Below are positions 1-40,847 of a DNA stretch of 40,847 bases, in pieces; positions within the stretch are counted from its first letter, which is position 1, and the number at the start of each line of letters is the position of its first letter. The notes beneath the pieces were generated by a model. That model worked only from the letters and a program-made list of their open reading frames with translations, was not told where the DNA came from and did not search any database. The DNA is from a virus: positions 1-40,847 of the IMG/VR virus record IMGVR_UViG_3300032116_000491; one strand, written 5' to 3'. Both the position numbers and the translations under genes were made by a program.

Positions 1-13
1 TGGAGTCAGGGCT

Positions 14-259
14 TTAGCGCATTAAAAGTGCAAATGCCAGCCGCCAATTGCGGCAAAAGGACTTAGGATCGGCGATCTCATCCTCTAATTGCACTAGCCC
101 TGATTGGGCCAGGGCGATGCGAAGGTGATGAACGTCGCCAGTGGCTTCTACCATCTTTACCGCATTGCCAATGCGGTAAATGTTTTTGCGGAATGTTGCG
201 AAATCTTCCATGTTCCGCTTTTTTTCCAAGATTTCTAAGATATTAAGCATATTGTTCAA
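14..259 (-). CDS. Small hypothetical early protein
   Basis: 81 residues, charged and probably helical, with no domain I recognise. The start shown is TTG, placed 7 nt after an AAGGAG; an in-frame ATG at 250 is the alternative and would remove three residues. The start overlaps the last codons of the upstream gene (243-647) by 17 nt, so the two are probably translationally coupled. It is the last complete reverse-strand gene before the left edge. Confidence 0.65.
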   Translation of the reverse strand: MNNMLNILEILEKKRNMEDFATFRKNIYRIGNAVKMVEATGDVHHLRIALAQSGLVQLEDEIADPKSFCRNWRLAFALLMR

Positions 260-647
260 TCATCAACTCCTTTTCATTTTGCTCAACTAACGCTTGAGCA
301 GCGTGGGCGCACTGACGCGCCCAGTTTTCGACTGTATTGAATACAGCCGATTCACCCCTATCGATAGGGGTGAAATGCACTCCGTTGATGAAGATCCCCC
401 CATCTTCATCCTCGATGACGGAAGGATTTTGCAACCCTTCCACATCGAACACGGGACTGCCGTAGCAGTCGTGCCGTGTGACGATTATTGGCTTACCTCG
501 GTGGTATCCAATCATCGTGTTTTCTTCCGCCAACTCGCCAGATGACCAGAAGATGATGAAATCTTCATTTACCTGTTTGCAGTAGTGGGCGTAGTCCCCA
601 CCATTGCTTGAAAAACGATAGTCGCAGGGATATCTAAGAGTTAGCAT
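243..647 (-). CDS. Hypothetical early protein
   Basis: 134 residues from an ATG preceded at 5-6 nt by GGAG (ATGGAGAAAATATG). An in-frame GTG at 701 would add 18 residues but overlaps the upstream gene and has no ribosome site. The middle reads like a small beta-rich domain (GKPIIVTRHDCYG, then DGGIFINGVHFTPIDRGE). No family is recognised. The codons for FTPIDRGE lie in a perfect 24-bp DNA palindrome, described separately. Confidence 0.7.
   Translation of the reverse strand: MLTLRYPCDYRFSSNGGDYAHYCKQVNEDFIIFWSSGELAEENTMIGYHRGKPIIVTRHDCYGSPVFDVEGLQNPSVIEDEDGGIFINGVHFTPIDRGESAVFNTVENWARQCAHAAQALVEQNEKELMIEQYA
332..374. repeat. Two adjacent perfect palindromes inside a gene
   Basis: 332-346 is CTGTATT-G-AATACAG. 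351-374 is a perfect 24-bp palindrome whose half is TTCACCCCTATC. They lie four bases apart inside the coding sequence of 243-647. Either could be a protein-binding site or an RNA hairpin acting on the gene downstream (14-259). The sequence is certain; the function is inference. Confidence 0.7.
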
Positions 648-694
648 ATTTTCTCCATGTGTAGATGTATGTGTGGGGTGATGGATAGCGTCAT

Positions 695-883
695 CTACCA
701 CTTAGACCAGAATAGAACTGTTGCAAATGCAGATGAGATAAAAGACAAGCCAATTGATTGAGCATACTTTCCATTAGAAAACAGATATGCCCATAGAATA
801 ACTGCTGGAATAGCAAATACATACAACTCAGGAGAGCTAATGTATGCACTGTATGTAGCCATGTAATGATTAAAGAATGACAT
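695..883 (-). CDS. Small membrane protein, two predicted helices
   Basis: 62 residues from ATG 883. A GTG at 895 would add four residues but lacks a ribosome site. A hydrophobic stretch, LYVFAIPAVILWAYLF, is followed by a short polar loop (SNGKYAQS) and a second one, IGLSFISSAFATVLFW, which suggests a helical hairpin in the inner membrane. Size and topology would fit a holin, antiholin or superinfection-exclusion protein, but nothing here decides between them. A degenerate promoter-like element lies 39 nt upstream. Confidence 0.6.
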   Translation of the reverse strand: MSFFNHYMATYSAYISSPELYVFAIPAVILWAYLFSNGKYAQSIGLSFISSAFATVLFWSKW

Positions 884-911
884 AATAGAACTCACAAATA
901 GAATAGATAAC

Positions 912-930
912 TTATCCCATTGCGTAGCAG
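912..930 (-). promoter_or_regulatory. Degenerate reverse-strand promoter-like element
   Basis: The reverse strand reads GCTACGCAATGGGATAAG, a variant of the GACGCTACGCTATGGGG family, at the usual distance (39 nt) upstream of the ATG at 883. Confidence 0.4.
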
Positions 931-995
931 CAAAAGGATAATTATGTTGTTAACACAAACGGTAGCACTACTCAAGTGAGCGCTGAGAACTTTAG

Positions 996-1028
996 GATGC
1001 TTTGTCATAGAACTCAGGTAAAAGCATC
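996..1028 (-). other. Hairpin in leader region
   Basis: GATGCTTT (996-1003) pairs with AAAGCATC (1021-1028) around a 17-nt loop, in the 300-bp gene-free stretch 884-1186. No U-tract follows on either strand, so it is not a plain terminator. On the reverse strand an 11-codon ORF (MLLPEFYDKAS) starts in the stem and has AAGG upstream, so a leader peptide is possible but unproven. Confidence 0.35.
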
Positions 1029-1040
1029 AAAACCCTTGAG

Positions 1041-1060
1041 TTATCTAATAGCGTAGCGTC
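1041..1060 (-). promoter_or_regulatory. Reverse-strand promoter-like element, copy 1 of a local pair
   Basis: The reverse strand reads GGACGCTACGCTATTAGATA. The core GACGCTACGC is exact. It lies 168 nt upstream of the ATG at 883, farther than most copies. With the copy at 1092-1108 it forms an imperfect tandem of about 50 bp whose units also share CCTA.CTT....ACGTAGA. Confidence 0.5.
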
Positions 1061-1091
1061 CTACCTTCAAACGTAGACAGATAGGCTATTA

Positions 1092-1108
1092 CTTACTAGC
1101 GTAGCGTC
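1092..1108 (-). promoter_or_regulatory. Reverse-strand promoter-like element, copy 2 of a local pair
   Basis: The reverse strand reads GACGCTACGCTAGTAAG, an exact core. It lies just past the terminator of the 1187-1321 gene, so it could restart transcription of the downstream genes (883 to the left edge). Confidence 0.5.
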
Positions 1109-1133
1109 CTAACTTAGAACGTAGAGGACAAAG

Positions 1134-1184
1134 CAAAAAAAAGGCTGTATAGACTAGAGGATAACCCCCTAACCTATACAGCCT
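1134..1184 (-). terminator. Rho-independent terminator after 1187-1321
   Basis: An 11-bp perfect stem, AGGCTGTATAG (1142-1152) with CTATACAGCCT (1174-1184), is followed on the reverse strand by eight T residues (1134-1141). The gene stop at 1187 is three bases before the stem. The loop carries TTAGGGGGTTATCC, also found in similar form in the hairpin at 1402-1447. Confidence 0.85.
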
Positions 1185-1186
1185 AT

Positions 1187-1321
1187 CTAGCAATGTCTAT
1201 GGAAGTCTAACGGGTCAGCACCATTCAAAACTTCCTGAGCTTCATACTCCATTAAGTCTTGATATCTAGCCATTTCCCAACAATCAGAGAGCCACTGTTC
1301 TCTGTTAAACTGGAAGCACAT
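1187..1321 (-). CDS. Small acidic hypothetical protein
   Basis: 44 residues (MCFQFNREQWLSDCWEMARY...), family unknown. I chose ATG 1321 because TTTGGAG lies 6 nt upstream and a variant promoter-like element lies 33 nt upstream. The longer frame from TTG 1387 would run through that element and has no ribosome site. The gene is flanked by a hairpin upstream and a strong terminator downstream, so it is probably its own transcription unit or the tail of the polymerase unit. Confidence 0.6.
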   Translation of the reverse strand: MCFQFNREQWLSDCWEMARYQDLMEYEAQEVLNGADPLDFHRHC

Positions 1322-1350
1322 ATTTAACTCCAAACAAATATTATTATCAA

Positions 1351-1363
1351 ATAGCGAAGCGTC
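1351..1363 (-). promoter_or_regulatory. Variant reverse-strand promoter-like element
   Basis: The reverse strand reads GACGCTTCGCTAT: one change from the consensus core, 33 nt upstream of ATG 1321, the same spacing as the intact copies. This supports the short start of the 44-residue gene. Confidence 0.5.
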
Positions 1364-1401
1364 AAAGCCTAGTCCATCAAGGGACAAACTAGTAGATAAG
1401 A

Positions 1402-1447
1402 GAAGATGTAAGTACTCAAAGATAACTCCCTAAATACTTACATCTTC
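1402..1447 (-). terminator. Hairpin after the polymerase-like gene
   Basis: A 13-bp perfect stem, GAAGATGTAAGTA (1402-1414) with TACTTACATCTTC (1435-1447), stands 10 nt past the stop of the polymerase-like gene. The following reverse-strand bases are T-rich but broken (TCTCTTATCTACT), so termination may be partial. Its loop shares TTAGGGAGTTATC with the next terminator. Confidence 0.6.
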
Positions 1448-1457
1448 CGAGTCGCTC

Positions 1458-4307
1458 TTAAAAGTCAATGTCGATGATACGCATCATAAAGCCAGACTCA
1501 TAGACTTCCATATAGGTAAGTCCAGTTGGCTTGTCAATCTTCTGCTTACGGATAGCAGATAGTTCGACCTCATAGGTATCTGGCACTACATGAGTACCAA
1601 CGTAACCAATCACAATGCCACGCTTGACACTGATGACTGGAAACATCTCAAGAGTCTTGTTCTTCTCATGGAAGACTACGAACTCAGGAGATACCTCACA
1701 CACTGTCTTAAAAGACTCCTTAGTGAGTTTCTCCAACAGTTGAGTACGAGTTACTGCATCAATAGCGTGAGGGGATTTACCACCATGCTTAAATAACACA
1801 GTCTCTTTCTTAAGCAACAACTCAGGAGTGTTCTCAAGAATGCGCTGTGTGAACAGCATCCAAGGCTTGTTAGCTGTGGGAATGTACTCTTTCTTGTCTT
1901 GCCCAACCTCAATGAGACAGTCTTTGTTATAGGACAAATCCCAGAACGCACTGAACTGAGCATCGGTGAATGACTCACAACGCACTCTAGCATCGTCAAT
2001 GAGAGCCGATACCTTCTTAGTATCAGCATCACCTTCCTTGCATAGTGCATCAAAAGCTCTAAGTGAAGCCTTAAAGTCGATAGCCACTTGCTTATCATGG
2101 GCTGAGTAATCACCCCAGATACCACGAAGGTGAGTTAGAGGCTTCATACCATCTAACAACGCTGGCACTTCATGCAATCCATTGACATAGTTGATGCAAG
2201 CAGCAATAGTACCAACATCATGCTTGGGTTTAGCATTGTCACAAAACCCAGCCATCTTCCATGTGTTAAGCCCACGATGGATATAAGGCATAGACCTTAA
2301 ATCACTAGAGCGTTGGTCAGTCTGCCATGCTTGAAAGTACTCCATAGCACCATCAATGATAGACTTCAACTCATCAGGGTTCTGAGGTGCATACTTCTGA
2401 CAGTCAAGGTATAGTTGAGTAGCACCAGTCAATGTCGCAATAGACTCCAACCAAGAGTTGAATCCCTTAACACCACTAGCTTCTGTCGCTTGGCAATACA
2501 TAGAGGTAATGCCACTACAACCCATCTCGAAGGCGCTTTCATAGACTAAGCGAGTTAACTCACCCCATCCACGATTAACCTTGGACTTCTCCTTGATAAC
2601 AGGAGTAATTGGGCAATGTCTCTGAATCTTGACAAAGTGATTGATAGCTTCGAGATAGCCAACTTCATCCTTCCAGACTAGAGTACTATTCCTATCACCA
2701 TCAAAGTCCATAGTGCAGACCGATGCTGATTGATGGCTCATAAACTCGCAACCCGATCCAATACCATCAGGACGATGGACAAGAACGCCCAAGCATTGCT
2801 CGGCATGGTTCATGATAGGCGCTTTGCCCCTAACCACTAACAAGCCAATGTGTTGAGTTCCATTAGACTCAACCATACCAACAGCACCATGTGGTAGTGC
2901 CTTCTTGCCGTTGAACCACTTCCCATCCTTCCACTTAAGAACTCTTGCATCAGATGCACTGATTACATGGAGTGGAAGGGTATCATCAGGTAATGCAGTA
3001 CGAACTCTACCCTCAAAGCCCATGCCTAGAGCTAACTTCATCTTCCTCTTGCTAATGCTAGAGAGGATGCGTTGAATGATGGTTGGGTCTTTGAGCGCCC
3101 AACTTAGATGCTCACTAGTTGCTATGGAGTGCATAGCCTTGTAGAACCAGTCGTCACGGGACTGCTCCACTTCTTCACCATCTTCGTTCTCCTCAAACCA
3201 GATAACCTTAGAGTTGGCTTCTGCATTGAAGAACTTAGCCGCTTCTTGAATAGAAGAACCAGCAGTATTAAGGCGAGCCATCTGTTCTGCAATGTAAGGT
3301 TTGCGAACTTCCAGCACTGACTTACTCATGGAGCGAGCAAACTGAGAGCCAAATGCTGCCTTGCCATCCACAGCCTGCATGGTTGCTCCTAGCGTGATAG
3401 TCAATACACCATCAAGAGTTAACAAGTTAGGATAGCCCAACTTAAAGCATGATTTAGGGATTACCATGTGGTAATCCTCTGCAAGGCTAGGCTCTACCAC
3501 GAATGTTCCCTTAGCCATTGCAGGGCATTCACCCACCATTAGCCTGAATTGACAGCCTTGATTAGCGCTGTCAAGGAATGTCATGGGTTGTCCAGTCGTG
3601 CTGTTGAAGCCCGTGACTTTAGTGCTGAGATAGTTAGCCAAGCCTTGAGAGATTTTGATGTGACAGTCGCCCACACCAGCAACGGACTGACGGGTATCAT
3701 AATGGCGAATAGTCTCATCCTGCCAAGACGAGATAACCTCCCACTTGGGGCTGCCATCAGGGTTTGCGCCAACACACTGGCTGATAGAACCAGCGTGTAC
3801 CTGATAGTTATCAAACTCATCATCCACAATGAGAACCCGTAACTTGGCTGTAACAACAGCCTTGTTGGGAGTGAGTGGAAGCTGGTATCCCATCATTAGC
3901 TGCTCGTATGACTTGCTGGGATGACACATCAAACCTTTGTGTTGGTCATTACCTCTAAAGTATTCAATAAGACGAATGTCACTCGACAGCAACATAGAAG
4001 CAGAGGTCTTAGCACCACTAGTTGCTTGGAGAAGTGAGTAATGCACACCATCCAAGGTAATACCATTGTCAGCTAGAGATTGACTTGCAGAAGCAAGGAC
4101 TTCCATCTGTTGAGCAAGAAGTTCCTTGCCTTTATCGCCGTCCTTCCTTAGCTCTTTGGGCGCGATACCGCCCAACTCAAGAATGACAATAGAGGTTGGC
4201 GAAACCCCCAAGTTGACGCACACTTGCTCTAAGAGAGTCATTCGCAATGGAACTTCCATCGTGCGCTTAAACTGCCCGTCAATAAACTCGTACTTGGCTA
4301 CATTCAT
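1458..4307 (-). CDS. DFDGD-motif RNA polymerase-like protein
   Basis: 949 residues from ATG 4307, with TAAGGAG 9 nt upstream; GTG 4310 and TTG 4313 are in-frame alternatives. At about residues 492-538 the order VVRGKAPIMNHAEQ, then SHQSASVCTMDFDGDRN, parallels the beta-prime barrel of cellular RNA polymerase (RAPTLHR, then a His-Pro segment, then NADFDGDQM). In that family the three Asp of DFDGD bind the catalytic magnesium. A region near residues 255-290 (VGECPAMAKGTFVV) may be the partner barrel, but that is weaker. No palm/finger motifs of T7-type polymerases are seen. The family would be the two-barrel, single-chain polymerases (crAss-like phage, YonO, eukaryotic RNA-dependent polymerases). 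It has its own upstream element and lies in the early arm. The motif is certain; polymerase activity is inferred. Confidence 0.75.
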   Translation of the reverse strand: MNVAKYEFIDGQFKRTMEVPLRMTLLEQVCVNLGVSPTSIVILELGGIAPKELRKDGDKGKELLAQQMEVLASASQSLADNGITLDGVHYSLLQATSGAKTSASMLLSSDIRLIEYFRGNDQHKGLMCHPSKSYEQLMMGYQLPLTPNKAVVTAKLRVLIVDDEFDNYQVHAGSISQCVGANPDGSPKWEVISSWQDETIRHYDTRQSVAGVGDCHIKISQGLANYLSTKVTGFNSTTGQPMTFLDSANQGCQFRLMVGECPAMAKGTFVVEPSLAEDYHMVIPKSCFKLGYPNLLTLDGVLTITLGATMQAVDGKAAFGSQFARSMSKSVLEVRKPYIAEQMARLNTAGSSIQEAAKFFNAEANSKVIWFEENEDGEEVEQSRDDWFYKAMHSIATSEHLSWALKDPTIIQRILSSISKRKMKLALGMGFEGRVRTALPDDTLPLHVISASDARVLKWKDGKWFNGKKALPHGAVGMVESNGTQHIGLLVVRGKAPIMNHAEQCLGVLVHRPDGIGSGCEFMSHQSASVCTMDFDGDRNSTLVWKDEVGYLEAINHFVKIQRHCPITPVIKEKSKVNRGWGELTRLVYESAFEMGCSGITSMYCQATEASGVKGFNSWLESIATLTGATQLYLDCQKYAPQNPDELKSIIDGAMEYFQAWQTDQRSSDLRSMPYIHRGLNTWKMAGFCDNAKPKHDVGTIAACINYVNGLHEVPALLDGMKPLTHLRGIWGDYSAHDKQVAIDFKASLRAFDALCKEGDADTKKVSALIDDARVRCESFTDAQFSAFWDLSYNKDCLIEVGQDKKEYIPTANKPWMLFTQRILENTPELLLKKETVLFKHGGKSPHAIDAVTRTQLLEKLTKESFKTVCEVSPEFVVFHEKNKTLEMFPVISVKRGIVIGYVGTHVVPDTYEVELSAIRKQKIDKPTGLTYMEVYESGFMMRIIDIDF

Positions 4308-4351
4308 CACCAATATCTCCTTACTAGATATGAACTAAACATCAGAAGTCA

Positions 4352-4369
4352 CCCTCATAGCGTAGCGTC
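4352..4369 (-). promoter_or_regulatory. Reverse-strand promoter-like element before the polymerase-like gene
   Basis: The reverse strand reads GACGCTACGCTATGAGGG, 53 nt upstream of ATG 4307. Its end, CTATGAGGG, also forms a 9-bp inverted repeat with 4393-4401. The hairpin GCGT-TACC/GGTA-ACGC overlaps the core. It may be autoregulated if the polymerase-like protein reads these sites. Confidence 0.55.
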
Positions 4370-4434
4370 ATACCTTTCGGGTAACGCAGGGTCTATGAGG
4401 GAAGCAGTTTAGAGTCATGCTTAGGACTGCGGGA

Positions 4435-4659
4435 TTAATCACCGATATAGGAAGAAGAAGAAAATCTCGTGGCGTAAGGAATGTAGTTCCTAAAGTCACG
4501 ACTCTCTTTACGCAAAGCTAACTGATTAGCAGAAACTACAATCTTCTTCATCGTGGTAGTATTGATGTAAACTTGAGGTGCATTAGCTCTACGCTCAAGT
4601 TCTTGAATAAACTCAGGTGAGTATTGAACTGAACGAAATTGATTCCAATATGAATACAT
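4435..4659 (-). CDS. Hypothetical early protein
   Basis: 74 residues from ATG 4659, with TTTTGGAG 6 nt upstream. Basic and Tyr/Ser-rich (MYSYWNQFRSVQYSPEFIQELERR at the start; SSSSYIGD at the end). No family recognised. A degenerate promoter-like element lies about 40 nt upstream, and two palindromic operator-like sites lie about 120-170 nt upstream. Confidence 0.65.
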   Translation of the reverse strand: MYSYWNQFRSVQYSPEFIQELERRANAPQVYINTTTMKKIVVSANQLALRKESRDFRNYIPYATRFSSSSYIGD

Positions 4660-4690
4660 AGCAATCTCCAAAACTAAACAATTTACACAA

Positions 4691-4706
4691 TCATCAAAGC
4701 GTAGCT
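4691..4706 (-). promoter_or_regulatory. Degenerate reverse-strand promoter-like element
   Basis: The reverse strand reads AGCTACGCTTTGATGA, 40 nt upstream of ATG 4659. A comparable, weaker match (AACTTCGTTTTG) lies 40 nt upstream of ATG 5465. Confidence 0.35.
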
Positions 4707-4779
4707 AAGAAAGTTAAGTTACCTAGAACTAAGCAACTTAACCTTCATCATCGTCATCATTATCGTCATGACGCAAAGG

Positions 4780-4799
4780 ATTATACGAAAGCGTATAAT
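4780..4799. promoter_or_regulatory. Palindromic operator-like site 1
   Basis: ATTATACG-AAAG-CGTATAAT, a perfect 8+8 inverted repeat with a 4-nt spacer. Both strands read TATAAT. A second copy starts exactly 30 bp farther on and a third lies at 6325-6344 in the control region, so a dimeric regulator such as the XRE protein at 37870-38109 could bind here. Confidence 0.6.
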
Positions 4800-4809
4800 T
4801 GACAGCCTG

Positions 4810-4829
4810 ATTATACGAAGGTGTATAAT
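4810..4829. promoter_or_regulatory. Palindromic operator-like site 2
   Basis: ATTATACG-AAGG-TGTATAAT, one mismatch from a perfect inverted repeat. Spacing of 30 bp from site 1 (about three helical turns) would put both dimers on one face of the DNA. Confidence 0.55.
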
Positions 4830-4861
4830 GCAAGATTTGCATAGGGTCATGACTGCGAATA

Positions 4862-4911
4862 AGAAAAAAAAATGCATCAGACATCTAACTAAGGAGCTAG
4901 ACATCTGATGC
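4862..4911 (-). terminator. Rho-independent terminator after 4920-5465
   Basis: Stem GCATCAGA (4874-4881) with TCTGATGC (4904-4911), a two-base mismatch, then TCTA/TAGA. On the reverse strand a run of nine T follows at once. It starts 9 nt past the stop of the coiled-coil gene. Confidence 0.85.
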
Positions 4912-4919
4912 TGTGGTGG

Positions 4920-5465
4920 TTACGCTGCTTGCTGAGCTAGGTAAGCTTCGCGCACAGCTACGATATTGTGGATACCGAGATGACCTACGGTTGCACGGGC
5001 AAAGTCGTAATAGGACTGACGCTTCTCGCGGGGGAGAGCTTTGAATGCTGACCAGATGCGGCGGTCAGTATCGGTGACTTGAACTACGGGCTGGGACTCA
5101 AGTTCTGACGCAGGCACTTCTGGCTTAAGCGCTGGCTTCTTGGATTGTGCAGGAGGTGCTGTCTTAGACTGAGCCGCAACCTTCTGAGACAGCAATTTAA
5201 TACGTGCGGCTTGCGTCTTAATGACATCACGAGCATCGTCAAGAGCGTCAGCATCATCATTGGCTTCAGCAAGCTCATCGCTAAGGCGCTCAACCTCAGC
5301 TTCTAATTCGACAATGCGTTGAGCAGCTACATTCTGCTCATACATCATCACGCCAATTCTGCGGCGGTCATCCTCAGCATTGCGCTCCAACTGTGCAATA
5401 CGTTCTTGAGAGGCGAGGTATGCAGCATAAATGTCAGACTTGTTAGACTTAGCAGTAATAGACAT
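4920..5465 (-). CDS. Coiled-coil protein
   Basis: 181 residues from ATG 5465, with TTTGGAG 7 nt upstream. Residues about 15-95 have heptad-like spacing of Leu/Ile/Ala between charged residues, typical of a dimeric coiled coil. A Pro/Ala/Lys linker follows (about 100-120), then a C-terminal helical part with DRRIWSAFKALPREKRQSYYDFAR. No enzyme motif is seen. It has its own terminator. A DNA- or host-protein-binding role in early infection is possible but not shown. Confidence 0.75.
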   Translation of the reverse strand: MSITAKSNKSDIYAAYLASQERIAQLERNAEDDRRRIGVMMYEQNVAAQRIVELEAEVERLSDELAEANDDADALDDARDVIKTQAARIKLLSQKVAAQSKTAPPAQSKKPALKPEVPASELESQPVVQVTDTDRRIWSAFKALPREKRQSYYDFARATVGHLGIHNIVAVREAYLAQQAA

Positions 5466-5522
5466 GGTTAATCTCCAAATTAATAAAATACAATGATTAA
5501 CAAAACGAAGTTAAGAGAGTTA

Positions 5523-5549
5523 AGCCACTCATGCTTATCACAAGTGGCT
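5523..5549 (-). terminator. Weak hairpin after 5561-5887
   Basis: AGCCACT (5523-5529) pairs with AGTGGCT (5543-5549). The reverse-strand continuation TTAACTCTCTTAACTT is only moderately T-rich, so this may be a leaky terminator ahead of the coiled-coil gene. Confidence 0.45.
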
Positions 5550-5560
5550 GTCGAGATAGG

Positions 5561-5887
5561 CTAGAATTCTGAGAGTAAGCTGATTAACTCAGCCTTGCGG
5601 AGTGCGCTGTATCCTGTAAAGCCAGAAGCCTTGGCATAGGACTTGAGTTGCTTAACAGTCATAGAGTTAATATCGGGGTAAAGCTCAAACTCACTGATGG
5701 TAGTCACAATAGCGGGAGTTGTCATTGACTTAGCACAGTGGCTTGTGGTCATAGGTAGCGTAGCGTCAGACTCATCGGCAGTGTCTTGAGAGCAGAGATA
5801 CTCATGCGTATCAATGATGAGTGCAATAGAGGAGAAGATAACAACCAACTGAACGCAGAAACCAACAAGAGAGAATAAAGTAGACAT
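5561..5887 (-). CDS. Membrane-anchored protein with Rho_N/SAP-like domain
   Basis: 108 residues from ATG 5887, with TTTGGGA upstream. Residues 4-26 (LFSLVGFCVQLVVIFSSIALII) form one membrane helix or signal anchor. Residues about 72-108 read SMTVKQLKSYAKASGFTGYSALRKAELISLL, the pattern of the Rho N-terminal/SAP-like helical domain (two short helices, with K/R before the second), which usually binds nucleic acid. It is the first gene of the left arm. A core of the promoter-like element (5758-5767) lies inside the coding sequence and encodes DATLP, which suggests either insertion of the repeat or an internal promoter. Confidence 0.7.
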   Translation of the reverse strand: MSTLFSLVGFCVQLVVIFSSIALIIDTHEYLCSQDTADESDATLPMTTSHCAKSMTTPAIVTTISEFELYPDINSMTVKQLKSYAKASGFTGYSALRKAELISLLSEF

Positions 5888-5997
5888 AGGATTAATCCCA
5901 AATAAAGTATGCCTCCCACAGACCGAAGGTAAAAAAGTTAAGTCACTGTGCGGGATGGCTAGCCGCCCCCCGCAACGCCCCCTGCTCTAGGCTATAA

Positions 5998-6220
5998 CTA
6001 GTATCCCAGCGCCTTTAGGCAAGGAAATTCGTAGAAGACATATCTGTTGAGGAGCAGATACCCGTGCTGTGCTAGCATCTCAGCGCCTGAAAGGTAAGGA
6101 ATTCACACACGATACAACTGTTGAGGGCGATATACCTGTGCTGTGCTAGTAACTCAGAGCATGGAATGCAAGTCACTATGTGTCGGCAACTGTGTAGATA
6201 GGTGAGAGCTAACTGGTGTG
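5998..6220. repeat. Three imperfect 74-75 bp tandem repeats
   Basis: Units at 5998-6071, 6072-6145 and 6146-6220. Each opens with CTAG and a CAG-AGC/GCGC segment near base 10 and ends with a GTG. The first two end identically in GTGCTGTG and share CTGTTGAGG in the middle. A degenerate fourth unit begins at 6221, and part of the motif recurs at 6384-6400. They may be origin iterons or repeated binding sites. The length is tRNA-like, but no T-loop or acceptor stem is present. Confidence 0.65.
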
Positions 6221-6324
6221 CTAGAGCCTCTGCGTGCAGTGTGTATGTGCTACAAAGTAGTGCGATGTATGTGCCGATGTATGTGCCAATGTAACAACCG
6301 CACCCTCAACTAGTACAAATGAGT

Positions 6325-6344
6325 ATCATACGGAAACGTATAAT
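6325..6344. promoter_or_regulatory. Palindromic operator-like site 3 with -10 box
   Basis: ATCATACG-GAAA-CGTATAAT, one mismatch from the palindrome at 4780. Its right half contains TATAAT (6339-6344), immediately upstream of the first 34-bp repeat. It therefore looks like a forward -10 box overlapped by an operator. No clear -35 box is seen. Confidence 0.45.
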
Positions 6345-6375
6345 CAAGTAAGGGGGTGTCACGGGGTCTCCCCGT
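6342..6375 (+). repeat. 34-bp direct repeat, copy 1 (start of candidate RNA)
   Basis: Identical over 34 bp to 6706-6739. It begins AATCAAGTAAGGGGG and ends in the hairpin CACGGGG-TCT-CCCCGTG (6360-6376). Both copies follow a TATAAT- or TATAAA-like box, so the repeat is probably the transcribed start of two rightward transcripts. Confidence 0.75.
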
Positions 6376-6470
6376 GGTGTGATGAGCATCAGCGCGTGGA
6401 ACGAAAGACTACACTTGCGTAAGACGCGCTGGTCTTAGGGAGTGTCACGGAGTCTCCCCGTACCTTTTTT
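6348..6470 (+). ncRNA. Candidate structured small RNA
   Basis: From the -10 box at 6339-6344, transcription would yield about 120 nt with a 5' hairpin (CACGGGG-TCT-CCCCGTG), a central stem, CAGCGCGT (6390-6397) with ACGCGCTG (6424-6431), and a 3' terminator hairpin. The 5' and 3' hairpins are near copies (GTCACGG.GTCTCCCCGT). No ORF of note lies inside. Promoter, structure and terminator are each visible; expression is inferred. Confidence 0.45.
6445..6470 (+). terminator. Forward rho-independent terminator in control region
   Basis: ACGGAG-TCT-CCCCGT (one mismatch) is followed by ACC and six T. It ends the candidate small RNA and would separate promoter 1 from the late operon, leaving the second 34-bp repeat to drive the late genes. 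Confidence 0.6.
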
Positions 6471-6623
6471 GTTCTGCGGTTTAGGTTGTTGTGGGGTAGA
6501 GTATAACAGATAAACAAAAACCTGTATAAAGTACTTCCATTTAGTAAAAATATAAAGCCAGTACAGCCAAAAAGGAAGCTATATCAGAGCCGTAGGTAAG
6601 TTATAATGGATAGAACTACAGTA

Positions 6624-6680
6624 ATTAGAGAAGATAATGAATAGAACAGAGATTAGAGAAGACAATGAATAAGACAGAAG
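6624..6680. repeat. Two tandem 28-29 bp direct repeats
   Basis: Units at 6624-6651 and 6652-6680 share ATTAGAGAAGA.AATGAATA and then an ACAGA segment. They sit just upstream of the second promoter/hairpin repeat, as activator or initiator-binding sites might. Confidence 0.55.
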
Positions 6681-6700
6681 TAATTTGGTTTAAGCGAAAG

Positions 6701-6739
6701 TATAAAATCAAGTAAGGGGGTGTCACGGGGTCTCCCCGT
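6701..6739 (+). promoter_or_regulatory. 34-bp direct repeat, copy 2, with -10-like box
   Basis: TATAAA (6701-6706) leads into the second identical copy of the 34-bp repeat (6706-6739), with hairpin ACGGGG-TCT-CCCCGT. No terminator follows, so I take this as the leading candidate for the start of the late rightward transcript. The -35 region is not convincing. Confidence 0.4.
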
Positions 6740-6790
6740 CGTGGTTCAAATGGAATGGAAGAAAGAGTAAATAGAGCCTATCCAAAGAAT

Positions 6791-7061
6791 CTCACCTCTT
6801 CCGAGGCGCTGTTGAGCGCAGTAGATAAGTCTATCTCAAAACTCTTGCATCTACGATGCGCTGAAGTGTGGGGGATAGGGTCTAATATAGTGATATCGCC
6901 CCATTATTCCAGAGTATTTCAGGTATTAAGGGGCGCTGTTGTTGGTATAGACGTAGTATCTGCAAATACTCACCTCTTTCGAGGCACTGGTGTGAGGATA
7001 CAATGACCGTTGCTAGGATAATAGCGCTGATACTAAAACATTCACCTCTTCCGAGGCGCTG
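6791..7061 (+). repeat. Three copies of a 21-nt hairpin repeat
   Basis: CTCACCTCTTCCGAGGCGCTG at 6791-6811, with near copies at 6969-6989 and 7041-7061. Each folds as CCTC-TTCC/TTTC-GAGG. The segment GCGCTG recurs between them (near 6858, 6932 and 7024). Spacing is irregular (178 and 72 bp), so this is not a CRISPR array. In the late leader RNA they would be small tetraloop hairpins, perhaps protein-binding or antitermination sites. Confidence 0.55.
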
Positions 7062-7104
7062 TGTGGTAGACTCTTGATGTAAAGTTATCACCTGTGCGGG
7101 GTCG

Positions 7105-7123
7105 TACAGGGGTGTCCCCTGTA
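7105..7123 (+). promoter_or_regulatory. Hairpin abutting the start codon
   Basis: TACAGGGG-TGT-CCCCTGTA is a perfect 8-bp stem ending one base before ATG 7124. It has the same build as the G4-N3-C4 hairpins at 6360 and 6724. It could mask ribosome entry to the metallopeptidase gene, which has no separate Shine-Dalgarno sequence. Confidence 0.5.
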
Positions 7124-7663
7124 ATGAGTAGGATAGCGCGAGAGATACAGTTAATACGGACTCTTGATGATGTTGGTAAAGTCAACTATAGAGAAGCTAT
7201 GACTCAAGGAATGGCTAAGTATGCTGATAGGTATAGTGATGTTAACTCAAGGATGCTTGATGAGTTAGGGGTGAATATAGTTAAAGACTTGATACAATAT
7301 CCTAGCCAGTTGAGAATAGTTGAGAGTAGCCCTACGACTAGAGGGTTAGCATGGGACAAGAATGTGTGGCTGAAGGATGATTTACCTTATCAGCAAAAGA
7401 TACTTAATCATGAACTAGCGCATATAGGTTTCAATCATAGTGGGAGTGATTTGCCAACAGCACTTCAGGAAATACAAGCTGAAGGCACTAGCTATGGTAT
7501 AGGGCATCGGCTAGGAATACCTACTGATGTATTGGCAATGGCATCTGCTCCTGTATTGCATAGTAGAATGAAGCAGTATAGCCCTGAACAGATAGGCAAT
7601 ATGATAGAGATGAATAGATCGCCTATAAGTGAGATGGTGTCTAGATTTATGGGTAGTAGATAA
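7124..7663 (+). CDS. HELAH zinc metallopeptidase-like protein
   Basis: 179 residues from ATG 7124; a GTG at 7094 would add ten residues that form the hairpin. Residues about 92-125 read ILNHELAHIGFNHSG and then ALQEIQAEGTSYGIG: a HExxH zinc site with a downstream Glu-rich helix as third ligand, the arrangement of ArdC/ImmA-type minimal metallopeptidases. Those families act in anti-restriction or repressor cleavage, but similar domains also occur in phage virion proteins, and this gene heads the late operon. The zinc site is clear; the role is open. Confidence 0.65.
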   Translation: MSRIAREIQLIRTLDDVGKVNYREAMTQGMAKYADRYSDVNSRMLDELGVNIVKDLIQYPSQLRIVESSPTTRGLAWDKNVWLKDDLPYQQKILNHELAHIGFNHSGSDLPTALQEIQAEGTSYGIGHRLGIPTDVLAMASAPVLHSRMKQYSPEQIGNMIEMNRSPISEMVSRFMGSR

Positions 7664-7664
7664 G

Positions 7665-7844
7665 ATGGCAGGTCGGGCGGCACAACAAAGAAGAATGGCT
7701 AAGAGAAAGATAGAGGTATTGGAATCTTATCTAAGGGGAGATAGGACTACAGTACCTCTACTTTCGAGTATGGGTTTGAGGGAAGTCAATGAGCAAATGG
7801 TTAGGATTAAGTTAGCTCAACTTAATCAGAGAATACTACCTTAG
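7665..7844 (+). CDS. Small basic hypothetical protein
   Basis: 59 residues from ATG 7665, one base after the previous stop. Arg/Lys-rich N-terminus (MAGRAAQQRRMAKRKIEV), otherwise helical. Its stop overlaps the stop of the convergent gene 7841-8053 by four bases. No family recognised. Confidence 0.55.
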   Translation: MAGRAAQQRRMAKRKIEVLESYLRGDRTTVPLLSSMGLREVNEQMVRIKLAQLNQRILP

Positions 7845-8053
7845 ACCCAGCCAATGATTAAAACAGATTCTACTTTGTCAGTACCTCTGTTCTCCCATCG
7901 TTGAAAACGATGGTCAACATATATACTGTCCTTATTGACAATATCTAGGTTAGGACTTGCCCATTGTTCTTGCCAATCAGCAAGGGCTACTGGTACATCG
8001 CCATGTTGTTCTAAATGTTTAGTTAGTTCTGCAATGAGTTCAGAGATTTTCAT
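7841..8053 (-). CDS. Small conserved phage-type protein
   Basis: 70 residues starting MKISELIAELTKHLEQHGDVPVAL, the pattern of a widespread group of small phage proteins (start, ELI helix, then a short beta strand after a Gly turn). The three MTVNE genes at 17070-17723 resemble it. It starts 3 nt after the stop of 8057-8866, so the two form one reverse-strand island inside the late operon. Confidence 0.65.
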   Translation of the reverse strand: MKISELIAELTKHLEQHGDVPVALADWQEQWASPNLDIVNKDSIYVDHRFQRWENRGTDKVESVLIIGWV

Positions 8054-8056
8054 AGT

Positions 8057-8866
8057 TTATGACGCGCTGTATGGATTGTAGGGTTGTGAACGAGTAGGAT
8101 AAGGGGCTTTTGGGACTACAGTGTTCATTTGTTGTGCAAAATGATTTGCTTCTTCAGCGCTCATTTGCTGTAGTTTAGCCATTTGATCTTCAGCCAAACT
8201 ACTTGATTGATAGCTGGATTGGGCGTTGATAGGCTTAGGAGCTAATGCAGAACACAATTGGGCTAGAGTTACCATAGATGCGTTCTTTCCTTGCATGGAA
8301 GACATGACAAGGGATTGTAGTTCAGGCGATCCAATACGCTTGAGTAGTTCGTAGTAGAAAGGCATAAGGTCGTTCTCACGTTCTACCAGTTCGTTGAGGA
8401 GGGCTGAGTCATCCCATTCGTGGAGAGAGCGATGTTTGTGGTTTGGTTCTGAGGACATAGATGCTGCTTTTTCAATAGTAAGGCAAATAGCTGTATTGGT
8501 ATTAGAGATTGCGGTAATCATGTCGGCTAGAGCGTCGAGACGAATGTTGGCTAGGTCAACTTTAGCAATAGCAACTTTGATGCTTGATAGCAATAAACCA
8601 TCTTGCTCAGGGTCGTTGACTAAATATGCACCTTTAAACCCAGTGCTTACGTTTTGGTATTGCTCTTGCATGAACTCATTGTATTTGTCAGCAAATGGTT
8701 TGGGGAGTACGGATGCTCCAATACTATCAACATGGTCGCCTAAAATTGGGAGAGGTTTATCAATAGTAGGGTCAGCAATTGAATCTAGGTTTTCGAGATG
8801 TAGTTCTTCACCTTTAGGCATATTAGATGCTGCATTGGCAAGTGCTAAGTCTAGTGCGTTTGTCAT
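8057..8866 (-). CDS. Hypothetical protein of reverse island 1
   Basis: 269 residues from ATG 8866. Mostly helical, acidic in the middle, with a Gln/Ser/Pro-rich C-terminus (SYQSSSLAEDQMAKLQQMSAEEANHFAQQ). No motif recognised. No clear ribosome site, but an intact promoter-like element lies 39 nt upstream. Its length is unusual among the reverse islands, which otherwise hold genes below 130 codons apart from 19950-20708. Confidence 0.7.
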   Translation of the reverse strand: MTNALDLALANAASNMPKGEELHLENLDSIADPTIDKPLPILGDHVDSIGASVLPKPFADKYNEFMQEQYQNVSTGFKGAYLVNDPEQDGLLLSSIKVAIAKVDLANIRLDALADMITAISNTNTAICLTIEKAASMSSEPNHKHRSLHEWDDSALLNELVERENDLMPFYYELLKRIGSPELQSLVMSSMQGKNASMVTLAQLCSALAPKPINAQSSYQSSSLAEDQMAKLQQMSAEEANHFAQQMNTVVPKAPYPTRSQPYNPYSAS

Positions 8867-8897
8867 AGAAGTTTAGAGATATACTTAGTTTATTCTT

Positions 8898-8914
8898 CCC
8901 CATAGCGTAGCGTC
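8898..8914 (-). promoter_or_regulatory. Reverse-strand promoter-like element
   Basis: The reverse strand reads GACGCTACGCTATGGGG, the best form of the family, 39 nt upstream of ATG 8866. The forward gene on the other side starts 8 nt away and has no ribosome site of its own. Confidence 0.6.
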
Positions 8915-8921
8915 TTTTTAT

Positions 8922-9338
8922 ATGAATACTCAAGATAGTCAAGGTAATGGACTGATAGGTGGTGGCATTGGATTAGGGTTAGGAGGTGCGGGAGCTTACT
9001 TTGGTAGGAACGCTGTAGAGGGCTTTGCTTTAAACAGATTCTCTAATGCAGATAAGTACGCTAAAGAGTTTGATGCATATGAAAATGCTTATGTTGACTC
9101 TAGGCAAGATGTAGCTAGTGCGGCAGCTAAAGCAAAAAGAGAGGGCATCTCATTTAGCGACAAGCAACACCCTAGGTATACAGAGATGGAAGCTGCTAGG
9201 GCAAGAAGGAACGCTATTTATGACAAAATGAACAATGCCGCCCAAAGAGCAATACCTTACGCTAATGCTGCTAAGTTACTTTATATGGCAGGACTCCCAA
9301 TTACTGCGTCACTCTTAGGTTCTACTTTAACTGATTAA
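8922..9338 (+). CDS. Glycine-rich virion protein candidate
   Basis: 138 residues. Residues 9-28 (GNGLIGGGIGLGLGGAGAYF) form a glycine-zipper membrane segment. A charged helical middle and a second hydrophobic patch near the end (AKLLYMAGLPITASLLG) follow. It is the first of a run of glycine-zipper proteins. I infer an internal or ejected virion protein from position and composition; there is no family match. Confidence 0.6.
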   Translation: MNTQDSQGNGLIGGGIGLGLGGAGAYFGRNAVEGFALNRFSNADKYAKEFDAYENAYVDSRQDVASAAAKAKREGISFSDKQHPRYTEMEAARARRNAIYDKMNNAAQRAIPYANAAKLLYMAGLPITASLLGSTLTD

Positions 9339-9342
9339 AACT

Positions 9343-10551
9343 ATGGCAACTCCCAACCGTACAGCTTCAATACTAGATGACCTGATAGATGGGTTTAAGA
9401 GTGACTTTAATACAGCGCGATTAGATAGGAAAGCTGCTTATGAGAACTTAGGTAAGAGTGAAGGTAGAACTGCTGCTCAGAACATAGGAGGCTTTGCGGG
9501 TAGGGTAGCGTCTGATGTTATAGGAGATGAGACTAGAAATACCTATTGGCGATACAACCATCCTTTGGCAGTATCGTCATTTGCTGGTAGTGATGCACTA
9601 AAGGTGACTGGTATGCCTGTGGGTTATCAAGCTTTGGGTGGTGCTGCTTTAGCATTAGGTGTTATGCCTATAGCATCGGGTAATTTAGATATAAGTAACC
9701 TAGGAGAGTTTGGTAGACCTAAAGGATATCAGGCTCTATTTGCTGACCCTACTGATAAGACTAAGACTACTAATCCATTGGGCGAGTTTGCTGGTAGGTA
9801 CTTCATTGGTAGGAAAGGTAATATCTTGCCTTATGAGGAGCTAGTCAAAGAAAGACCTGACGTTACACCTGAGAAGTATGCTGCTGCTGTTCAGAGTAGT
9901 GGGTTCATGAGTAAAGACTTCTTTGGATTACAAGATGACCCTACTAAGTCAATAGCACTTGGATTAGGTGCGGGTGCTTTACTTGGGGCTTATAGTCGTA
10001 GAGGTAAGTACTCAAGGGGCGCTGACGGTAAGATTAAGGTAGAGCCTAGGGTAGTAACTGATCCTGAGAACATACCTATATCTAAGTGGACTGATGAGAA
10101 ACAACCTGTAGCTGCTGATATTGAGGCTATAGGTAGGTTCTGGGTTGATTCGCCTAAAAGGGTTGAGATGGGTAGACCTGAGGACTTAGTAGCTGGTGCG
10201 CTCAAAGGGGGTGCTATAGGGGGGCTTGTAGGTGCTGTAGTTCCTAGCCTAGCCGAGTTAGGCGCTATTAAAACACAAAAGAGTTTAAGTGGTGAAGATT
10301 CGATAAGCCTCTTAGGATATGAAGTACCTATGAGTGCAGCATTATTAACTACTGGGGCTGGTGTTGGTCTTAACTATTGGGCTAGAAAACACTTTAAGCC
10401 TAATGACTTTAATACTGAAGATGTTGAAGCTGCCATTGATCAATTCCAAACTAAGAGGCATGACACTCAAGATTCGGTTAAAGGGCTTAATGTCAGGTAC
10501 AACCCAAATACCAAAGGATGGGATTATGTTGATACGCAATCCTTTAAGTAA
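9343..10551 (+). CDS. Glycine-rich multi-segment membrane-active protein
   Basis: 402 residues. Glycine/alanine hydrophobic stretches occur at about 100-116 (LGGAALALGVMPIASG), 203-218 (SIALGLGAGALLGAYS), 283-303 (LKGGAIGGLVGAVVPSLAEL) and 330-345 (MSAALLTTGAGVGLNY), separated by charged loops. This fits a protein that inserts into or spans the host envelope during DNA ejection. No enzymatic motif is seen. It starts 5 nt after the previous stop. Confidence 0.65.
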   Translation: MATPNRTASILDDLIDGFKSDFNTARLDRKAAYENLGKSEGRTAAQNIGGFAGRVASDVIGDETRNTYWRYNHPLAVSSFAGSDALKVTGMPVGYQALGGAALALGVMPIASGNLDISNLGEFGRPKGYQALFADPTDKTKTTNPLGEFAGRYFIGRKGNILPYEELVKERPDVTPEKYAAAVQSSGFMSKDFFGLQDDPTKSIALGLGAGALLGAYSRRGKYSRGADGKIKVEPRVVTDPENIPISKWTDEKQPVAADIEAIGRFWVDSPKRVEMGRPEDLVAGALKGGAIGGLVGAVVPSLAELGAIKTQKSLSGEDSISLLGYEVPMSAALLTTGAGVGLNYWARKHFKPNDFNTEDVEAAIDQFQTKRHDTQDSVKGLNVRYNPNTKGWDYVDTQSFK

Positions 10552-10589
10552 TACATAGTATGATTAAAGCAAAGACAAGGTATTAACTT

Positions 10590-10976
10590 ATGATGCAAGG
10601 AATAAGAGATAGGTGGGATGCATTACCTGTCTACGCACAGTACGGTATCCCTGCTGTTGGTGTAGCTGGACTAGGGTTAGGAGCTATGGCATTGATGGGT
10701 AATCCACAACAACCAGCCATTCAAGCTACTCAAGCAACGGGTCAAGCTAATGCTAATGAGATGGCTATGGTTGGCGATAACGTTAACTTAGCTTTGAGGA
10801 GACAAGTGTATGGCGACCCTTTAAGTGACATGGAAGCTTTACAACAAGCAGCTAAGTTATCAGGGAATCTCTATAAATTCCCTGAGAAGAAAGAGAAGGC
10901 TATACGTGATGCTGAGATTGAAGGTCAACTGATGGCACTTCAAGCTGAAGCTTTGAGACAACAATATCTTAACTAA
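10590..10976 (+). CDS. Glycine-zipper protein
   Basis: 128 residues. AAGG lies nine bases upstream. Residues about 14-37 (VYAQYGIPAVGVAGLGLGAM) form a glycine-zipper helix; the rest is helical and Gln/Glu-rich, ending QALQAEAL-type. The YAQYG..AVG opening recurs in the next genes, which points to duplication. Confidence 0.6.
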   Translation: MMQGIRDRWDALPVYAQYGIPAVGVAGLGLGAMALMGNPQQPAIQATQATGQANANEMAMVGDNVNLALRRQVYGDPLSDMEALQQAAKLSGNLYKFPEKKEKAIRDAEIEGQLMALQAEALRQQYLN

Positions 10977-10979
10977 GAC

Positions 10980-11453
10980 ATGAATCCTATTCGTATTGAC
11001 CCTACTGGGTTAAAGAATGTAATCCCCCAGTTTATTGATAATCCCTACACTCAGCTAGGTATTAACTATGGATTAGGTGCTGGTATTGGTGCTATTGGAC
11101 AAGCTGGCTACAATGCTGTTACTGGTACTAACAATGCTAATCCTTTAATTACTGGATTACAAATGGCTCCTCTCCTTGGAGGGCAAGGCGTATCTCGTAT
11201 CATCAACACTGATGCTCTTAATCAACTAAGGGCTAGAAATGAATACGTCAAGATGTTAGAAAGTGGTAGTGAAGCATCACTATATAGTGGTGTACTTGGC
11301 AATGTTGGCAACGCTATCACTGGTGGTAAAGATATTGACACTAACATGATTGGCTCTGTGGGATACTACGGTCAAGCTATGCCACTAGCTAAGAAGATAT
11401 GGGCTGATGTATTCCCTGTGACTGCTGCTAAAGAAAGAATTATTATTGAGTAG
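10980..11453 (+). CDS. Glycine-zipper protein
   Basis: 157 residues. Residues about 23-45 (YTQLGINYGLGAGIGAIGQA) match the neighbours' Y-Q-x-Gly-YGLGAG pattern. A short hydrophobic patch (PLITGLQMAPLLGGQG) follows. Spaced 3 nt from the gene before. Inferred to be a member of a duplicated virion family. Confidence 0.6.
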   Translation: MNPIRIDPTGLKNVIPQFIDNPYTQLGINYGLGAGIGAIGQAGYNAVTGTNNANPLITGLQMAPLLGGQGVSRIINTDALNQLRARNEYVKMLESGSEASLYSGVLGNVGNAITGGKDIDTNMIGSVGYYGQAMPLAKKIWADVFPVTAAKERIIIE

Positions 11454-11461
11454 GTAAAACA

Positions 11462-12406
11462 ATGAATCCAATGAGTCTCGCAAAACGCTACCTTGCTGGC
11501 GTAGGTGACAATCAGTATGCGCAAGAAGCTCTTGACTACGGACTAGGCGCTCTAGGTGTTGGCGGTCTAACTGCTGTAGGCAATTTAGGGGATGGTGCTG
11601 ACCAGAATGTATTGCTACAGGGGGTGTTAAGCGCTCCTTTAGCAGCTAATCTTCTAAGACAAGGTAGGAGTTTTGCTGGTCAACAATACATTGATAGAAC
11701 AGGAGCTAGTACAGCTAGAGGCGTGTATGAAGGTTTGAATGAAGCAGAGATGAATCAGAAGTTCCTAAACCGTTTTAAAGCTGCTGCTGTTCAAATAGCT
11801 AATCAAGGCTATGCAGAAAGACAATTGCAAAATCCTTATATGCAAGCTGCATTAGCTGGTAGTGCTGCTGCTACTGTTGGCGGTTTGTCAGGTCGTGTAT
11901 TTGATAATGATGCTACTGCTACATCTGTTGGGCTAGCAGCGTTGGGCGGTTTTGCACCTATCGCATACTCAATGTTGAGGGGTAGAAATGCTGACGTAGC
12001 TAACAGCGCTAAAGCTGTATACAATATTCCAGAAAACTCTACAGGTAGATATCGTACTGACGAATATCATGGTGTTCCTTCTGGCTACCCTAGAGCAAGT
12101 GCTAATCCTGATAACACGTATCAAGCTAATAGACCCGATCCAACAACCCCTTTTCGTGTAGTCAATGTATCGACTGAACCAGTAGCTCGCCCTTCAGTGA
12201 TGGGTGCTTTACCCTATCAGCGTGGTGGTGATTTAGCTGTGCGCGACCCTAACTTGCCTACTACAAGTAGAGTTGTAGTGCCGCCTTTGACGATAAACGA
12301 GTTAGCCTTAAATACTACTAGAGGTAGAGGATGGAATGTCGGCAAAGAGTTCCCGTTAGAAGCAGGGCTGGCTGGATTATATGCAAACTCTCCTAGGATG
12401 CGTTAA
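11462..12406 (+). CDS. Glycine-zipper protein
   Basis: 314 residues; AGG is 7 nt before the ATG. Hydrophobic Gly/Ala segments lie at about 24-45 (ALDYGLGALGVGGLTAVGNL), 128-143 (AALAGSAAATVGGLSG) and 152-170 (VGLAALGGFAPIAYSML). The C-terminal 130 residues are polar and Pro/Asn/Arg-rich. The opening (NQYAQEALDYGLGALG) parallels the previous protein. Confidence 0.6.
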   Translation: MNPMSLAKRYLAGVGDNQYAQEALDYGLGALGVGGLTAVGNLGDGADQNVLLQGVLSAPLAANLLRQGRSFAGQQYIDRTGASTARGVYEGLNEAEMNQKFLNRFKAAAVQIANQGYAERQLQNPYMQAALAGSAAATVGGLSGRVFDNDATATSVGLAALGGFAPIAYSMLRGRNADVANSAKAVYNIPENSTGRYRTDEYHGVPSGYPRASANPDNTYQANRPDPTTPFRVVNVSTEPVARPSVMGALPYQRGGDLAVRDPNLPTTSRVVVPPLTINELALNTTRGRGWNVGKEFPLEAGLAGLYANSPRMR

Positions 12407-12408
12407 AC

Positions 12409-13725
12409 ATGACCTACTCCCCACTACGCAGACGTTTAGCTGAACTCATCCCAGAGTTAGCTAATAATGAGACAGCACTTAGATTAGCCCTGCCAGCCGC
12501 TATTGGCGCTACTACTGGTCTAGGCGCACTTGCCTATAATGTTGTAGCACCTTTAGATGTTGACCCTATCGGCTTAGCGGTTGGTAGTGGTCTAGCTCTA
12601 GGCACACAAGGACGTACACCCTATAACTATGCTGGTATTGGCGCACTAGGATTAGAGGGTGCTAGATACCTTAACAATGCATTCACTAACTCTAGTGATA
12701 CTGAAGCATCACCCCTAATTGCTATGGGCATTGGTGCTGGTACTTTAGGGTTGAGGGAAGCATTGAGGAGAGGTGTACTAACTTATCCTGAAGCTGGATT
12801 CCCTGTAGGACGGATGGCTCAAGACTTGGGAAAGCCTAGTGCTACTACACCTATCGATGATGTAGTAGCTGCCCCACCGCCACCTACCAAACCTAATAGA
12901 CCTACACCTAAGCCTAGGGGTGCTAAGCCTGCTGATGAAGTGCCTAACAATCCAAGTACAGGTCAGCCATCAGTGGTAGTACCTGACCAAAGCAGAATGT
13001 ATCTAGCCCGCAACTTAGGCGTGATGTCATCTAAGTTATCCAAGAAAGGTATAGAAAACCTAGGTAACTATGCTAATGAGACACCTCAAAGGAAGGCTCA
13101 ATTATCTTATGACAGTCCTACTGATTACTTTGATAACCTTGTAGACCCTGAAGACTTATTCAAGAGCTATGGGCTAAACACAGTGGTAATTAATCCTAGC
13201 GGGATGTTAGTAGATAGGCGATTACTTGAGAATAGGACTGACTTACTTAATCAACCAGTAGTTCAAATAACACCATCTACATTAGATGCTGGTCATTCTG
13301 AACTAGTCAAGCAAGGACTGGCTAAAGCTGGTCAACCACATCCTAACGTCAGAGCCTATGGTATTGAAACTATCAATGAATTAGCCAAGGGTTCTAGCAC
13401 ATCCCCTAGTGCTATGAATCCATTAGGTTATTACAACAAAGCTGATAACAATACTTGGCAATGGGAGCAGTCCCTAAACCCAGAAGAAATAAGCTCTATG
13501 GTCAAAGATAGGGGTGGTAGAATTGCTGTTAACTTAAACAACATGAAGCCATTGGATACTGTGGAACAGAATGACCTTTACTTAGATGCTTTAGGGTTGA
13601 CAGGCATAGGTGCTTATACTCCCACAGCACCATCTATCCCTAAACAAACATATTACCCCCAATACAACAAAGACTACAGCGTAAGCAAAAGACCTATGAG
13701 AATAGCTAAACAAGGAGATAACTAA
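12409..13725 (+). CDS. Glycine-zipper protein with soluble C-terminal domain
   Basis: 438 residues. Residues about 28-130 carry Gly/Ala-rich hydrophobic stretches (LPAAIGATTGLGALAYNVV; GLAVGSGLALG; GAGTLGLREAL). A Pro/Lys linker (about 155-180) leads into a charged domain of about 240 residues, with VVINPSGMLVDRRLLENRTD and VRAYGIETINELAKG. I do not recognise that domain. It stops in a 1-bp overlap with the next gene (TAATG). Confidence 0.6.
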   Translation: MTYSPLRRRLAELIPELANNETALRLALPAAIGATTGLGALAYNVVAPLDVDPIGLAVGSGLALGTQGRTPYNYAGIGALGLEGARYLNNAFTNSSDTEASPLIAMGIGAGTLGLREALRRGVLTYPEAGFPVGRMAQDLGKPSATTPIDDVVAAPPPPTKPNRPTPKPRGAKPADEVPNNPSTGQPSVVVPDQSRMYLARNLGVMSSKLSKKGIENLGNYANETPQRKAQLSYDSPTDYFDNLVDPEDLFKSYGLNTVVINPSGMLVDRRLLENRTDLLNQPVVQITPSTLDAGHSELVKQGLAKAGQPHPNVRAYGIETINELAKGSSTSPSAMNPLGYYNKADNNTWQWEQSLNPEEISSMVKDRGGRIAVNLNNMKPLDTVEQNDLYLDALGLTGIGAYTPTAPSIPKQTYYPQYNKDYSVSKRPMRIAKQGDN

Positions 13726-14315
13726 TGGCATTTCCACTTGTTGCCGCATTAATGAAAGGATTTAAGTTAGGCGCTACTGGGCTAGGACTTATGGGGGGCG
13801 CTCCCGTTGGTGCTGCTCGTGCTGGTGCTGGTGCATTGAACCTCCTTAAGCAAGCCTACACTCCTAATGCTATGGGCTTAATGAACTTGGGTATGGATGC
13901 TATCCCTCTAGCAATGGACATAGCTAACAATGATGTTGGCTTAAAGTCCTTCAGTTCCTTTGGTGGGACGATGTTAGGAACTAAGTTTGGTGGTAGAGAG
14001 TTAAATAAAGTAGGAGAGTCTAGACTAAGAAACTCTAGAGATACCTTTAACACTTTATCCTCTAGCCAGCCTAAATCCCTAAGAAAAGCTTATGTGAATG
14101 AAAGGCTGGGAAGTAGAGAGAAAGACCTATTGAGTAATCCTCAGACTTCCCGTCAAGGATACAATATGCCCATAGGATTTGCTGCTGACACTGGGCTGTA
14201 CACTCTAACCTCTGGGATGAATAAACCTAAACCTACTGACTTTGAGACTCAAATGCTGCAAGGTCAATCACCTAGTCCAGTTACTAGATATATGCAAATG
14301 ACAGGAGGATTGTAA
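13725..14315 (+). CDS. Glycine-rich virion protein candidate
   Basis: 196 residues; AAGGAGATAACTA precedes the ATG. Residues about 1-40 (FKLGATGLGLMGGAPVGAAR) form the last clear glycine-zipper segment of the array. The rest is polar with Ser/Arg-rich stretches. It overlaps its neighbours by one base on each side. Confidence 0.6.
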   Translation: MAFPLVAALMKGFKLGATGLGLMGGAPVGAARAGAGALNLLKQAYTPNAMGLMNLGMDAIPLAMDIANNDVGLKSFSSFGGTMLGTKFGGRELNKVGESRLRNSRDTFNTLSSSQPKSLRKAYVNERLGSREKDLLSNPQTSRQGYNMPIGFAADTGLYTLTSGMNKPKPTDFETQMLQGQSPSPVTRYMQMTGGL

Positions 14316-14845
14316 TGGAATATCAGCAAGGATTTCCTAGCCCACCTAAAGACGAGTATAGAGAAAGTCTACTAAATACTGCTAATGATGCTGGCTTTAG
14401 GCAAAGGCTATACGATGCTGCTCCTAACCTTAATCTATTTGGTCTCAGGTTTGGTGGTAGTAGCTTATCCCCAGAAGACAGGCTTAAAGCAGCACAACTA
14501 GGTATCGATACAGGAGCTATTACTGACCTAGACTTCTTTTCTTTTGGCAAGTGGAAAGCCTTAGACGCAATCAAGCCTAGAGAACGTGCCGCACAACTTG
14601 AACTGCCAATGGCTAAAGCTGTCGAGGATAGACAGTTTAAACTACAGCAATACCAAATTGATAGGCAGCAAGACCTCCAACGTGACCAAGCTCAAATGCA
14701 ATTTGACTTTGGCTCTAAGATGGCTGACAAGTCTTTGCAAGGGAATAAGGAATTAGCTGAACAACAAGGTAAACTTAACCTAAGACAGTCTATGTTTGAT
14801 GCGGCATCTAAGCGCATTGGTACACCTATCAATTGGTTAGGATAA
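14315..14845 (+). CDS. Helical/coiled-coil virion protein candidate
   Basis: 176 residues with a textbook AGGAGG six bases upstream. The C-terminal half is a long Gln/Asp/Arg-rich helix (DRQFKLQQYQIDRQQDLQRD) likely to be coiled coil. Similar Gln-rich helices are common in internal virion and tail proteins. Function inferred from the late cluster only. Confidence 0.6.
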   Translation: MEYQQGFPSPPKDEYRESLLNTANDAGFRQRLYDAAPNLNLFGLRFGGSSLSPEDRLKAAQLGIDTGAITDLDFFSFGKWKALDAIKPRERAAQLELPMAKAVEDRQFKLQQYQIDRQQDLQRDQAQMQFDFGSKMADKSLQGNKELAEQQGKLNLRQSMFDAASKRIGTPINWLG

Positions 14846-15423
14846 TGACACCTGAAGACTTTATGCAATTACGCCCTGACACTCCAGGGTACATCAACTA
14901 TACCGAAGCTGGGAGAGCCGCAGCTAGGGACAATAAACCTAAACCCTTTAACGCAGACAAAACATTTGGATCTGTCAAAGCTGCTTCAGGGTTAGGATTG
15001 CGTACCTTGAGTTCAAATGCTACTCAGTCTAGAATGGCTTTGCCTTTAAGTGATGTAGCTAAGTCTGGCGTTCAATCAATAGGAACTACAGCTAAATCAT
15101 CTCAACCAGCGAAGACTGAGCCAAGTGATTTAGATAGGCTCAAAGGTGCTTATGATATTGACTACAAATATCGTGGTCTATATGGCAACCAAGACATTGA
15201 CCTATCCAAACGTAAGATCAAGGAAGTCAATACTCTAGCTAACAATGAAGCTAATCGTGCCTTGGGCATGGAACTAGCAACTAGACTACCCTATGCCTCC
15301 TTCGAGCAAAACCTTACTTCAATGAGACAAGCTGGTGTTAATGCAGCTAACATGACTAACTCCATCTCAGGAGCTTACAATAGTTCTGTATCTAAGCTCA
15401 ATCCAGTATCTATGAGCCTATAA
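14845..15423 (+). CDS. Hypothetical late protein
   Basis: 192 residues from ATG 14845, which overlaps the previous stop by one base (TAATG) and has AGGATA upstream. A TTG at 14833 is unlikely. Polar and Ser/Asn/Ala-rich, with no hydrophobic segment. Codon use and composition match the flanking late genes. Confidence 0.6.
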   Translation: MTPEDFMQLRPDTPGYINYTEAGRAAARDNKPKPFNADKTFGSVKAASGLGLRTLSSNATQSRMALPLSDVAKSGVQSIGTTAKSSQPAKTEPSDLDRLKGAYDIDYKYRGLYGNQDIDLSKRKIKEVNTLANNEANRALGMELATRLPYASFEQNLTSMRQAGVNAANMTNSISGAYNSSVSKLNPVSMSL

Positions 15424-15425
15424 CT

Positions 15426-16001
15426 ATGACACAAGCAAAAATGACCTTTGCCTCTGATGCCTTTAAGAATGCTGCTGCTTCTTTAAGTGGTAGAGCATCC
15501 AACACAAATACTGTTACTCAGAGGATGGGGCTAGGAGATACATCTAAAACTCCATCAGTTAATACTTTCACTAGTAACGCTACTAATAACGCAAGTCAAG
15601 CAGAGCGACAAGGTTATGCTAATGCTAATGAAGCCTTAGCTAACAATCCTATGTTTAAGCAAACACAACTTAACGATAGCCGCAACTTTACTGAAGACCA
15701 GCGTAGATTTAATGCTGGCTTAGGCGTTAAAGCTAACGAGCAATCAACCCTACGTTATCAATCAGACAACTTACTATCAGGTGTTAGATACAATGCTGAT
15801 GCTGGTGTTAAGTCTACTCAGATTGGTGCTGATGCTAATAGATATGGTGCTGACAGAGGATTAGAAGGTTCTAAATACAGTGCTGATAGAGGCGTAGATG
15901 TGGCTCGTATTAGTGCTGACGCTAATAGGTTCTCTGCACTGCTTGGTGCTGGCACTGCTACTCTTAACTCACAACAATATCGTCCTTCATTCAATAGATA
16001 G
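15426..16001 (+). CDS. Late protein with short Ala-Asp-Arg repeats
   Basis: 191 residues. Residues about 120-170 contain an irregular repeat built on GADANRYGADRG / KYSADRGVD / ISADANRF (about 9-11 residues per unit), a pattern seen in long helical virion proteins. The N-terminal half is Asn/Thr/Ala-rich. No family recognised. Confidence 0.6.
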   Translation: MTQAKMTFASDAFKNAAASLSGRASNTNTVTQRMGLGDTSKTPSVNTFTSNATNNASQAERQGYANANEALANNPMFKQTQLNDSRNFTEDQRRFNAGLGVKANEQSTLRYQSDNLLSGVRYNADAGVKSTQIGADANRYGADRGLEGSKYSADRGVDVARISADANRFSALLGAGTATLNSQQYRPSFNR

Positions 16002-16003
16002 CC

Positions 16004-16450
16004 ATGTCTTTTTCTTTGCCTGTTAATAGCTCTTGGATGAACAAACCCATTTCATCCTTTGATCAATCATCTTTTAGCCAAAATGGTAGCTCTAGTACTT
16101 CAACTTCTAGCGTTAACTCTGGCTTTAGTGGTGATCTTCAAAATGTATTCACCTCTCTAGGCAACATAGCTGAAACAAAAGCTCAAAACGACCAAAGACG
16201 CTTTAGAGAAGACTTGCCATTCCAATCACGTATCTATCAAGACTTTGATACCGAGGCTGCTGGTCGCACAGAGGGTATTGATACTAGAGCTAGAGAACAA
16301 AACTCTAACCTAACTAAAGACCGTATGCGATTACAGTCAACTCAGAACATTGCTGAAGAAAAGAATAGAGGACAAGTTCAAGTCAATACCACTGGTCAAA
16401 CTAGAGATGCTGACTTGAAACGTGCGCTATCAGTATTGCCTAGGAAGTAA
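16004..16450 (+). CDS. Helical late protein
   Basis: 148 residues. A Ser/Asn/Phe-rich N-terminus (about 50 residues) is followed by a charged helix rich in Arg, Glu and Gln (ETKAQNDQRRFREDLPFQSR). It continues the run of repeat-rich proteins just before the packaging genes. Confidence 0.6.
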   Translation: MSFSLPVNSSWMNKPISSFDQSSFSQNGSSSTSTSSVNSGFSGDLQNVFTSLGNIAETKAQNDQRRFREDLPFQSRIYQDFDTEAAGRTEGIDTRAREQNSNLTKDRMRLQSTQNIAEEKNRGQVQVNTTGQTRDADLKRALSVLPRK

Positions 16451-16459
16451 GGAGATGAA

Positions 16460-17098
16460 ATGGCATCATCATCAATGCGGAATCCCGCTAATAGACCTAA
16501 GAAGTATCCCGATGCTATACCAGCACATCAGGTAATCCAAGGGTTCTTCAATCAACAGCTTGACTCTGAGCTAGAGTCTCAATTCACCCTACTTTGTAGA
16601 CGCAACCCTACTGAGTACGGTCAACAACTAGCTTGGTTGGTCAAGAATGGATGTGTGTGTTCAATACCTCAAATCAAGGCATGGCTAAAGGTCAAGGGCA
16701 TTAAGGCTGGTACTGAAGCTGATACCCTTAACCGTAAGCTAGAAGAGTACGCGGGCATTGATGTAGTAGGGGGTCTTGAATCATTAGCCGTTAGGACTGC
16801 TAACCTAGCATTCGATTATGGTGGTCTAATCCAAAACAAGTTAGACGGGGGAGAGATAACTGACTCTCAGATGCAATCAATCATCGCTCAGTATCCAGCA
16901 GTGGTAGGACAGACTAAGCAGATACTACAAGCCCTAGCACAAGTAAAGGAACGTACAGGAGAGAGGGAGCTACTACTAGCTGGTGCTGATAGGGTGAAGT
17001 CTTTAGTACTCAATATGCTTGAGAAGAACTCACCCTTTAGACCAGCACTTGAGCAGTATTTTCAAGCTGCTATTCAAAGGATCGCGGAAGAGGTTTAG
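16460..17098 (+). CDS. Putative terminase small subunit
   Basis: 212 residues; AAGGAGATGAA precedes the ATG. Residues about 50-95 (LAWLVKNGCVCSIPQIKAWL, then KAGTEADTLNRKLEEYAG) could form the N-terminal helix-turn-helix that recognises phage DNA. A long helical centre and C-terminus suit oligomer formation. It is the last forward gene before the large terminase, separated only by a reverse-strand island. The name rests on position, size and the helical pattern, not on a family motif. Confidence 0.45.
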   Translation: MASSSMRNPANRPKKYPDAIPAHQVIQGFFNQQLDSELESQFTLLCRRNPTEYGQQLAWLVKNGCVCSIPQIKAWLKVKGIKAGTEADTLNRKLEEYAGIDVVGGLESLAVRTANLAFDYGGLIQNKLDGGEITDSQMQSIIAQYPAVVGQTKQILQALAQVKERTGERELLLAGADRVKSLVLNMLEKNSPFRPALEQYFQAAIQRIAEEV

Positions 17099-17330
17099 GG
17101 ATCGTCAGCCCATATTCTAGCCATTTATTAGATTTGTCAGGTTCTCTCAAGAGGATATAGGGAGGTATAGTCCCATCCCATCCACTTAGCCCTGTCTCAG
17201 TAACTTTAGCTGGATAGCAAATGACTGCAGACACATCTTTCTTTCCCTCTAAATATAAATGTACGCTTGACTCGCCATAGCCTTGCTCCGCTAATGACTG
17301 CAATCTAGCAATCAATTCATTAACTGTCAT
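17070..17330 (-). CDS. Small MTVNE-family protein
   Basis: 86 residues from ATG 17330; an earlier TTG is in frame. It starts MTVNELIARLQSLAEQGYGE, the same beginning as the next two upstream genes, then a beta-type segment (VHLYLEGKKDVSAVICYPAK). Its 3' end overlaps the putative small terminase gene by 29 bp in opposite directions. Last gene of reverse island 2. Confidence 0.7.
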   Translation of the reverse strand: MTVNELIARLQSLAEQGYGESSVHLYLEGKKDVSAVICYPAKVTETGLSGWDGTIPPYILLREPDKSNKWLEYGLTIPKPLPRSFE

Positions 17331-17332
17331 AA

Positions 17333-17563
17333 TCACCAATCCAATATAGTTTGTGTACTTACGGTCTTAACAACCCTGTAGTTGTTGTAATGAAAGTTCT
17401 CACGACTCCACTCTAAAGCAGACTTGGCTGAAGCCTCATCTAAGTCTTTGCAGGAAGAATCAGTCTTCCAGTCACCTACTTTGTGCTGACTGTATTCGCT
17501 ATTAGTTTTAGGGCAATACTCAATGTGATAAGTCGTTGTTTCAATAGCTTCATTAACTGTCAT
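17333..17563 (-). CDS. Small protein, MTVNE start and YRVVKT-ILDW end
   Basis: 76 residues. The start MTVNEAIETT shares its DNA with two neighbours. The C-terminal half (NFHYNNYRVVKTVSTQTILD) matches a recurring end in this genome: 17913 (YKLVAGEVEVLD) and 26140 (YRIMKATTTFEVLDF). Similar small phage proteins end in a YRIVxxTTTxxVL pattern. The gene therefore looks like a hybrid of two local families. Confidence 0.7.
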   Translation of the reverse strand: MTVNEAIETTTYHIEYCPKTNSEYSQHKVGDWKTDSSCKDLDEASAKSALEWSRENFHYNNYRVVKTVSTQTILDW

Positions 17564-17723
17564 GCTTAACTCCTATAAACATCTCATCTCCTTGTTGAAG
17601 CAAGGTTAGTGAAAGGCTAAAGGTAAGTTTGTTGTTAACAGTATCAACAACTCCTACTTCTAATCCTTCATACCCCTCATTAATGAGTGCTTCAAGTTGT
17701 AAGTACAATTCATTAACTGTCAT
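17553..17723 (-). CDS. Small MTVNE-family protein (short gene)
   Basis: 56 residues: MTVNELYLQLEALINEGYEG, then a beta-rich C-terminus (LTFSLSLTLLQQGDEMFIG). GGAGGTGGACG precedes the ATG. It overlaps the next gene by 11 bp and the previous one by 4 bp (ATGA). The frame fills what would otherwise be a 150-bp hole in the operon. It aligns by eye with 17070-17330 over its first 20 residues. Confidence 0.75.
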   Translation of the reverse strand: MTVNELYLQLEALINEGYEGLEVGVVDTVNNKLTFSLSLTLLQQGDEMFIGVKHDS

Positions 17724-17920
17724 CGTCCACCTCCATTAGGATGCCCAATCATAGCTACTAGTTGTTTGGTGACCTTATACATCCTAAATGCATAGTTAGG
17801 TTGTTTCTCTTGCCAGTAATGCCACATCTCAATAGCTGTAGTCTCATCACATCCAAGGTCACAGTAATGCTCCCAGTTATCATCATTGGTGATGCAACGC
17901 TCTAGGGTGTAGTTAATCAT
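17720..17920 (-). CDS. Small hypothetical protein of reverse island 2
   Basis: 66 residues; GAGGTATTAG is upstream. Contains LERCITNDDNWEHYCDLGCD and then YAFRMYKVTKQLVAM, a weak version of the YRIVK-type C-terminal pattern. The start overlaps the stop of the gene before (ATGATTAA). Confidence 0.7.
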   Translation of the reverse strand: MINYTLERCITNDDNWEHYCDLGCDETTAIEMWHYWQEKQPNYAFRMYKVTKQLVAMIGHPNGGGR

Positions 17921-18086
17921 CTAATACCTCAACCTCTCCTGCCACTAATTTGTATTCAGTCCCTTTATAAGCTTTTCTACATAGGGCAATATGTGTTTTA
18001 ACAGCATCTAGGCTCTCAAAGTATTCACCAATAACAGACCAGTTTTTAGAATAGTGCGACCTGTAAAGAATCATGTATAGTTTCAT
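17913..18086 (-). CDS. Small protein, first gene of reverse island 2
   Basis: 57 residues from ATG 18086, with GAGGGACTA upstream and the promoter-like element about 29 nt before the ATG. A longer frame from 18152 would cross that element and the start of the terminase gene. MKLYMILYRSHYSKNWSVIG, then a central helix and an end EYKLVAGEVEVLDD of the YRIVK...VLD type. Confidence 0.7.
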   Translation of the reverse strand: MKLYMILYRSHYSKNWSVIGEYFESLDAVKTHIALCRKAYKGTEYKLVAGEVEVLDD

Positions 18087-18108
18087 TAGTCCCTCAGTTA
18101 TTAATCCT

Positions 18109-18124
18109 CCCCTAGCGTAGCGTT
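18109..18124 (-). promoter_or_regulatory. Reverse-strand promoter-like element
   Basis: The reverse strand reads AACGCTACGCTAGGGG and then AGGATTAATAACTGAGGG, 29 nt before ATG 18086. The large terminase ATG is 5 nt away on the other strand and has no ribosome site. Confidence 0.6.
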
Positions 18125-18129
18125 CCCCT

Positions 18130-19794
18130 ATGGCTCGATTCAGACCATCCACATCCCTTGGACTTCAGATACAAGCTGATGTCACTTACCATGCCAAGGC
18201 TGCAACACAAGCTACTCAGCCCTTAGTCCTCAAGGCTAGACAAAATACCAAGGAAGGGTTCACAGCCTTCAGGGAGTATGTGTGCTTCCCTCAAATATCT
18301 GCTAATGAAGAAGGTGTAGAGGACATCAATGACTTAGCAGCACATAAGTATGCAAGACCTAAGCACCACTCTGAGTGGATGGATGAGCTATTCACAGGAG
18401 AAGACTCGCGTTGTCTTAAAGGTATTGGTGGTTCTAACACTCTAATCCTAGCTCCACGACTAAGCGCTAAGTCTAGATTCATGACCGAGTGGATCGCGCA
18501 TCAGATAGGTGTGCAGACTGAGGCTGGTATTCCTATCAAAGTACTGGTTATCTCTTACTCAATCACCATTAGTACTCAAAAGTCCATAGAGATAAAACAA
18601 ATCATTGAGTCTGATAGATTCCAACAAGTATTCCCTAACGTCTCTAAGGGTAAGAGATGGTCTGATGAGGTATGGGAAATAGATAAGCGTAAGGCAGGAC
18701 TACAAGCACTAGGTGAGCCATATACCCTAGCCTGTGCTGGCATTGTTGGTAGTGTCACCTCTCGTAGAGCGCACATCATTCTCTTTGATGACCTTATCAA
18801 ATCACCTGCGGATATCGAGAATCCCACAGTTAGAGAGAAGATGGCTAGTACTTACCACAACGCTATTAAACCTACTATGTTCCCTGGTGGTAGACAAATA
18901 TGTATTGGTACTCGAATGAGTGCTGATGACCTATACGCAACTGAGTTCAACACTGAGAAGCGCTGGAAGGTAATTGAACAACAAGCCATAGTCGAAAGTG
19001 ATGATGGTAAGGAGATAAGCTACTGGGAAGAGTTCATACCACTCAAGCACCTACTCACCTTGCGAGACCCAGATAAAGGTGGCGACCCTATCTCCTTTAG
19101 TTTCCAGTATCAAAATAAGATTGTCTCAATTGGTGGACTAGCTATACCTCCCGAGTGGATTAAGTACGATTACCCAGAGAAGGTAAGTGCTTACTCCCGC
19201 TTCGCCATTGGTACTGACCTTGCCGATAGTGTTAAAAAGAAAGCTGACTTCACTGTATTCACTCTAATGGGGCGTTATGGTAGTACATCCAATGGACGTA
19301 TTGACCTACTTGGTAGTGCAAGGTTTAAGGCTTCTGGGAACATAGCTAAACTCAACCAACTACTAATGCTCCTCTATGACCATGACCTTCTAGACATAGA
19401 TGAAGAAGGCTGGACTAATCCAGATGACCCTGTAGCGCAACAGTTTCCCATCAAGTATAAGTCTCGTCCTAACGTATACATTGACCTATATCTAGAGGAC
19501 GTATCACAACAGTTGAGCATCATGGCTGACTTCAATGCACTAATCAAAGTAGCTATGGGCATCCACTCTATACACCCTCGACCACTTAAGCTCAAAGGAG
19601 ATAAGAGGGAAAGACTTATGGCTATATCAGGTGCATTGCAAGTTGGCAACATCACTTTCAATAAGTTTAAGTACAGTCCCTCTCAGTCCACTATTAAGGA
19701 GTTGCTGTTCTTCGGCAGTACTCTACACGATGACTTTGTTGATTCACTTACTTGTGGTGTTATTGGATTGGGTTATCGCTTGCCTCTATCTTAG
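18130..19794 (+). CDS. Terminase large subunit
   Basis: 554 residues. The ATPase domain shows a Walker A variant, LAPRLSAKSRF (about 107-117), Walker B with catalytic acid, HIILFDDLI (215-223), and the coupling motif IGTRM (259-263). The C-terminal RNase H-like nuclease has GTDLADS (361-367) and HDDFVDS (533-539), which supply the metal-binding Asp residues. Together with a small subunit it pumps DNA into the procapsid through the portal and cuts concatemers. The portal follows after one reverse-strand island. The start has no Shine-Dalgarno sequence because it abuts the element at 18109-18124. Confidence 0.95.
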   Translation: MARFRPSTSLGLQIQADVTYHAKAATQATQPLVLKARQNTKEGFTAFREYVCFPQISANEEGVEDINDLAAHKYARPKHHSEWMDELFTGEDSRCLKGIGGSNTLILAPRLSAKSRFMTEWIAHQIGVQTEAGIPIKVLVISYSITISTQKSIEIKQIIESDRFQQVFPNVSKGKRWSDEVWEIDKRKAGLQALGEPYTLACAGIVGSVTSRRAHIILFDDLIKSPADIENPTVREKMASTYHNAIKPTMFPGGRQICIGTRMSADDLYATEFNTEKRWKVIEQQAIVESDDGKEISYWEEFIPLKHLLTLRDPDKGGDPISFSFQYQNKIVSIGGLAIPPEWIKYDYPEKVSAYSRFAIGTDLADSVKKKADFTVFTLMGRYGSTSNGRIDLLGSARFKASGNIAKLNQLLMLLYDHDLLDIDEEGWTNPDDPVAQQFPIKYKSRPNVYIDLYLEDVSQQLSIMADFNALIKVAMGIHSIHPRPLKLKGDKRERLMAISGALQVGNITFNKFKYSPSQSTIKELLFFGSTLHDDFVDSLTCGVIGLGYRLPLS

Positions 19795-19949
19795 GCTCAG
19801 TACCGTACTCAACATCAAACTCAGCCGTCTTAAGGATAGGGTACACTGTAGGGGGAGAATCTATGGGTAATATGCACTAGTCATATTGTTTAATCCATAC
19901 CCATACAAAGGTTCTAAGTCTATAGCCATATGCCCTAGCTACTCATGCC

Positions 19950-20708
19950 TTAGTAGGGAATGTCATACTGATTAGCAAAGGCAGCTAGAGACTGTAGAGC
20001 CTGTCTAGCTTTCATGGTTTCTTGCATAGCTAAGTACTGTTGCCCTAAGTCATCGCTTATCCCCCGTGGTAGCCTCTCCCCTAATGGCTCTAGTACATCA
20101 CTTGCCATAGCACTCATTGAAGGCTGTGGGTTAGGTGCTACTTGAGGTTGTGATAAGTCTATAGCCATGCGTCTACCCATACTATCTATAGGTCTACGCA
20201 GTTGAGATGCATAACGAATTAGGCTGTTAGAAGTTAAAGGGTTGTATCCACTGGATAGCAGATCACCTATCTCATCCTCCATGCTTAACTTACCTACTTG
20301 AGCAGCTTGTTTAAACCCAGTATTCAAAGCTTGGATAGCTCTAGACTGTAGACCATCGCCTTCCCACTTAGGACTACCCTTGCCAGTGCGATGAGTTAAA
20401 GTATTCAGATAACTAGATACTTCGCCTTGACCAGCCCTTTTGTACAGCTCATCCATAAGTCTAGGATGTTGCATAAACTTAGCAGCATTAATGTCTGACA
20501 ACAGCATTAGGTTAGACGTTTCAGGCAACATCTCTCTTAACCCAAAGAATGCACTGTCAGCATCAGCAAAGTTATACCCTGCGTACTCAACTGGATATTG
20601 TCTCTTTAGTTTAGAAGCTCTTAGAGTGGGATTAGTAAGAGCCTGAAGAAACACGTCAGGGCTTTTGCTATAAATGTTGTTAGGGATTAGCCAAGGCTTT
20701 TGATACAT
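19950..20708 (-). CDS. Hypothetical protein of reverse island 3
   Basis: 252 residues from ATG 20708. The N-terminal 120 residues are distinctive (KPWLIPNNIYSKSPDVFLQA, then YPVEYAGYNFADADSAFFGL and KGSPKWEGDGLQSRAIQAL) and look like a real fold, but I cannot name it. The C-terminal 80 residues are Pro/Gln/Met-rich and then helical. It is a single-gene island with its own promoter-like element 25 nt upstream, between terminase and portal. The 155-bp gap to the terminase holds only a 22-codon frame that I do not call. Confidence 0.7.
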   Translation of the reverse strand: MYQKPWLIPNNIYSKSPDVFLQALTNPTLRASKLKRQYPVEYAGYNFADADSAFFGLREMLPETSNLMLLSDINAAKFMQHPRLMDELYKRAGQGEVSSYLNTLTHRTGKGSPKWEGDGLQSRAIQALNTGFKQAAQVGKLSMEDEIGDLLSSGYNPLTSNSLIRYASQLRRPIDSMGRRMAIDLSQPQVAPNPQPSMSAMASDVLEPLGERLPRGISDDLGQQYLAMQETMKARQALQSLAAFANQYDIPY

Positions 20709-20726
20709 AGTTGTTATTAACTCTTT

Positions 20727-20742
20727 CTCCTAGCGTAGCGTA
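20727..20742 (-). promoter_or_regulatory. Reverse-strand promoter-like element
   Basis: The reverse strand reads TACGCTACGCTAGGAG, 25 nt before ATG 20708. The first base and the G-run deviate from consensus, but the position fits. Confidence 0.55.
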
Positions 20743-20776
20743 TAGTAAGAGTAACTAATATTAGATAGAGATATAC

Positions 20777-22882
20777 ATGGAAACAGGTAGCGTAGTTCAG
20801 GCGTTTATCGACAGGAAGAATAGCGGCTCTGAAAGTATGGTAGTACCTAACCATATCAAACAGATTGTCTTATTTATGACTAGGCAGGGCTTAGAGTTCC
20901 TTGTAGACCAAGATACTCCTGATGAGCGAAGACGTAAATTCATAGACAAGATTATCAAAGCTAACAAGCTAGATATGTACTACCAAGGGATCGCCTCACT
21001 CTTCATAGCTACTGGTGGTGTTCTATGGTTAATGCAACCTACCTTAGACGGATACTCAATCTATTGGTTCCATAGCGGTAAAGAGAATAACTCAATAGAT
21101 GATGTTAAGTCTCAATACATGGTCTTCTACTCTCCCAATGGCAGGGAGATGCAAGAAGTGATCATTAGATATAAGTACTATGACCGTTCACCCAGTCAAA
21201 TGTACTACGCTCAATCATCTCTAGGTTCTGAGAGATGGGTGCGTCTACGAGTAAAGACTGACACGGTAACCCAAGAGTTCTTCAATGCCGAGCCACCACT
21301 AGACATCTACTCAACTAGCTCTAACTACGCCCCCCCACTTCAGGTCAACTCCTTCATCAACACACTAGGCTACATCCCTTGTGTAGAATCACCCAACCTC
21401 CCATACTTCCCCGGGGATAGTGGTAGGTCTGACTTTGCTATGGTTAGTGACCAGATAGAAGCCGAAGATACGGTAAGGGGCGCTATCATGCAAAATATCT
21501 TCACCTTTGGCAATCCTACCCTTATCACTACTCGTTCCCGTGAAGAAGTGATGCAAAAGACTACTGAGATAGGTACTCAGTCATGGGCTGCTTCACAAGG
21601 TTTCAAAGATCTAACTTCTGTGCGTATTGGCGGTAGACGTAATGATGGCGGATGGGCAGCGCGTCAACACGAAAAGATTGTTCCCGTCATTGGAAATGTA
21701 AACGCTGATGAAAGATTTGGCTATGTAGTGCCTGACCCCGTATCTCCTGACCAAGCTAGATTTGCTGACACTTACCGCACTGCGCTTCATGGAGCTTTAG
21801 GAGGCATTGACCCGAATGACCAGTCTTTCAGTACCTTTGGTGAGGTCAAATCTCTCTATGGGAAAGTGGCTGCTACTGCCAACATGAAGTCCCTGACCCT
21901 ATGGCAACATGGACTATCCCGAGTCCTTGAGTTGTGCATCATGCATGAAGAACGTCTATATATGGATCAATTCAAGCAGTGGCTCCTATCGGAAGACCCT
22001 AAGATTGACATCACTCAAGTTACCCAACAACAGATTGAACAACTAATCTGGCAAGACGGTATCGAAGCACCCATTAGCGTAGGACTACAACCCTTTGGTG
22101 AAGTCAATGTCTACTATCGCTATAACGGTGATGTATTTGAGGACTCACCCCAAGACAAACTAGACCGCACTATCTATACTCGTAACCTTCAAGAGCTAGG
22201 AGTAGGAAGTCTAGAAGCCCTTGATGCTGTATTCCCTGACCTATCCCTCAAAGAAAAGAAGGCTAAGTTATCAGGCATTCCTTTTAGGATTGGAGGTGAG
22301 TACTTAGGGTTGTTCAATAATCTTTTACAACAACATATGCAACTTTCTCAGGTAGAAGATCCATATAATCCGGGTAAAGCTCTAAGTTTGCGCTATGATA
22401 TGACTTATCTAATGGACTCAGTGTACACGGTACTGAAACGTGAGTTCTCCTACGGCGCATCCTATGATGAAGCTGACAACAAGGATAATCCCTTAACTAA
22501 TGGTACAAGCACTCCCTCAGAACTATCAGGTTCAACAAGCCCCATCACCACAGGTAGCTCCTCAAACGGTAGCCCCACAGTGGCAGTCAGCACCTCAACT
22601 GGTGAGCCCTTACCCTTCGACTGGGCTAACCCCCCAGTACTCCCATCCTCAGCAATTCGCACCGACAACGGGCGGTTGGATACAAACAACCCCTCAGTCA
22701 GTGGTAGCTCCTACTCAGCAAGCGAATCCAGTTACGGATTACCTGACCCTGAACGGCTTGGTTCCCAACAGCTATTTACCAAACCCAACTTCAGTACAAC
22801 CACAGTACTCCCCCCAAGTCACCTCGCCAACGAGACAGTACAGCCCCAAGCTAGACCTAAACGCCCCAAGCGGAAAGGATAG
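20777..22882 (+). CDS. Portal protein
   Basis: 701 residues, a usual size for podovirus portals. It follows the terminase and precedes scaffold and capsid. The central part has the alternating charged helices and beta turns of portals (residues 335-380: DPVSPDQARFADTYRTALHG and GEVKSLYGKVAATANMKSLT). The helix LWQHGLSRVLELCIMHEERL would be the wing/stem helix. From about residue 575 the sequence turns into a Ser/Thr/Pro-rich tail ending PKRPKRKG, encoded in the same DNA as the start of the next gene. The call rests on order and pattern. Confidence 0.85.
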   Translation: METGSVVQAFIDRKNSGSESMVVPNHIKQIVLFMTRQGLEFLVDQDTPDERRRKFIDKIIKANKLDMYYQGIASLFIATGGVLWLMQPTLDGYSIYWFHSGKENNSIDDVKSQYMVFYSPNGREMQEVIIRYKYYDRSPSQMYYAQSSLGSERWVRLRVKTDTVTQEFFNAEPPLDIYSTSSNYAPPLQVNSFINTLGYIPCVESPNLPYFPGDSGRSDFAMVSDQIEAEDTVRGAIMQNIFTFGNPTLITTRSREEVMQKTTEIGTQSWAASQGFKDLTSVRIGGRRNDGGWAARQHEKIVPVIGNVNADERFGYVVPDPVSPDQARFADTYRTALHGALGGIDPNDQSFSTFGEVKSLYGKVAATANMKSLTLWQHGLSRVLELCIMHEERLYMDQFKQWLLSEDPKIDITQVTQQQIEQLIWQDGIEAPISVGLQPFGEVNVYYRYNGDVFEDSPQDKLDRTIYTRNLQELGVGSLEALDAVFPDLSLKEKKAKLSGIPFRIGGEYLGLFNNLLQQHMQLSQVEDPYNPGKALSLRYDMTYLMDSVYTVLKREFSYGASYDEADNKDNPLTNGTSTPSELSGSTSPITTGSSSNGSPTVAVSTSTGEPLPFDWANPPVLPSSAIRTDNGRLDTNNPSVSGSSYSASESSYGLPDPERLGSQQLFTKPNFSTTTVLPPSHLANETVQPQARPKRPKRKG

Positions 22883-23402
22883 TCAGGGTAATCCTCTCGC
22901 CTCGGTAATCGAACTAATCAATAGCTTTGGCAATGGATCGCCTGAGCTAGCCATTGCACGCATCCATCAACAACTCATCCATCGTGAAGACCAATTAGGT
23001 GAAGTAGTTGCCTATACTCAAGCTCTTGAGAAGGAAGCTATTCAAATGGGTCAGATTCTATCTAGCCCTGAAAACACTGGTTATTGGCTCCAATACCAAG
23101 AGTTCCATCTTGCTCAACTACCTGAAGTAATTAACTTCCGCACTGCTTACCCTAAAGCAACCTTTGAGCAATACTACGACTACCTAGTACGCTCTAATCA
23201 ACCACAAGGACAAGTTCAAGAACGTCCTCCCGCACCTTTAGGCTATGAGTATGCTCCTGAACCACAACGACCCACATTCAATCAAATGAATATGGGCTTG
23301 GGTCAAGGTGCTACTCAAGGTAGTGGTCGTGGACGTATGACTGATGTACTACGCCAACTTGATTCAGGTCACTTTGGTCAGCTCGTTAGTCAGTTGGCTT
23401 AG
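22500..23402 (+). CDS. Capsid scaffold candidate, overlapping the portal gene by 383 bp
   Basis: 300 residues in the +1 frame relative to the portal. The first 128 residues are Gln/Pro-rich (APQTVAPQWQSAPQLVSPYP) and lie wholly within the portal tail. From about residue 130 the protein is helical and charged (IARIHQQLIHREDQLGEVVA), as scaffolds are, and it ends Gly/Arg then helix (GRMTDVLRQLDSGHFGQLV). ATG 22500 is the first start after an in-frame stop at 22494; no good ribosome site is seen, so an internal start is possible. Its place between portal and capsid supports the scaffold role. Confidence 0.7.
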   Translation: MVQALPQNYQVQQAPSPQVAPQTVAPQWQSAPQLVSPYPSTGLTPQYSHPQQFAPTTGGWIQTTPQSVVAPTQQANPVTDYLTLNGLVPNSYLPNPTSVQPQYSPQVTSPTRQYSPKLDLNAPSGKDSQGNPLASVIELINSFGNGSPELAIARIHQQLIHREDQLGEVVAYTQALEKEAIQMGQILSSPENTGYWLQYQEFHLAQLPEVINFRTAYPKATFEQYYDYLVRSNQPQGQVQERPPAPLGYEYAPEPQRPTFNQMNMGLGQGATQGSGRGRMTDVLRQLDSGHFGQLVSQLA

Positions 23403-23670
23403 AGACTAGAGAGACAAGGAGAGCTAAAGGCGTTACTGCTGAGTGAACCTTGAGTACATCATCAGACGTTTGAAGGCTAGATATTAAAGCAATCTGACCT
23501 TGAATCAATCCATGAATACCTTGTAGTTCCTCAGTGGTTAGTCCTGTGAAGGCAACCTTGTCTGACATATCTTTAACAAGAGCCTTTAGATATTCGTTGT
23601 TTTCTCCTAGCCTTTCCATCTCAGCCTTTTGCCTTTCGATAATCATCATTGCTTCGGCATGATTGAACAT
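23386..23670 (-). CDS. Small coiled-coil protein, reverse island 4
   Basis: 94 residues: MFNHAEAMMIIERQKAEMER and on through a heptad-like helix, then TTEELQGIHGLIQGQIALIS. Family unknown. Its 3' end overlaps the scaffold gene by 17 bp in opposite directions. A degenerate promoter-like element lies 29 nt upstream. Confidence 0.65.
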   Translation of the reverse strand: MFNHAEAMMIIERQKAEMERLGENNEYLKALVKDMSDKVAFTGLTTEELQGIHGLIQGQIALISSLQTSDDVLKVHSAVTPLALLVSLVSKPTD

Positions 23671-23692
23671 AGCTCATTTCTCATAACATCAT

Positions 23693-23708
23693 CCCTTACC
23701 GTAGGGAC
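23693..23708 (-). promoter_or_regulatory. Degenerate reverse-strand promoter-like element
   Basis: The reverse strand reads GTCCCTACGGTAAGGG and then ATGATG. It keeps CTACG-TA-GGG and the usual 29-nt distance to ATG 23670. Confidence 0.4.
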
Positions 23709-23737
23709 TCCGCTTACACCTTACCCACTCCTAAGAA

Positions 23738-24964
23738 ATGGCAACATTTAGTTCTCAGTTAGAAATCATTATGGGTGTGGAGCTATATCGCCCCCGCCCG
23801 CAGTACATTGCTCGGTATGTTGTACAACCCCAAATCGTACATGACTGGGCTGCTCAACCGGGTTCTACTGCACGTATGAAGCGCTTTGGCTTCTGGAACG
23901 ATCCAGGGTCATACACACTCTCTGCCCGTGCACGCGATAAATCACAAGTCATCGGTACTGGTGGTGGTCGTGGCTTGCCAGAAGAAGCAGTCACCATTAC
24001 TCTTCAAGAGTTTACTGGCCCATCCACTGGTAATAGCACCAACCCCAATGAACCCGGGGTGTTAAAGATTAATATGTTCGACCTCATGACCATGCAGCGT
24101 AACCTGTATGACATGAGCCGCGCTGACCAGTTCCATCAATCCATCGGTAGTGAAACCCTATTTGAAGACTATCGCCGTTGGAAGGATAGCGTCTACATCG
24201 GTCTAGCTCTATCTGCTAACCCCGCAACAGCAACCACTGGACAAGTTGCTAACAACCTAGTGGGTGGATACTATAACCCCGCAGGTATAGTTAATGGTGG
24301 TACTTATAACACAGCTACAGGTGCACCTCGACTAGACTTCACTAGAGATGTACTTAAGGTAGTCGCTGATATGCGCTCTCGTTTAGTCCCTCCTTTCCAA
24401 TCTAACTTCGGTGATGTGTATCATGGATTGGCTAGCCCCGGGTTCATGTTGCAACTACAACAAGACTCACGCTTCTTACAGGTAACACAGTACCCAGGTG
24501 TTCCAGTATCCATGCTTCCCATGAGCGCACAATCTGCAACCCTACCTCAGATGATGCCTCTACAAGACTGGACAATGTCACCTAATGACCTTGTCAAGAG
24601 TGGTGGCTTCTATGGTCAAACTGGATTCATGCACTCTATGGTTATGCCACTAGGGTTCATCATGGGTGGTGTACGTTGGTTTGAAGCAACTAACCTACCT
24701 ACTATCCCAGTTACCCTAACTACCTCTGGTCTAGCCTCACAAGGTTATGCTGATGGTACTTCTGTAGTACGTCAAGCAGAATGTGCAATCATCATTGGTA
24801 CTAATGCCATTGGTGAAGCTATCTGGGGTGAAGGGCCAAGAGTCAAGCTTAACAACAACACTGACTATGACCGCTTCCTAATGGCTATCTGGCAGGAGTA
24901 CGGTGGTTACTCACTACTCAACTCTAATAACATCACTGTTATGCGTACCTTCCAACCCTTCTAA
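23738..24964 (+). CDS. Major capsid protein
   Basis: 408 residues, directly after the scaffold candidate. The C-terminal part AECAIIIGTNAIGEAIWGEG, then NTDYDRFLMAIWQEYGGYSL and NNITVMRTF, has the pattern of P22/N4-type HK97-fold coat proteins (a strand with D.R, then W.eyGGy, then the final strand). The N-terminus contains no cleavage-site signature. Codons are more GC-ending than in neighbours, as expected for a highly expressed gene. A strong hairpin follows. Confidence 0.85.
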   Translation: MATFSSQLEIIMGVELYRPRPQYIARYVVQPQIVHDWAAQPGSTARMKRFGFWNDPGSYTLSARARDKSQVIGTGGGRGLPEEAVTITLQEFTGPSTGNSTNPNEPGVLKINMFDLMTMQRNLYDMSRADQFHQSIGSETLFEDYRRWKDSVYIGLALSANPATATTGQVANNLVGGYYNPAGIVNGGTYNTATGAPRLDFTRDVLKVVADMRSRLVPPFQSNFGDVYHGLASPGFMLQLQQDSRFLQVTQYPGVPVSMLPMSAQSATLPQMMPLQDWTMSPNDLVKSGGFYGQTGFMHSMVMPLGFIMGGVRWFEATNLPTIPVTLTTSGLASQGYADGTSVVRQAECAIIIGTNAIGEAIWGEGPRVKLNNNTDYDRFLMAIWQEYGGYSLLNSNNITVMRTFQPF

Positions 24965-24974
24965 ACTCACTTAA

Positions 24975-25005
24975 TTAAGGTTCTCTAGTTTTGCGAGAAC
25001 CTTAA
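24975..25005 (+). terminator. Hairpin after the capsid gene
   Basis: A perfect 11-bp stem, TTAAGGTTCTC (24975-24985) with GAGAACCTTAA (24995-25005), and a 9-nt loop, 11 bp past the capsid stop. It is followed by AACTCTTGAC rather than a T-run. It may be a partial terminator or a 3' stabilising hairpin that sets capsid mRNA level. Confidence 0.5.
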
Positions 25006-25015
25006 AACTCTTGAC

Positions 25016-25021
25016 TATAAT
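25016..25021 (+). promoter_or_regulatory. Possible forward -10 box
   Basis: TATAAT 17 nt before ATG 25038, with TTGCGA 19 bp upstream inside the hairpin. A host sigma-70-type promoter is possible, but spacing and the -35 match are poor. Confidence 0.25.
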
Positions 25022-25037
25022 TTTTGCTTAAACACTT

Positions 25038-25331
25038 ATGCCAGACTGCAATATTGACTATTCTAGTCACAACTCTAACCGAGTAACTCTTACCCAAATC
25101 AAGGAATTGCTTGACACTGCTGAAACCCAAGAAGCAGTGTTTTGGGATAAAGAAGTCGTGGTGTCCTATAAACTATCTTCAGGCTTTACCCTGCTTGGTA
25201 GAGGCGCTTGTGTTGACCCTGCTAACTTTAATATTGAGATTGGCAGACAAGTAGCGCGAGAACAAGCTGAAAACCAGTTGTGGCAACTAGAAGGTTATCT
25301 CCTTCAAAACAAACTTGTGGGCAAACTATAG
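25038..25331 (+). CDS. Phage gp49/gp66-family protein
   Basis: 97 residues that match the small family described for N4 gp49 and Sf6 gp66: EEAVFWDKE-type start (TQEAVFWDKEVVVSYKLSSG), FTLLGRGACVDPANFNIEIG, and AENQLWQLEGYLLQNKL at the end. The family is common in phages; its function is not known to me. It lies just after the capsid gene, behind a hairpin and a possible promoter. Confidence 0.8.
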   Translation: MPDCNIDYSSHNSNRVTLTQIKELLDTAETQEAVFWDKEVVVSYKLSSGFTLLGRGACVDPANFNIEIGRQVAREQAENQLWQLEGYLLQNKLVGKL

Positions 25332-25368
25332 CTCATCCTTCCCATCACCTCCCTAACCCTAAAGAACT

Positions 25369-26070
25369 ATGTCTGCAACATTTGGAAACTATATTGGTTC
25401 TGAGAATGCTGGTAACCTCGTTAACTCTCCTATCAGTGGCGTAATAGGCGCTATTGATGGAGTATTCCGAGTAACCACCACACCTCAGACCGTCATTACT
25501 GCTCGTATCCCCGCGAACCCTCTAGGCACTGACCAAGTAGCGGGTTCTGAACTCCTCACAATCTCCCCTAACTTAATCATCCCTCTTAACGCTTACGTTA
25601 CTGAAGTGTCTTGGATGCTCCCTGGTAGTGCATTTAGCCCTAATCAACAATCCTTTGTATTCAACGTGCTGACTGGTACTTCTACTAACACACTCAAGGT
25701 GGCTACGGCTGCACAAGGTGTTGCTAGTACTGTTGCTAACTCACTTGGCGGTCTATCAGCACAAGTTCAAGCTAATGGCAACTTCCTAGCTGCTGACCAC
25801 TTCAGCGTACTAGGTAAAGTGATTAACCCATTTGCTAATGAAGCAGTGGCGGTAACTGGCTTAGGTGCTTACACTGGTACTGATGCTGACCGTACTGTTA
25901 ACTTATACTCTACGGTTACTGCTGGTACATCAGTTGGTAGTGGTATCTCTGTAGCTAACATCCCTGTAGGTTTTGGCTTCCCACAATGGGTAGACATCCC
26001 TATCCAAATCAAGTACTGGTTAGCTCCTACTGTGGATGCACTGTCCTACATCCGTGGTCAAATTATCTAG
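25369..26070 (+). CDS. Capsid-associated structural protein candidate
   Basis: 233 residues, beta-rich and low in charge (Thr/Ala/Gly/Val), with PQTVITARIPANPL and GFGFPQWVDIPIQIKYWLAP. Composition and GC-rich codons resemble the capsid gene two places upstream, so a decoration or head-surface protein is likely. No family recognised. Confidence 0.55.
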   Translation: MSATFGNYIGSENAGNLVNSPISGVIGAIDGVFRVTTTPQTVITARIPANPLGTDQVAGSELLTISPNLIIPLNAYVTEVSWMLPGSAFSPNQQSFVFNVLTGTSTNTLKVATAAQGVASTVANSLGGLSAQVQANGNFLAADHFSVLGKVINPFANEAVAVTGLGAYTGTDADRTVNLYSTVTAGTSVGSGISVANIPVGFGFPQWVDIPIQIKYWLAPTVDALSYIRGQII

Positions 26071-26099
26071 ATCGCCTCTTAGGTCAAGAAGATTTCAGA

Positions 26100-26126
26100 A
26101 AGCCCTATCTATTATGGATGGGGCTT
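26100..26126. terminator. Hairpin between convergent genes
   Basis: A ten-pair stem with one wobble (26100-26109 with 26117-26126; AAGCCC/GGGCTT at the base) and a 7-nt loop. The reverse-strand continuation TCTGAAATCTTCTT is T-rich but broken. It could weakly end both the structural gene at 26070 and the reverse gene at 26140. Confidence 0.4.
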
Positions 26127-26139
26127 CTCTGTATAGACT

Positions 26140-26373
26140 TTAAAAGTCTAGTACCTCAAATGTAGTTGTAGCTTTCATAATTCGATATTTTGCAACAGCC
26201 CGACTATTAAGACAAACAGCACTTTCATTCTCACGCCTTGCCTTTTGAAGAAGCAGCCTAGCATCGTGAATATTATCTATTCTTGGAGTGTTTAAACTGT
26301 AATCACTTAGCAGCCATCTATCATCCTTAAAGCAAACTTCAACAACGTATAAAAAAACTTTAGTCTCACTCAT
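26140..26373 (-). CDS. Small protein with YRIMK-VLDF end, reverse island 5
   Basis: 77 residues (MSETKVFLYVVEVCFKDDRW at the start; VAKYRIMKATTTFEVLDF at the end). It is a paralogue in layout of 17333-17563: an N-terminal strand reporting on a query, a helix with paired basic/acidic residues, and a TTT-VLD strand. Promoter-like element 26 nt upstream. Function unknown. Confidence 0.7.
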   Translation of the reverse strand: MSETKVFLYVVEVCFKDDRWLLSDYSLNTPRIDNIHDARLLLQKARRENESAVCLNSRAVAKYRIMKATTTFEVLDF

Positions 26374-26390
26374 CTCTTAACCCTAAATCT

Positions 26391-26408
26391 CCCCCATAGC
26401 GTAGCGTA
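26391..26408 (-). promoter_or_regulatory. Reverse-strand promoter-like element
   Basis: The reverse strand reads TACGCTACGCTATGGGGG and then AGATTTAGGG, 26 nt before ATG 26373. Only the first base departs from the consensus. Confidence 0.6.
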
Positions 26409-26449
26409 GGGTATCATTAGAACATCACTATTATTGACCCGATCCCGAT

Positions 26450-26887
26450 ATGGAAAAAGTTATCCACAAAACAAAAGGACTATGTAGTATTTGGTCAGAG
26501 TTCTATGACTATTTCGTACTGGTAGATGCTAATGGCAAGAAGTTCCAAGCACAAGCTCATGAGTTCACAAGACCTATAGATGTTAATGCTACTGAAGTAT
26601 CGCCTAATCTATCTTTCCTAGAGTCATGCTTTAAAGCTGACGTACAAAGATATCCTATAGATATCAATGACCTATCCATCATTACTGAGGATGTAGTTAA
26701 AGCTCTAGGAGTAGATGAGGATGTAGCTAGAGTGATAGTCATGAATCGCCCCAATCAAGGCTATCTAGACTACCCACATCTAACTACTATCCTCACTACT
26801 AATGGCGTACACCTAGACCACAAAACTTTAGAGCATTTCAAGTCTCTGCAATTGGTGGTGTTTGGTGGTGTTGAAGAGTTGTATTAA
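26450..26887 (+). CDS. Helix-hairpin-helix protein A, head-tail connector candidate
   Basis: 145 residues. Residues 1-40 form a small beta domain (HKTKGLCSIWSEFYDYFVLV, then DANGKKFQA). Residues 70-115 read DINDLSIITEDVVKALGVDE, then ARVIVMNRPNQGYLDYPHLT, the ComEA/UvrC-like helix-hairpin-helix pattern (N-D, L-G, A..I...R...G....L). The tandem partner at 26918-27355 has the same plan. A DNA-contacting connector or stopper is a guess from position between capsid and tail genes. Confidence 0.65.
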   Translation: MEKVIHKTKGLCSIWSEFYDYFVLVDANGKKFQAQAHEFTRPIDVNATEVSPNLSFLESCFKADVQRYPIDINDLSIITEDVVKALGVDEDVARVIVMNRPNQGYLDYPHLTTILTTNGVHLDHKTLEHFKSLQLVVFGGVEELY

Positions 26888-26917
26888 GAGTAAGATTAGA
26901 TAAGCAAATTACTATTA

Positions 26918-27355
26918 ATGACAATGAATCCACCAACCGTACAACATCGCACTAGAGGACTATGTACCTTACTCAATGAGTTCAGCACCTACGTGTATCT
27001 ACAAGACTCTAGTGGTAATAGGTTTGAATCAGGCTTAGGTGATATCATCCAAACCTTTACCTCAACCACACCCGTCATAGTCACACCTACACCCACTATT
27101 GCTGGTAGCCCTGCACAAGTACAGGTCAACATTAATGATGAGTCCTTAACTGCAACTGACTTAGCTGAGTTAGTTAGAGGAATAGGGCGTGCTATTGCTA
27201 AGGGTATTGTAAACAACCGCCCTAGTGGTGGGTATACAAGTATTGAACACTTAGTTGAAGTACTAACCTTAGCTAAAGTCAACTTCAACCAAGCTACTAT
27301 TGATGCTATCAAAGCTGATAATTCTCTTGTGTTTGGGAATGTAGTTTCAGAGTAG
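26918..27355 (+). CDS. Helix-hairpin-helix protein B
   Basis: 145 residues, a tandem paralogue of 26450-26887: HRTRGLCTLLNEFSTYVYLQ, then DSSGNRFESG, a Thr/Pro linker, and NINDESLTATDLAELVRGIG, then AIAKGIVNNRPSGGYTSIEH. Equal length and shared order show a duplication. Its 3' end overlaps the reverse gene 27309-27506 by 47 bp. Confidence 0.65.
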   Translation: MTMNPPTVQHRTRGLCTLLNEFSTYVYLQDSSGNRFESGLGDIIQTFTSTTPVIVTPTPTIAGSPAQVQVNINDESLTATDLAELVRGIGRAIAKGIVNNRPSGGYTSIEHLVEVLTLAKVNFNQATIDAIKADNSLVFGNVVSE

Positions 27356-27506
27356 CCGCTAAATCAATTTGCTTATAACGTTCTGTGCAAACACCATCAA
27401 TAACAGGCTCTACCCAGACAACTCTTTTAACTCTACCTACACGTCTATGGTCAAATATTCCATGTAGGTTTCTATAAAATATTGATTCATCTAAACGATA
27501 GGACAT
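27309..27506 (-). CDS. Small basic hypothetical protein, reverse island 6
   Basis: 65 residues from ATG 27506, with GAGGTTATT upstream. MSYRLDESIFYRNLHGIFDH, then VGRVKRVVWVEPVIDGVCTE and a polar tail. A longer frame from 27566 runs through the copied gene start at 27516 and is rejected. No promoter-like element is seen. Confidence 0.6.
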   Translation of the reverse strand: MSYRLDESIFYRNLHGIFDHRRVGRVKRVVWVEPVIDGVCTERYKQIDLAATLKLHSQTQENYQL

Positions 27507-27515
27507 AATAACCTC

Positions 27516-27572
27516 ATGGAACTTTCTGAACGTGATAAATCTAGGGTACGCTTCTGCCGTAGGCAATACTAG
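27516..27572 (+). pseudogene. Truncated copy of the start of the 27805 gene
   Basis: ATG then 18 codons to TAG: MELSERDKSRVRFCRRQY. The intact gene starts MELSERDKSRTRFHLGYADY. DNA agrees closely over the first 30 bases, then diverges. Each copy stands just outside the start of a reverse-strand gene, so a start region plus reverse gene was probably duplicated and one copy decayed. Confidence 0.7.
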
Positions 27573-27793
27573 ACAAGGACTGTATCAGTAGTGATAGTTT
27601 CTCTTCTAATGCCTCTAAACTCAGCATGAACAAACTCGTCTCTAGTAGACAAGAACTCTGCTAGTAATCTACTGTAAGCACCAGTAAAGCTATCATCGTC
27701 TTGTGCGCTAGTAGTCATGACTGTGTACCATCTATCCTCACCCTTATAGGATTCAGTTCTTATATACTTAGACTGTATTAAATATTCTTTCAT
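27569..27793 (-). CDS. Small hypothetical protein, reverse island 6
   Basis: 74 residues from ATG 27793; an upstream in-frame start would enter the divergent gene. Contains MKEYLIQSKYIRTESYKGED and ends FRGIRRETITTDTVLV, another instance of the basic strand plus TxTxxVL ending seen in 17333 and 26140. Eleven bases separate its start from the divergent ATG at 27805. Confidence 0.6.
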   Translation of the reverse strand: MKEYLIQSKYIRTESYKGEDRWYTVMTTSAQDDDSFTGAYSRLLAEFLSTRDEFVHAEFRGIRRETITTDTVLV

Positions 27794-27804
27794 GGTAGTA
27801 ATTA

Positions 27805-28269
27805 ATGGAATTGTCAGAACGTGATAAATCAAGAACCAGATTTCATCTAGGTTATGCAGACTATGCTGGTATCCAAGCGGGGGAGTGCGAGCAGCTAGAA
27901 ATGGCTATGTCTACTATCAGGGATGAGGTAGTACTTACCTATATCCGTAGTTACTTAGATACTTTAGATGCAATATTCCTAGCTAAAGATCCTACTAACC
28001 CTGATAGCTTTACTCAGATACAACTCTTTGCTGGTGATATCAACCGTACCCGCACTGACAAATCCCCCATTACCACAATGAAGCAATGGGGTGAGATTTA
28101 TCGTCAGTACTGTGATGAGTTAGCTAACACTCTATTTGTCACAAACTTTAGGAACAAAGACTACGCCTATAGATTCTCTAGGAGTGGTAGCGCCTATATC
28201 AACGCAGTCCCGGGTATGGCAGTGCCAAACATAGGATCGCGTATCTTTATGCACTCTTATTTAGCTTGA
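27805..28269 (+). CDS. Connector/tail structural protein candidate
   Basis: 154 residues: MELSERDKSRTRFHLGYADY, helical middle (EVVLTYIRSYLDTLDAIFLA), then polar. The all-helical build and position after the connector candidates would suit a head-tail adaptor. No family motif. Its first 30 bases are repeated at 27516. Confidence 0.55.
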   Translation: MELSERDKSRTRFHLGYADYAGIQAGECEQLEMAMSTIRDEVVLTYIRSYLDTLDAIFLAKDPTNPDSFTQIQLFAGDINRTRTDKSPITTMKQWGEIYRQYCDELANTLFVTNFRNKDYAYRFSRSGSAYINAVPGMAVPNIGSRIFMHSYLA

Positions 28270-28462
28270 CATTAGCCCATAAATATATGCTCATAGTTGG
28301 CAAGCAAATATATAAAGGGATATTGTCTAAAGGCTGCTCTGGTTCTATTCTCCATTCCCAAGCCCAACTACTAAGCTGATGAAACATAAGTTCAATAGCA
28401 AAGGTTTTGGTAACTAGCTTTATTCCTCTGGAATCCCAGTCTTTTGTTAGTTCAATCTTCAA
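28247..28462 (-). CDS. Trp-rich small protein, last gene of reverse island 7
   Basis: 71 residues from a TTG start at 28462 with a full AAGGAGG about ten bases upstream and no nearby ATG. ELMFHQLSSWAWEWRIEPEQ resembles the NWLWQW core of the two genes at 28739 and 28999. It overlaps the forward gene 27805-28269 by 23 bp. Confidence 0.6.
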   Translation of the reverse strand: MKIELTKDWDSRGIKLVTKTFAIELMFHQLSSWAWEWRIEPEQPLDNIPLYICLPTMSIYLWANVKLNKSA

Positions 28463-28739
28463 AGTTAATGTTCCTCCTTGGATGTTTTGGAAACATCAGA
28501 CAGTTAAACCTAAACCAGAAAGTAGGTAGATTAACTGATAATCCAAAACTAAGTTGCGTTTTATAAGACTTGAACTCATTGTTGGTCATATTCCATAAAG
28601 ATAAGGGGAAGAAATACATCTGAATTGTTATATGCAGCCATTGACTTAACCCTAGATAAAGCTCAATACAGTCAGCATCATCTGACCCTGAATAAGGGTT
28701 AGTTGGATCGAAACCAATAATGGATGTTCTAAGTTCCAT
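28452..28739 (-). CDS. Aromatic-rich small protein of reverse island 7
   Basis: 95 residues (MELRTSIIGFDPTNPYSGSD, then IELYLGLSQWLHITIQMYFF and LSFGLSVNLPTFWFRFN). Alternating aromatic strands suggest the same beta-type fold as its three neighbours, though identity is low. The start shares one base with the stop of the previous gene (TGATG). Confidence 0.65.
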   Translation of the reverse strand: MELRTSIIGFDPTNPYSGSDDADCIELYLGLSQWLHITIQMYFFPLSLWNMTNNEFKSYKTQLSFGLSVNLPTFWFRFNCLMFPKHPRRNINFED

Positions 28740-29002
28740 CAGTCTTCTCCGTGAACAATGACAAGAAAGTTTAACGATGGCAGTTTATGATAAATCCTAA
28801 TTAACTCATTAACAGGTCTAGAGCCAAATACTTGTACCTCCCATTGCCATAGCCAATTATATATAGGTTGAAATGACCATTGGAAGATAACTCTATAGCC
28901 CCAAGCCCAAAGAACAAGAATAACAAGGTCAAAATCGGCAATAGTAAACAACATTTCTTCCTCATCTTTTCGCCAATCAGTAATGGATAAATGCCATCTC
29001 AT
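28739..29002 (-). CDS. Trp-rich paralogue 2 of reverse island 7
   Basis: 87 residues. MRWHLSITDW and IYNWLWQWEVQVFGSRPVNE align directly with the next gene upstream, at both DNA and protein level, so this is a recent tandem duplication. IRIYHKLPSLNFLVIV closes the fold. Overlap ATGA with 28999. Confidence 0.7.
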   Translation of the reverse strand: MRWHLSITDWRKDEEEMLFTIADFDLVILVLWAWGYRVIFQWSFQPIYNWLWQWEVQVFGSRPVNELIRIYHKLPSLNFLVIVHGED

Positions 29003-29259
29003 ACTTTCACCTTCTTAACTACTATCCCAAAATCAAAAGACGGGAACTTGTGGTTGACCCGTATTATTTCGCCAAAAGGTCTAGGGTTAAATACATCTAC
29101 ATCCCATTGCCATAGCCAATTACAGATAGGTTGAAATGATAAAACAATATTGGTGTTATAGCCAAGAGTTCTGATATCAAGAATAACAAGGTCACAGTCA
29201 CTTGCATTTAACCAGTCTTCGGATGTTTGCCAATCATCAATTGATAAATGCCATTTCAC
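28999..29259 (-). CDS. Trp-rich paralogue 1 of reverse island 7
   Basis: 86 residues: MKWHLSIDDW, CDLVILDIRTLGYNTNIVLS, NWLWQWDVDVFNPRPFGEII, RVNHKFPSFDFGIVV. Tandem copy of 28739-29002. A compact all-beta protein is likely. The function is not recognised. Confidence 0.7.
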   Translation of the reverse strand: MKWHLSIDDWQTSEDWLNASDCDLVILDIRTLGYNTNIVLSFQPICNWLWQWDVDVFNPRPFGEIIRVNHKFPSFDFGIVVKKVKV

Positions 29260-29591
29260 GGTGTCACCCTCTCCTTAAGAAAGTCCAATGCGCCATTCAG
29301 TAAAGCCTTAAGGTTAGGACTCCATAGAACAGTAGTGTCATTATCCCAAGATATCCTTAGCTTCCAACCATTACCTTTGGTATGACCATCAACACTAACA
29401 CCACAATCATCTAGCTCTGACTTATATCTAATGCCACTGTAGTAGCAAAGATCTGGGTCTAGCTTAGATAGGAATGTGTGCAAGTCGTGATGGAGAGATA
29501 ATTGATTGTCTTCAACATTAGCGATAATCAATTCATCTTGTTTAGCTTGTTGCTTATGAATTGCATCATAAAGTACTTGTGCTCTAGTCAT
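29256..29591 (-). CDS. Hypothetical protein of reverse island 7
   Basis: 111 residues from ATG 29591, with GGGAG about eleven bases upstream. Starts MTRAQVLYDAIHKQQAKQDE, then DLHTFLSKLDPDLCYYSGIR and a beta part with WKLRISWDNDTTVLWSPNLK. The stop overlaps the next gene (ATGA). No family recognised. Confidence 0.65.
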   Translation of the reverse strand: MTRAQVLYDAIHKQQAKQDELIIANVEDNQLSLHHDLHTFLSKLDPDLCYYSGIRYKSELDDCGVSVDGHTKGNGWKLRISWDNDTTVLWSPNLKALLNGALDFLKERVTP

Positions 29592-29661
29592 CTTTGTGTT
29601 TCTCCCAAAATAAAGCTTTTGCAATCCATATTAGGACTATGAGTAGTAGTCGTGCGTCCAT
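29584..29661 (-). CDS. 25-residue membrane micro-protein
   Basis: MDARLLLIVLIWIAKALFWE and then KHKDD: one hydrophobic helix and a basic/acidic tail. It starts one base after the stop of 29663-29881 and overlaps the start of 29256-29591, exactly bridging the two, with AGGG seven bases before the ATG. Its position in a tightly packed operon is the main support. Possible roles include a small holin-like or signalling peptide. Confidence 0.5.
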   Translation of the reverse strand: MDARLLLIVLIWIAKALFWEKHKDD

Positions 29662-29662
29662 G

Positions 29663-29881
29663 TTAAAGCCCTAACTTATCAAGTAAATCTTTAATTGCAA
29701 CTTTCATCTTAGGCTCAAGAAGTGCGCTTAGATTATTAATCATTTGCATCATTTCTTTGCGGCATTCAGTAATAGTCTCTAAGGGAATTTCTCGCCTTAA
29801 AAAGACTAATGCCTCTAACACAGTTTTTGTGTCATCACCAAGCAAGCCAAATAAAGCTAGCGTAATTTCTTTGTCAGTCAT
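29663..29881 (-). CDS. Small helical MTDKE protein, first gene of reverse island 7
   Basis: 72 residues: MTDKEITLALFGLLGDDTKT, helical to the end. A paralogue at 32635-32805 begins MTDREKALFILGYSQGNQET and shares the same spacing of Leu and Glu. Promoter-like element 32 nt upstream; no ribosome site. Confidence 0.7.
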   Translation of the reverse strand: MTDKEITLALFGLLGDDTKTVLEALVFLRREIPLETITECRKEMMQMINNLSALLEPKMKVAIKDLLDKLGL

Positions 29882-29906
29882 TTAAGTAAGGTACTATAGA
29901 TATTAT

Positions 29907-29922
29907 CCCCTAGCGTAGCGTC
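29907..29922 (-). promoter_or_regulatory. Reverse-strand promoter-like element
   Basis: The reverse strand reads GACGCTACGCTAGGGG and then ATAATATC, 32 nt before ATG 29881. It heads the largest embedded reverse island (seven genes). Confidence 0.6.
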
Positions 29923-29930
29923 CATCCCTC

Positions 29931-30395
29931 ATGGCATCCCCCAACACTGAGCCAATCTTTAAGAAGATACCCTTTAAAGCAGTAGTATCTTTGAGTAATC
30001 AAGTCATCCCTCGTAATGGTGGTGACACAACTAGCTCTGCATTGCTCTTAGTCCAAGCTGGTGAGAATGGACTCATCATAGAATCTATTCAAGCAATACC
30101 TGTAGCTACTAGTGGCACTGTACCTACCACTGTACTTAGACTATTTAAGAAAGGGGCTAACAGTACACGATTAACCCTAGCTCTACCAGAAGTACAGTTA
30201 GTATCTATTGATAGTGCATCAGTTAATGACGCTACTGCCCTAGTAACCATCAACGTCCCTTTACCTGACTCAATACAAGGAGTGTTAGGAACCAAAGCAT
30301 TACTACTTGGCCCTAACGAATCCTTATACGCTGCCCTCTCCCAAAGTGTTAGTCCCAATGGGTATAACATCACTGTTCAGGGTGGGTTCTATTAG
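29931..30395 (+). CDS. Structural protein candidate
   Basis: 154 residues, beta-rich and low in charge (SSALLLVQAGENGLIIESIQ, TTVLRLFKKGANSTRLTLAL, ESLYAALSQSVSPNGYNITV). This pattern of strands ending NGYNITVQGGFY is common in phage virion surface or neck proteins. No ribosome site, as with other forward genes that abut the element. Its 3' end overlaps 30324-30557 by 72 bp. Confidence 0.6.
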   Translation: MASPNTEPIFKKIPFKAVVSLSNQVIPRNGGDTTSSALLLVQAGENGLIIESIQAIPVATSGTVPTTVLRLFKKGANSTRLTLALPEVQLVSIDSASVNDATALVTINVPLPDSIQGVLGTKALLLGPNESLYAALSQSVSPNGYNITVQGGFY

Positions 30396-30557
30396 GGTTG
30401 TATCTACATAGTTGCAATCAAATGGTTCAATGATTAACTCACTGCCATCCTCAAATAGTATTGATACTTCACCAGCCATATCAGGGTAATACCCGCTATG
30501 TTCATTGGTAAACTTTGCAGATTTAACAACCTTACCTTTTAACTTATCTACTATCAT
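30324..30557 (-). CDS. Small hypothetical protein, reverse island 8
   Basis: 77 residues: MIVDKLKGKVVKSAKFTNEH, then VSILFEDGSELIIEPFDCNY. The FEDGSxLxIEP strand pattern is frequent in small phage proteins of unknown role. Its ATG (30557-30555) overlaps the divergent forward ATG (30556-30558) within one CATG. No promoter-like element is seen here. Confidence 0.6.
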   Translation of the reverse strand: MIVDKLKGKVVKSAKFTNEHSGYYPDMAGEVSILFEDGSELIIEPFDCNYVDTTLIEPTLNSDVIPIGTNTLGEGSV

Positions 30558-31008
30558 GGCTTCCTACCGCTTTAATCGATTTCCTAACGACATTGCTAGA
30601 GTCAATGTCAACTTACTCTCAGACTCTTTCTACATCGCACTAGTAACCGCACTGCCCTCAACATCAGTATCAACAAGGGCTGATTTGACTAACGAGGTTA
30701 GTGGCGGTTCCTATGTGCGGAAAGACCTAGTTAAATCTAGTGGTACTAATCCCAACACCTATCTTTCTAATGCCTCATCCCTGAGATTTGATAACACCGT
30801 ATGGACAGCACTATGGGCTGCTACTGCTGCCCCCATTGTTGGTGGTGTTATCTTCAAGGGGACTGTAGGGACTTCGGCTAGCACTGACATTGCACTAGGC
30901 TTTGTTGAACTAGTACCAGCCTACACACCTCCTACATCGCCTAGCCCAAGTCCTGCTACATTTACCTTTGTGTGGAATACGGCTGGGGCTATATTCCTAG
31001 GGCAGTAA
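30556..31008 (+). CDS. Tail or neck protein candidate
   Basis: 150 residues from ATG 30556. FYIALVTALPSTSVSTRADL, then NEVSGGSYVRKDLV follows the phage tail-protein pattern 'YxALxTS...LTEVSGGGYxR'. A Pro/Ser linker near residue 130 precedes a final strand. An upstream in-frame GTG (30505) lies inside the divergent gene and is less likely. Confidence 0.65.
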   Translation: MASYRFNRFPNDIARVNVNLLSDSFYIALVTALPSTSVSTRADLTNEVSGGSYVRKDLVKSSGTNPNTYLSNASSLRFDNTVWTALWAATAAPIVGGVIFKGTVGTSASTDIALGFVELVPAYTPPTSPSPSPATFTFVWNTAGAIFLGQ

Positions 31009-31341
31009 TTAAAGGATGATGATAGATTGTTCAGAGGATTGCATCTTGGCTATAACATCATCATTGGTTAACGCCTCAACCCCATCTACCACAACCACAT
31101 CATCAACATCACCTCTAACAAAGCTCTGAACTACAGGCATATCCCACATTTCCTTAGGGATAGGAATGTTCTGGGCTAGGCAAGTGCTGATACTTCCATA
31201 CATCTCGCCTAGGACAAAGATGGAGTAGGGAGTGTTAAGCATCTCATCTGTTAGCTCAATATCTTGTGCAGCGCCTTCTTCTAGCAATAGAGGTTTGATA
31301 TTTTCATCAAACACTTCTTGTGGGTCTTTAACTTGTAGCAT
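31009..31341 (-). CDS. Small MLQVKDP-family protein 2
   Basis: 110 residues, acidic: MLQVKDPQEVFDENIKPLLL, then SIFVLGEMYGSISTCLAQNI. GAGGACTCCA precedes the ATG. The first seven residues, and 20 identical bases, match the next gene upstream; the rest differs. It ends at the base after the stop of the convergent forward gene. Confidence 0.7.
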   Translation of the reverse strand: MLQVKDPQEVFDENIKPLLLEEGAAQDIELTDEMLNTPYSIFVLGEMYGSISTCLAQNIPIPKEMWDMPVVQSFVRGDVDDVVVVDGVEALTNDDVIAKMQSSEQSIIIL

Positions 31342-31606
31342 TGGAGTCCTCTGTAATTAGATTGTCTTTAATCCACTGGTCAGCCAATAGGCTTTCAAGT
31401 GTTTCTGTTGATTGATTTAGCAGCACTGTTGCAACTCCAAGACGGTATGCCATGAGAAACAAAGCACGATTAAATTTCATGACCTTAATATAGCTCTCCT
31501 TTGCTTCTTCGCCAGATGGGACTGGCACTTGATGTAAAATTCCATCTTTGAATGCTTCGTCAACTGTTTTAATTTTCATGTCATGCGGGTCTTTAACTTG
31601 TAGCAT
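31328..31606 (-). CDS. Small MLQVKDP-family protein 1
   Basis: 92 residues: MLQVKDPHDMKIKTVDEAFK, then RALFLMAYRLGVATVLLNQS, helical. No ribosome site; the ATG directly follows the stop of the zinc-ribbon gene (TAAATG), so translation is probably by coupling. It overlaps the next gene by 14 bp. Confidence 0.7.
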   Translation of the reverse strand: MLQVKDPHDMKIKTVDEAFKDGILHQVPVPSGEEAKESYIKVMKFNRALFLMAYRLGVATVLLNQSTETLESLLADQWIKDNLITEDSNATS

Positions 31607-31768
31607 TTAGTTCACTGTATATTCTGTAATTGATTCAACTTCGTTGACATAACCGCAATGAGGGCAAAACACAAGGCTCCCCTCTTGTGGCTTAATATCA
31701 GCACACGTCCACCATTTGCTGCAACTGTCGCAGTTGTAGTGGTAAAGAAATTCTAGCGATACTTCCAT
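31607..31768 (-). CDS. Zinc-ribbon micro-protein
   Basis: 53 residues: MEVSLEFLYHYNCDSCSKWW, a spacer, FCPHCGYVNEVESITEYTVN. Two CxxC knuckles 22 residues apart (CDSC and CPHC) give a complete treble-clef or ribbon zinc site. Such phage proteins often bind nucleic acid or host polymerase; the role here is unknown. First gene of reverse island 9, with the promoter-like element 29 nt upstream. Confidence 0.75.
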   Translation of the reverse strand: MEVSLEFLYHYNCDSCSKWWTCADIKPQEGSLVFCPHCGYVNEVESITEYTVN

Positions 31769-31790
31769 GTTCACAGTATATTTAAACTAT

Positions 31791-31806
31791 CCCCTAGCGT
31801 AGCGTC
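31791..31806 (-). promoter_or_regulatory. Reverse-strand promoter-like element
   Basis: The reverse strand reads GACGCTACGCTAGGGG and then ATAGTTTAAA, 29 nt before ATG 31768. The forward ATG (31809) is only 2 nt from it. Confidence 0.6.
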
Positions 31807-31808
31807 TT

Positions 31809-32654
31809 ATGTCCATCATCCCTTGCAGGCAACTTCTTACCTCATCCCTAACGCTCTACGTCAACTGGTGGGGTTCGGATACTAATAATGGACTAGCACC
31901 ACAAACAGCTTTTCAAACTATACAAGCAGCAATACTAGCCTTTAGTACTAAGTATGATACTGGAGGCTATGACCACACTATTAAACTAGCTGATGGATAC
32001 TATAACGGTGCTACGTTAACTGAAGTAACTGGTGGTGGTAGCATTACAATTACTGGGAATGGGGCAGGCACTATTATCAAGGGTAACATCCAAGTCAATC
32101 AAAGACGCACTAGATATATCCTCAAGAACTTAACGTTTGCCCCTGAAAACACCTTTGCTGTATCTGCTGTCAATGGATACATAGAACTAGCCGAAGGTAT
32201 CACCTACAACATTACTCAAGCTACATCGCCAGCACTCCTAGTATCAGAGCTAGATGGTGTGATTAGGGTAATGAATGACTTTGCCCTTACCTATACAACT
32301 GGTGTACTACCTACCTTAGCCTTTGCTAGAAGCTCTGGGAAGATAGTACTTCAGAATAGGCAAGTAACAGCTACAGGTGCTTTGAACTGGTTAACTGCTA
32401 CTTTGTGGGCACAGAGTTCTGGTATTATAGATGCACGTAACTTTAGACACACTGGCACTGACCCGACATCAGGTTTACGCTCAATCCAAGAATCTAGCGG
32501 AATCATAATTGGAGATAGCGGTACAGACATTCTAGGTACTACCAATGGCTCTACTACTTTAGTAACCCAGACTGAACCTGTAGTAATACCTCAAGCACAA
32601 CTTGGCTTTACGATGCCTATTAGTTTCAGTACTGCTACTTATTCTCTATCCTAG
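31809..32654 (+). CDS. Parallel beta-helix tail spike-like protein
   Basis: 281 residues. SLTLYVNWWGSDTNNGLAPQ, then TAFQTIQAAI is the DUF1565-type opening of right-handed beta-helix proteins (YV...GSD.N.G....F.TIQ.A). It is followed by repeating short strands (GSITITGNGAGTIIKGNIQV; LAEGITYNITQATSPALLVS). No catalytic triad of a depolymerase is evident. Probably a tail spike or fibre that meets host polysaccharide. Confidence 0.7.
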   Translation: MSIIPCRQLLTSSLTLYVNWWGSDTNNGLAPQTAFQTIQAAILAFSTKYDTGGYDHTIKLADGYYNGATLTEVTGGGSITITGNGAGTIIKGNIQVNQRRTRYILKNLTFAPENTFAVSAVNGYIELAEGITYNITQATSPALLVSELDGVIRVMNDFALTYTTGVLPTLAFARSSGKIVLQNRQVTATGALNWLTATLWAQSSGIIDARNFRHTGTDPTSGLRSIQESSGIIIGDSGTDILGTTNGSTTLVTQTEPVVIPQAQLGFTMPISFSTATYSLS

Positions 32655-32805
32655 TAAAGATTATTTTCTTTAATTCAGCTATTTCATCATGCCAAGATTC
32701 AAGCAAGTCAATACTGATACCTAGTAACAACATTAACTTCATTACTGTTTCTTGATTGCCTTGAGAGTACCCTAGGATAAATAAAGCTTTCTCTCTATCA
32801 GTCAT
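32635..32805 (-). CDS. Small helical MTDRE protein, reverse island 10
   Basis: 56 residues: MTDREKALFILGYSQGNQET, then VMKLMLLLGISIDLLESWHD and EIAELKKIIFTRIENK. GAGGGTCGGATT lies before the ATG. Paralogue of 29663-29881. Overlaps the tail gene by 20 bp. The promoter-like element 30 nt upstream confirms the start. Confidence 0.7.
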   Translation of the reverse strand: MTDREKALFILGYSQGNQETVMKLMLLLGISIDLLESWHDEIAELKKIIFTRIENK

Positions 32806-32826
32806 AATCCGACCCTCTTAATCTTT

Positions 32827-32844
32827 CCCCCATAGCGTAGCGTC
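32827..32844 (-). promoter_or_regulatory. Reverse-strand promoter-like element
   Basis: The reverse strand reads GACGCTACGCTATGGGGG and then AAAGATTAAG, 30 nt before ATG 32805. The forward ATG 32846 follows after one base. Confidence 0.6.
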
Positions 32845-32845
32845 C

Positions 32846-34348
32846 ATGAGTACAATCTCCCCTCAAGAATCCCAGTACTATAAAGAATTTGTCACACCCT
32901 TTCAACCACAGGGGCGCTCTTTCCTTGGCTATGACTTGCGTGGTACTCAGTGCGATAGGTTTGGTAATGGTAATCTAAGGCTAACGGGGTATGGAGATTC
33001 TAGCGGTGGATATGCTTTCACTCCTGCCAACCAAGATGCTGCTATAGCCCCATCTCTTAGTAGCGCTAATCTATCAAACATAGCTAATTCAATACCTCAA
33101 CTCACAGAGCAGCAAGATTTTGCTGGTAAGTGGATAGATACAATAACACTTCATGCCCTTGACGAATTCATTGAGCAAACCGAACCACAATCCTTCATCG
33201 CTAATACACTACGCATCTTTGCGGGCGGGCAGAAGGGATATAGAGAAGATGGCACTGGTAGAGCCAATGTTCGCAATACCTACACACTCCTAGCTGAGAT
33301 ATCTATACCCGCACTTACTAGGGCTGATATACCTAGAAGCTTCCCTGTCAAAGCAGGAGTATATGTCCCACCAGCACAGAACCTTTATCTAGGACTAGCA
33401 ATACCACAACCCTATACTTGCAGCTTTGAGATGTGGGATTTACAAGCCAACACTCTAGTCGGTAGTGGCGTATCAGCATCTATAGGAGGATCGCCCACTG
33501 TTAGTAGTGGTAATGATTTGATTGAAGAAAATCCAAATACTCCTGTCGATACACAATTTGTGTTACCCATCTCTTTTGCTTCTGCCACTTGGAAGAAAGG
33601 AGTAGCAGATTTCACTGTAACTCCGCCTCCTCCTACCCCATTACCAACACCGCCCACGGGCACAAGTTCTCCTAGTCCAGACCCTAACCCGGGATCGCCT
33701 AACCCTAGTAGTCCATCCTCACCTACAGCGCCTAGCCCAAGTCCTAGTGACAGTGTCCCACCTCCTACTGCTGGTGGATGTACCCCTATCCAAAACTGTA
33801 CTTGGCACACCGTGACTAGCGCTCAATCAGCACAGGTAGATATGAACCTCAATGGGGGAACCAACCTATGTCCTGCGGGAACCATAGCTAGAGGGGTGGT
33901 CGATTTTGAGACTGCTGGCTCGTTTGTCCTTTGTTGCACTCCTGCTACATTCCCACCTAACAATCTAGGGTGTTCTTCTCTTAACAGGTATTCATGCAGT
34001 GGAGGTGTCTGCGTAATTGATGCTTTCGGCTCATACAGTTCGCAAGCACAATGTGAAGCGGCGCTTGTCCGCACTATTACTCTTTCTGCAAACTTTTGGA
34101 ATCCCATTTGTGGATGTGCTAATTGTTCCCCAGAAACTTACACTTTTACTTTAAGCCCTTCAGCTGTTGCTCCATTTACCCCAGTCTATACATATTTAGA
34201 TGGAATTTGCGGAGGACGATATACGGTGATCGTAGTCGATTCGCTTGGCAATAGAGTAGATCAGGGGGTAACTTGCTTTGATGGAGTAAGTTGTTCTATG
34301 ATTGGTCAAGGCGCTGTTAGTATATCTGTTTCTTCTTCCTGTCCGTAG
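32846..34348 (+). CDS. Tail protein with Pro-rich linker and Cys-rich end
   Basis: 500 residues. Residues 1-250 are beta-rich (YYKEFVTPFQPQGRSFLGYD; GVYVPPAQNLYLGLAIPQPY) and probably attach to the tail. Residues about 255-310 are a Pro/Ser/Thr linker. The last 190 residues contain about 20 Cys (GGCTPIQNCTWHTV; CCTPATFPPNNLGC; YSCSGGVCVIDAFGSYSSQA), the sort of disulphide-bonded tip expected outside the cell. The codons of the Cys-rich part look less AT-biased, so it may be acquired. Likely the host-binding adhesin. Confidence 0.65.
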   Translation: MSTISPQESQYYKEFVTPFQPQGRSFLGYDLRGTQCDRFGNGNLRLTGYGDSSGGYAFTPANQDAAIAPSLSSANLSNIANSIPQLTEQQDFAGKWIDTITLHALDEFIEQTEPQSFIANTLRIFAGGQKGYREDGTGRANVRNTYTLLAEISIPALTRADIPRSFPVKAGVYVPPAQNLYLGLAIPQPYTCSFEMWDLQANTLVGSGVSASIGGSPTVSSGNDLIEENPNTPVDTQFVLPISFASATWKKGVADFTVTPPPPTPLPTPPTGTSSPSPDPNPGSPNPSSPSSPTAPSPSPSDSVPPPTAGGCTPIQNCTWHTVTSAQSAQVDMNLNGGTNLCPAGTIARGVVDFETAGSFVLCCTPATFPPNNLGCSSLNRYSCSGGVCVIDAFGSYSSQAQCEAALVRTITLSANFWNPICGCANCSPETYTFTLSPSAVAPFTPVYTYLDGICGGRYTVIVVDSLGNRVDQGVTCFDGVSCSMIGQGAVSISVSSSCP

Positions 34349-34422
34349 CTTGTAAGACTTAAAGCCATGCGTACAAAGAGTCCTAGTCTTCGATTCAGTG
34401 TTCTACTTGTAAGGTATTTGCA

Positions 34423-35214
34423 ATGACCTATCGTACTAACGACTATTCCCTTGGCTCTAAGGTTGTCCTTAGCCCAGACCAACAACAGACCATATCTAAC
34501 CAGTACAAGCGTTACATGAAAGCGCTTGAGTATACTAGTGACTCTGTTAAGTTTGAGAAGCCTGACCCTGATAGTGGGCTAACTCTAGATGCTAGATTCA
34601 TTAGACCCGACTCTCAACAATTTACTGCCAATGCCGAATCCTTTGACTATCGAGTAACCGCTAGAGTAATTGATAGCTCAACGGTAGCCCTACAATCAAC
34701 TACCTATGCTGTTAAGGTCGAAGGGCGTACTGTTAAGTCACTAGGGCGATACTTTTATACGATACCGAATAATCAACCACTAACACCAGAACAACTACTA
34801 GAAGCGCAAGGCAAAGGTATAGATGGACAATATACTGTCCTAAATGACCAAGGGCAATCCATAGCGCTAGTCACCACAGTAGGTGAGATTGTACCGATAG
34901 GCACACCAGAGACAGTAACTCAGTCTATAGCTACTGGTAGGGCGCTAGGCTATAGATGCACTTGCCCTGACTACCTAGGACAACAAGCCGACCTTCTCCC
35001 CACACTCTTAGGTGAACAACAAAAGGTATTTGGTGTACTAGGCTCTAGGGGTATATGCAAACACGTGATGTCTGTAAGGCTAATCAGAGGTGATGTAGTA
35101 TCAGTGCCACAAGCACCTCCAACTCTAGAACCTGAGTCCAATAGAAAGGTCAATTGGACAGGTGTTAAGGAAGTGTCTAATCGTGGTGGCAAGGGTAGAG
35201 TTAAATGGGTTTAA
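34423..35214 (+). CDS. SWIM-type zinc-finger protein
   Basis: 263 residues. Residues 177-222 read GYRCTCPDYLGQ, about 25 residues, then GSRGICKHVMSVRLIRGD: a CxC...CxH SWIM finger with the usual PDY and K-H-..S-V-R-L context. The N-terminal 150 residues are a beta-type domain without a motif I know. SWIM fingers bind DNA or protein. Finding one among tail genes is unusual; a packaged or regulatory protein is possible. Confidence 0.75.
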   Translation: MTYRTNDYSLGSKVVLSPDQQQTISNQYKRYMKALEYTSDSVKFEKPDPDSGLTLDARFIRPDSQQFTANAESFDYRVTARVIDSSTVALQSTTYAVKVEGRTVKSLGRYFYTIPNNQPLTPEQLLEAQGKGIDGQYTVLNDQGQSIALVTTVGEIVPIGTPETVTQSIATGRALGYRCTCPDYLGQQADLLPTLLGEQQKVFGVLGSRGICKHVMSVRLIRGDVVSVPQAPPTLEPESNRKVNWTGVKEVSNRGGKGRVKWV

Positions 35215-35247
35215 TCCCACTTCTCCTTACCATCCAACTTAGACTCA

Positions 35248-35334
35248 TCAATTATAGAAGTCCCATAAACCTCTAGCGTACCAGCCCGCAACTACGAAAC
35301 TACCAGCCATAACAATCCAAACGAATAAGGTCAT
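35248..35334 (-). CDS. 28-residue membrane micro-protein
   Basis: MTLFVWIVMAGSFVVAGWYA then RGLWDFYN: one membrane helix with a short aromatic/basic tail. AGGTGAACT precedes the ATG, and the start overlaps the stop of the next gene (ATGA). The tight coupling of two single-helix proteins is typical of lysis or toxin-like small gene pairs. No other lysis gene is visible in the window. Confidence 0.55.
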   Translation of the reverse strand: MTLFVWIVMAGSFVVAGWYARGLWDFYN

Positions 35335-35435
35335 AGTTCACCTACTAGAATAAGAATAAACATTCCTAAGCAAATTAGGAAACCTAATGCTGTATATCCA
35401 ATGATAACTAGCTTTAGGATTAAGTCGATATCCAT
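35331..35435 (-). CDS. 34-residue membrane micro-protein
   Basis: MDIDLILKLVIIGYTALGFL, then ICLGMFILILVGEL: acidic N-terminus and one long hydrophobic helix. GAGGATGAT precedes the ATG, and the promoter-like element lies 28 nt upstream. First gene of reverse island 11. Holin or antiholin is a candidate role only. Confidence 0.6.
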   Translation of the reverse strand: MDIDLILKLVIIGYTALGFLICLGMFILILVGEL

Positions 35436-35455
35436 ATCATCCTCACATATTTCTA

Positions 35456-35472
35456 CCCCATAGCGTAGCGTG
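35456..35472 (-). promoter_or_regulatory. Reverse-strand promoter-like element
   Basis: The reverse strand reads CACGCTACGCTATGGGG and then TAGAAATATG, 28 nt before ATG 35435, supporting the micro-protein pair as a real unit. Confidence 0.6.
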
Positions 35473-35508
35473 ATAGTATATTGGAATTACAACTATTGCC
35501 CTAAACTT

Positions 35509-35844
35509 ATGAGCTTTACTGGTGGACAACGCGCCCTCTCTAATACCAATGAATTGTCTGGGACTCAAAGAGGTTTAATCCTTGGTTCTCTTCTCCCACT
35601 TCAAACAACCCTAACTTTTCCCTTAATTGCTACCAACGTAACCAATGACCAAACGGCTACAGTATCGGGCGCTTCTCTAGGAGACTTTGTACTAGCAACT
35701 CCTACTACTGCCTTAGTAGCTGGTTTAGAGTTAACTGCTTTTGTAAGCGCTGCTAACACTGTAACTGTTCGTATTGGTAATGCAACTGCTGCTGGTATTA
35801 CCCCAGGTGCTTTAGTATTCAATATCTTAGTTCTAAAGCCATAG
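35509..35844 (+). CDS. Tail-associated structural protein
   Basis: 111 residues from ATG 35509; an upstream GTG would read back through the element. Beta-rich: PLQTTLTFPLIATNVTNDQT, GLELTAFVSAANTVTVRIGN, TPGALVFNILVLKP. The 'xVRIxNxT...xGxxxxxVLxP' ending is common in small phage tail and head proteins of unknown detail. Confidence 0.65.
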   Translation: MSFTGGQRALSNTNELSGTQRGLILGSLLPLQTTLTFPLIATNVTNDQTATVSGASLGDFVLATPTTALVAGLELTAFVSAANTVTVRIGNATAAGITPGALVFNILVLKP

Positions 35845-35851
35845 GTGAATC

Positions 35852-36211
35852 ATGAGCGATATTGTAGGCTCTAATGGGCAAAGATATCTCCTAGTAACAA
35901 ATGTAAACCCAAGCACTGGGCAAGTAGTCCCTGGTGGTGCTGCTCCCCAAGCCACGTCTGCCCCTACCACATCAGTAGCTAGTAGTGCGACATCAGTAAC
36001 TTTGCTAGCCTTGAATACATCTCGTAAATGGGCATCCTTTAGAAATGACAGCACATCGGTTGCGTACATAGCTAAGAGTGGTACTGCAACTACCTCATCT
36101 GTGTATCTACTACAACCACAAGGCTATCTCTACTTTGATGATTACACTGGAGTTGTTAGTGCTATATGGGCTAGTGCTAATGGCTTTATGAGAATAGAGG
36201 AAGGTACATAA
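35852..36211 (+). CDS. Tail-associated structural protein
   Basis: 119 residues. LALNTSRKWASFRNDSTSVA, YIAKSGTATTSSVYLLQPQG, then VSAIWASANGFMRIEEGT is the familiar phage pattern 'NxxRxxxxIxNxSxxxxYIxxGxxAS...G...AIWxxAxGxxxIxE'. Starts 7 bp after the gene before and overlaps the next by one base. Probably a neck, spike or baseplate component. Confidence 0.7.
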   Translation: MSDIVGSNGQRYLLVTNVNPSTGQVVPGGAAPQATSAPTTSVASSATSVTLLALNTSRKWASFRNDSTSVAYIAKSGTATTSSVYLLQPQGYLYFDDYTGVVSAIWASANGFMRIEEGT

Positions 36212-36591
36212 TGGCAACACTTCTAGAGAATCGTGTATCAGCCGTTCAACTAGATGGTGGGCAATCTGGATCTGCCCCTGCTTATGCTTGTCGAGCTTGG
36301 GTAAATTTCAACGGTGGTGGTACTGTTACAATCCGAGGAAGTGGCAATGTAAGCAGCATTACTGATAATGGTTTAGGTGATTACACAGTAAATTTCACTA
36401 CAGCAATGCCTAATGTAAATTACGCGGCTGTCATTACTCCTGCCAAGCGTACAGGAAATCCTGCTCAAGGGGCACTTCTCGGGTATTCAACAGCCGATCC
36501 TACTACTACTGCTTTAAGGTTTAATTGCCTTGCTTTTGATGCTTTAACAAATGTTGATATGGATTTTGTAAACGTCGCTATCTTTGGTTAA
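36211..36591 (+). CDS. Tail fibre C-terminal-type protein
   Basis: 126 residues. YACRAWVNFNGGGTVTIRGS and NVSSITDNGLGDYTVNFTTA match the recurrent tail-fibre tip motif 'AxAWVxFNG..TVTIR.S.NVSSITDNGTGDYTVNFTTAMP'. Here it is a free-standing short gene rather than the end of a long fibre, and could be an adhesin tip bound to the protein at 32846-34348. Confidence 0.8.
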   Translation: MATLLENRVSAVQLDGGQSGSAPAYACRAWVNFNGGGTVTIRGSGNVSSITDNGLGDYTVNFTTAMPNVNYAAVITPAKRTGNPAQGALLGYSTADPTTTALRFNCLAFDALTNVDMDFVNVAIFG

Positions 36592-36593
36592 CC

Positions 36594-37052
36594 ATGTCTC
36601 AAGTAATTGTTTTTGAAAATGAAGATGGTGGTGCATCAATTCTTATCCCTATTCCCGACTGCGGACTTTCTATTGAAGAAGTCGCCGCAAAGGATGTCCC
36701 TGATGGAAAAGAATATTTAATTATTGATGATTCCGAATTACCAGATAGGCAATATCGCAATCAATGGAGAATTAGCAATGGCGCTGTAATTGTGGACAAC
36801 ACCATAATCAATGAAACGCCTAAGCCTATCAGAGAAATTGATGCTCGTAGGCTTAGGCTTGCATTACTAGAGTTAGGGCTGCTAGATACGGTTGAGTTAG
36901 CATTATCTAATCTCCCAAAGGCAGCCCAGATAGATTGGGAGTACGCAACAATTATTAGAGAAGATTATCCTTTAGTAGTTAGCTTGTCTGGGGCTTTGGG
37001 TTTGGATGTTACACAAGTCTTTGACAAAGCCCAAAGTATAGGTAGTGTGTAG
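36594..37052 (+). CDS. Tail fibre assembly chaperone-like protein
   Basis: 152 residues. SIEEVAAKDVPDGKEYLIID, then DSELPDRQYRNQWRISNGAV is the 'VPxGxxYxIxDxSxLPxxxFRxAWxxxxGxVxVD' pattern of phage tail fibre-associated or assembly proteins. It is the last forward gene. Its 3' end overlaps the primase gene by 81 bp in opposite directions. Confidence 0.7.
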   Translation: MSQVIVFENEDGGASILIPIPDCGLSIEEVAAKDVPDGKEYLIIDDSELPDRQYRNQWRISNGAVIVDNTIINETPKPIREIDARRLRLALLELGLLDTVELALSNLPKAAQIDWEYATIIREDYPLVVSLSGALGLDVTQVFDKAQSIGSV

Positions 37053-37877
37053 CATCAACAACTCATAGCTATCCCATCCTTCCTGCCAATAGACCAACTC
37101 TCTAAGGTCAAGTACCATAGACCAAAGACCAACTTCACGACAAGCCTCTAGCCACTTATCTCTCTTACGCTCACCCGCAAGGTCAGTATCAGGAATAAGT
37201 AAAGGATAGAGGCTTTTGTCTTTGAACTGTTGTGCATATCTCTTAAGGTCTGTGGAAGTCCAACATGAACCTTGAGGGCAAGTAGCTGCTATGCCATGTA
37301 ACCACCATGCTTGTACTGACTTCTCACCCTCTGGAACTACAACTAGATTACCCTCGTCCAAAGGGATCTTGTTCCATAAATACATATCCCAAGGCTCATT
37401 ACCTTTGCCTATTCGCCCATTGGAGTACTGCCTAAAAGTCTTATCTCTAACTAACTCACCATCATCCGATACTTGCATAGACTCTATGCGCTCTGTGTAT
37501 TGAGTGGGGCTATAGTTATATCTCATCACTCTCTTGCGACCATCCCACCTAAAGCTAGGCGCTCTAGGCTCTACTGGGATAAAGCTCAAATGTTGTGGTG
37601 GTATTACAGGTGGGTATTCTTTAGGTTTAGATGCTTTCCACTTATTAAGAGATACGGTGTTAGAGTTGTAAGTTCTAACACCCATAGCCTCTCGTATCTC
37701 ATGGCATTGACAGCCAGCCCAACATTGGTAAGCTCCTGCAGTAAAGGTAGGGCTAGTATGCTTCTTAACTGTTAAAGTATCGTTATCACATACAGGGCAT
37801 AGATAACGATACTCACTTGGAGACTCTTTGACTAACCTATGAGTAAGTAAGTCAATGTGGTCAAGCATATTAAACAT
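36972..37877 (-). CDS. Phage primase (zinc-binding plus TOPRIM)
   Basis: 301 residues from ATG 37877, with GAGGAAGATTG upstream; TTG 37880 would add one residue. N-terminal zinc site CPVC (about 27-30) with AYQCWAGCQCHEI (49-60). TOPRIM motifs VVVPEGEKSVQAWWLHGIAA (180-199; EGEK catalytic Glu) and LIPDTDLAGERK (228-239; DxD). It would make RNA primers for lagging-strand synthesis, as T7 gp4 does with its primase half; no helicase domain follows. It overlaps the XRE gene by 8 bp. The C-terminal 25 residues lie over the tail gene. Confidence 0.85.
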   Translation of the reverse strand: MFNMLDHIDLLTHRLVKESPSEYRYLCPVCDNDTLTVKKHTSPTFTAGAYQCWAGCQCHEIREAMGVRTYNSNTVSLNKWKASKPKEYPPVIPPQHLSFIPVEPRAPSFRWDGRKRVMRYNYSPTQYTERIESMQVSDDGELVRDKTFRQYSNGRIGKGNEPWDMYLWNKIPLDEGNLVVVPEGEKSVQAWWLHGIAATCPQGSCWTSTDLKRYAQQFKDKSLYPLLIPDTDLAGERKRDKWLEACREVGLWSMVLDLRELVYWQEGWDSYELLMLHTTYTLGFVKDLCNIQTQSPRQANY

Positions 37878-38109
37878 CAATCTTCCTCACTACTGGTTCC
37901 TTTTTCCAAGTAACAGTAATTTGAATATCAAGGTTTAATGCTTCCGCTATCTGTTCAATATCTTCTAAGCCAATGCCTCTTTTTGCGTCTTCTATTAAAG
38001 AAATTCTAGAATGACCGCATCCTAGCTTACGAGCTAAATCAGATTGAGTCATTCCAGCTTCTATCCTCAACTCCCTAATCAGTTGAGCTACTTGTGTTCT
38101 TAAGTTCAT
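37870..38109 (-). CDS. XRE-family transcriptional regulator
   Basis: 79 residues. LRTQVAQLIRELRIEAGMTQ, SDLARKLGCGHSRISLIEDA and IGLEDIEQIAEALNLDI form the five-helix Cro/CI-type domain, with the recognition helix at GHSRISLIEDA. No ribosome site, so it may start near its transcript end. A degenerate promoter-like element lies 32 nt upstream. It is a candidate binder of the ATTATACG-N4-CGTATAAT palindromes, unproven. Confidence 0.85.
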   Translation of the reverse strand: MNLRTQVAQLIRELRIEAGMTQSDLARKLGCGHSRISLIEDAKRGIGLEDIEQIAEALNLDIQITVTWKKEPVVRKIDV

Positions 38110-38130
38110 GCGTGCAATTAAAATAATGTG

Positions 38131-38149
38131 TTATCTAATTGCGTAGCAT
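38131..38149 (-). promoter_or_regulatory. Degenerate reverse-strand promoter-like element
   Basis: The reverse strand reads AATGCTACGCAATTAGATA. It shares ATTAGATAAC with the copy at 1041-1060 and stands 32 nt before ATG 38109. Confidence 0.4.
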
Positions 38150-38188
38150 TATTTAGAACTCTGTATTAGGTTCTACAAATCCATTAGT

Positions 38189-38449
38189 TCAAAGAATTGA
38201 GTAATTTGATTGATTTAATAATGGCAATTCCTCTATCTCAGTCTGCTCAACTCCAAACACGTCTTCTATTGCTTCATTAACTACAGCACACCATACTTTA
38301 TAAGGGTGATTGACGCGCTGACCAAAGGGATAGACTTTGTTTAACTCTCTTCTAAGTTCAGAGCGATTCATTAGTCCATCCCTGCAAAATTGCCTGTGTT
38401 GAGCAAGAACTGGAATGATTACTTCTAAAGCCTTGTCTTTCCAAGTCAC
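38189..38449 (-). CDS. Conserved phage protein with YPFGxR...PYKVW motif
   Basis: 86 residues from GTG 38449, whose first base overlaps the stop of the MazG gene (TAGTG), with GGAGAGG upstream. SELRRELNKVYPFGQRVNHP and YKVWCAVVNEAIEDVFG form a motif I have seen in many phage and bacterial proteins of unknown function. Confidence 0.7.
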   Translation of the reverse strand: MTWKDKALEVIIPVLAQHRQFCRDGLMNRSELRRELNKVYPFGQRVNHPYKVWCAVVNEAIEDVFGVEQTEIEELPLLNQSNYSIL

Positions 38450-38781
38450 TAGTCCTCTCCTAGTATGTCATCATCCTCAACCCTATTAATACTCCTCTCA
38501 GCACTAAACTTGTCGGGATATCTAGCTTTGAGCTTGTCAATATTAGCAATGGCAATGTCTTCTAGAGATAGGTTAAGCCCAGTAGCAATAGCACTGATAT
38601 ACCAAAGCACATCACCTAGTTCCTTGTATAGTTTATGGGGTTCTAGCGGATGTCCATGTGCTATGTGTTTTTTGTACAGTTCCATCACTTCGCCAGCTTC
38701 ACCACCTAACCCTAGAAAGTGTGCAGTTAGATTACCGCCATCAGTGCGAAATGCTTGTTCTTGATATTCTTTAAAGTTCAT
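38449..38781 (-). CDS. MazG-like nucleotide pyrophosphohydrolase
   Basis: 110 residues from ATG 38781, with GAGGAAGCGA upstream. LGLGGEAGEVMELYKKHI (23-40) and LYKELGDVLWYISAIATGLN (51-70) give the EExxE...ExxD metal site of all-alpha NTP pyrophosphatases. It hydrolyses nucleoside triphosphates or ppGpp-like alarmones; phages use it to adjust host nucleotide pools. A longer frame to 38961 only reads through the upstream gene. It overlaps that gene by 11 bp. Confidence 0.9.
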   Translation of the reverse strand: MNFKEYQEQAFRTDGGNLTAHFLGLGGEAGEVMELYKKHIAHGHPLEPHKLYKELGDVLWYISAIATGLNLSLEDIAIANIDKLKARYPDKFSAERSINRVEDDDILGED

Positions 38782-39085
38782 TCGCTTCCTCAACCACTTG
38801 CAAGTCTTTTTTGTCAAACAGAATTTCTTGTCTTCCGCCTCTTGCCATAGTGCCATCTTTTCTGGCTTTAATGATAGTGTGGTCAATGCGCCCGTCACGG
38901 CCAATCTGTCTGTCAAATACATGACATAACTGACCCGTAAATTGGCAAGAATAACCATCATTTCTTTGAAGAGGAATGACAGGAGTTCCTATAGGCAGTC
39001 CATTGGTGTTAATGTAGTAAGTCCTTAAATCTCTTAACTTCATTTCAAGGTCTTCTTTCAATCTTTTGTACTCATCGTATTCCAT
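38771..39085 (-). CDS. Hypothetical protein
   Basis: 104 residues from ATG 39085; GAGGATTGAGA is upstream. An N-terminal helix (EYDEYKRLKEDLEMKLRDLR) is followed by a beta domain (GLPIGTPVIPLQRNDGYSCQ; GRIDHTIIKARKDGTMARGG). No family recognised. It precedes and overlaps the MazG gene. Confidence 0.7.
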   Translation of the reverse strand: MEYDEYKRLKEDLEMKLRDLRTYYINTNGLPIGTPVIPLQRNDGYSCQFTGQLCHVFDRQIGRDGRIDHTIIKARKDGTMARGGRQEILFDKKDLQVVEEANEL

Positions 39086-39101
39086 TCTCAATCCTCTATA
39101 T

Positions 39102-39130
39102 ACTATCCATCCCCGTAGGAGATAGATAGT
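39102..39130 (-). other. Long hairpin in the leader of 38771-39085
   Basis: A 13-pair stem with two G-U pairs on the reverse strand (39102-39114 with 39118-39130; ACTATC/GATAGT at the base, UAC loop), just past the stop of the DUF932 gene. No T-run follows, so it is more likely a processing site or attenuator than a plain terminator. Confidence 0.5.
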
Positions 39131-39136
39131 TGCGGG

Positions 39137-39868
39137 TTAGAGTCCTAGCGCCCTAGCCACACCATCATAAGCCTTGATTTGGTAATCAACTCCTTTGTGG
39201 AGTTTAAATACTTCTGTGCAAGCCATCAACATACGCCATGTTCTGCTAGTAGACTTAAACTCTGAGTAGCTAGGCTCATAGAACTCTTTCCAGATAAGGG
39301 GGATGTCTGTGGGAGCAATGACGTTAGATAGAACAAGGTCTACTAATAACTCCTTTGCAGCCCTGTCACTAAGCCCAGTCTCTTTAGCTACAGACAGCCC
39401 TTCAAATAGAGTTTTGCGATTAGGTAGTTGTTGAACTTTAACTAACTCAGAAAACTCCCTACTCAACTCATCTATATTCTCAGCACTGGTATGTTTCCTA
39501 GACACAACACCACCATTCTCATAAGACGCAAGCACCTTATTAGAACAGACTAGTATCTTAGTTCCTACACACAATCCAGCACTCATAGACTTATCGTATG
39601 AGTTGCGTCCACCGATACACAATGGCATATCGTTGATCTTAGCATCAGTCTCCAACCACATGAACATTCTATCTCTCTTAGGAGTAAGCCCAAAGGAGTT
39701 AGATACTATACCAATGCCAAGCTCTGTAAGGACAGTAGCAGCATTCATGTAGAATCCAATATGAGGCAATGGATAGTAAGTAGATGTGCGTCCTACTTGT
39801 GGTAGGAACTCATCATTAGTTAGCTTTGATGCATCTAGTACATCACATCCTTTAAATATCTTTGGCAT
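39137..39868 (-). CDS. DUF932 / phage-plasmid-like protein
   Basis: 243 residues from ATG 39868; a TTG at 39904 would extend it into the previous gene. CIGGRNSYDKSMSAGLCVGT, then KILVCSNKVLAS follows the DUF932 (TIGR03299) signature 'xxNSYDxSxxxxxxxGxxxxVCxNxL'. The family is common on phages and plasmids, of uncertain function. It overlaps the upstream gene by 17 bp. Confidence 0.75.
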   Translation of the reverse strand: MPKIFKGCDVLDASKLTNDEFLPQVGRTSTYYPLPHIGFYMNAATVLTELGIGIVSNSFGLTPKRDRMFMWLETDAKINDMPLCIGGRNSYDKSMSAGLCVGTKILVCSNKVLASYENGGVVSRKHTSAENIDELSREFSELVKVQQLPNRKTLFEGLSVAKETGLSDRAAKELLVDLVLSNVIAPTDIPLIWKEFYEPSYSEFKSTSRTWRMLMACTEVFKLHKGVDYQIKAYDGVARALGL

Positions 39869-40301
39869 TATTCTTCTTCTCAAATAGTTTATATGTCTCA
39901 GCAAAGATAGCTGGCATTAACACAGTATTAATGTGGTTAGCATAGTCAGCATCTTTGATTAGCTCTCGACATGGGTTAGTGGTGTAGTTACTACTACCTC
40001 TAGTTAGCACATCAGATGCGTCTCTAAGATGGTAGAAAGTTCTTACTAGCTCACAGAATGTCCATAAGTCATTGTCATTGGTAATAGCAAAAGTCTTAAA
40101 GTGGGCTTTAATACCATCATGCATATTAGTATCTCTGAATAGAGAGTCTAAGTGGTAATGGCAATGATGGTTACCAATCCATCCCCAACTCCAATACCAG
40201 CTACAAGACCAGTTTGGCGGTGTTAAGTATATGCGTTTTCCTTCAATAGAAGTCCCTAGAAATACTCTAGGGTATTTAATGTTGTCCATAGCCTTACTCA
40301 T
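39852..40301 (-). CDS. Conserved phage protein with WSWGW-HCHYHLD motif
   Basis: 149 residues. RIYLTPPNWSCSWYWSWGWI, then GNHHCHYHLDSLF resembles a protein found in many unrelated phages with the same Trp-rich and His-rich core; its role is unknown to me. The promoter-like element sits only 15 nt before the ATG, closer than the other copies. Confidence 0.75.
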   Translation of the reverse strand: MSKAMDNIKYPRVFLGTSIEGKRIYLTPPNWSCSWYWSWGWIGNHHCHYHLDSLFRDTNMHDGIKAHFKTFAITNDNDLWTFCELVRTFYHLRDASDVLTRGSSNYTTNPCRELIKDADYANHINTVLMPAIFAETYKLFEKKNNAKDI

Positions 40302-40310
40302 AGTTTTATC

Positions 40311-40325
40311 TATCAGCGTAGCGTC
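40311..40325 (-). promoter_or_regulatory. Reverse-strand promoter-like element
   Basis: The reverse strand reads GACGCTACGCTGATA, an exact core without the G-run, 15 nt before ATG 40301 and overlapping the end of the gene upstream. Confidence 0.45.
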
Positions 40326-40648
40326 TTAGGCTCTGCAATGGAACGAGCCACTTCCTTCAACACGCACACAACTTCACCCCTAGCCATAACACCACCAGCT
40401 TTTCGGAAAGCGGTACTCATTTGCTTAGAGTTAATTAGAGGTACTAGGTCAACCCAACCACTGATGTTATTGAGCAGAGCATCATTCTTAAGTGATTGCT
40501 TCAGTTCCTTTGTGACAGAACTAAACTTAGTCCCTAGCCACTCACTGACTAACTTCTCTAGTTCTTCATAGTTATAGTGATGAGCTATGCGGGCATAGTA
40601 AGTTTTGTAGTCAATCAGTTTGTTTAAATAATCTTGTCTATCGGTCAT
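40313..40648 (-). CDS. Hypothetical helical protein
   Basis: 111 residues from ATG 40648, with AAGGATAACA upstream. A longer frame to 40723 runs through the element. MTDRQDYLNKLIDYKTYYAR, then SVTKELKQSLKNDALLNNIS and MSTAFRKAGGVMARGEVVCV. It starts MTDR like the 32635-32805 protein but does not align further. Family unknown. Confidence 0.65.
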   Translation of the reverse strand: MTDRQDYLNKLIDYKTYYARIAHHYNYEELEKLVSEWLGTKFSSVTKELKQSLKNDALLNNISGWVDLVPLINSKQMSTAFRKAGGVMARGEVVCVLKEVARSIAEPKTLR

Positions 40649-40671
40649 TGTTATCCTTATGTATACTGTTA

Positions 40672-40688
40672 CCCTATAGCGTAGCGTC
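40672..40688 (-). promoter_or_regulatory. Reverse-strand promoter-like element with CTATAGGG
   Basis: The reverse strand reads GACGCTACGCTATAGGG and then TAACAG, 31 nt before ATG 40648. The CTATAGGG end is the copy most like a T7-class initiation site. It overlaps the stop of 40674-40847. Confidence 0.6.
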
Positions 40689-40847
40689 TTTAGATAGGGT
40701 ATAGGAGTTGAGTAACAGGTCATCTATATCTAGTACACAACCTAGCGCTATATCCCATATCACGTACTTCCAGTAGGGTTCTCTATACTTATCAAGAATA
40801 TCCCACTCCATACCAATGACTTGTACTAAGTCACCATCACTATCCTT
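40674..40847 (-). CDS. Partial gene at the right edge
   Basis: The last 57 codons of a reverse-strand gene whose start is outside. It begins KDSDGDLVQVIGMEWDILDK and continues YREPYWKYVIWDIALGCVLD, ending in TLSKDATL, where the last residues are coded by the promoter-like element. No family recognised. It shows that the window is cut here. Confidence 0.7.
   Translation of the reverse strand, partial: KDSDGDLVQVIGMEWDILDKYREPYWKYVIWDIALGCVLDIDDLLLNSYTLSKDATL

Follow-up and report, generated by a model that had tools for sequence, protein, structure and literature searches.

The polymerase gene and its neighbourhood

The window, that is, the whole 40,847-nt stretch of viral DNA analysed here (IMG/VR record IMGVR_UViG_3300032116_000491), carries on its minus strand an open reading frame at 1458–4313, which is predicted from the ORF itself, its homologues, and its modelled fold to encode a one-chain, two-barrel RNA polymerase. 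Translation from the TTG at 4313 gives a protein of 951 aa, while GTG at 4310 and ATG at 4307 are alternative starts (949 aa from the ATG). The plus-strand reading of 1458–4307 was rejected, as it contains stops throughout. Residue numbers refer to the 951-aa form (protein P0001), the mass of which was estimated from its length as about 105 kDa. The first-pass annotation of this DNA had pointed to a DFDGD motif at residues 534–538 counted from the ATG, and the ORF translation contains it exactly there (residues 536–540 of the 951-aa form; 2694–2708, minus strand), embedded in the context RGKAPIMNHAEQC...HQSASVCTMDFDGD that had been described around it. The same context is retained in P0002, a relative 80% identical to P0001 and encoded on the contig L002. 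Judged from the aligned sequences, the motif is beyond chance, since it is kept in P0002 and every one of the 28 rows of the family alignment described below has DxDGD at the same aligned position.

Upstream of the polymerase gene, the minus strand encodes a 181-aa coiled-coil protein (4920–5465) and then a Rho_N-domain protein (5561–5887). The Rho_N gene is a neighbour of the polymerase gene also in L002 and in the Pseudanabaena loci. It has an alternative ATG at 5752, 3 nt after a site of the motif treated below, use of which would keep the Rho_N domain and remove an N-terminal hydrophobic stretch. The coiled-coil protein has a homologue in L002 (35% identity over 124 aa) and its gene has no counterpart in the Pseudanabaena loci. 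A non-coding, repeat-rich stretch lies at 5.9–7.1 kb. On the L002 contig, a VapE/PriCT-2 primase-like gene is located at no great distance from the polymerase gene.

The window belongs to an uncultured phage that probably infects cyanobacteria. A second contig, identical over window positions 1–14313, runs 906 bases further left, and no 30-mer of this additional stretch recurs in the window. The absence of separate beta-type genes, on which the first-pass annotation had partly relied, was confirmed in the window, but because the window is a fragment, this absence is shown for the fragment alone. Likewise, PF00623 (searched in the window) and PF00562 (searched in the window and the L002 record) gave no match in these fragmentary records, whereas 14 of 14 controls were matched. 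The T7-type profile PF00940 also gave no match, although the control genomes gave none either.

Relatives of the polymerase

Searched alone, P0001 gave no significant match in Pfam, PHROGs, PDB sequences, or the phage collection, and it did not match Pfam RdRP (PF05183). tblastn with its core at E ≤ 10 returned only weak matches (best E 2), and those listed all lay in genes for lysins, endolysins, or tail proteins. In viral scans, P0001, A1, A2, and A5 matched no contigs other than those of this phage and of L002; the scan of genome contigs with A1 found no relative, the PDB profile search with A5 no match, and NCBIfam no meaningful match. A pattern search for M-DFDGD-[R/S] gave nine stretches, two of which belong to this polymerase family; L004 and L007 were set aside as beta-prime-like and the remainder as unrelated by eye.

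Distant full-length homologues were found on cyanobacterial plasmids and contigs. tblastn against plasmids yielded five records with E between 8e-4 and 0.3, every one from cyanobacteria, and a genome scan with four of the plasmid proteins led to 35 loci, all titled cyanobacteria. The family profile was matched by 36 of 386 cyanobacterial genomes. The family alignment, A5, comprises 28 rows, from which L040 (identical to L039 in coordinates and length), nine partial loci (L053–L061), and the plasmid proteins L021, L022, L024, and L025 were excluded. Q255, K268, K291, D536, D538, G539, and D540 are invariant in 28/28 rows, as are Q633, D637, and K640. The two lysines are 23 residues apart in P0001 (23–30 across the family), and the Lys-Asp distance is 245 (206–245 across the family). 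Pfam RdRP, the family to which QDE-1 belongs, was matched at E ≤ 1 by 12 of the 28 members (best 7.1e-6), and two of them, L041 and L044, passed the curated PF05183 cut-off with a match that covers DxDGD.

Predicted fold and catalytic residues

Structure prediction from two sequences alone reached a pLDDT of 29, while the AlphaFold model built from the family alignment was of moderate confidence (pLDDT 51.2, pTM 0.54). Residues 559–700 and 830–951 were poorly predicted, therefore the clamp, the bridge helix, and the trigger loop could not be placed in the model. In a Foldseek search of the PDB, all 13 matches at E ≤ 0.001 were one-chain, two-barrel polymerases (RDR2, QDE-1, phi14:2, and P23-45-type), with maize RDR2 (3.5e-12) and QDE-1 (5.8e-12) ranking best and the PDB matches spanning residues 1–837 of the model. 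VIA-align superposed 576 residues on 7w82 (Z 11.6, rmsd 6.9) and 600 on 2j7n (Z 9.9, rmsd 8.9).

In this moderate-confidence model, a single chain contains two double-psi barrels, the beta-like one first. The N-proximal barrel (DPBB-B) comprises approximately residues 152–311 (3381–3860, minus strand), the barrel matches beginning at model residues 152–156 and 7p61_G spanning 155–311. It holds two conserved elements on the same strand, the QFR...AKGT motif at residues 255–270 (3504–3551) with the invariant Q255 and K268, the counterparts of Q736 and K743 in QDE-1, and the SCFK motif at residues 288–291 (3441–3452) with the invariant K291, the counterpart of K767. The first barrel is thereby furnished with a conserved glutamine and two lysines at QDE-1-like spacing. 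The C-proximal, beta-prime-like barrel (DPBB-A) corresponds to approximately residues 425–561 (2631–3041, minus strand); model residues 425–567, which hold DFDGD, matched designed double-psi barrels as well as the barrel regions of Rpb1. The DxDxD metal site, present in 28/28 rows, is thus located in the second barrel; its three aspartates, like Q255, K268, and K291, correspond to catalytic residues of QDE-1. Residues 633–640 (2394–2417, minus strand) possibly represent the bridge-helix region, as suggested by the invariant Q633, D637, and K640.

The first-pass annotation had proposed a two-barrel, one-chain polymerase, naming a conserved lysine in the other barrel as a sign in its favour and unpaired barrels or a DFDGD outside a barrel as signs against it. 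Neither of the latter was encountered, as the model matches QDE-1, RDR2, phi14:2, and P23-45-type enzymes over most of the chain, and K268 and K291 provide the lysine according to both the alignment and their QDE-1 counterparts. Predicted fold and invariant residues together support the proposal, and we regard it as highly probable that P0001 is a one-chain, two-barrel RNA polymerase, as predicted. Polymerase activity is very likely. The same annotation had drawn a likeness to crAss-like enzymes and YonO; the nearest solved folds are those of QDE-1 and RDR2, and the similarity to YonO is weak.

A one-strand motif marks minus-strand gene starts

The 12-nt motif GACGCTACGCTA occurs in the window at 16 sites with at most one mismatch, all on one strand, against 0.09 expected, and on the L002 contig eight of eight sites lie on one strand. 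A reverse-strand promoter-like motif, genome-wide and also preceding the polymerase gene, had been noticed earlier and is real. The polymerase gene is preceded by the site at 4358–4369 (minus strand), 44–50 nt upstream of its possible start codons, which is found in L002 with one mismatch. Other minus-strand sites are at 8903–8914, 36 nt before the ATG of the minus gene 8057–8866, at 29911–29922, between divergently oriented genes and 29 nt upstream of the ATG of the minus ORF 29663–29881, and at 40677–40688, 28 nt before the ATG of the ORF heading the right-hand minus cluster. The site in the polymerase leader lies within a minus-strand stretch predicted to form a hairpin (4345–4410) with 9-bp arms CCCTCATAG/CTATGAGGG; its RNA fold has −24.1 kcal/mol and z −4.9, and the L002 counterpart has z −1.9.

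Site 9501, which is inside coding sequence, was left out of the tests, and 15 sites were used. A minus-strand ATG ORF of 38 or more aa began 10–56 nt downstream of 13 of these 15 non-coding sites, the one preceding the polymerase gene among them, compared with 16.5% of random positions; the cut-offs (38 aa, 10–56 nt) were picked after the sites had been seen, hence the P value of this test serves as a guide only. Starts in the plus direction were found at 10–56 nt from 4/15 sites, which equals the background, and the idea of a plus-strand promoter was dropped for this reason; when 0–56 nt was counted, plus-strand starts were close by at 9/15 sites (divergent sites). Two flanking columns that had not been used in picking the sites were also conserved (G 13/15, A 13/15), and a purine run, [TG]GGG[AG], follows the motif. 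The placement of the motif shows that it marks the starts of minus-strand genes; which protein reads it is a separate question.

Nine exact copies were counted in the 40.8 kb versus 0–2 in each of seven whole cyanobacterial genomes, where the motif is either missing or about as frequent as expected by chance, and its interpretation as a host repeat was dropped. Among 79 loci, exact matches were confined to contigs of this phage and L002. A search for repeated 11-mers in the loci of five relatives revealed no comparable motif, the top repeats of L079 being other sequences with 17–18 copies each.

Proposed working and alternative explanations

The beta-like N-proximal barrel would supply Q255, K268, and K291 to the active centre, and the beta-prime-like C-proximal barrel would bind the catalytic metal through D536, D538, and D540. 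The polymerase is most likely DNA-dependent and would transcribe the minus-strand genes of the phage, including its own. Its start signal may consist of GACGCTACGCTA followed by the purine run, with the 5′-end of the RNA in or near this run, approximately 20–50 nt upstream of the respective start codon. Should the enzyme indeed read the motif, the first round of transcription of its own gene would have to come from the host enzyme or a virion-carried polymerase. The role of the enzyme may be early or middle, 'early' being suggested by gene layout only. Whether the phage polymerase reads GACGCTACGCTA is about evenly balanced, and we give the whole promoter model, polymerase and motif use together, the same chance of being right as of being wrong. 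The self-contained transcription system suggested in the first-pass annotation is accordingly a possibility that P0001 and the motif may or may not fulfil.

The principal alternative accepts the two-barrel polymerase but takes the motif as the site of the host enzyme or of a regulator, the phage enzyme reading other genes, such as the plus-strand structural ones. A bare −10 element is TANNNT, and TACGCT inside GACGCTACGCTA fits it, therefore the host may use the motif. Its presence before the gene of the polymerase itself is explained most simply if the host reads it first, further promoters could sit in the repeat-rich 5.9–7.1 kb stretch, and YonO sets a precedent by transcribing the late genes of SPbeta. 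Against this stand the scarcity of the motif in the seven cyanobacterial genomes, its absence from phage S-EIV1, and the fact that it is far longer and better conserved than a −10 box. Moreover, a sigma-70-like scan of window positions 1–9400 found no candidate before the polymerase gene and 14 in total versus 17.6 expected. We consider this alternative a serious one, though with a less than even chance of being correct.

That the two-barrel enzyme copies RNA or primes DNA synthesis instead of transcribing the phage genome appears improbable, even though eukaryotic RNA-dependent RNA polymerases are its best fold and Pfam relatives and the L002 contig bears the primase-like gene. We know of little use that a dsDNA phage would have for an RNA-dependent enzyme. 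The YonO and P23-45 enzymes, related by fold or profile, are DNA-dependent, and QDE-1 is reported to use DNA as well (PMC2950127). DNA is the likely template of P0001; that the closest solved folds are those of RNA-dependent enzymes counts against the preferred explanation. Finally, despite the lack of a significant sequence match for P0001 alone, a chance DFDGD in some unrelated protein is extremely improbable given the invariant catalytic set, the Pfam RdRP matches of the relatives, and the exclusive match to two-barrel polymerases at E ≤ 0.001.

Returning to the preferred reading, in which the phage polymerase reads the motif, it may amount to sigma-free phage transcription, where a single QDE-1-type polypeptide with a Rho_N-domain partner reads a one-strand 12-nt element in a cyanophage/cyanobacterial-plasmid lineage, a tentative proposal that we would sooner doubt than accept. 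If true, the RNA-silencing polymerases would have a simple counterpart in bacteria. Only a small number of one-chain, two-barrel RNA polymerases have been investigated, a group relevant to the origin of the cellular enzyme. The present phage branch has numerous relatives on cyanobacterial plasmids and in cyanobacterial genomes, and a candidate promoter at hand. How such enzymes recognize promoters is poorly known, and a short, strand-marked, phage-specific element beside a compact enzyme can be tested in vitro.

Comparison with known systems

Background on the known systems was taken from PMC10770324, PMC5467207, PMC7598289, PMC1750930, and PMC7824862. Among phages, the Synechococcus phage S-EIV1 (KJ410740) has a related terminase, portal, and major capsid protein (31–36% identity), but its genome is 79 kb and contains neither the motif nor a DxDGD protein among ORFs of 40 or more aa. 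The P23-45 enzymes gp64 (nvRNAP) and gp96 (vRNAP) share the two-barrel fold (E 4e-4 to 7e-4), and the non-virion enzyme has a GC-rich promoter; they differ in the length of gp64 (616 aa) and in the fusion of gp96 with a tail protein, and no significant sequence match was found. The crAss-like phi14:2 gp66 also has the one-chain, two-barrel fold (Foldseek E 4.8e-5; Z 7.5, rmsd 6.3, 503 aligned), but it is a virion-packaged protein of 2180 aa that gives no sequence signal against the present family.

The YonO-like enzymes of SPbeta, Perkons, and others resemble P0001 in length, phage-borne origin, DxDGD, and a weak profile match. When the family was compared by hhalign with YonO, gp64, and gp66 as single sequences, no signal was obtained, whereas with a seven-member YonO set, 3/7 rows of which lack DxDGD, the probability was 15.9% (P 0.0016) or 80.4% (P 1.3e-5), depending on the setting, with the motifs aligned. 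An HU-type gene adjoins the Perkons polymerase gene and the DNA-binding yonN that of SPbeta, and the same is seen in Nostocales-type relatives of the present family. In contrast, no pairwise similarity of P0001 to YonO was found, and a Rho_N gene instead of an HU gene was found beside the P0001 gene. The published work on YonO left its promoter sequence open.

QDE-1 and RDR2, the best PDB folds for P0001, are as near to it as, or nearer than, the crAss-like or P23-45 enzymes. They likewise have two barrels in one chain, the beta-like one first, and a similarly spaced Q, two Lys, and DxDGD: the Lys-Lys and Lys-Asp distances are 24 and 240 in QDE-1 (from Q736, K743, K767, and 1007–1011) versus 23 and 245 in P0001. 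Unlike P0001, they are cell-encoded RNA-silencing enzymes of eukaryotes, with 9–12% identity in the fold alignments. P0001 is a deep new branch of the known one-chain, two-barrel polymerases (YonO, QDE-1, and crAss-like). YonO-like proteins from cyanobacteria are mentioned in the YonO paper, and the plasmid proteins found here may be among them.

The polymerase gene, its record and the likely host

The gene of P0001, the predicted one-chain two-barrel RNA polymerase, lies at 1458–4313 on the minus strand and is open for 951 aa from a TTG; a start at the ATG at 4307 would give 949 aa. The first-pass annotation had placed DFDGD at residues 534–538, which was borne out for the 949-aa form and corresponds to 536–540 in the 951-aa numbering used here. 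The 40,847-base viral record is a fragment, as an identical contig extends 906 bases further to the left; this extension shares no 30-mer with the window. The capsid-side genes have counterparts in the Synechococcus phage S-EIV1, with identities of 34.8% for the terminase, 31.2% for the portal and 36.4% for the major capsid protein. The nearest match found for the capsid protein (46.8% identity) is on the 1.2-Mb plasmid pA of the cyanobacterium Kovacikia minuta (711951–713129), and a related capsid protein was found in one of 291 cyanobacterial genomes. Because of these relationships, the host is likely a cyanobacterium. A prophage or phage-plasmid of the same lineage may sit in the pA region. 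The 8922–16450 segment encodes a series of glycine/alanine-rich, partly hydrophobic proteins of unassigned function, possibly virion or ejection proteins; for one of them S-EIV1 has a counterpart at 37%.

Homologues of the polymerase

P0001 alone gave no significant match in Pfam, PHROGs, PDB sequences or 50,697 phage records, and its IMG/VR matches were a second contig of the same phage (L001) and the contig of a single relative, L002, whose protein is 80% identical in the alignment. A tblastn search of plasmids returned five records, all cyanobacterial (E 8e-4 to 0.3), among which only Anabaena fell below 1e-3. Four of the five plasmid proteins aligned with P0001 over the full length; the Dolichospermum protein is, in its annotation, a 457-aa piece that lacks DxDGD. 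Scanning with those four proteins yielded 35 loci, every one titled cyanobacterium, and one viral contig (L062). The family profile had matches in 36 of 386 cyanobacterial genomes. Among these are partial matches to longer proteins (1,100–2,400 aa; in G279, G308, G377 and others), a hint that the two-barrel enzymes may form a broader set.

In a 28-row alignment, P0001 shared 80% identity with P0002, its homologue from L002, and 18–21% with the remaining rows. The two phage proteins form their own long branch beside Nostocales/Oscillatoriales-type and Pseudanabaena-type groups in a tree rooted by midpoint only. Pseudanabaena biceps O153 has the polymerase gene several times, as copies or pieces, on two plasmids (L039, L040, L047, L060). 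Separately, a 49-kb viral contig (L003) encodes MDFDGDR at 3136–3155, near the C-terminal part of a long open frame; the frame spans 1,079 codons between a stop and the locus end and could not be aligned with the family by eye.

Conserved residues and predicted fold

Invariant positions of the alignment include Q255, F256, R257, K268, G269, T270, S288, K291, P499, D536, D538, G539 and D540. The eukaryotic RNA-dependent RNA polymerase QDE-1 carries invariant Q736, K743 and K767 in the first barrel and the aspartates of 1007–1011 in the second; the lysine–lysine distance is 24 residues in QDE-1 and 23 in P0001, and the lysine–aspartate distance 240 and 245, respectively. The Pfam RdRP model, which represents the QDE-1 family, matched 12 of the 28 members at E<=1 (best 7.1e-6). 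Match positions are available from two listings, in which 8 of 20 members matched, two of them above the curated cut-off; the matches begin just before DxDGD or span it. When genomes were searched with this model, no match was obtained in the window, and of 14 control genomes only B. subtilis, the host of SPbeta/YonO, gave one, below the model's cut-off. Comparison of the P0001 family profile with a YonO family set aligned DFDGD with DNDGD (P 1.3e-5 or 1.6e-3, depending on the setting).

The AlphaFold model made with the 28-row alignment had a pLDDT of 51.2 and a pTM of 0.54; block averages were mostly 50–87 for residues 221 to 560 and poor at 559–700 and 830–951. All 13 PDB fold matches at E<=0.001 were one-chain two-barrel polymerases (RDR2, QDE-1, phi14:2 gp66, P74-26 gp62, P23-45 gp96 and P23-45-type gp64). 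VIA-align gave Z 11.6 with maize RDR2 (rmsd 6.9, 576 aligned), 9.9 with QDE-1 2j7n (8.9, 600) and 9.1 with the gp64-type 8f72 (5.5, 449), and single-barrel rows ranked below these three. Model residues 425–567 alone matched Rpb1 around 320–620 and designed double-psi barrels at Z 5.5–6.0, which is weak by itself according to the tool's note.

Neighbouring genes

In the window the polymerase gene has a Rho_N-domain gene upstream of it (5561–5887, E 4e-6), and so does that of L002 (E 1.1e-5). The Rho_N model, which includes the window's own copy, detected the gene in 20 of 44 loci. Once the model members (window, L024, L025) and the identical L001 are discounted, the matches that remain are in L002 and in 15 genome loci of Pseudanabaena type, in which the Rho_N gene precedes the polymerase gene. 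By eye, the Rho_N proteins of the window and of two annotated Pseudanabaena plasmids carry an N-terminal hydrophobic stretch, which is lost if the window gene starts at the alternative position 5752. The other group has an HU-type gene after the polymerase gene (HU match in 13 of 44 loci, two being model members); in L037 the HU gene lies upstream, on the other strand. This is comparable to the DNA-binding gene yonN after yonO in SPbeta and the HU gene after the polymerase gene in Perkons.

A strand-specific promoter-like motif

The motif TAGCGTAGCGTC (minus-strand reading GACGCTACGCTA) has 16 sites at <=1 mismatch, against 0.09 expected. Every one of them is on the plus strand, and all eight L002 sites are on the matching strand; GCGTAGCG has 14 copies on one strand and none on the other. 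At 13 of the 15 non-coding sites an ATG ORF of 38+ aa begins 10–56 nt away in the minus direction (16.5% for random positions). Of the two exceptions, the site at 1097 is a tandem copy and the one at 35461 precedes a 34-aa ORF. In the plus direction this holds for 4 of 15; counting distances below 10 nt as well raises the figure to 9 of 15, because many sites occupy gaps before plus-strand genes. The motif therefore marks minus-strand gene starts across the window, also in the islands that interrupt the plus-strand structural genes. Of the downstream columns outside the selection, one has G and another has A, each at 13 of 15 sites. The motif is phage-specific, with nine exact copies in the window, two in the L002 record, 0–2 in each of seven cyanobacterial genomes (5.6–9.1 Mb) and none in S-EIV1. 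In the polymerase leader (4345–4410) it is enclosed by a hairpin with 9-bp arms (z −4.9; weaker counterpart in L002, z −1.9). A degenerate relative, GCTACGCTTTG-like on the minus strand, precedes three further minus-strand ORFs (4695–4722, 5501–5528, 5919–5946). A search for sigma-70 region 2 genes gave matches in 11 of 14 control genomes and none in the window or the L002 record.

The repeat-rich non-coding segment 5998–7064 lies between the two gene arms. A 74-nt unit is present there twice in tandem, and further repeats lie around GGGGTGTCACGGGGTCTCCCCGT (three copies) and TCACCTCTTCCGAGGCGCTG (several copies); the segment is possibly an origin or late control region.

Most likely, the polymerase would transcribe the minus-strand genes from the motif, with the RNA most likely starting within the purine run that follows it. 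A single polypeptide would presumably suffice, and its own gene may first be read by the host enzyme or a packaged polymerase. YonO, by contrast, transcribes late genes, so the opposite division of labour, with the window polymerase serving late genes, may apply instead.

Comparison with known systems

A literature search, with key family papers outside its reach, found no paper that treats this lineage of phages or the promoter-like element. Polymerases with two barrels in one chain have been described for YonO, crAss-like phages, P23-45 and eukaryotes; section 3 of the YonO paper mentions 'YonO-like' proteins in cyanobacteria. The window enzyme has the core of this known kind, with a deep branch, neighbouring genes and a promoter-like element of its own.

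Follow-up and report, generated by a model that had tools for sequence, protein, structure and literature searches.

Phage-specific promoters and phage-encoded single-chain RNA polymerases are both known kinds of element. In the Thermus phage P23-45, it has been proposed that the non-virion RNA polymerase gp64 transcribes the early genes and some of the middle genes from GC-rich promoters, and late RNA is made by the host enzyme (PMC10770324). YonO of the Bacillus phage SPbeta transcribes late structural genes (PMC5467207). In the T7-type systems (Autographiviridae), one phage polymerase is paired with one contiguous promoter block of approximately 18-23 bp, which runs into a G-rich start and is found on one strand. 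A search of the open-access literature returned no description of the motif reported here or of a YonO promoter sequence; the motif, a very divergent candidate enzyme, and the co-occurrence of the two appear to be new.

The locus studied here resembles P23-45 in combining a candidate phage-encoded single-chain polymerase carrying a DxDGD signature with a dedicated short promoter-like motif before non-structural genes, the late genes of P23-45 being left to the host enzyme. However, the two proteins show no significant profile match, the motifs differ, and the motif described here is much more sharply conserved and lies nearly all on one strand. As in the T7-type systems, a contiguous block ends in a G-rich start and a single phage polymerase is proposed to read it, but the promoter sequence is different and no T7-family polymerase was found in the genome. 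SPbeta YonO serves structural genes, whereas the structural genes here, located on the other strand, carry no motif. We assign the whole account, in which the motif is a promoter and a 951-aa protein of the YonO/two-barrel type is its reader, a probability of about 0.68; the promoter part taken by itself is very probable on the sequence evidence.

The window, meaning the whole 40,847-nt stretch of DNA that was analysed, is the IMG/VR record of a freshwater virus (IMGVR_UViG_3300032116_000491). Among its products are a terminase of phage type and a major head protein, and most of its gene products have no known function. The portal protein shares 31% identity with its counterpart in S-EIV1 (KJ410740), a freshwater phage of Synechococcus, a relationship from which a cyanobacterial host is probable; S-EIV1 differs in lacking both the motif and any D.DGD-containing ORF of at least 100 aa. 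Other IMG/VR contigs belong to the same species (about 98.8-100% identity). Two contigs, G006 and G001, extend the window on both sides and overlap one another by 73 nt, so the genome would be a circle or a circular permutation of approximately 61 kb. G013, G002, and G008 are relatives with roughly 70-88% DNA identity, and the seven-contig set used below comprises the window, the rest of its genome, and relatives in about this range. Matches to the motif occurred in 39 stretches, many of them pieces of one species that were not treated as independent, and several single matches in contigs of other composition resemble chance.

Exact copies of the core ACGCTACGCTA were found 13 times on the minus strand of the window and never on the plus strand. 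Twelve of these correspond to main sites listed in a preliminary description of this DNA, and the other (5756-5766) falls within a coding ORF; the remaining main site, at 40311, is the variant ACGCTACGCTG. All 13 main sites of that description were recovered, with positions within 1-2 nt, as were three of its five degenerate sites (912, 1351, and 38131), while 23693 was weak and 4691 received no support from the weight matrix. When up to three mismatches were allowed, the 17-mer gave 10 matches in the window, all on the minus strand, compared to 0.03 expected. To avoid circularity, the weight matrix was trained only on 21 sites of diverged relatives before the window was scanned; at a score of 12 it found 17 sites on the minus strand and none on the plus strand, with 0.10 in shuffles. 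Across the seven contigs the core occurred 65 times on the motif strand and once on the opposite strand, the 65 being not fully independent since they include homologous sites of related species (L092 may be the same phage as G002). The genome of the window virus carries about two dozen copies, nearly all in the same direction. The earlier statement that the core never occurs in the opposite orientation is true of the window but not of the genome beyond it, where one such copy, the sole one in this genome, lies at G006 (L059) 9428-9438 on the minus strand. It was noted that no ORF follows this copy and that a possible GGGAG/CTCCC hairpin does.

Alignment of 65 distinct sites from the seven contigs gave the consensus RCGCTACGCTA-kGGrtAA, approximately 18 contiguous bases ending in a G-rich start. 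Outside the core, information is carried only by about the next eight bases, which read k, G/T, G, G, A/G, T/G, A, and A before an AT-rich leader. The preliminary description had likened the G-run end, together with CTATAGGG in one copy, to a phage initiation site, and the contiguous block running into a G-rich start agrees with this; CTATAGGG is a minority variant, the usual post-core sequence being kGGrtAA. Rfam gave nothing at the motif sites. Upstream of the core we found no information and no conserved -35 region at the 65 sites, and the motif does not have the sigma-70 architecture of -35 and -10 hexamers separated by 16-18 nt. It is nevertheless conceivable, though unlikely, that the host RNA polymerase reads these phage promoters, either with TACGCT as a -10 element or through redirection by an unrecognised sigma-like or activator protein of the phage. 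TACGCT does fit the loose TANNNT pattern of bacterial -10 elements, T4-type late promoters likewise have no -35, and the phage encodes a helix-turn-helix (HTH) regulator amid its many uncharacterised proteins. However, known -10 elements have nothing like the invariant CGC that lies within and before this hexamer, no sigma-70 region 2 was detected while a candidate polymerase is present, and canonical sigma-70 sites were rarer in the region tested than in shuffles (23 versus 42).

The core is also a 5-bp direct repeat (ACGCT ACGCT A), which would suit an operator at the promoters of reverse-strand genes, bound by a phage regulator such as the Cro/CI-type HTH protein (HTH by Pfam; gene 37870-38109), whose own gene has a motif site. 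We regard this as improbable: operators of the Cro/CI type are usually palindromic and the motif is not, conservation continues into the G-rich start region at a fixed distance from the ATG, and no other conserved promoter sequence lies next to the motif.

At 49 of the 65 sites, an ORF of at least 30 aa had its first ATG 20-40 nt downstream of the core, with a peak at 23-28 nt; random positions reached this spacing 5.5 times on average and at most 14 times in 300 trials, a contrast that is somewhat flattered because the control drew any position and not only intergenic ones, although the peak itself is independent of the control. With the ORF length set at 70 aa or more, sites were located 5-50 nt before the start of 33 of the 98 ORFs on the motif strand and of none of the 101 on the opposite strand, and approximately nine of the 65 sites had no ORF behind them. 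In the window, the distance from the core end to the reverse ATG was 22-36 nt at most sites, sharper than the preliminary description had it, and 44-50 nt before the candidate polymerase gene; the distance to the forward gene varied, as had been claimed, and ran from -2 to 42 nt. At homologous places in the relatives the reverse spacing stayed at 22-39 nt, whereas forward distances ranged from -2 to 95 nt. What we find is what characterizes a family of phage-specific promoters, one conserved, oriented sequence at a fixed distance before genes of its own strand, and the earlier proposal of a strand-polar promoter for reverse-strand genes is strengthened by these comparisons.

The relatives were also informative where gene content differs. 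Next to the portal gene, the window has a reverse ORF of 252 aa and G013 one of 67 aa, with the same site and spacing, so that the motif stays with a different reverse gene. The window has a reverse cassette beside gene 26450; G013 and G008 have none there or a different one, and no motif either. In general, relatives that lack a reverse cassette usually lack the motif at that place as well. G013 carries two further cassettes with near-identical leaders and the same spacing. The cassettes may be moron-like autonomous units, each with its own promoter, gene, and terminator between late genes: a promoter-like site and presence or absence between relatives were observed, and a hairpin was seen after 26140-26373. 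In L106, a relative with 74% identity, the motif at 1130-1147 stands directly before the terminase with no visible reverse gene; this copy may be a relic or an antisense promoter.

The L106 copy would also be expected of an element serving the forward genes as a leader, translation, or termination signal, as would the several forward starts 2-9 nt from a motif and those that abut one at 31809, 32846, and 18130, also in relatives. We consider such a role very improbable, since the forward distances are so variable, no forward gene lies beside the sites at 910, 1039, 1087, 1342, 4348, 38129, and 40304, and the motif disappears with the reverse cassette. Equally improbable is a sequence with no role in transcription, whether a short dispersed repeat such as cyanobacterial genomes commonly contain or a polar element used in packaging or replication. 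The strict polarity over most of the genome, the internal direct repeat, and the copies with no ORF behind them are compatible with such a sequence, but the tight start-codon spacing, the rarity inside coding sequences, the dependence on gene strand, and the extra G013 cassettes with the motif at the same spacing argue against it. The sites are collected in the table below.

Table. Motif sites and the candidate polymerase gene in the window (scores are those of the weight matrix; distances run from the core end to the start codon; G and L identifiers are relatives)
Feature	Position	Strand	Score	Start codon and gene behind	Relatives and remarks
Promoter-like site, degenerate (CTGCTACGCAATGGGATAA)	910..934	-	13.2	ATG at 883 of 62-aa ORF 695-883	
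Promoter-like site, second of tandem pair	1039..1063	-	31.7	no clear ORF behind	pair conserved in L010/G002
Promoter-like site, first of tandem pair	1087..1111	-	27.6		conserved in G002
Promoter-like site (GACGCTTCGCTA)	1342..1366	-	18.9	ATG 30 nt on, small ORF 1187-1321	
Candidate single-chain (YonO/two-barrel type) RNA polymerase	1458..4313	-		up to 951 aa	CTMDFDGDRN at residues 533-542
Promoter-like site before candidate polymerase gene	4348..4372	-	25.5	TTG/GTG/ATG at 44/47/50 nt	equivalent in L010
Core copy within ORF 5561-5887	5746..5770	-	12.2		identical core in corresponding G002 ORF
Promoter-like site, lead copy of the preliminary description	8893..8917	-	31.9	ATG 36 nt on, gene 8057-8866	G002/G013 equivalents at 35/39 nt
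Promoter-like site	18103..18127	-	25.5	ATG 26 nt on, ORF 17913-18086	variants in G013, G002, L106
Promoter-like site	20721..20745	-	22.4	ATG 22 nt on, gene 19950-20708	different reverse ORF behind in G013
Weak site (CCCTACGGTAAGGGATGA)	23687..23711	-	6.6	before ORF 23386-23670	similar sequence in G013
Promoter-like site	26387..26411	-	28.0	ATG 23 nt on, gene 26140-26373	gene followed by hairpin near 26085-26125
Promoter-like site	29901..29925	-	30.8	ATG 29 nt on, gene 29663-29881	G008 equivalent at 27 nt
Promoter-like site	31785..31809	-	31.9	ATG 26 nt on, ORF 31607-31768	G008/G013 equivalents at 30/35 nt
Promoter-like site	32823..32847	-	32.7	ATG 27 nt on, ORF 32635-32805	G008 and G013 equivalents at 23 nt
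Promoter-like site	35451..35475	-	31.8	ATG 25 nt on, small ORF 35331-35435	G008/G013 equivalents at 25/24 nt
Promoter-like site (ATGCTACGCAATTAGATAA)	38129..38153	-	18.6	ATG 29 nt on, HTH regulator gene 37870-38109	
Promoter-like site (GACGCTACGCTGATAGATAA)	40304..40328	-	23.3	second ATG (40289) of ORF 39852-40301, 24 nt on	
Promoter-like site	40667..40691	-	32.4	ATG 28 nt on	G013 equivalent at 26 nt

The positions of the motif correct several gene starts and explain the interleaved reverse genes of the structural region. From its distance to the motif, the gene within ORF 39852-40301 may start at 40289, and the gene behind the last site in the table is probably 40313-40648 (111 aa). On the minus strand, hairpins resembling intrinsic terminators were observed at 1400-1460, after the candidate polymerase gene, and at 1130-1190, after the small ORF 1187-1321, the latter with a run of T; promoter, gene, and terminator units would follow one another in succession here. 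The tandem sites at 1039-1111 are approximately 48 nt apart and recur in the relative L010 at about 12918-12976, and perhaps belong to a small RNA or an unrecognised gene. Copies of CTCAAGGACGCTACGCTACT with conserved sequence and no ORF were noted in two species, in L059 at about 11921 and 14669 and in L057/L056 (1691 and 4245 in the G013 motif orientation), where a non-coding RNA or an origin is possible. Rfam also reported a tRNA in both species, at L059 15115-15241 and L057 17160-17238. At 127 nt the L059 match is unusually long, and ARAGORN predicts no tRNA at this place; an insertion or intron is possible.

For the reader of the motif, a T7-family RNA polymerase was rejected: PF00940 had no match in G000, G001, G002, G006, or G013, and the T7 positive control was recovered at E 9.9e-110. 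Nor was a sigma factor found, with no match to sigma-70 region 2 across the contigs covering the roughly 61-kb genome. A YonO-like single-chain polymerase is a likelier reader than a T7-family enzyme, and the 951-aa protein encoded behind its own copy of the motif is the candidate. It had no sequence match in Pfam, PHROG, or PDB, and scans of the window with PF04983 and PF05183 returned nothing. Viral scans identified further relatives only in L009 and L010, and none were found in a scan of genome contigs. The L010 counterpart is 80% identical overall and conserves CTMDFDGDRN; the DxDGD catalytic signature, present as DFDGD, is conserved in both relatives.

Using hhalign, a two-sequence profile of the protein was compared with nine YonO-family proteins, giving a score of 32.8 (P 0.0073, probability 5%). 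The maximum among 21 other protein pairs of these phages was 21.8, the reversed protein scored 20.4, and 400 column shuffles reached at most 26.8. The permissive alignment ran from residue 3 to 944 and matched DFDGD with DxDGD of YonO, and LDCQKY with the D..K motif downstream of it. YonO and its relatives are the best profile match, colinear, of similar length, and with DxDGD in register, but very distant in sequence; these comparisons point to a detectable homology to the YonO family that is good but remote. The profile comparison with P23-45 gp64 was not significant, and a structure model of the protein had a pLDDT of 29. The motif precedes the polymerase gene in two species (the window and L010), and from this co-occurrence and the exclusion of other readers we consider the 951-aa protein the probable reader.

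In the mechanism that we propose, RCGCTACGCTA-kGGrtAA would promote transcription of its own strand; the G-run just past the core is the most likely start, which would leave a leader of about 20-28 nt to the ATG. The genes driven would be the non-structural genes of one strand, including the polymerase, the HTH regulator, small genes, and replication-type genes outside the window, as well as the small reverse-strand cassettes lodged among the structural genes of the other strand, and the polarity of the motif would simply be that of the genes served. As for timing, we infer that, soon after infection, the first round of transcription of the polymerase gene must come from elsewhere, from a host or virion enzyme. 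The 951-aa enzyme would then start at each G-run and produce short-leader mRNAs of the non-structural genes and reverse cassettes. With its gene behind a copy of its own promoter, the enzyme would amplify its own expression in a positive feedback. The structural genes would presumably be transcribed by the host polymerase.

Whether a single-chain polymerase of the YonO/two-barrel type recognises an 18-bp promoter alone, with no sigma factor, the two forming an orthogonal pair in a probable cyanophage, is a proposition to which we give even odds. The founding YonO paper described its promoter sequence as unknown, and likewise whether YonO finds promoters alone (PMC5467207); with many natural motif copies and a candidate enzyme in one genome, promoter recognition can therefore be tested directly. 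It has been proposed that YonO-like polymerases are similar to the single-chain ancestor of cellular RNA polymerases (PMC5467207), and, if the account is true, the motif would spell out for the first time the promoter code of a YonO-like enzyme.

Follow-up and report, generated by a model that had tools for sequence, protein, structure and literature searches.

The locus studied here raises the question of whether a single stretch of viral DNA encodes the end of a portal protein and, in a second reading frame, the beginning of a scaffold protein. The window is the whole 40,847-nucleotide stretch of IMG/VR virus record IMGVR_UViG_3300032116_000491 that we analysed, and the genes concerned are arranged in it as follows.

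18130 to 19794, + strand: terminase large subunit, given for context (phrog_38, E 1.4e-62)
20777 to 22882, + strand: portal gene, 701 aa (phrog_20475 match; predicted structure matching PDB portals)
22500 to 22882, + strand: putative dual-coding overlap of 383 nt, with the scaffold frame shifted +1 from the portal frame (inferred purifying selection in two frames)
22500 to 23402, + strand: putative scaffold gene, 300 aa (open reading frame between portal and major head protein)
23738 to 24964, + strand: major head protein, given for context (phrog_1357, E 4.4e-7)

The 383 nt common to both open reading frames include the portal stop, and the last 127 portal codons coincide with the first 127 codons of the second frame, with no internal stop in either. 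A first-pass annotation had given this overlap and its two open frames with exact coordinates, and was also correct that the overlap is richer in GC than its flanks (54.3% vs 44.5% upstream and 45.6% downstream). When the synonymous codons of the portal were re-drawn in the window, the +1 frame was still open in 1.6% of trials, and when the portal codon order was shuffled, in 0.05%; re-drawing the synonymous codons of the scaffold left the portal frame open in 0.5% of trials. An open overlap in one sequence alone, without conservation in relatives, would be only suggestive. A chance open frame arising from GC or composition was ruled out by this codon re-drawing together with conservation in relatives, and it is decisively because the overlap is conserved in 149 of 150 related loci that we take it to be real.

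To assemble these loci, portal homologues were drawn from viral contigs, genome contigs and a phage collection, and 150 loci with a portal stop were counted, the window included; some contigs were present twice. In 149 of them the end of the portal gene shared 300 nt or more with a +1-frame ORF. In the exception, L012, the portal frame was interrupted before the overlap, and the overlap region itself was intact. A relative with a stop in one of the frames, which had been proposed as the observation that would refute dual coding, was therefore not met in 149 of 150 loci, the remaining one being this broken contig. In the 140 loci used further, corresponding to 114 distinct sequences, the overlap was 338-641 nt long (median 527) and its phase was identical throughout. 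The only isolate found was Synechococcus phage S-EIV1 (KJ410740), with a portal identity of 31% and an overlap of 554 nt in the same +1 phase; in its record the second gene starts only past the portal stop and the overlap is unannotated. A scan with one intermediate portal as query matched only itself. On a tree of the portal core, shorter overlaps that start further downstream appeared in two places, the window clade and L091 with L167. The scaffold start may thus have been relocated twice, and long branches make the tree unsure.

Several other features of the region were recorded. The sequence TAGCGTAGCGT occurred in 17 copies within 1049-40687 (at most one mismatch), where 0.36 would be expected, and every copy was on the + strand; examples lie at 18113-18123, 20731-20741 and 32833-32843. 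Many copies come after CCCC[A/T] and lie shortly before a gene, the terminase and portal genes among them. It was also seen near the portal start in two relatives (L005 and L007) and was absent from the loci examined in other clades; possibly it is a regulatory repeat. Two minus-strand ORFs, at 19950-20708 (252 aa, between terminase and portal) and at 23386-23670 (94 aa, between scaffold and head protein), had no match in Pfam. They look like inserted cargo, because the gene spacing of relatives leaves no room for the 252-aa ORF in L007 or for the 94-aa ORF in L005 and L009. S-EIV1 (L014, 10700-11176) and a Desmonostoc-associated contig (L167, 10744-11181) carry, between scaffold and head protein, a small gene that has no same-strand counterpart in the window. 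The S-EIV1 module at 9718-12441 is misannotated: its scaffold gene is cut short to begin at 10294, and an annotated antisense ORF covers the ORF of the major head protein (11290-12441; phrog_1357, E 1.4e-19).

We then examined the two proteins. The product of 20777-22882 matched phrog_20475 with E 2.6e-107, the best 50 PDB matches of its AlphaFold2 model were all portals (best Z 20.2, rmsd 3.9, 299 residues), and its gene is placed in the head module between terminase and head protein; we regard the portal fold, as modelled, as secure. The ordered part of this model ended at about residue 557-566, and the overlap starts at residue 575. Residues 575-701, which the overlap encodes, were predicted to be disordered, are rich in S, T and P, and finish in a basic segment.

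22835 to 22879, + strand: basic C terminus of the portal (net charge +6 over its final 15 residues)

Across the 140 loci the last 15 residues carried a mean charge of +4.96, against -0.34 per 15 residues elsewhere, and the end was positively charged in 139. The end was more basic than the scaffold frame alone would impose, both in the window (P = 0.007) and in most lineages tested. That the basic tail contacts the scaffold or the DNA inside the capsid is inference only. The composition of the rest of the tail could be traced to the other frame: codons for Q (CAR) and P (CCN) in the scaffold frame give xCA and xCC, that is S, T, P or A, in the portal frame. With the scaffold protein fixed and its codons re-drawn, the forced S/T/P/A fraction of the portal tail was 0.47, against 0.49 observed; with the portal fixed, the forced Q/P fraction of the scaffold was 0.17, against 0.34 observed. 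Because the scaffold frame accounts for the portal's composition and the portal frame for only half of the scaffold's Q/P, the scaffold frame seems to set the composition of the tail.

Selection was measured from single differences between close relatives, each classed as synonymous (S) or not (N) in each frame, using only sites with otherwise identical context; this is a frame-by-frame substitution count that we take to be of the Wei-Zhang type. In 14 disjoint pairs, the rates were 0.0039 for NN, 0.0142 for SN, 0.0305 for NS and 0.062 for SS changes (portal letter first). Over 39 disjoint pairs, the portal ratio NN/SN was 0.229 (0.174-0.296) and the scaffold ratio NN/NS was 0.117 (0.090-0.150), and the two-frame conclusion was unchanged for a transition weight kappa of 1-4. 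A phantom +1 frame on the portal core, upstream of the overlap, gave ratios of 0.83-0.99, and a phantom frame on the scaffold-only part downstream gave 1.57 (0.64-4.4). The window clade alone, with two pairs and few changes, gave 0.33 for the portal and 0.23 for the scaffold. Portal-synonymous changes in the overlap occurred at 13.5% of the upstream synonymous rate, and scaffold-synonymous changes at 35% of the downstream rate. The rate test required an unchanged 5-nt context, so overlap rates are lower than under the 3-nt filter of the 14-pair count; the ratios and the phantom controls under the same filter are unaffected. The scaffold frame was constrained in every fifth of the overlap, most strongly in the first (0.047; 0.015-0.091). 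Judged from these substitution patterns, purifying selection is acting on both frames of the overlap and is absent in the phantom frames. The first reading of the first-pass annotation, that both frames are real and two disordered tails are overprinted, gained support from this two-frame selection, from conservation over about 114 distinct sequences and from the predicted disorder of both proteins exactly over the overlap.

There remains a small chance that only one frame, scaffold or portal, is real in the overlap and that the other is open as a by-product of composition. Such a by-product would account for a portal S/T/P/A content almost equal to that forced by the scaffold frame, and in some relatives as many as 10-18% of synonymous re-drawings leave the +1 frame without a stop. 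It would not account for two ratios well below 1 beside phantom-frame controls near 1, nor for a basic portal end kept above expectation in 139 of 140 loci. If the scaffold frame alone were real, about 5 portal-frame stops would be expected in the window, where the probability of an open frame is 0.005.

The second gene lies directly between the portal and the major head protein. AlphaFold2 predicted residues 1-116 of its Q/P-rich head to be disordered, the portal stop falling at codon 127, and placed two helical segments beyond the overlap.

22905 to 23195, + strand: predicted helical core of the putative scaffold, residues 136-232 (AlphaFold2, pLDDT 66-73; outside the overlap)
23331 to 23396, + strand: predicted C-terminal helix of the putative scaffold, residues 278-299 (AlphaFold2, low confidence, pLDDT about 35-40)

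The mean pLDDT of the model was low (46.8), and we used its disorder and helicity, not its fold. In both AlphaFold2 models the borders of disorder coincided with the overlap, a disordered portal tail lying over a disordered scaffold head. A search for a scaffold family in PHROGs, Pfam and PDB sequences gave no match for the second protein; scaffolds diverge fast in sequence. Profile comparison with hhalign indicated that its core is homologous across clades, at 97.9% and E 4e-13 between L017-like and S-EIV1-like proteins and at 84.7% and E 7e-6 between the window clade and S-EIV1-like proteins. It is very likely that the second gene encodes the head scaffold, a function inferred from gene position and predicted helices.

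Next, the scaffold start was considered. The second ORF begins with ATG in all 114 distinct sequences, and a Shine-Dalgarno-like motif, sought in the 15 nt upstream, was present in 111 of them, compared with 186 of 2320 control ATGs (8%), these being other +1-frame ATGs in portal cores. The start of the S-EIV1 clade reads AAAAGGAG-atgagtt-ATG, a strong site 7 nt from the ATG, and lies within the codons that specify KEMSYAG in the portal, where the portal fold ends. In the window clade the ATG at this ancestral position is gone (TAC for TAT) and the ORF starts about 50 nt downstream of it; in the window, two elements precede this start.

22481 to 22485, + strand: AAGGA, a weak Shine-Dalgarno-like motif at a long spacing (14 nt) before the scaffold ATG
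22494 to 22496, + strand: scaffold-frame stop (TAA), one codon ahead of the scaffold ATG

The N-terminal residues of the second protein are conserved among relatives; the predicted start reads MVQAL in the window clade and MQDATVQ in S-EIV1. A scaffold start further upstream is excluded by the TAA at 22494. A scaffold-frame stop was found no more than one codon before the ATG (open frame of at most 3 nt) in 106 of the 114 distinct sequences. This stop is built from differing sequences in different clades (TGA, TAA), and it may reflect A/T-rich start regions or insulation. Independent initiation of the scaffold, itself an inference, has good support in the lineage as a whole and weaker support in the sequence of the window itself.

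A later scaffold start, which would leave little or no true overlap, was another alternative raised by the first-pass annotation. The window does contain GTG at 22602, GTG at 22701 and TTG at 22758, its ribosome site at 22500 is weak, and the GenBank annotation of S-EIV1 places the start past the portal stop. However, constraint on the scaffold frame is strongest in the first fifth of the overlap, every distinct sequence keeps the upstream ATG, with Shine-Dalgarno-like enrichment, and the N-terminal residues that a later start would discard are themselves conserved; we consider this alternative disfavoured, with a very small chance of being right. Least probable of all, and unnecessary though not formally excluded, is the annotation's remaining suggestion of a +1 ribosomal frameshift giving a portal-scaffold fusion, alongside or in place of separate products: both frames are open throughout, so a shift at any point would yield a fusion, but a fusion needs neither an ATG of its own, nor ribosome-site enrichment, nor a stop just upstream, and +1 is the rarer direction of ribosomal frameshifting.

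We consider it very probable, in the absence of protein or ribosome data, that two genuine head-assembly genes overlap out of frame and that each is translated, the translation being inferred. One messenger would then give two proteins. Some ribosomes would translate the portal through to its stop at 22882, and others would start separately at the internal ATG at 22500 and continue in the +1 frame into the scaffold gene; the common segment would specify both an S/T/P-rich disordered portal tail with a basic patch and a Q/P-rich disordered scaffold head. The ancestral scaffold gene probably began at the end of the portal fold, and later the portal stop would have been lost and the portal extended through the scaffold head. 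That the portal tail arose over the scaffold head is probable, at moderate confidence; this direction is inferred from where the ancestral start lay, from the composition test and from the tighter constraint seen in the scaffold frame. Codon usage as an age test gave no support for an older scaffold frame, the portal frame fitting slightly better at most loci. It is also possible, though we think it unlikely, that the portal tail and the scaffold head interact, for example through the basic end with the scaffold, so that the overlap provides functional coupling and forced co-evolution of the two partners in procapsid nucleation, and internal initiation sets the ratio of the two proteins.

Long out-of-frame overlaps are best known in small viruses and are usually explained there by genome compression. 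That motive is weak for tailed phages with genomes of about 80 kb (79,178 bp in S-EIV1); here an overlap of up to 213 codons joins two of their head-assembly genes and persists over deep divergence, at about 30% portal identity. Standard annotation clips it, as in the S-EIV1 record, where the scaffold starts late and the head protein is missed. With well over 100 natural variants, the locus is a case on which ideas about overprinting, disorder and constraint in two frames can be tested. In one survey, 3.3% of the marine cyanophage content belonged to the group that includes S-EIV1 (PMC5332604).

The S-EIV1 lineage resembles the window in its gene order of terminase, portal, scaffold and head protein and in its +1 overlap, and differs in its longer overlap, which opens with a strong AAAAGGAG site where the portal fold ends. 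In tailed phages, lambda Rz/Rz1 is a well-known out-of-frame overlap. To our knowledge, no portal/scaffold gene overlap is known in P22. The P22 portal (gp1) and scaffold (gp8) bind each other to begin procapsid assembly, and the C-terminal region of the scaffold contacts the portal wing (PMC12005531). Our literature search, which was incomplete and did not cover the original S-EIV1 description, found no published portal/scaffold overlap; overlapping genes and nested scaffold genes are already known, and a long, widely conserved out-of-frame overlap of portal and scaffold is apparently undescribed. In lambda C/Nu3 and HSV-1 UL26/UL26.5, a scaffold gene is nested in a head-assembly gene and expressed by internal initiation. 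Those pairs are in the same frame and share protein sequence, whereas in the present case the scaffold is paired with the portal and is read in a different frame. A review of overlapping genes holds that disorder in the encoded proteins eases the double constraint and that one frame is probably older; its focus is small eukaryotic viruses, in which de novo frames mostly encode accessory proteins (PMC8227390). In contrast to those overprinted genes, both partners here are head-assembly genes, and they belong to a tailed dsDNA phage.
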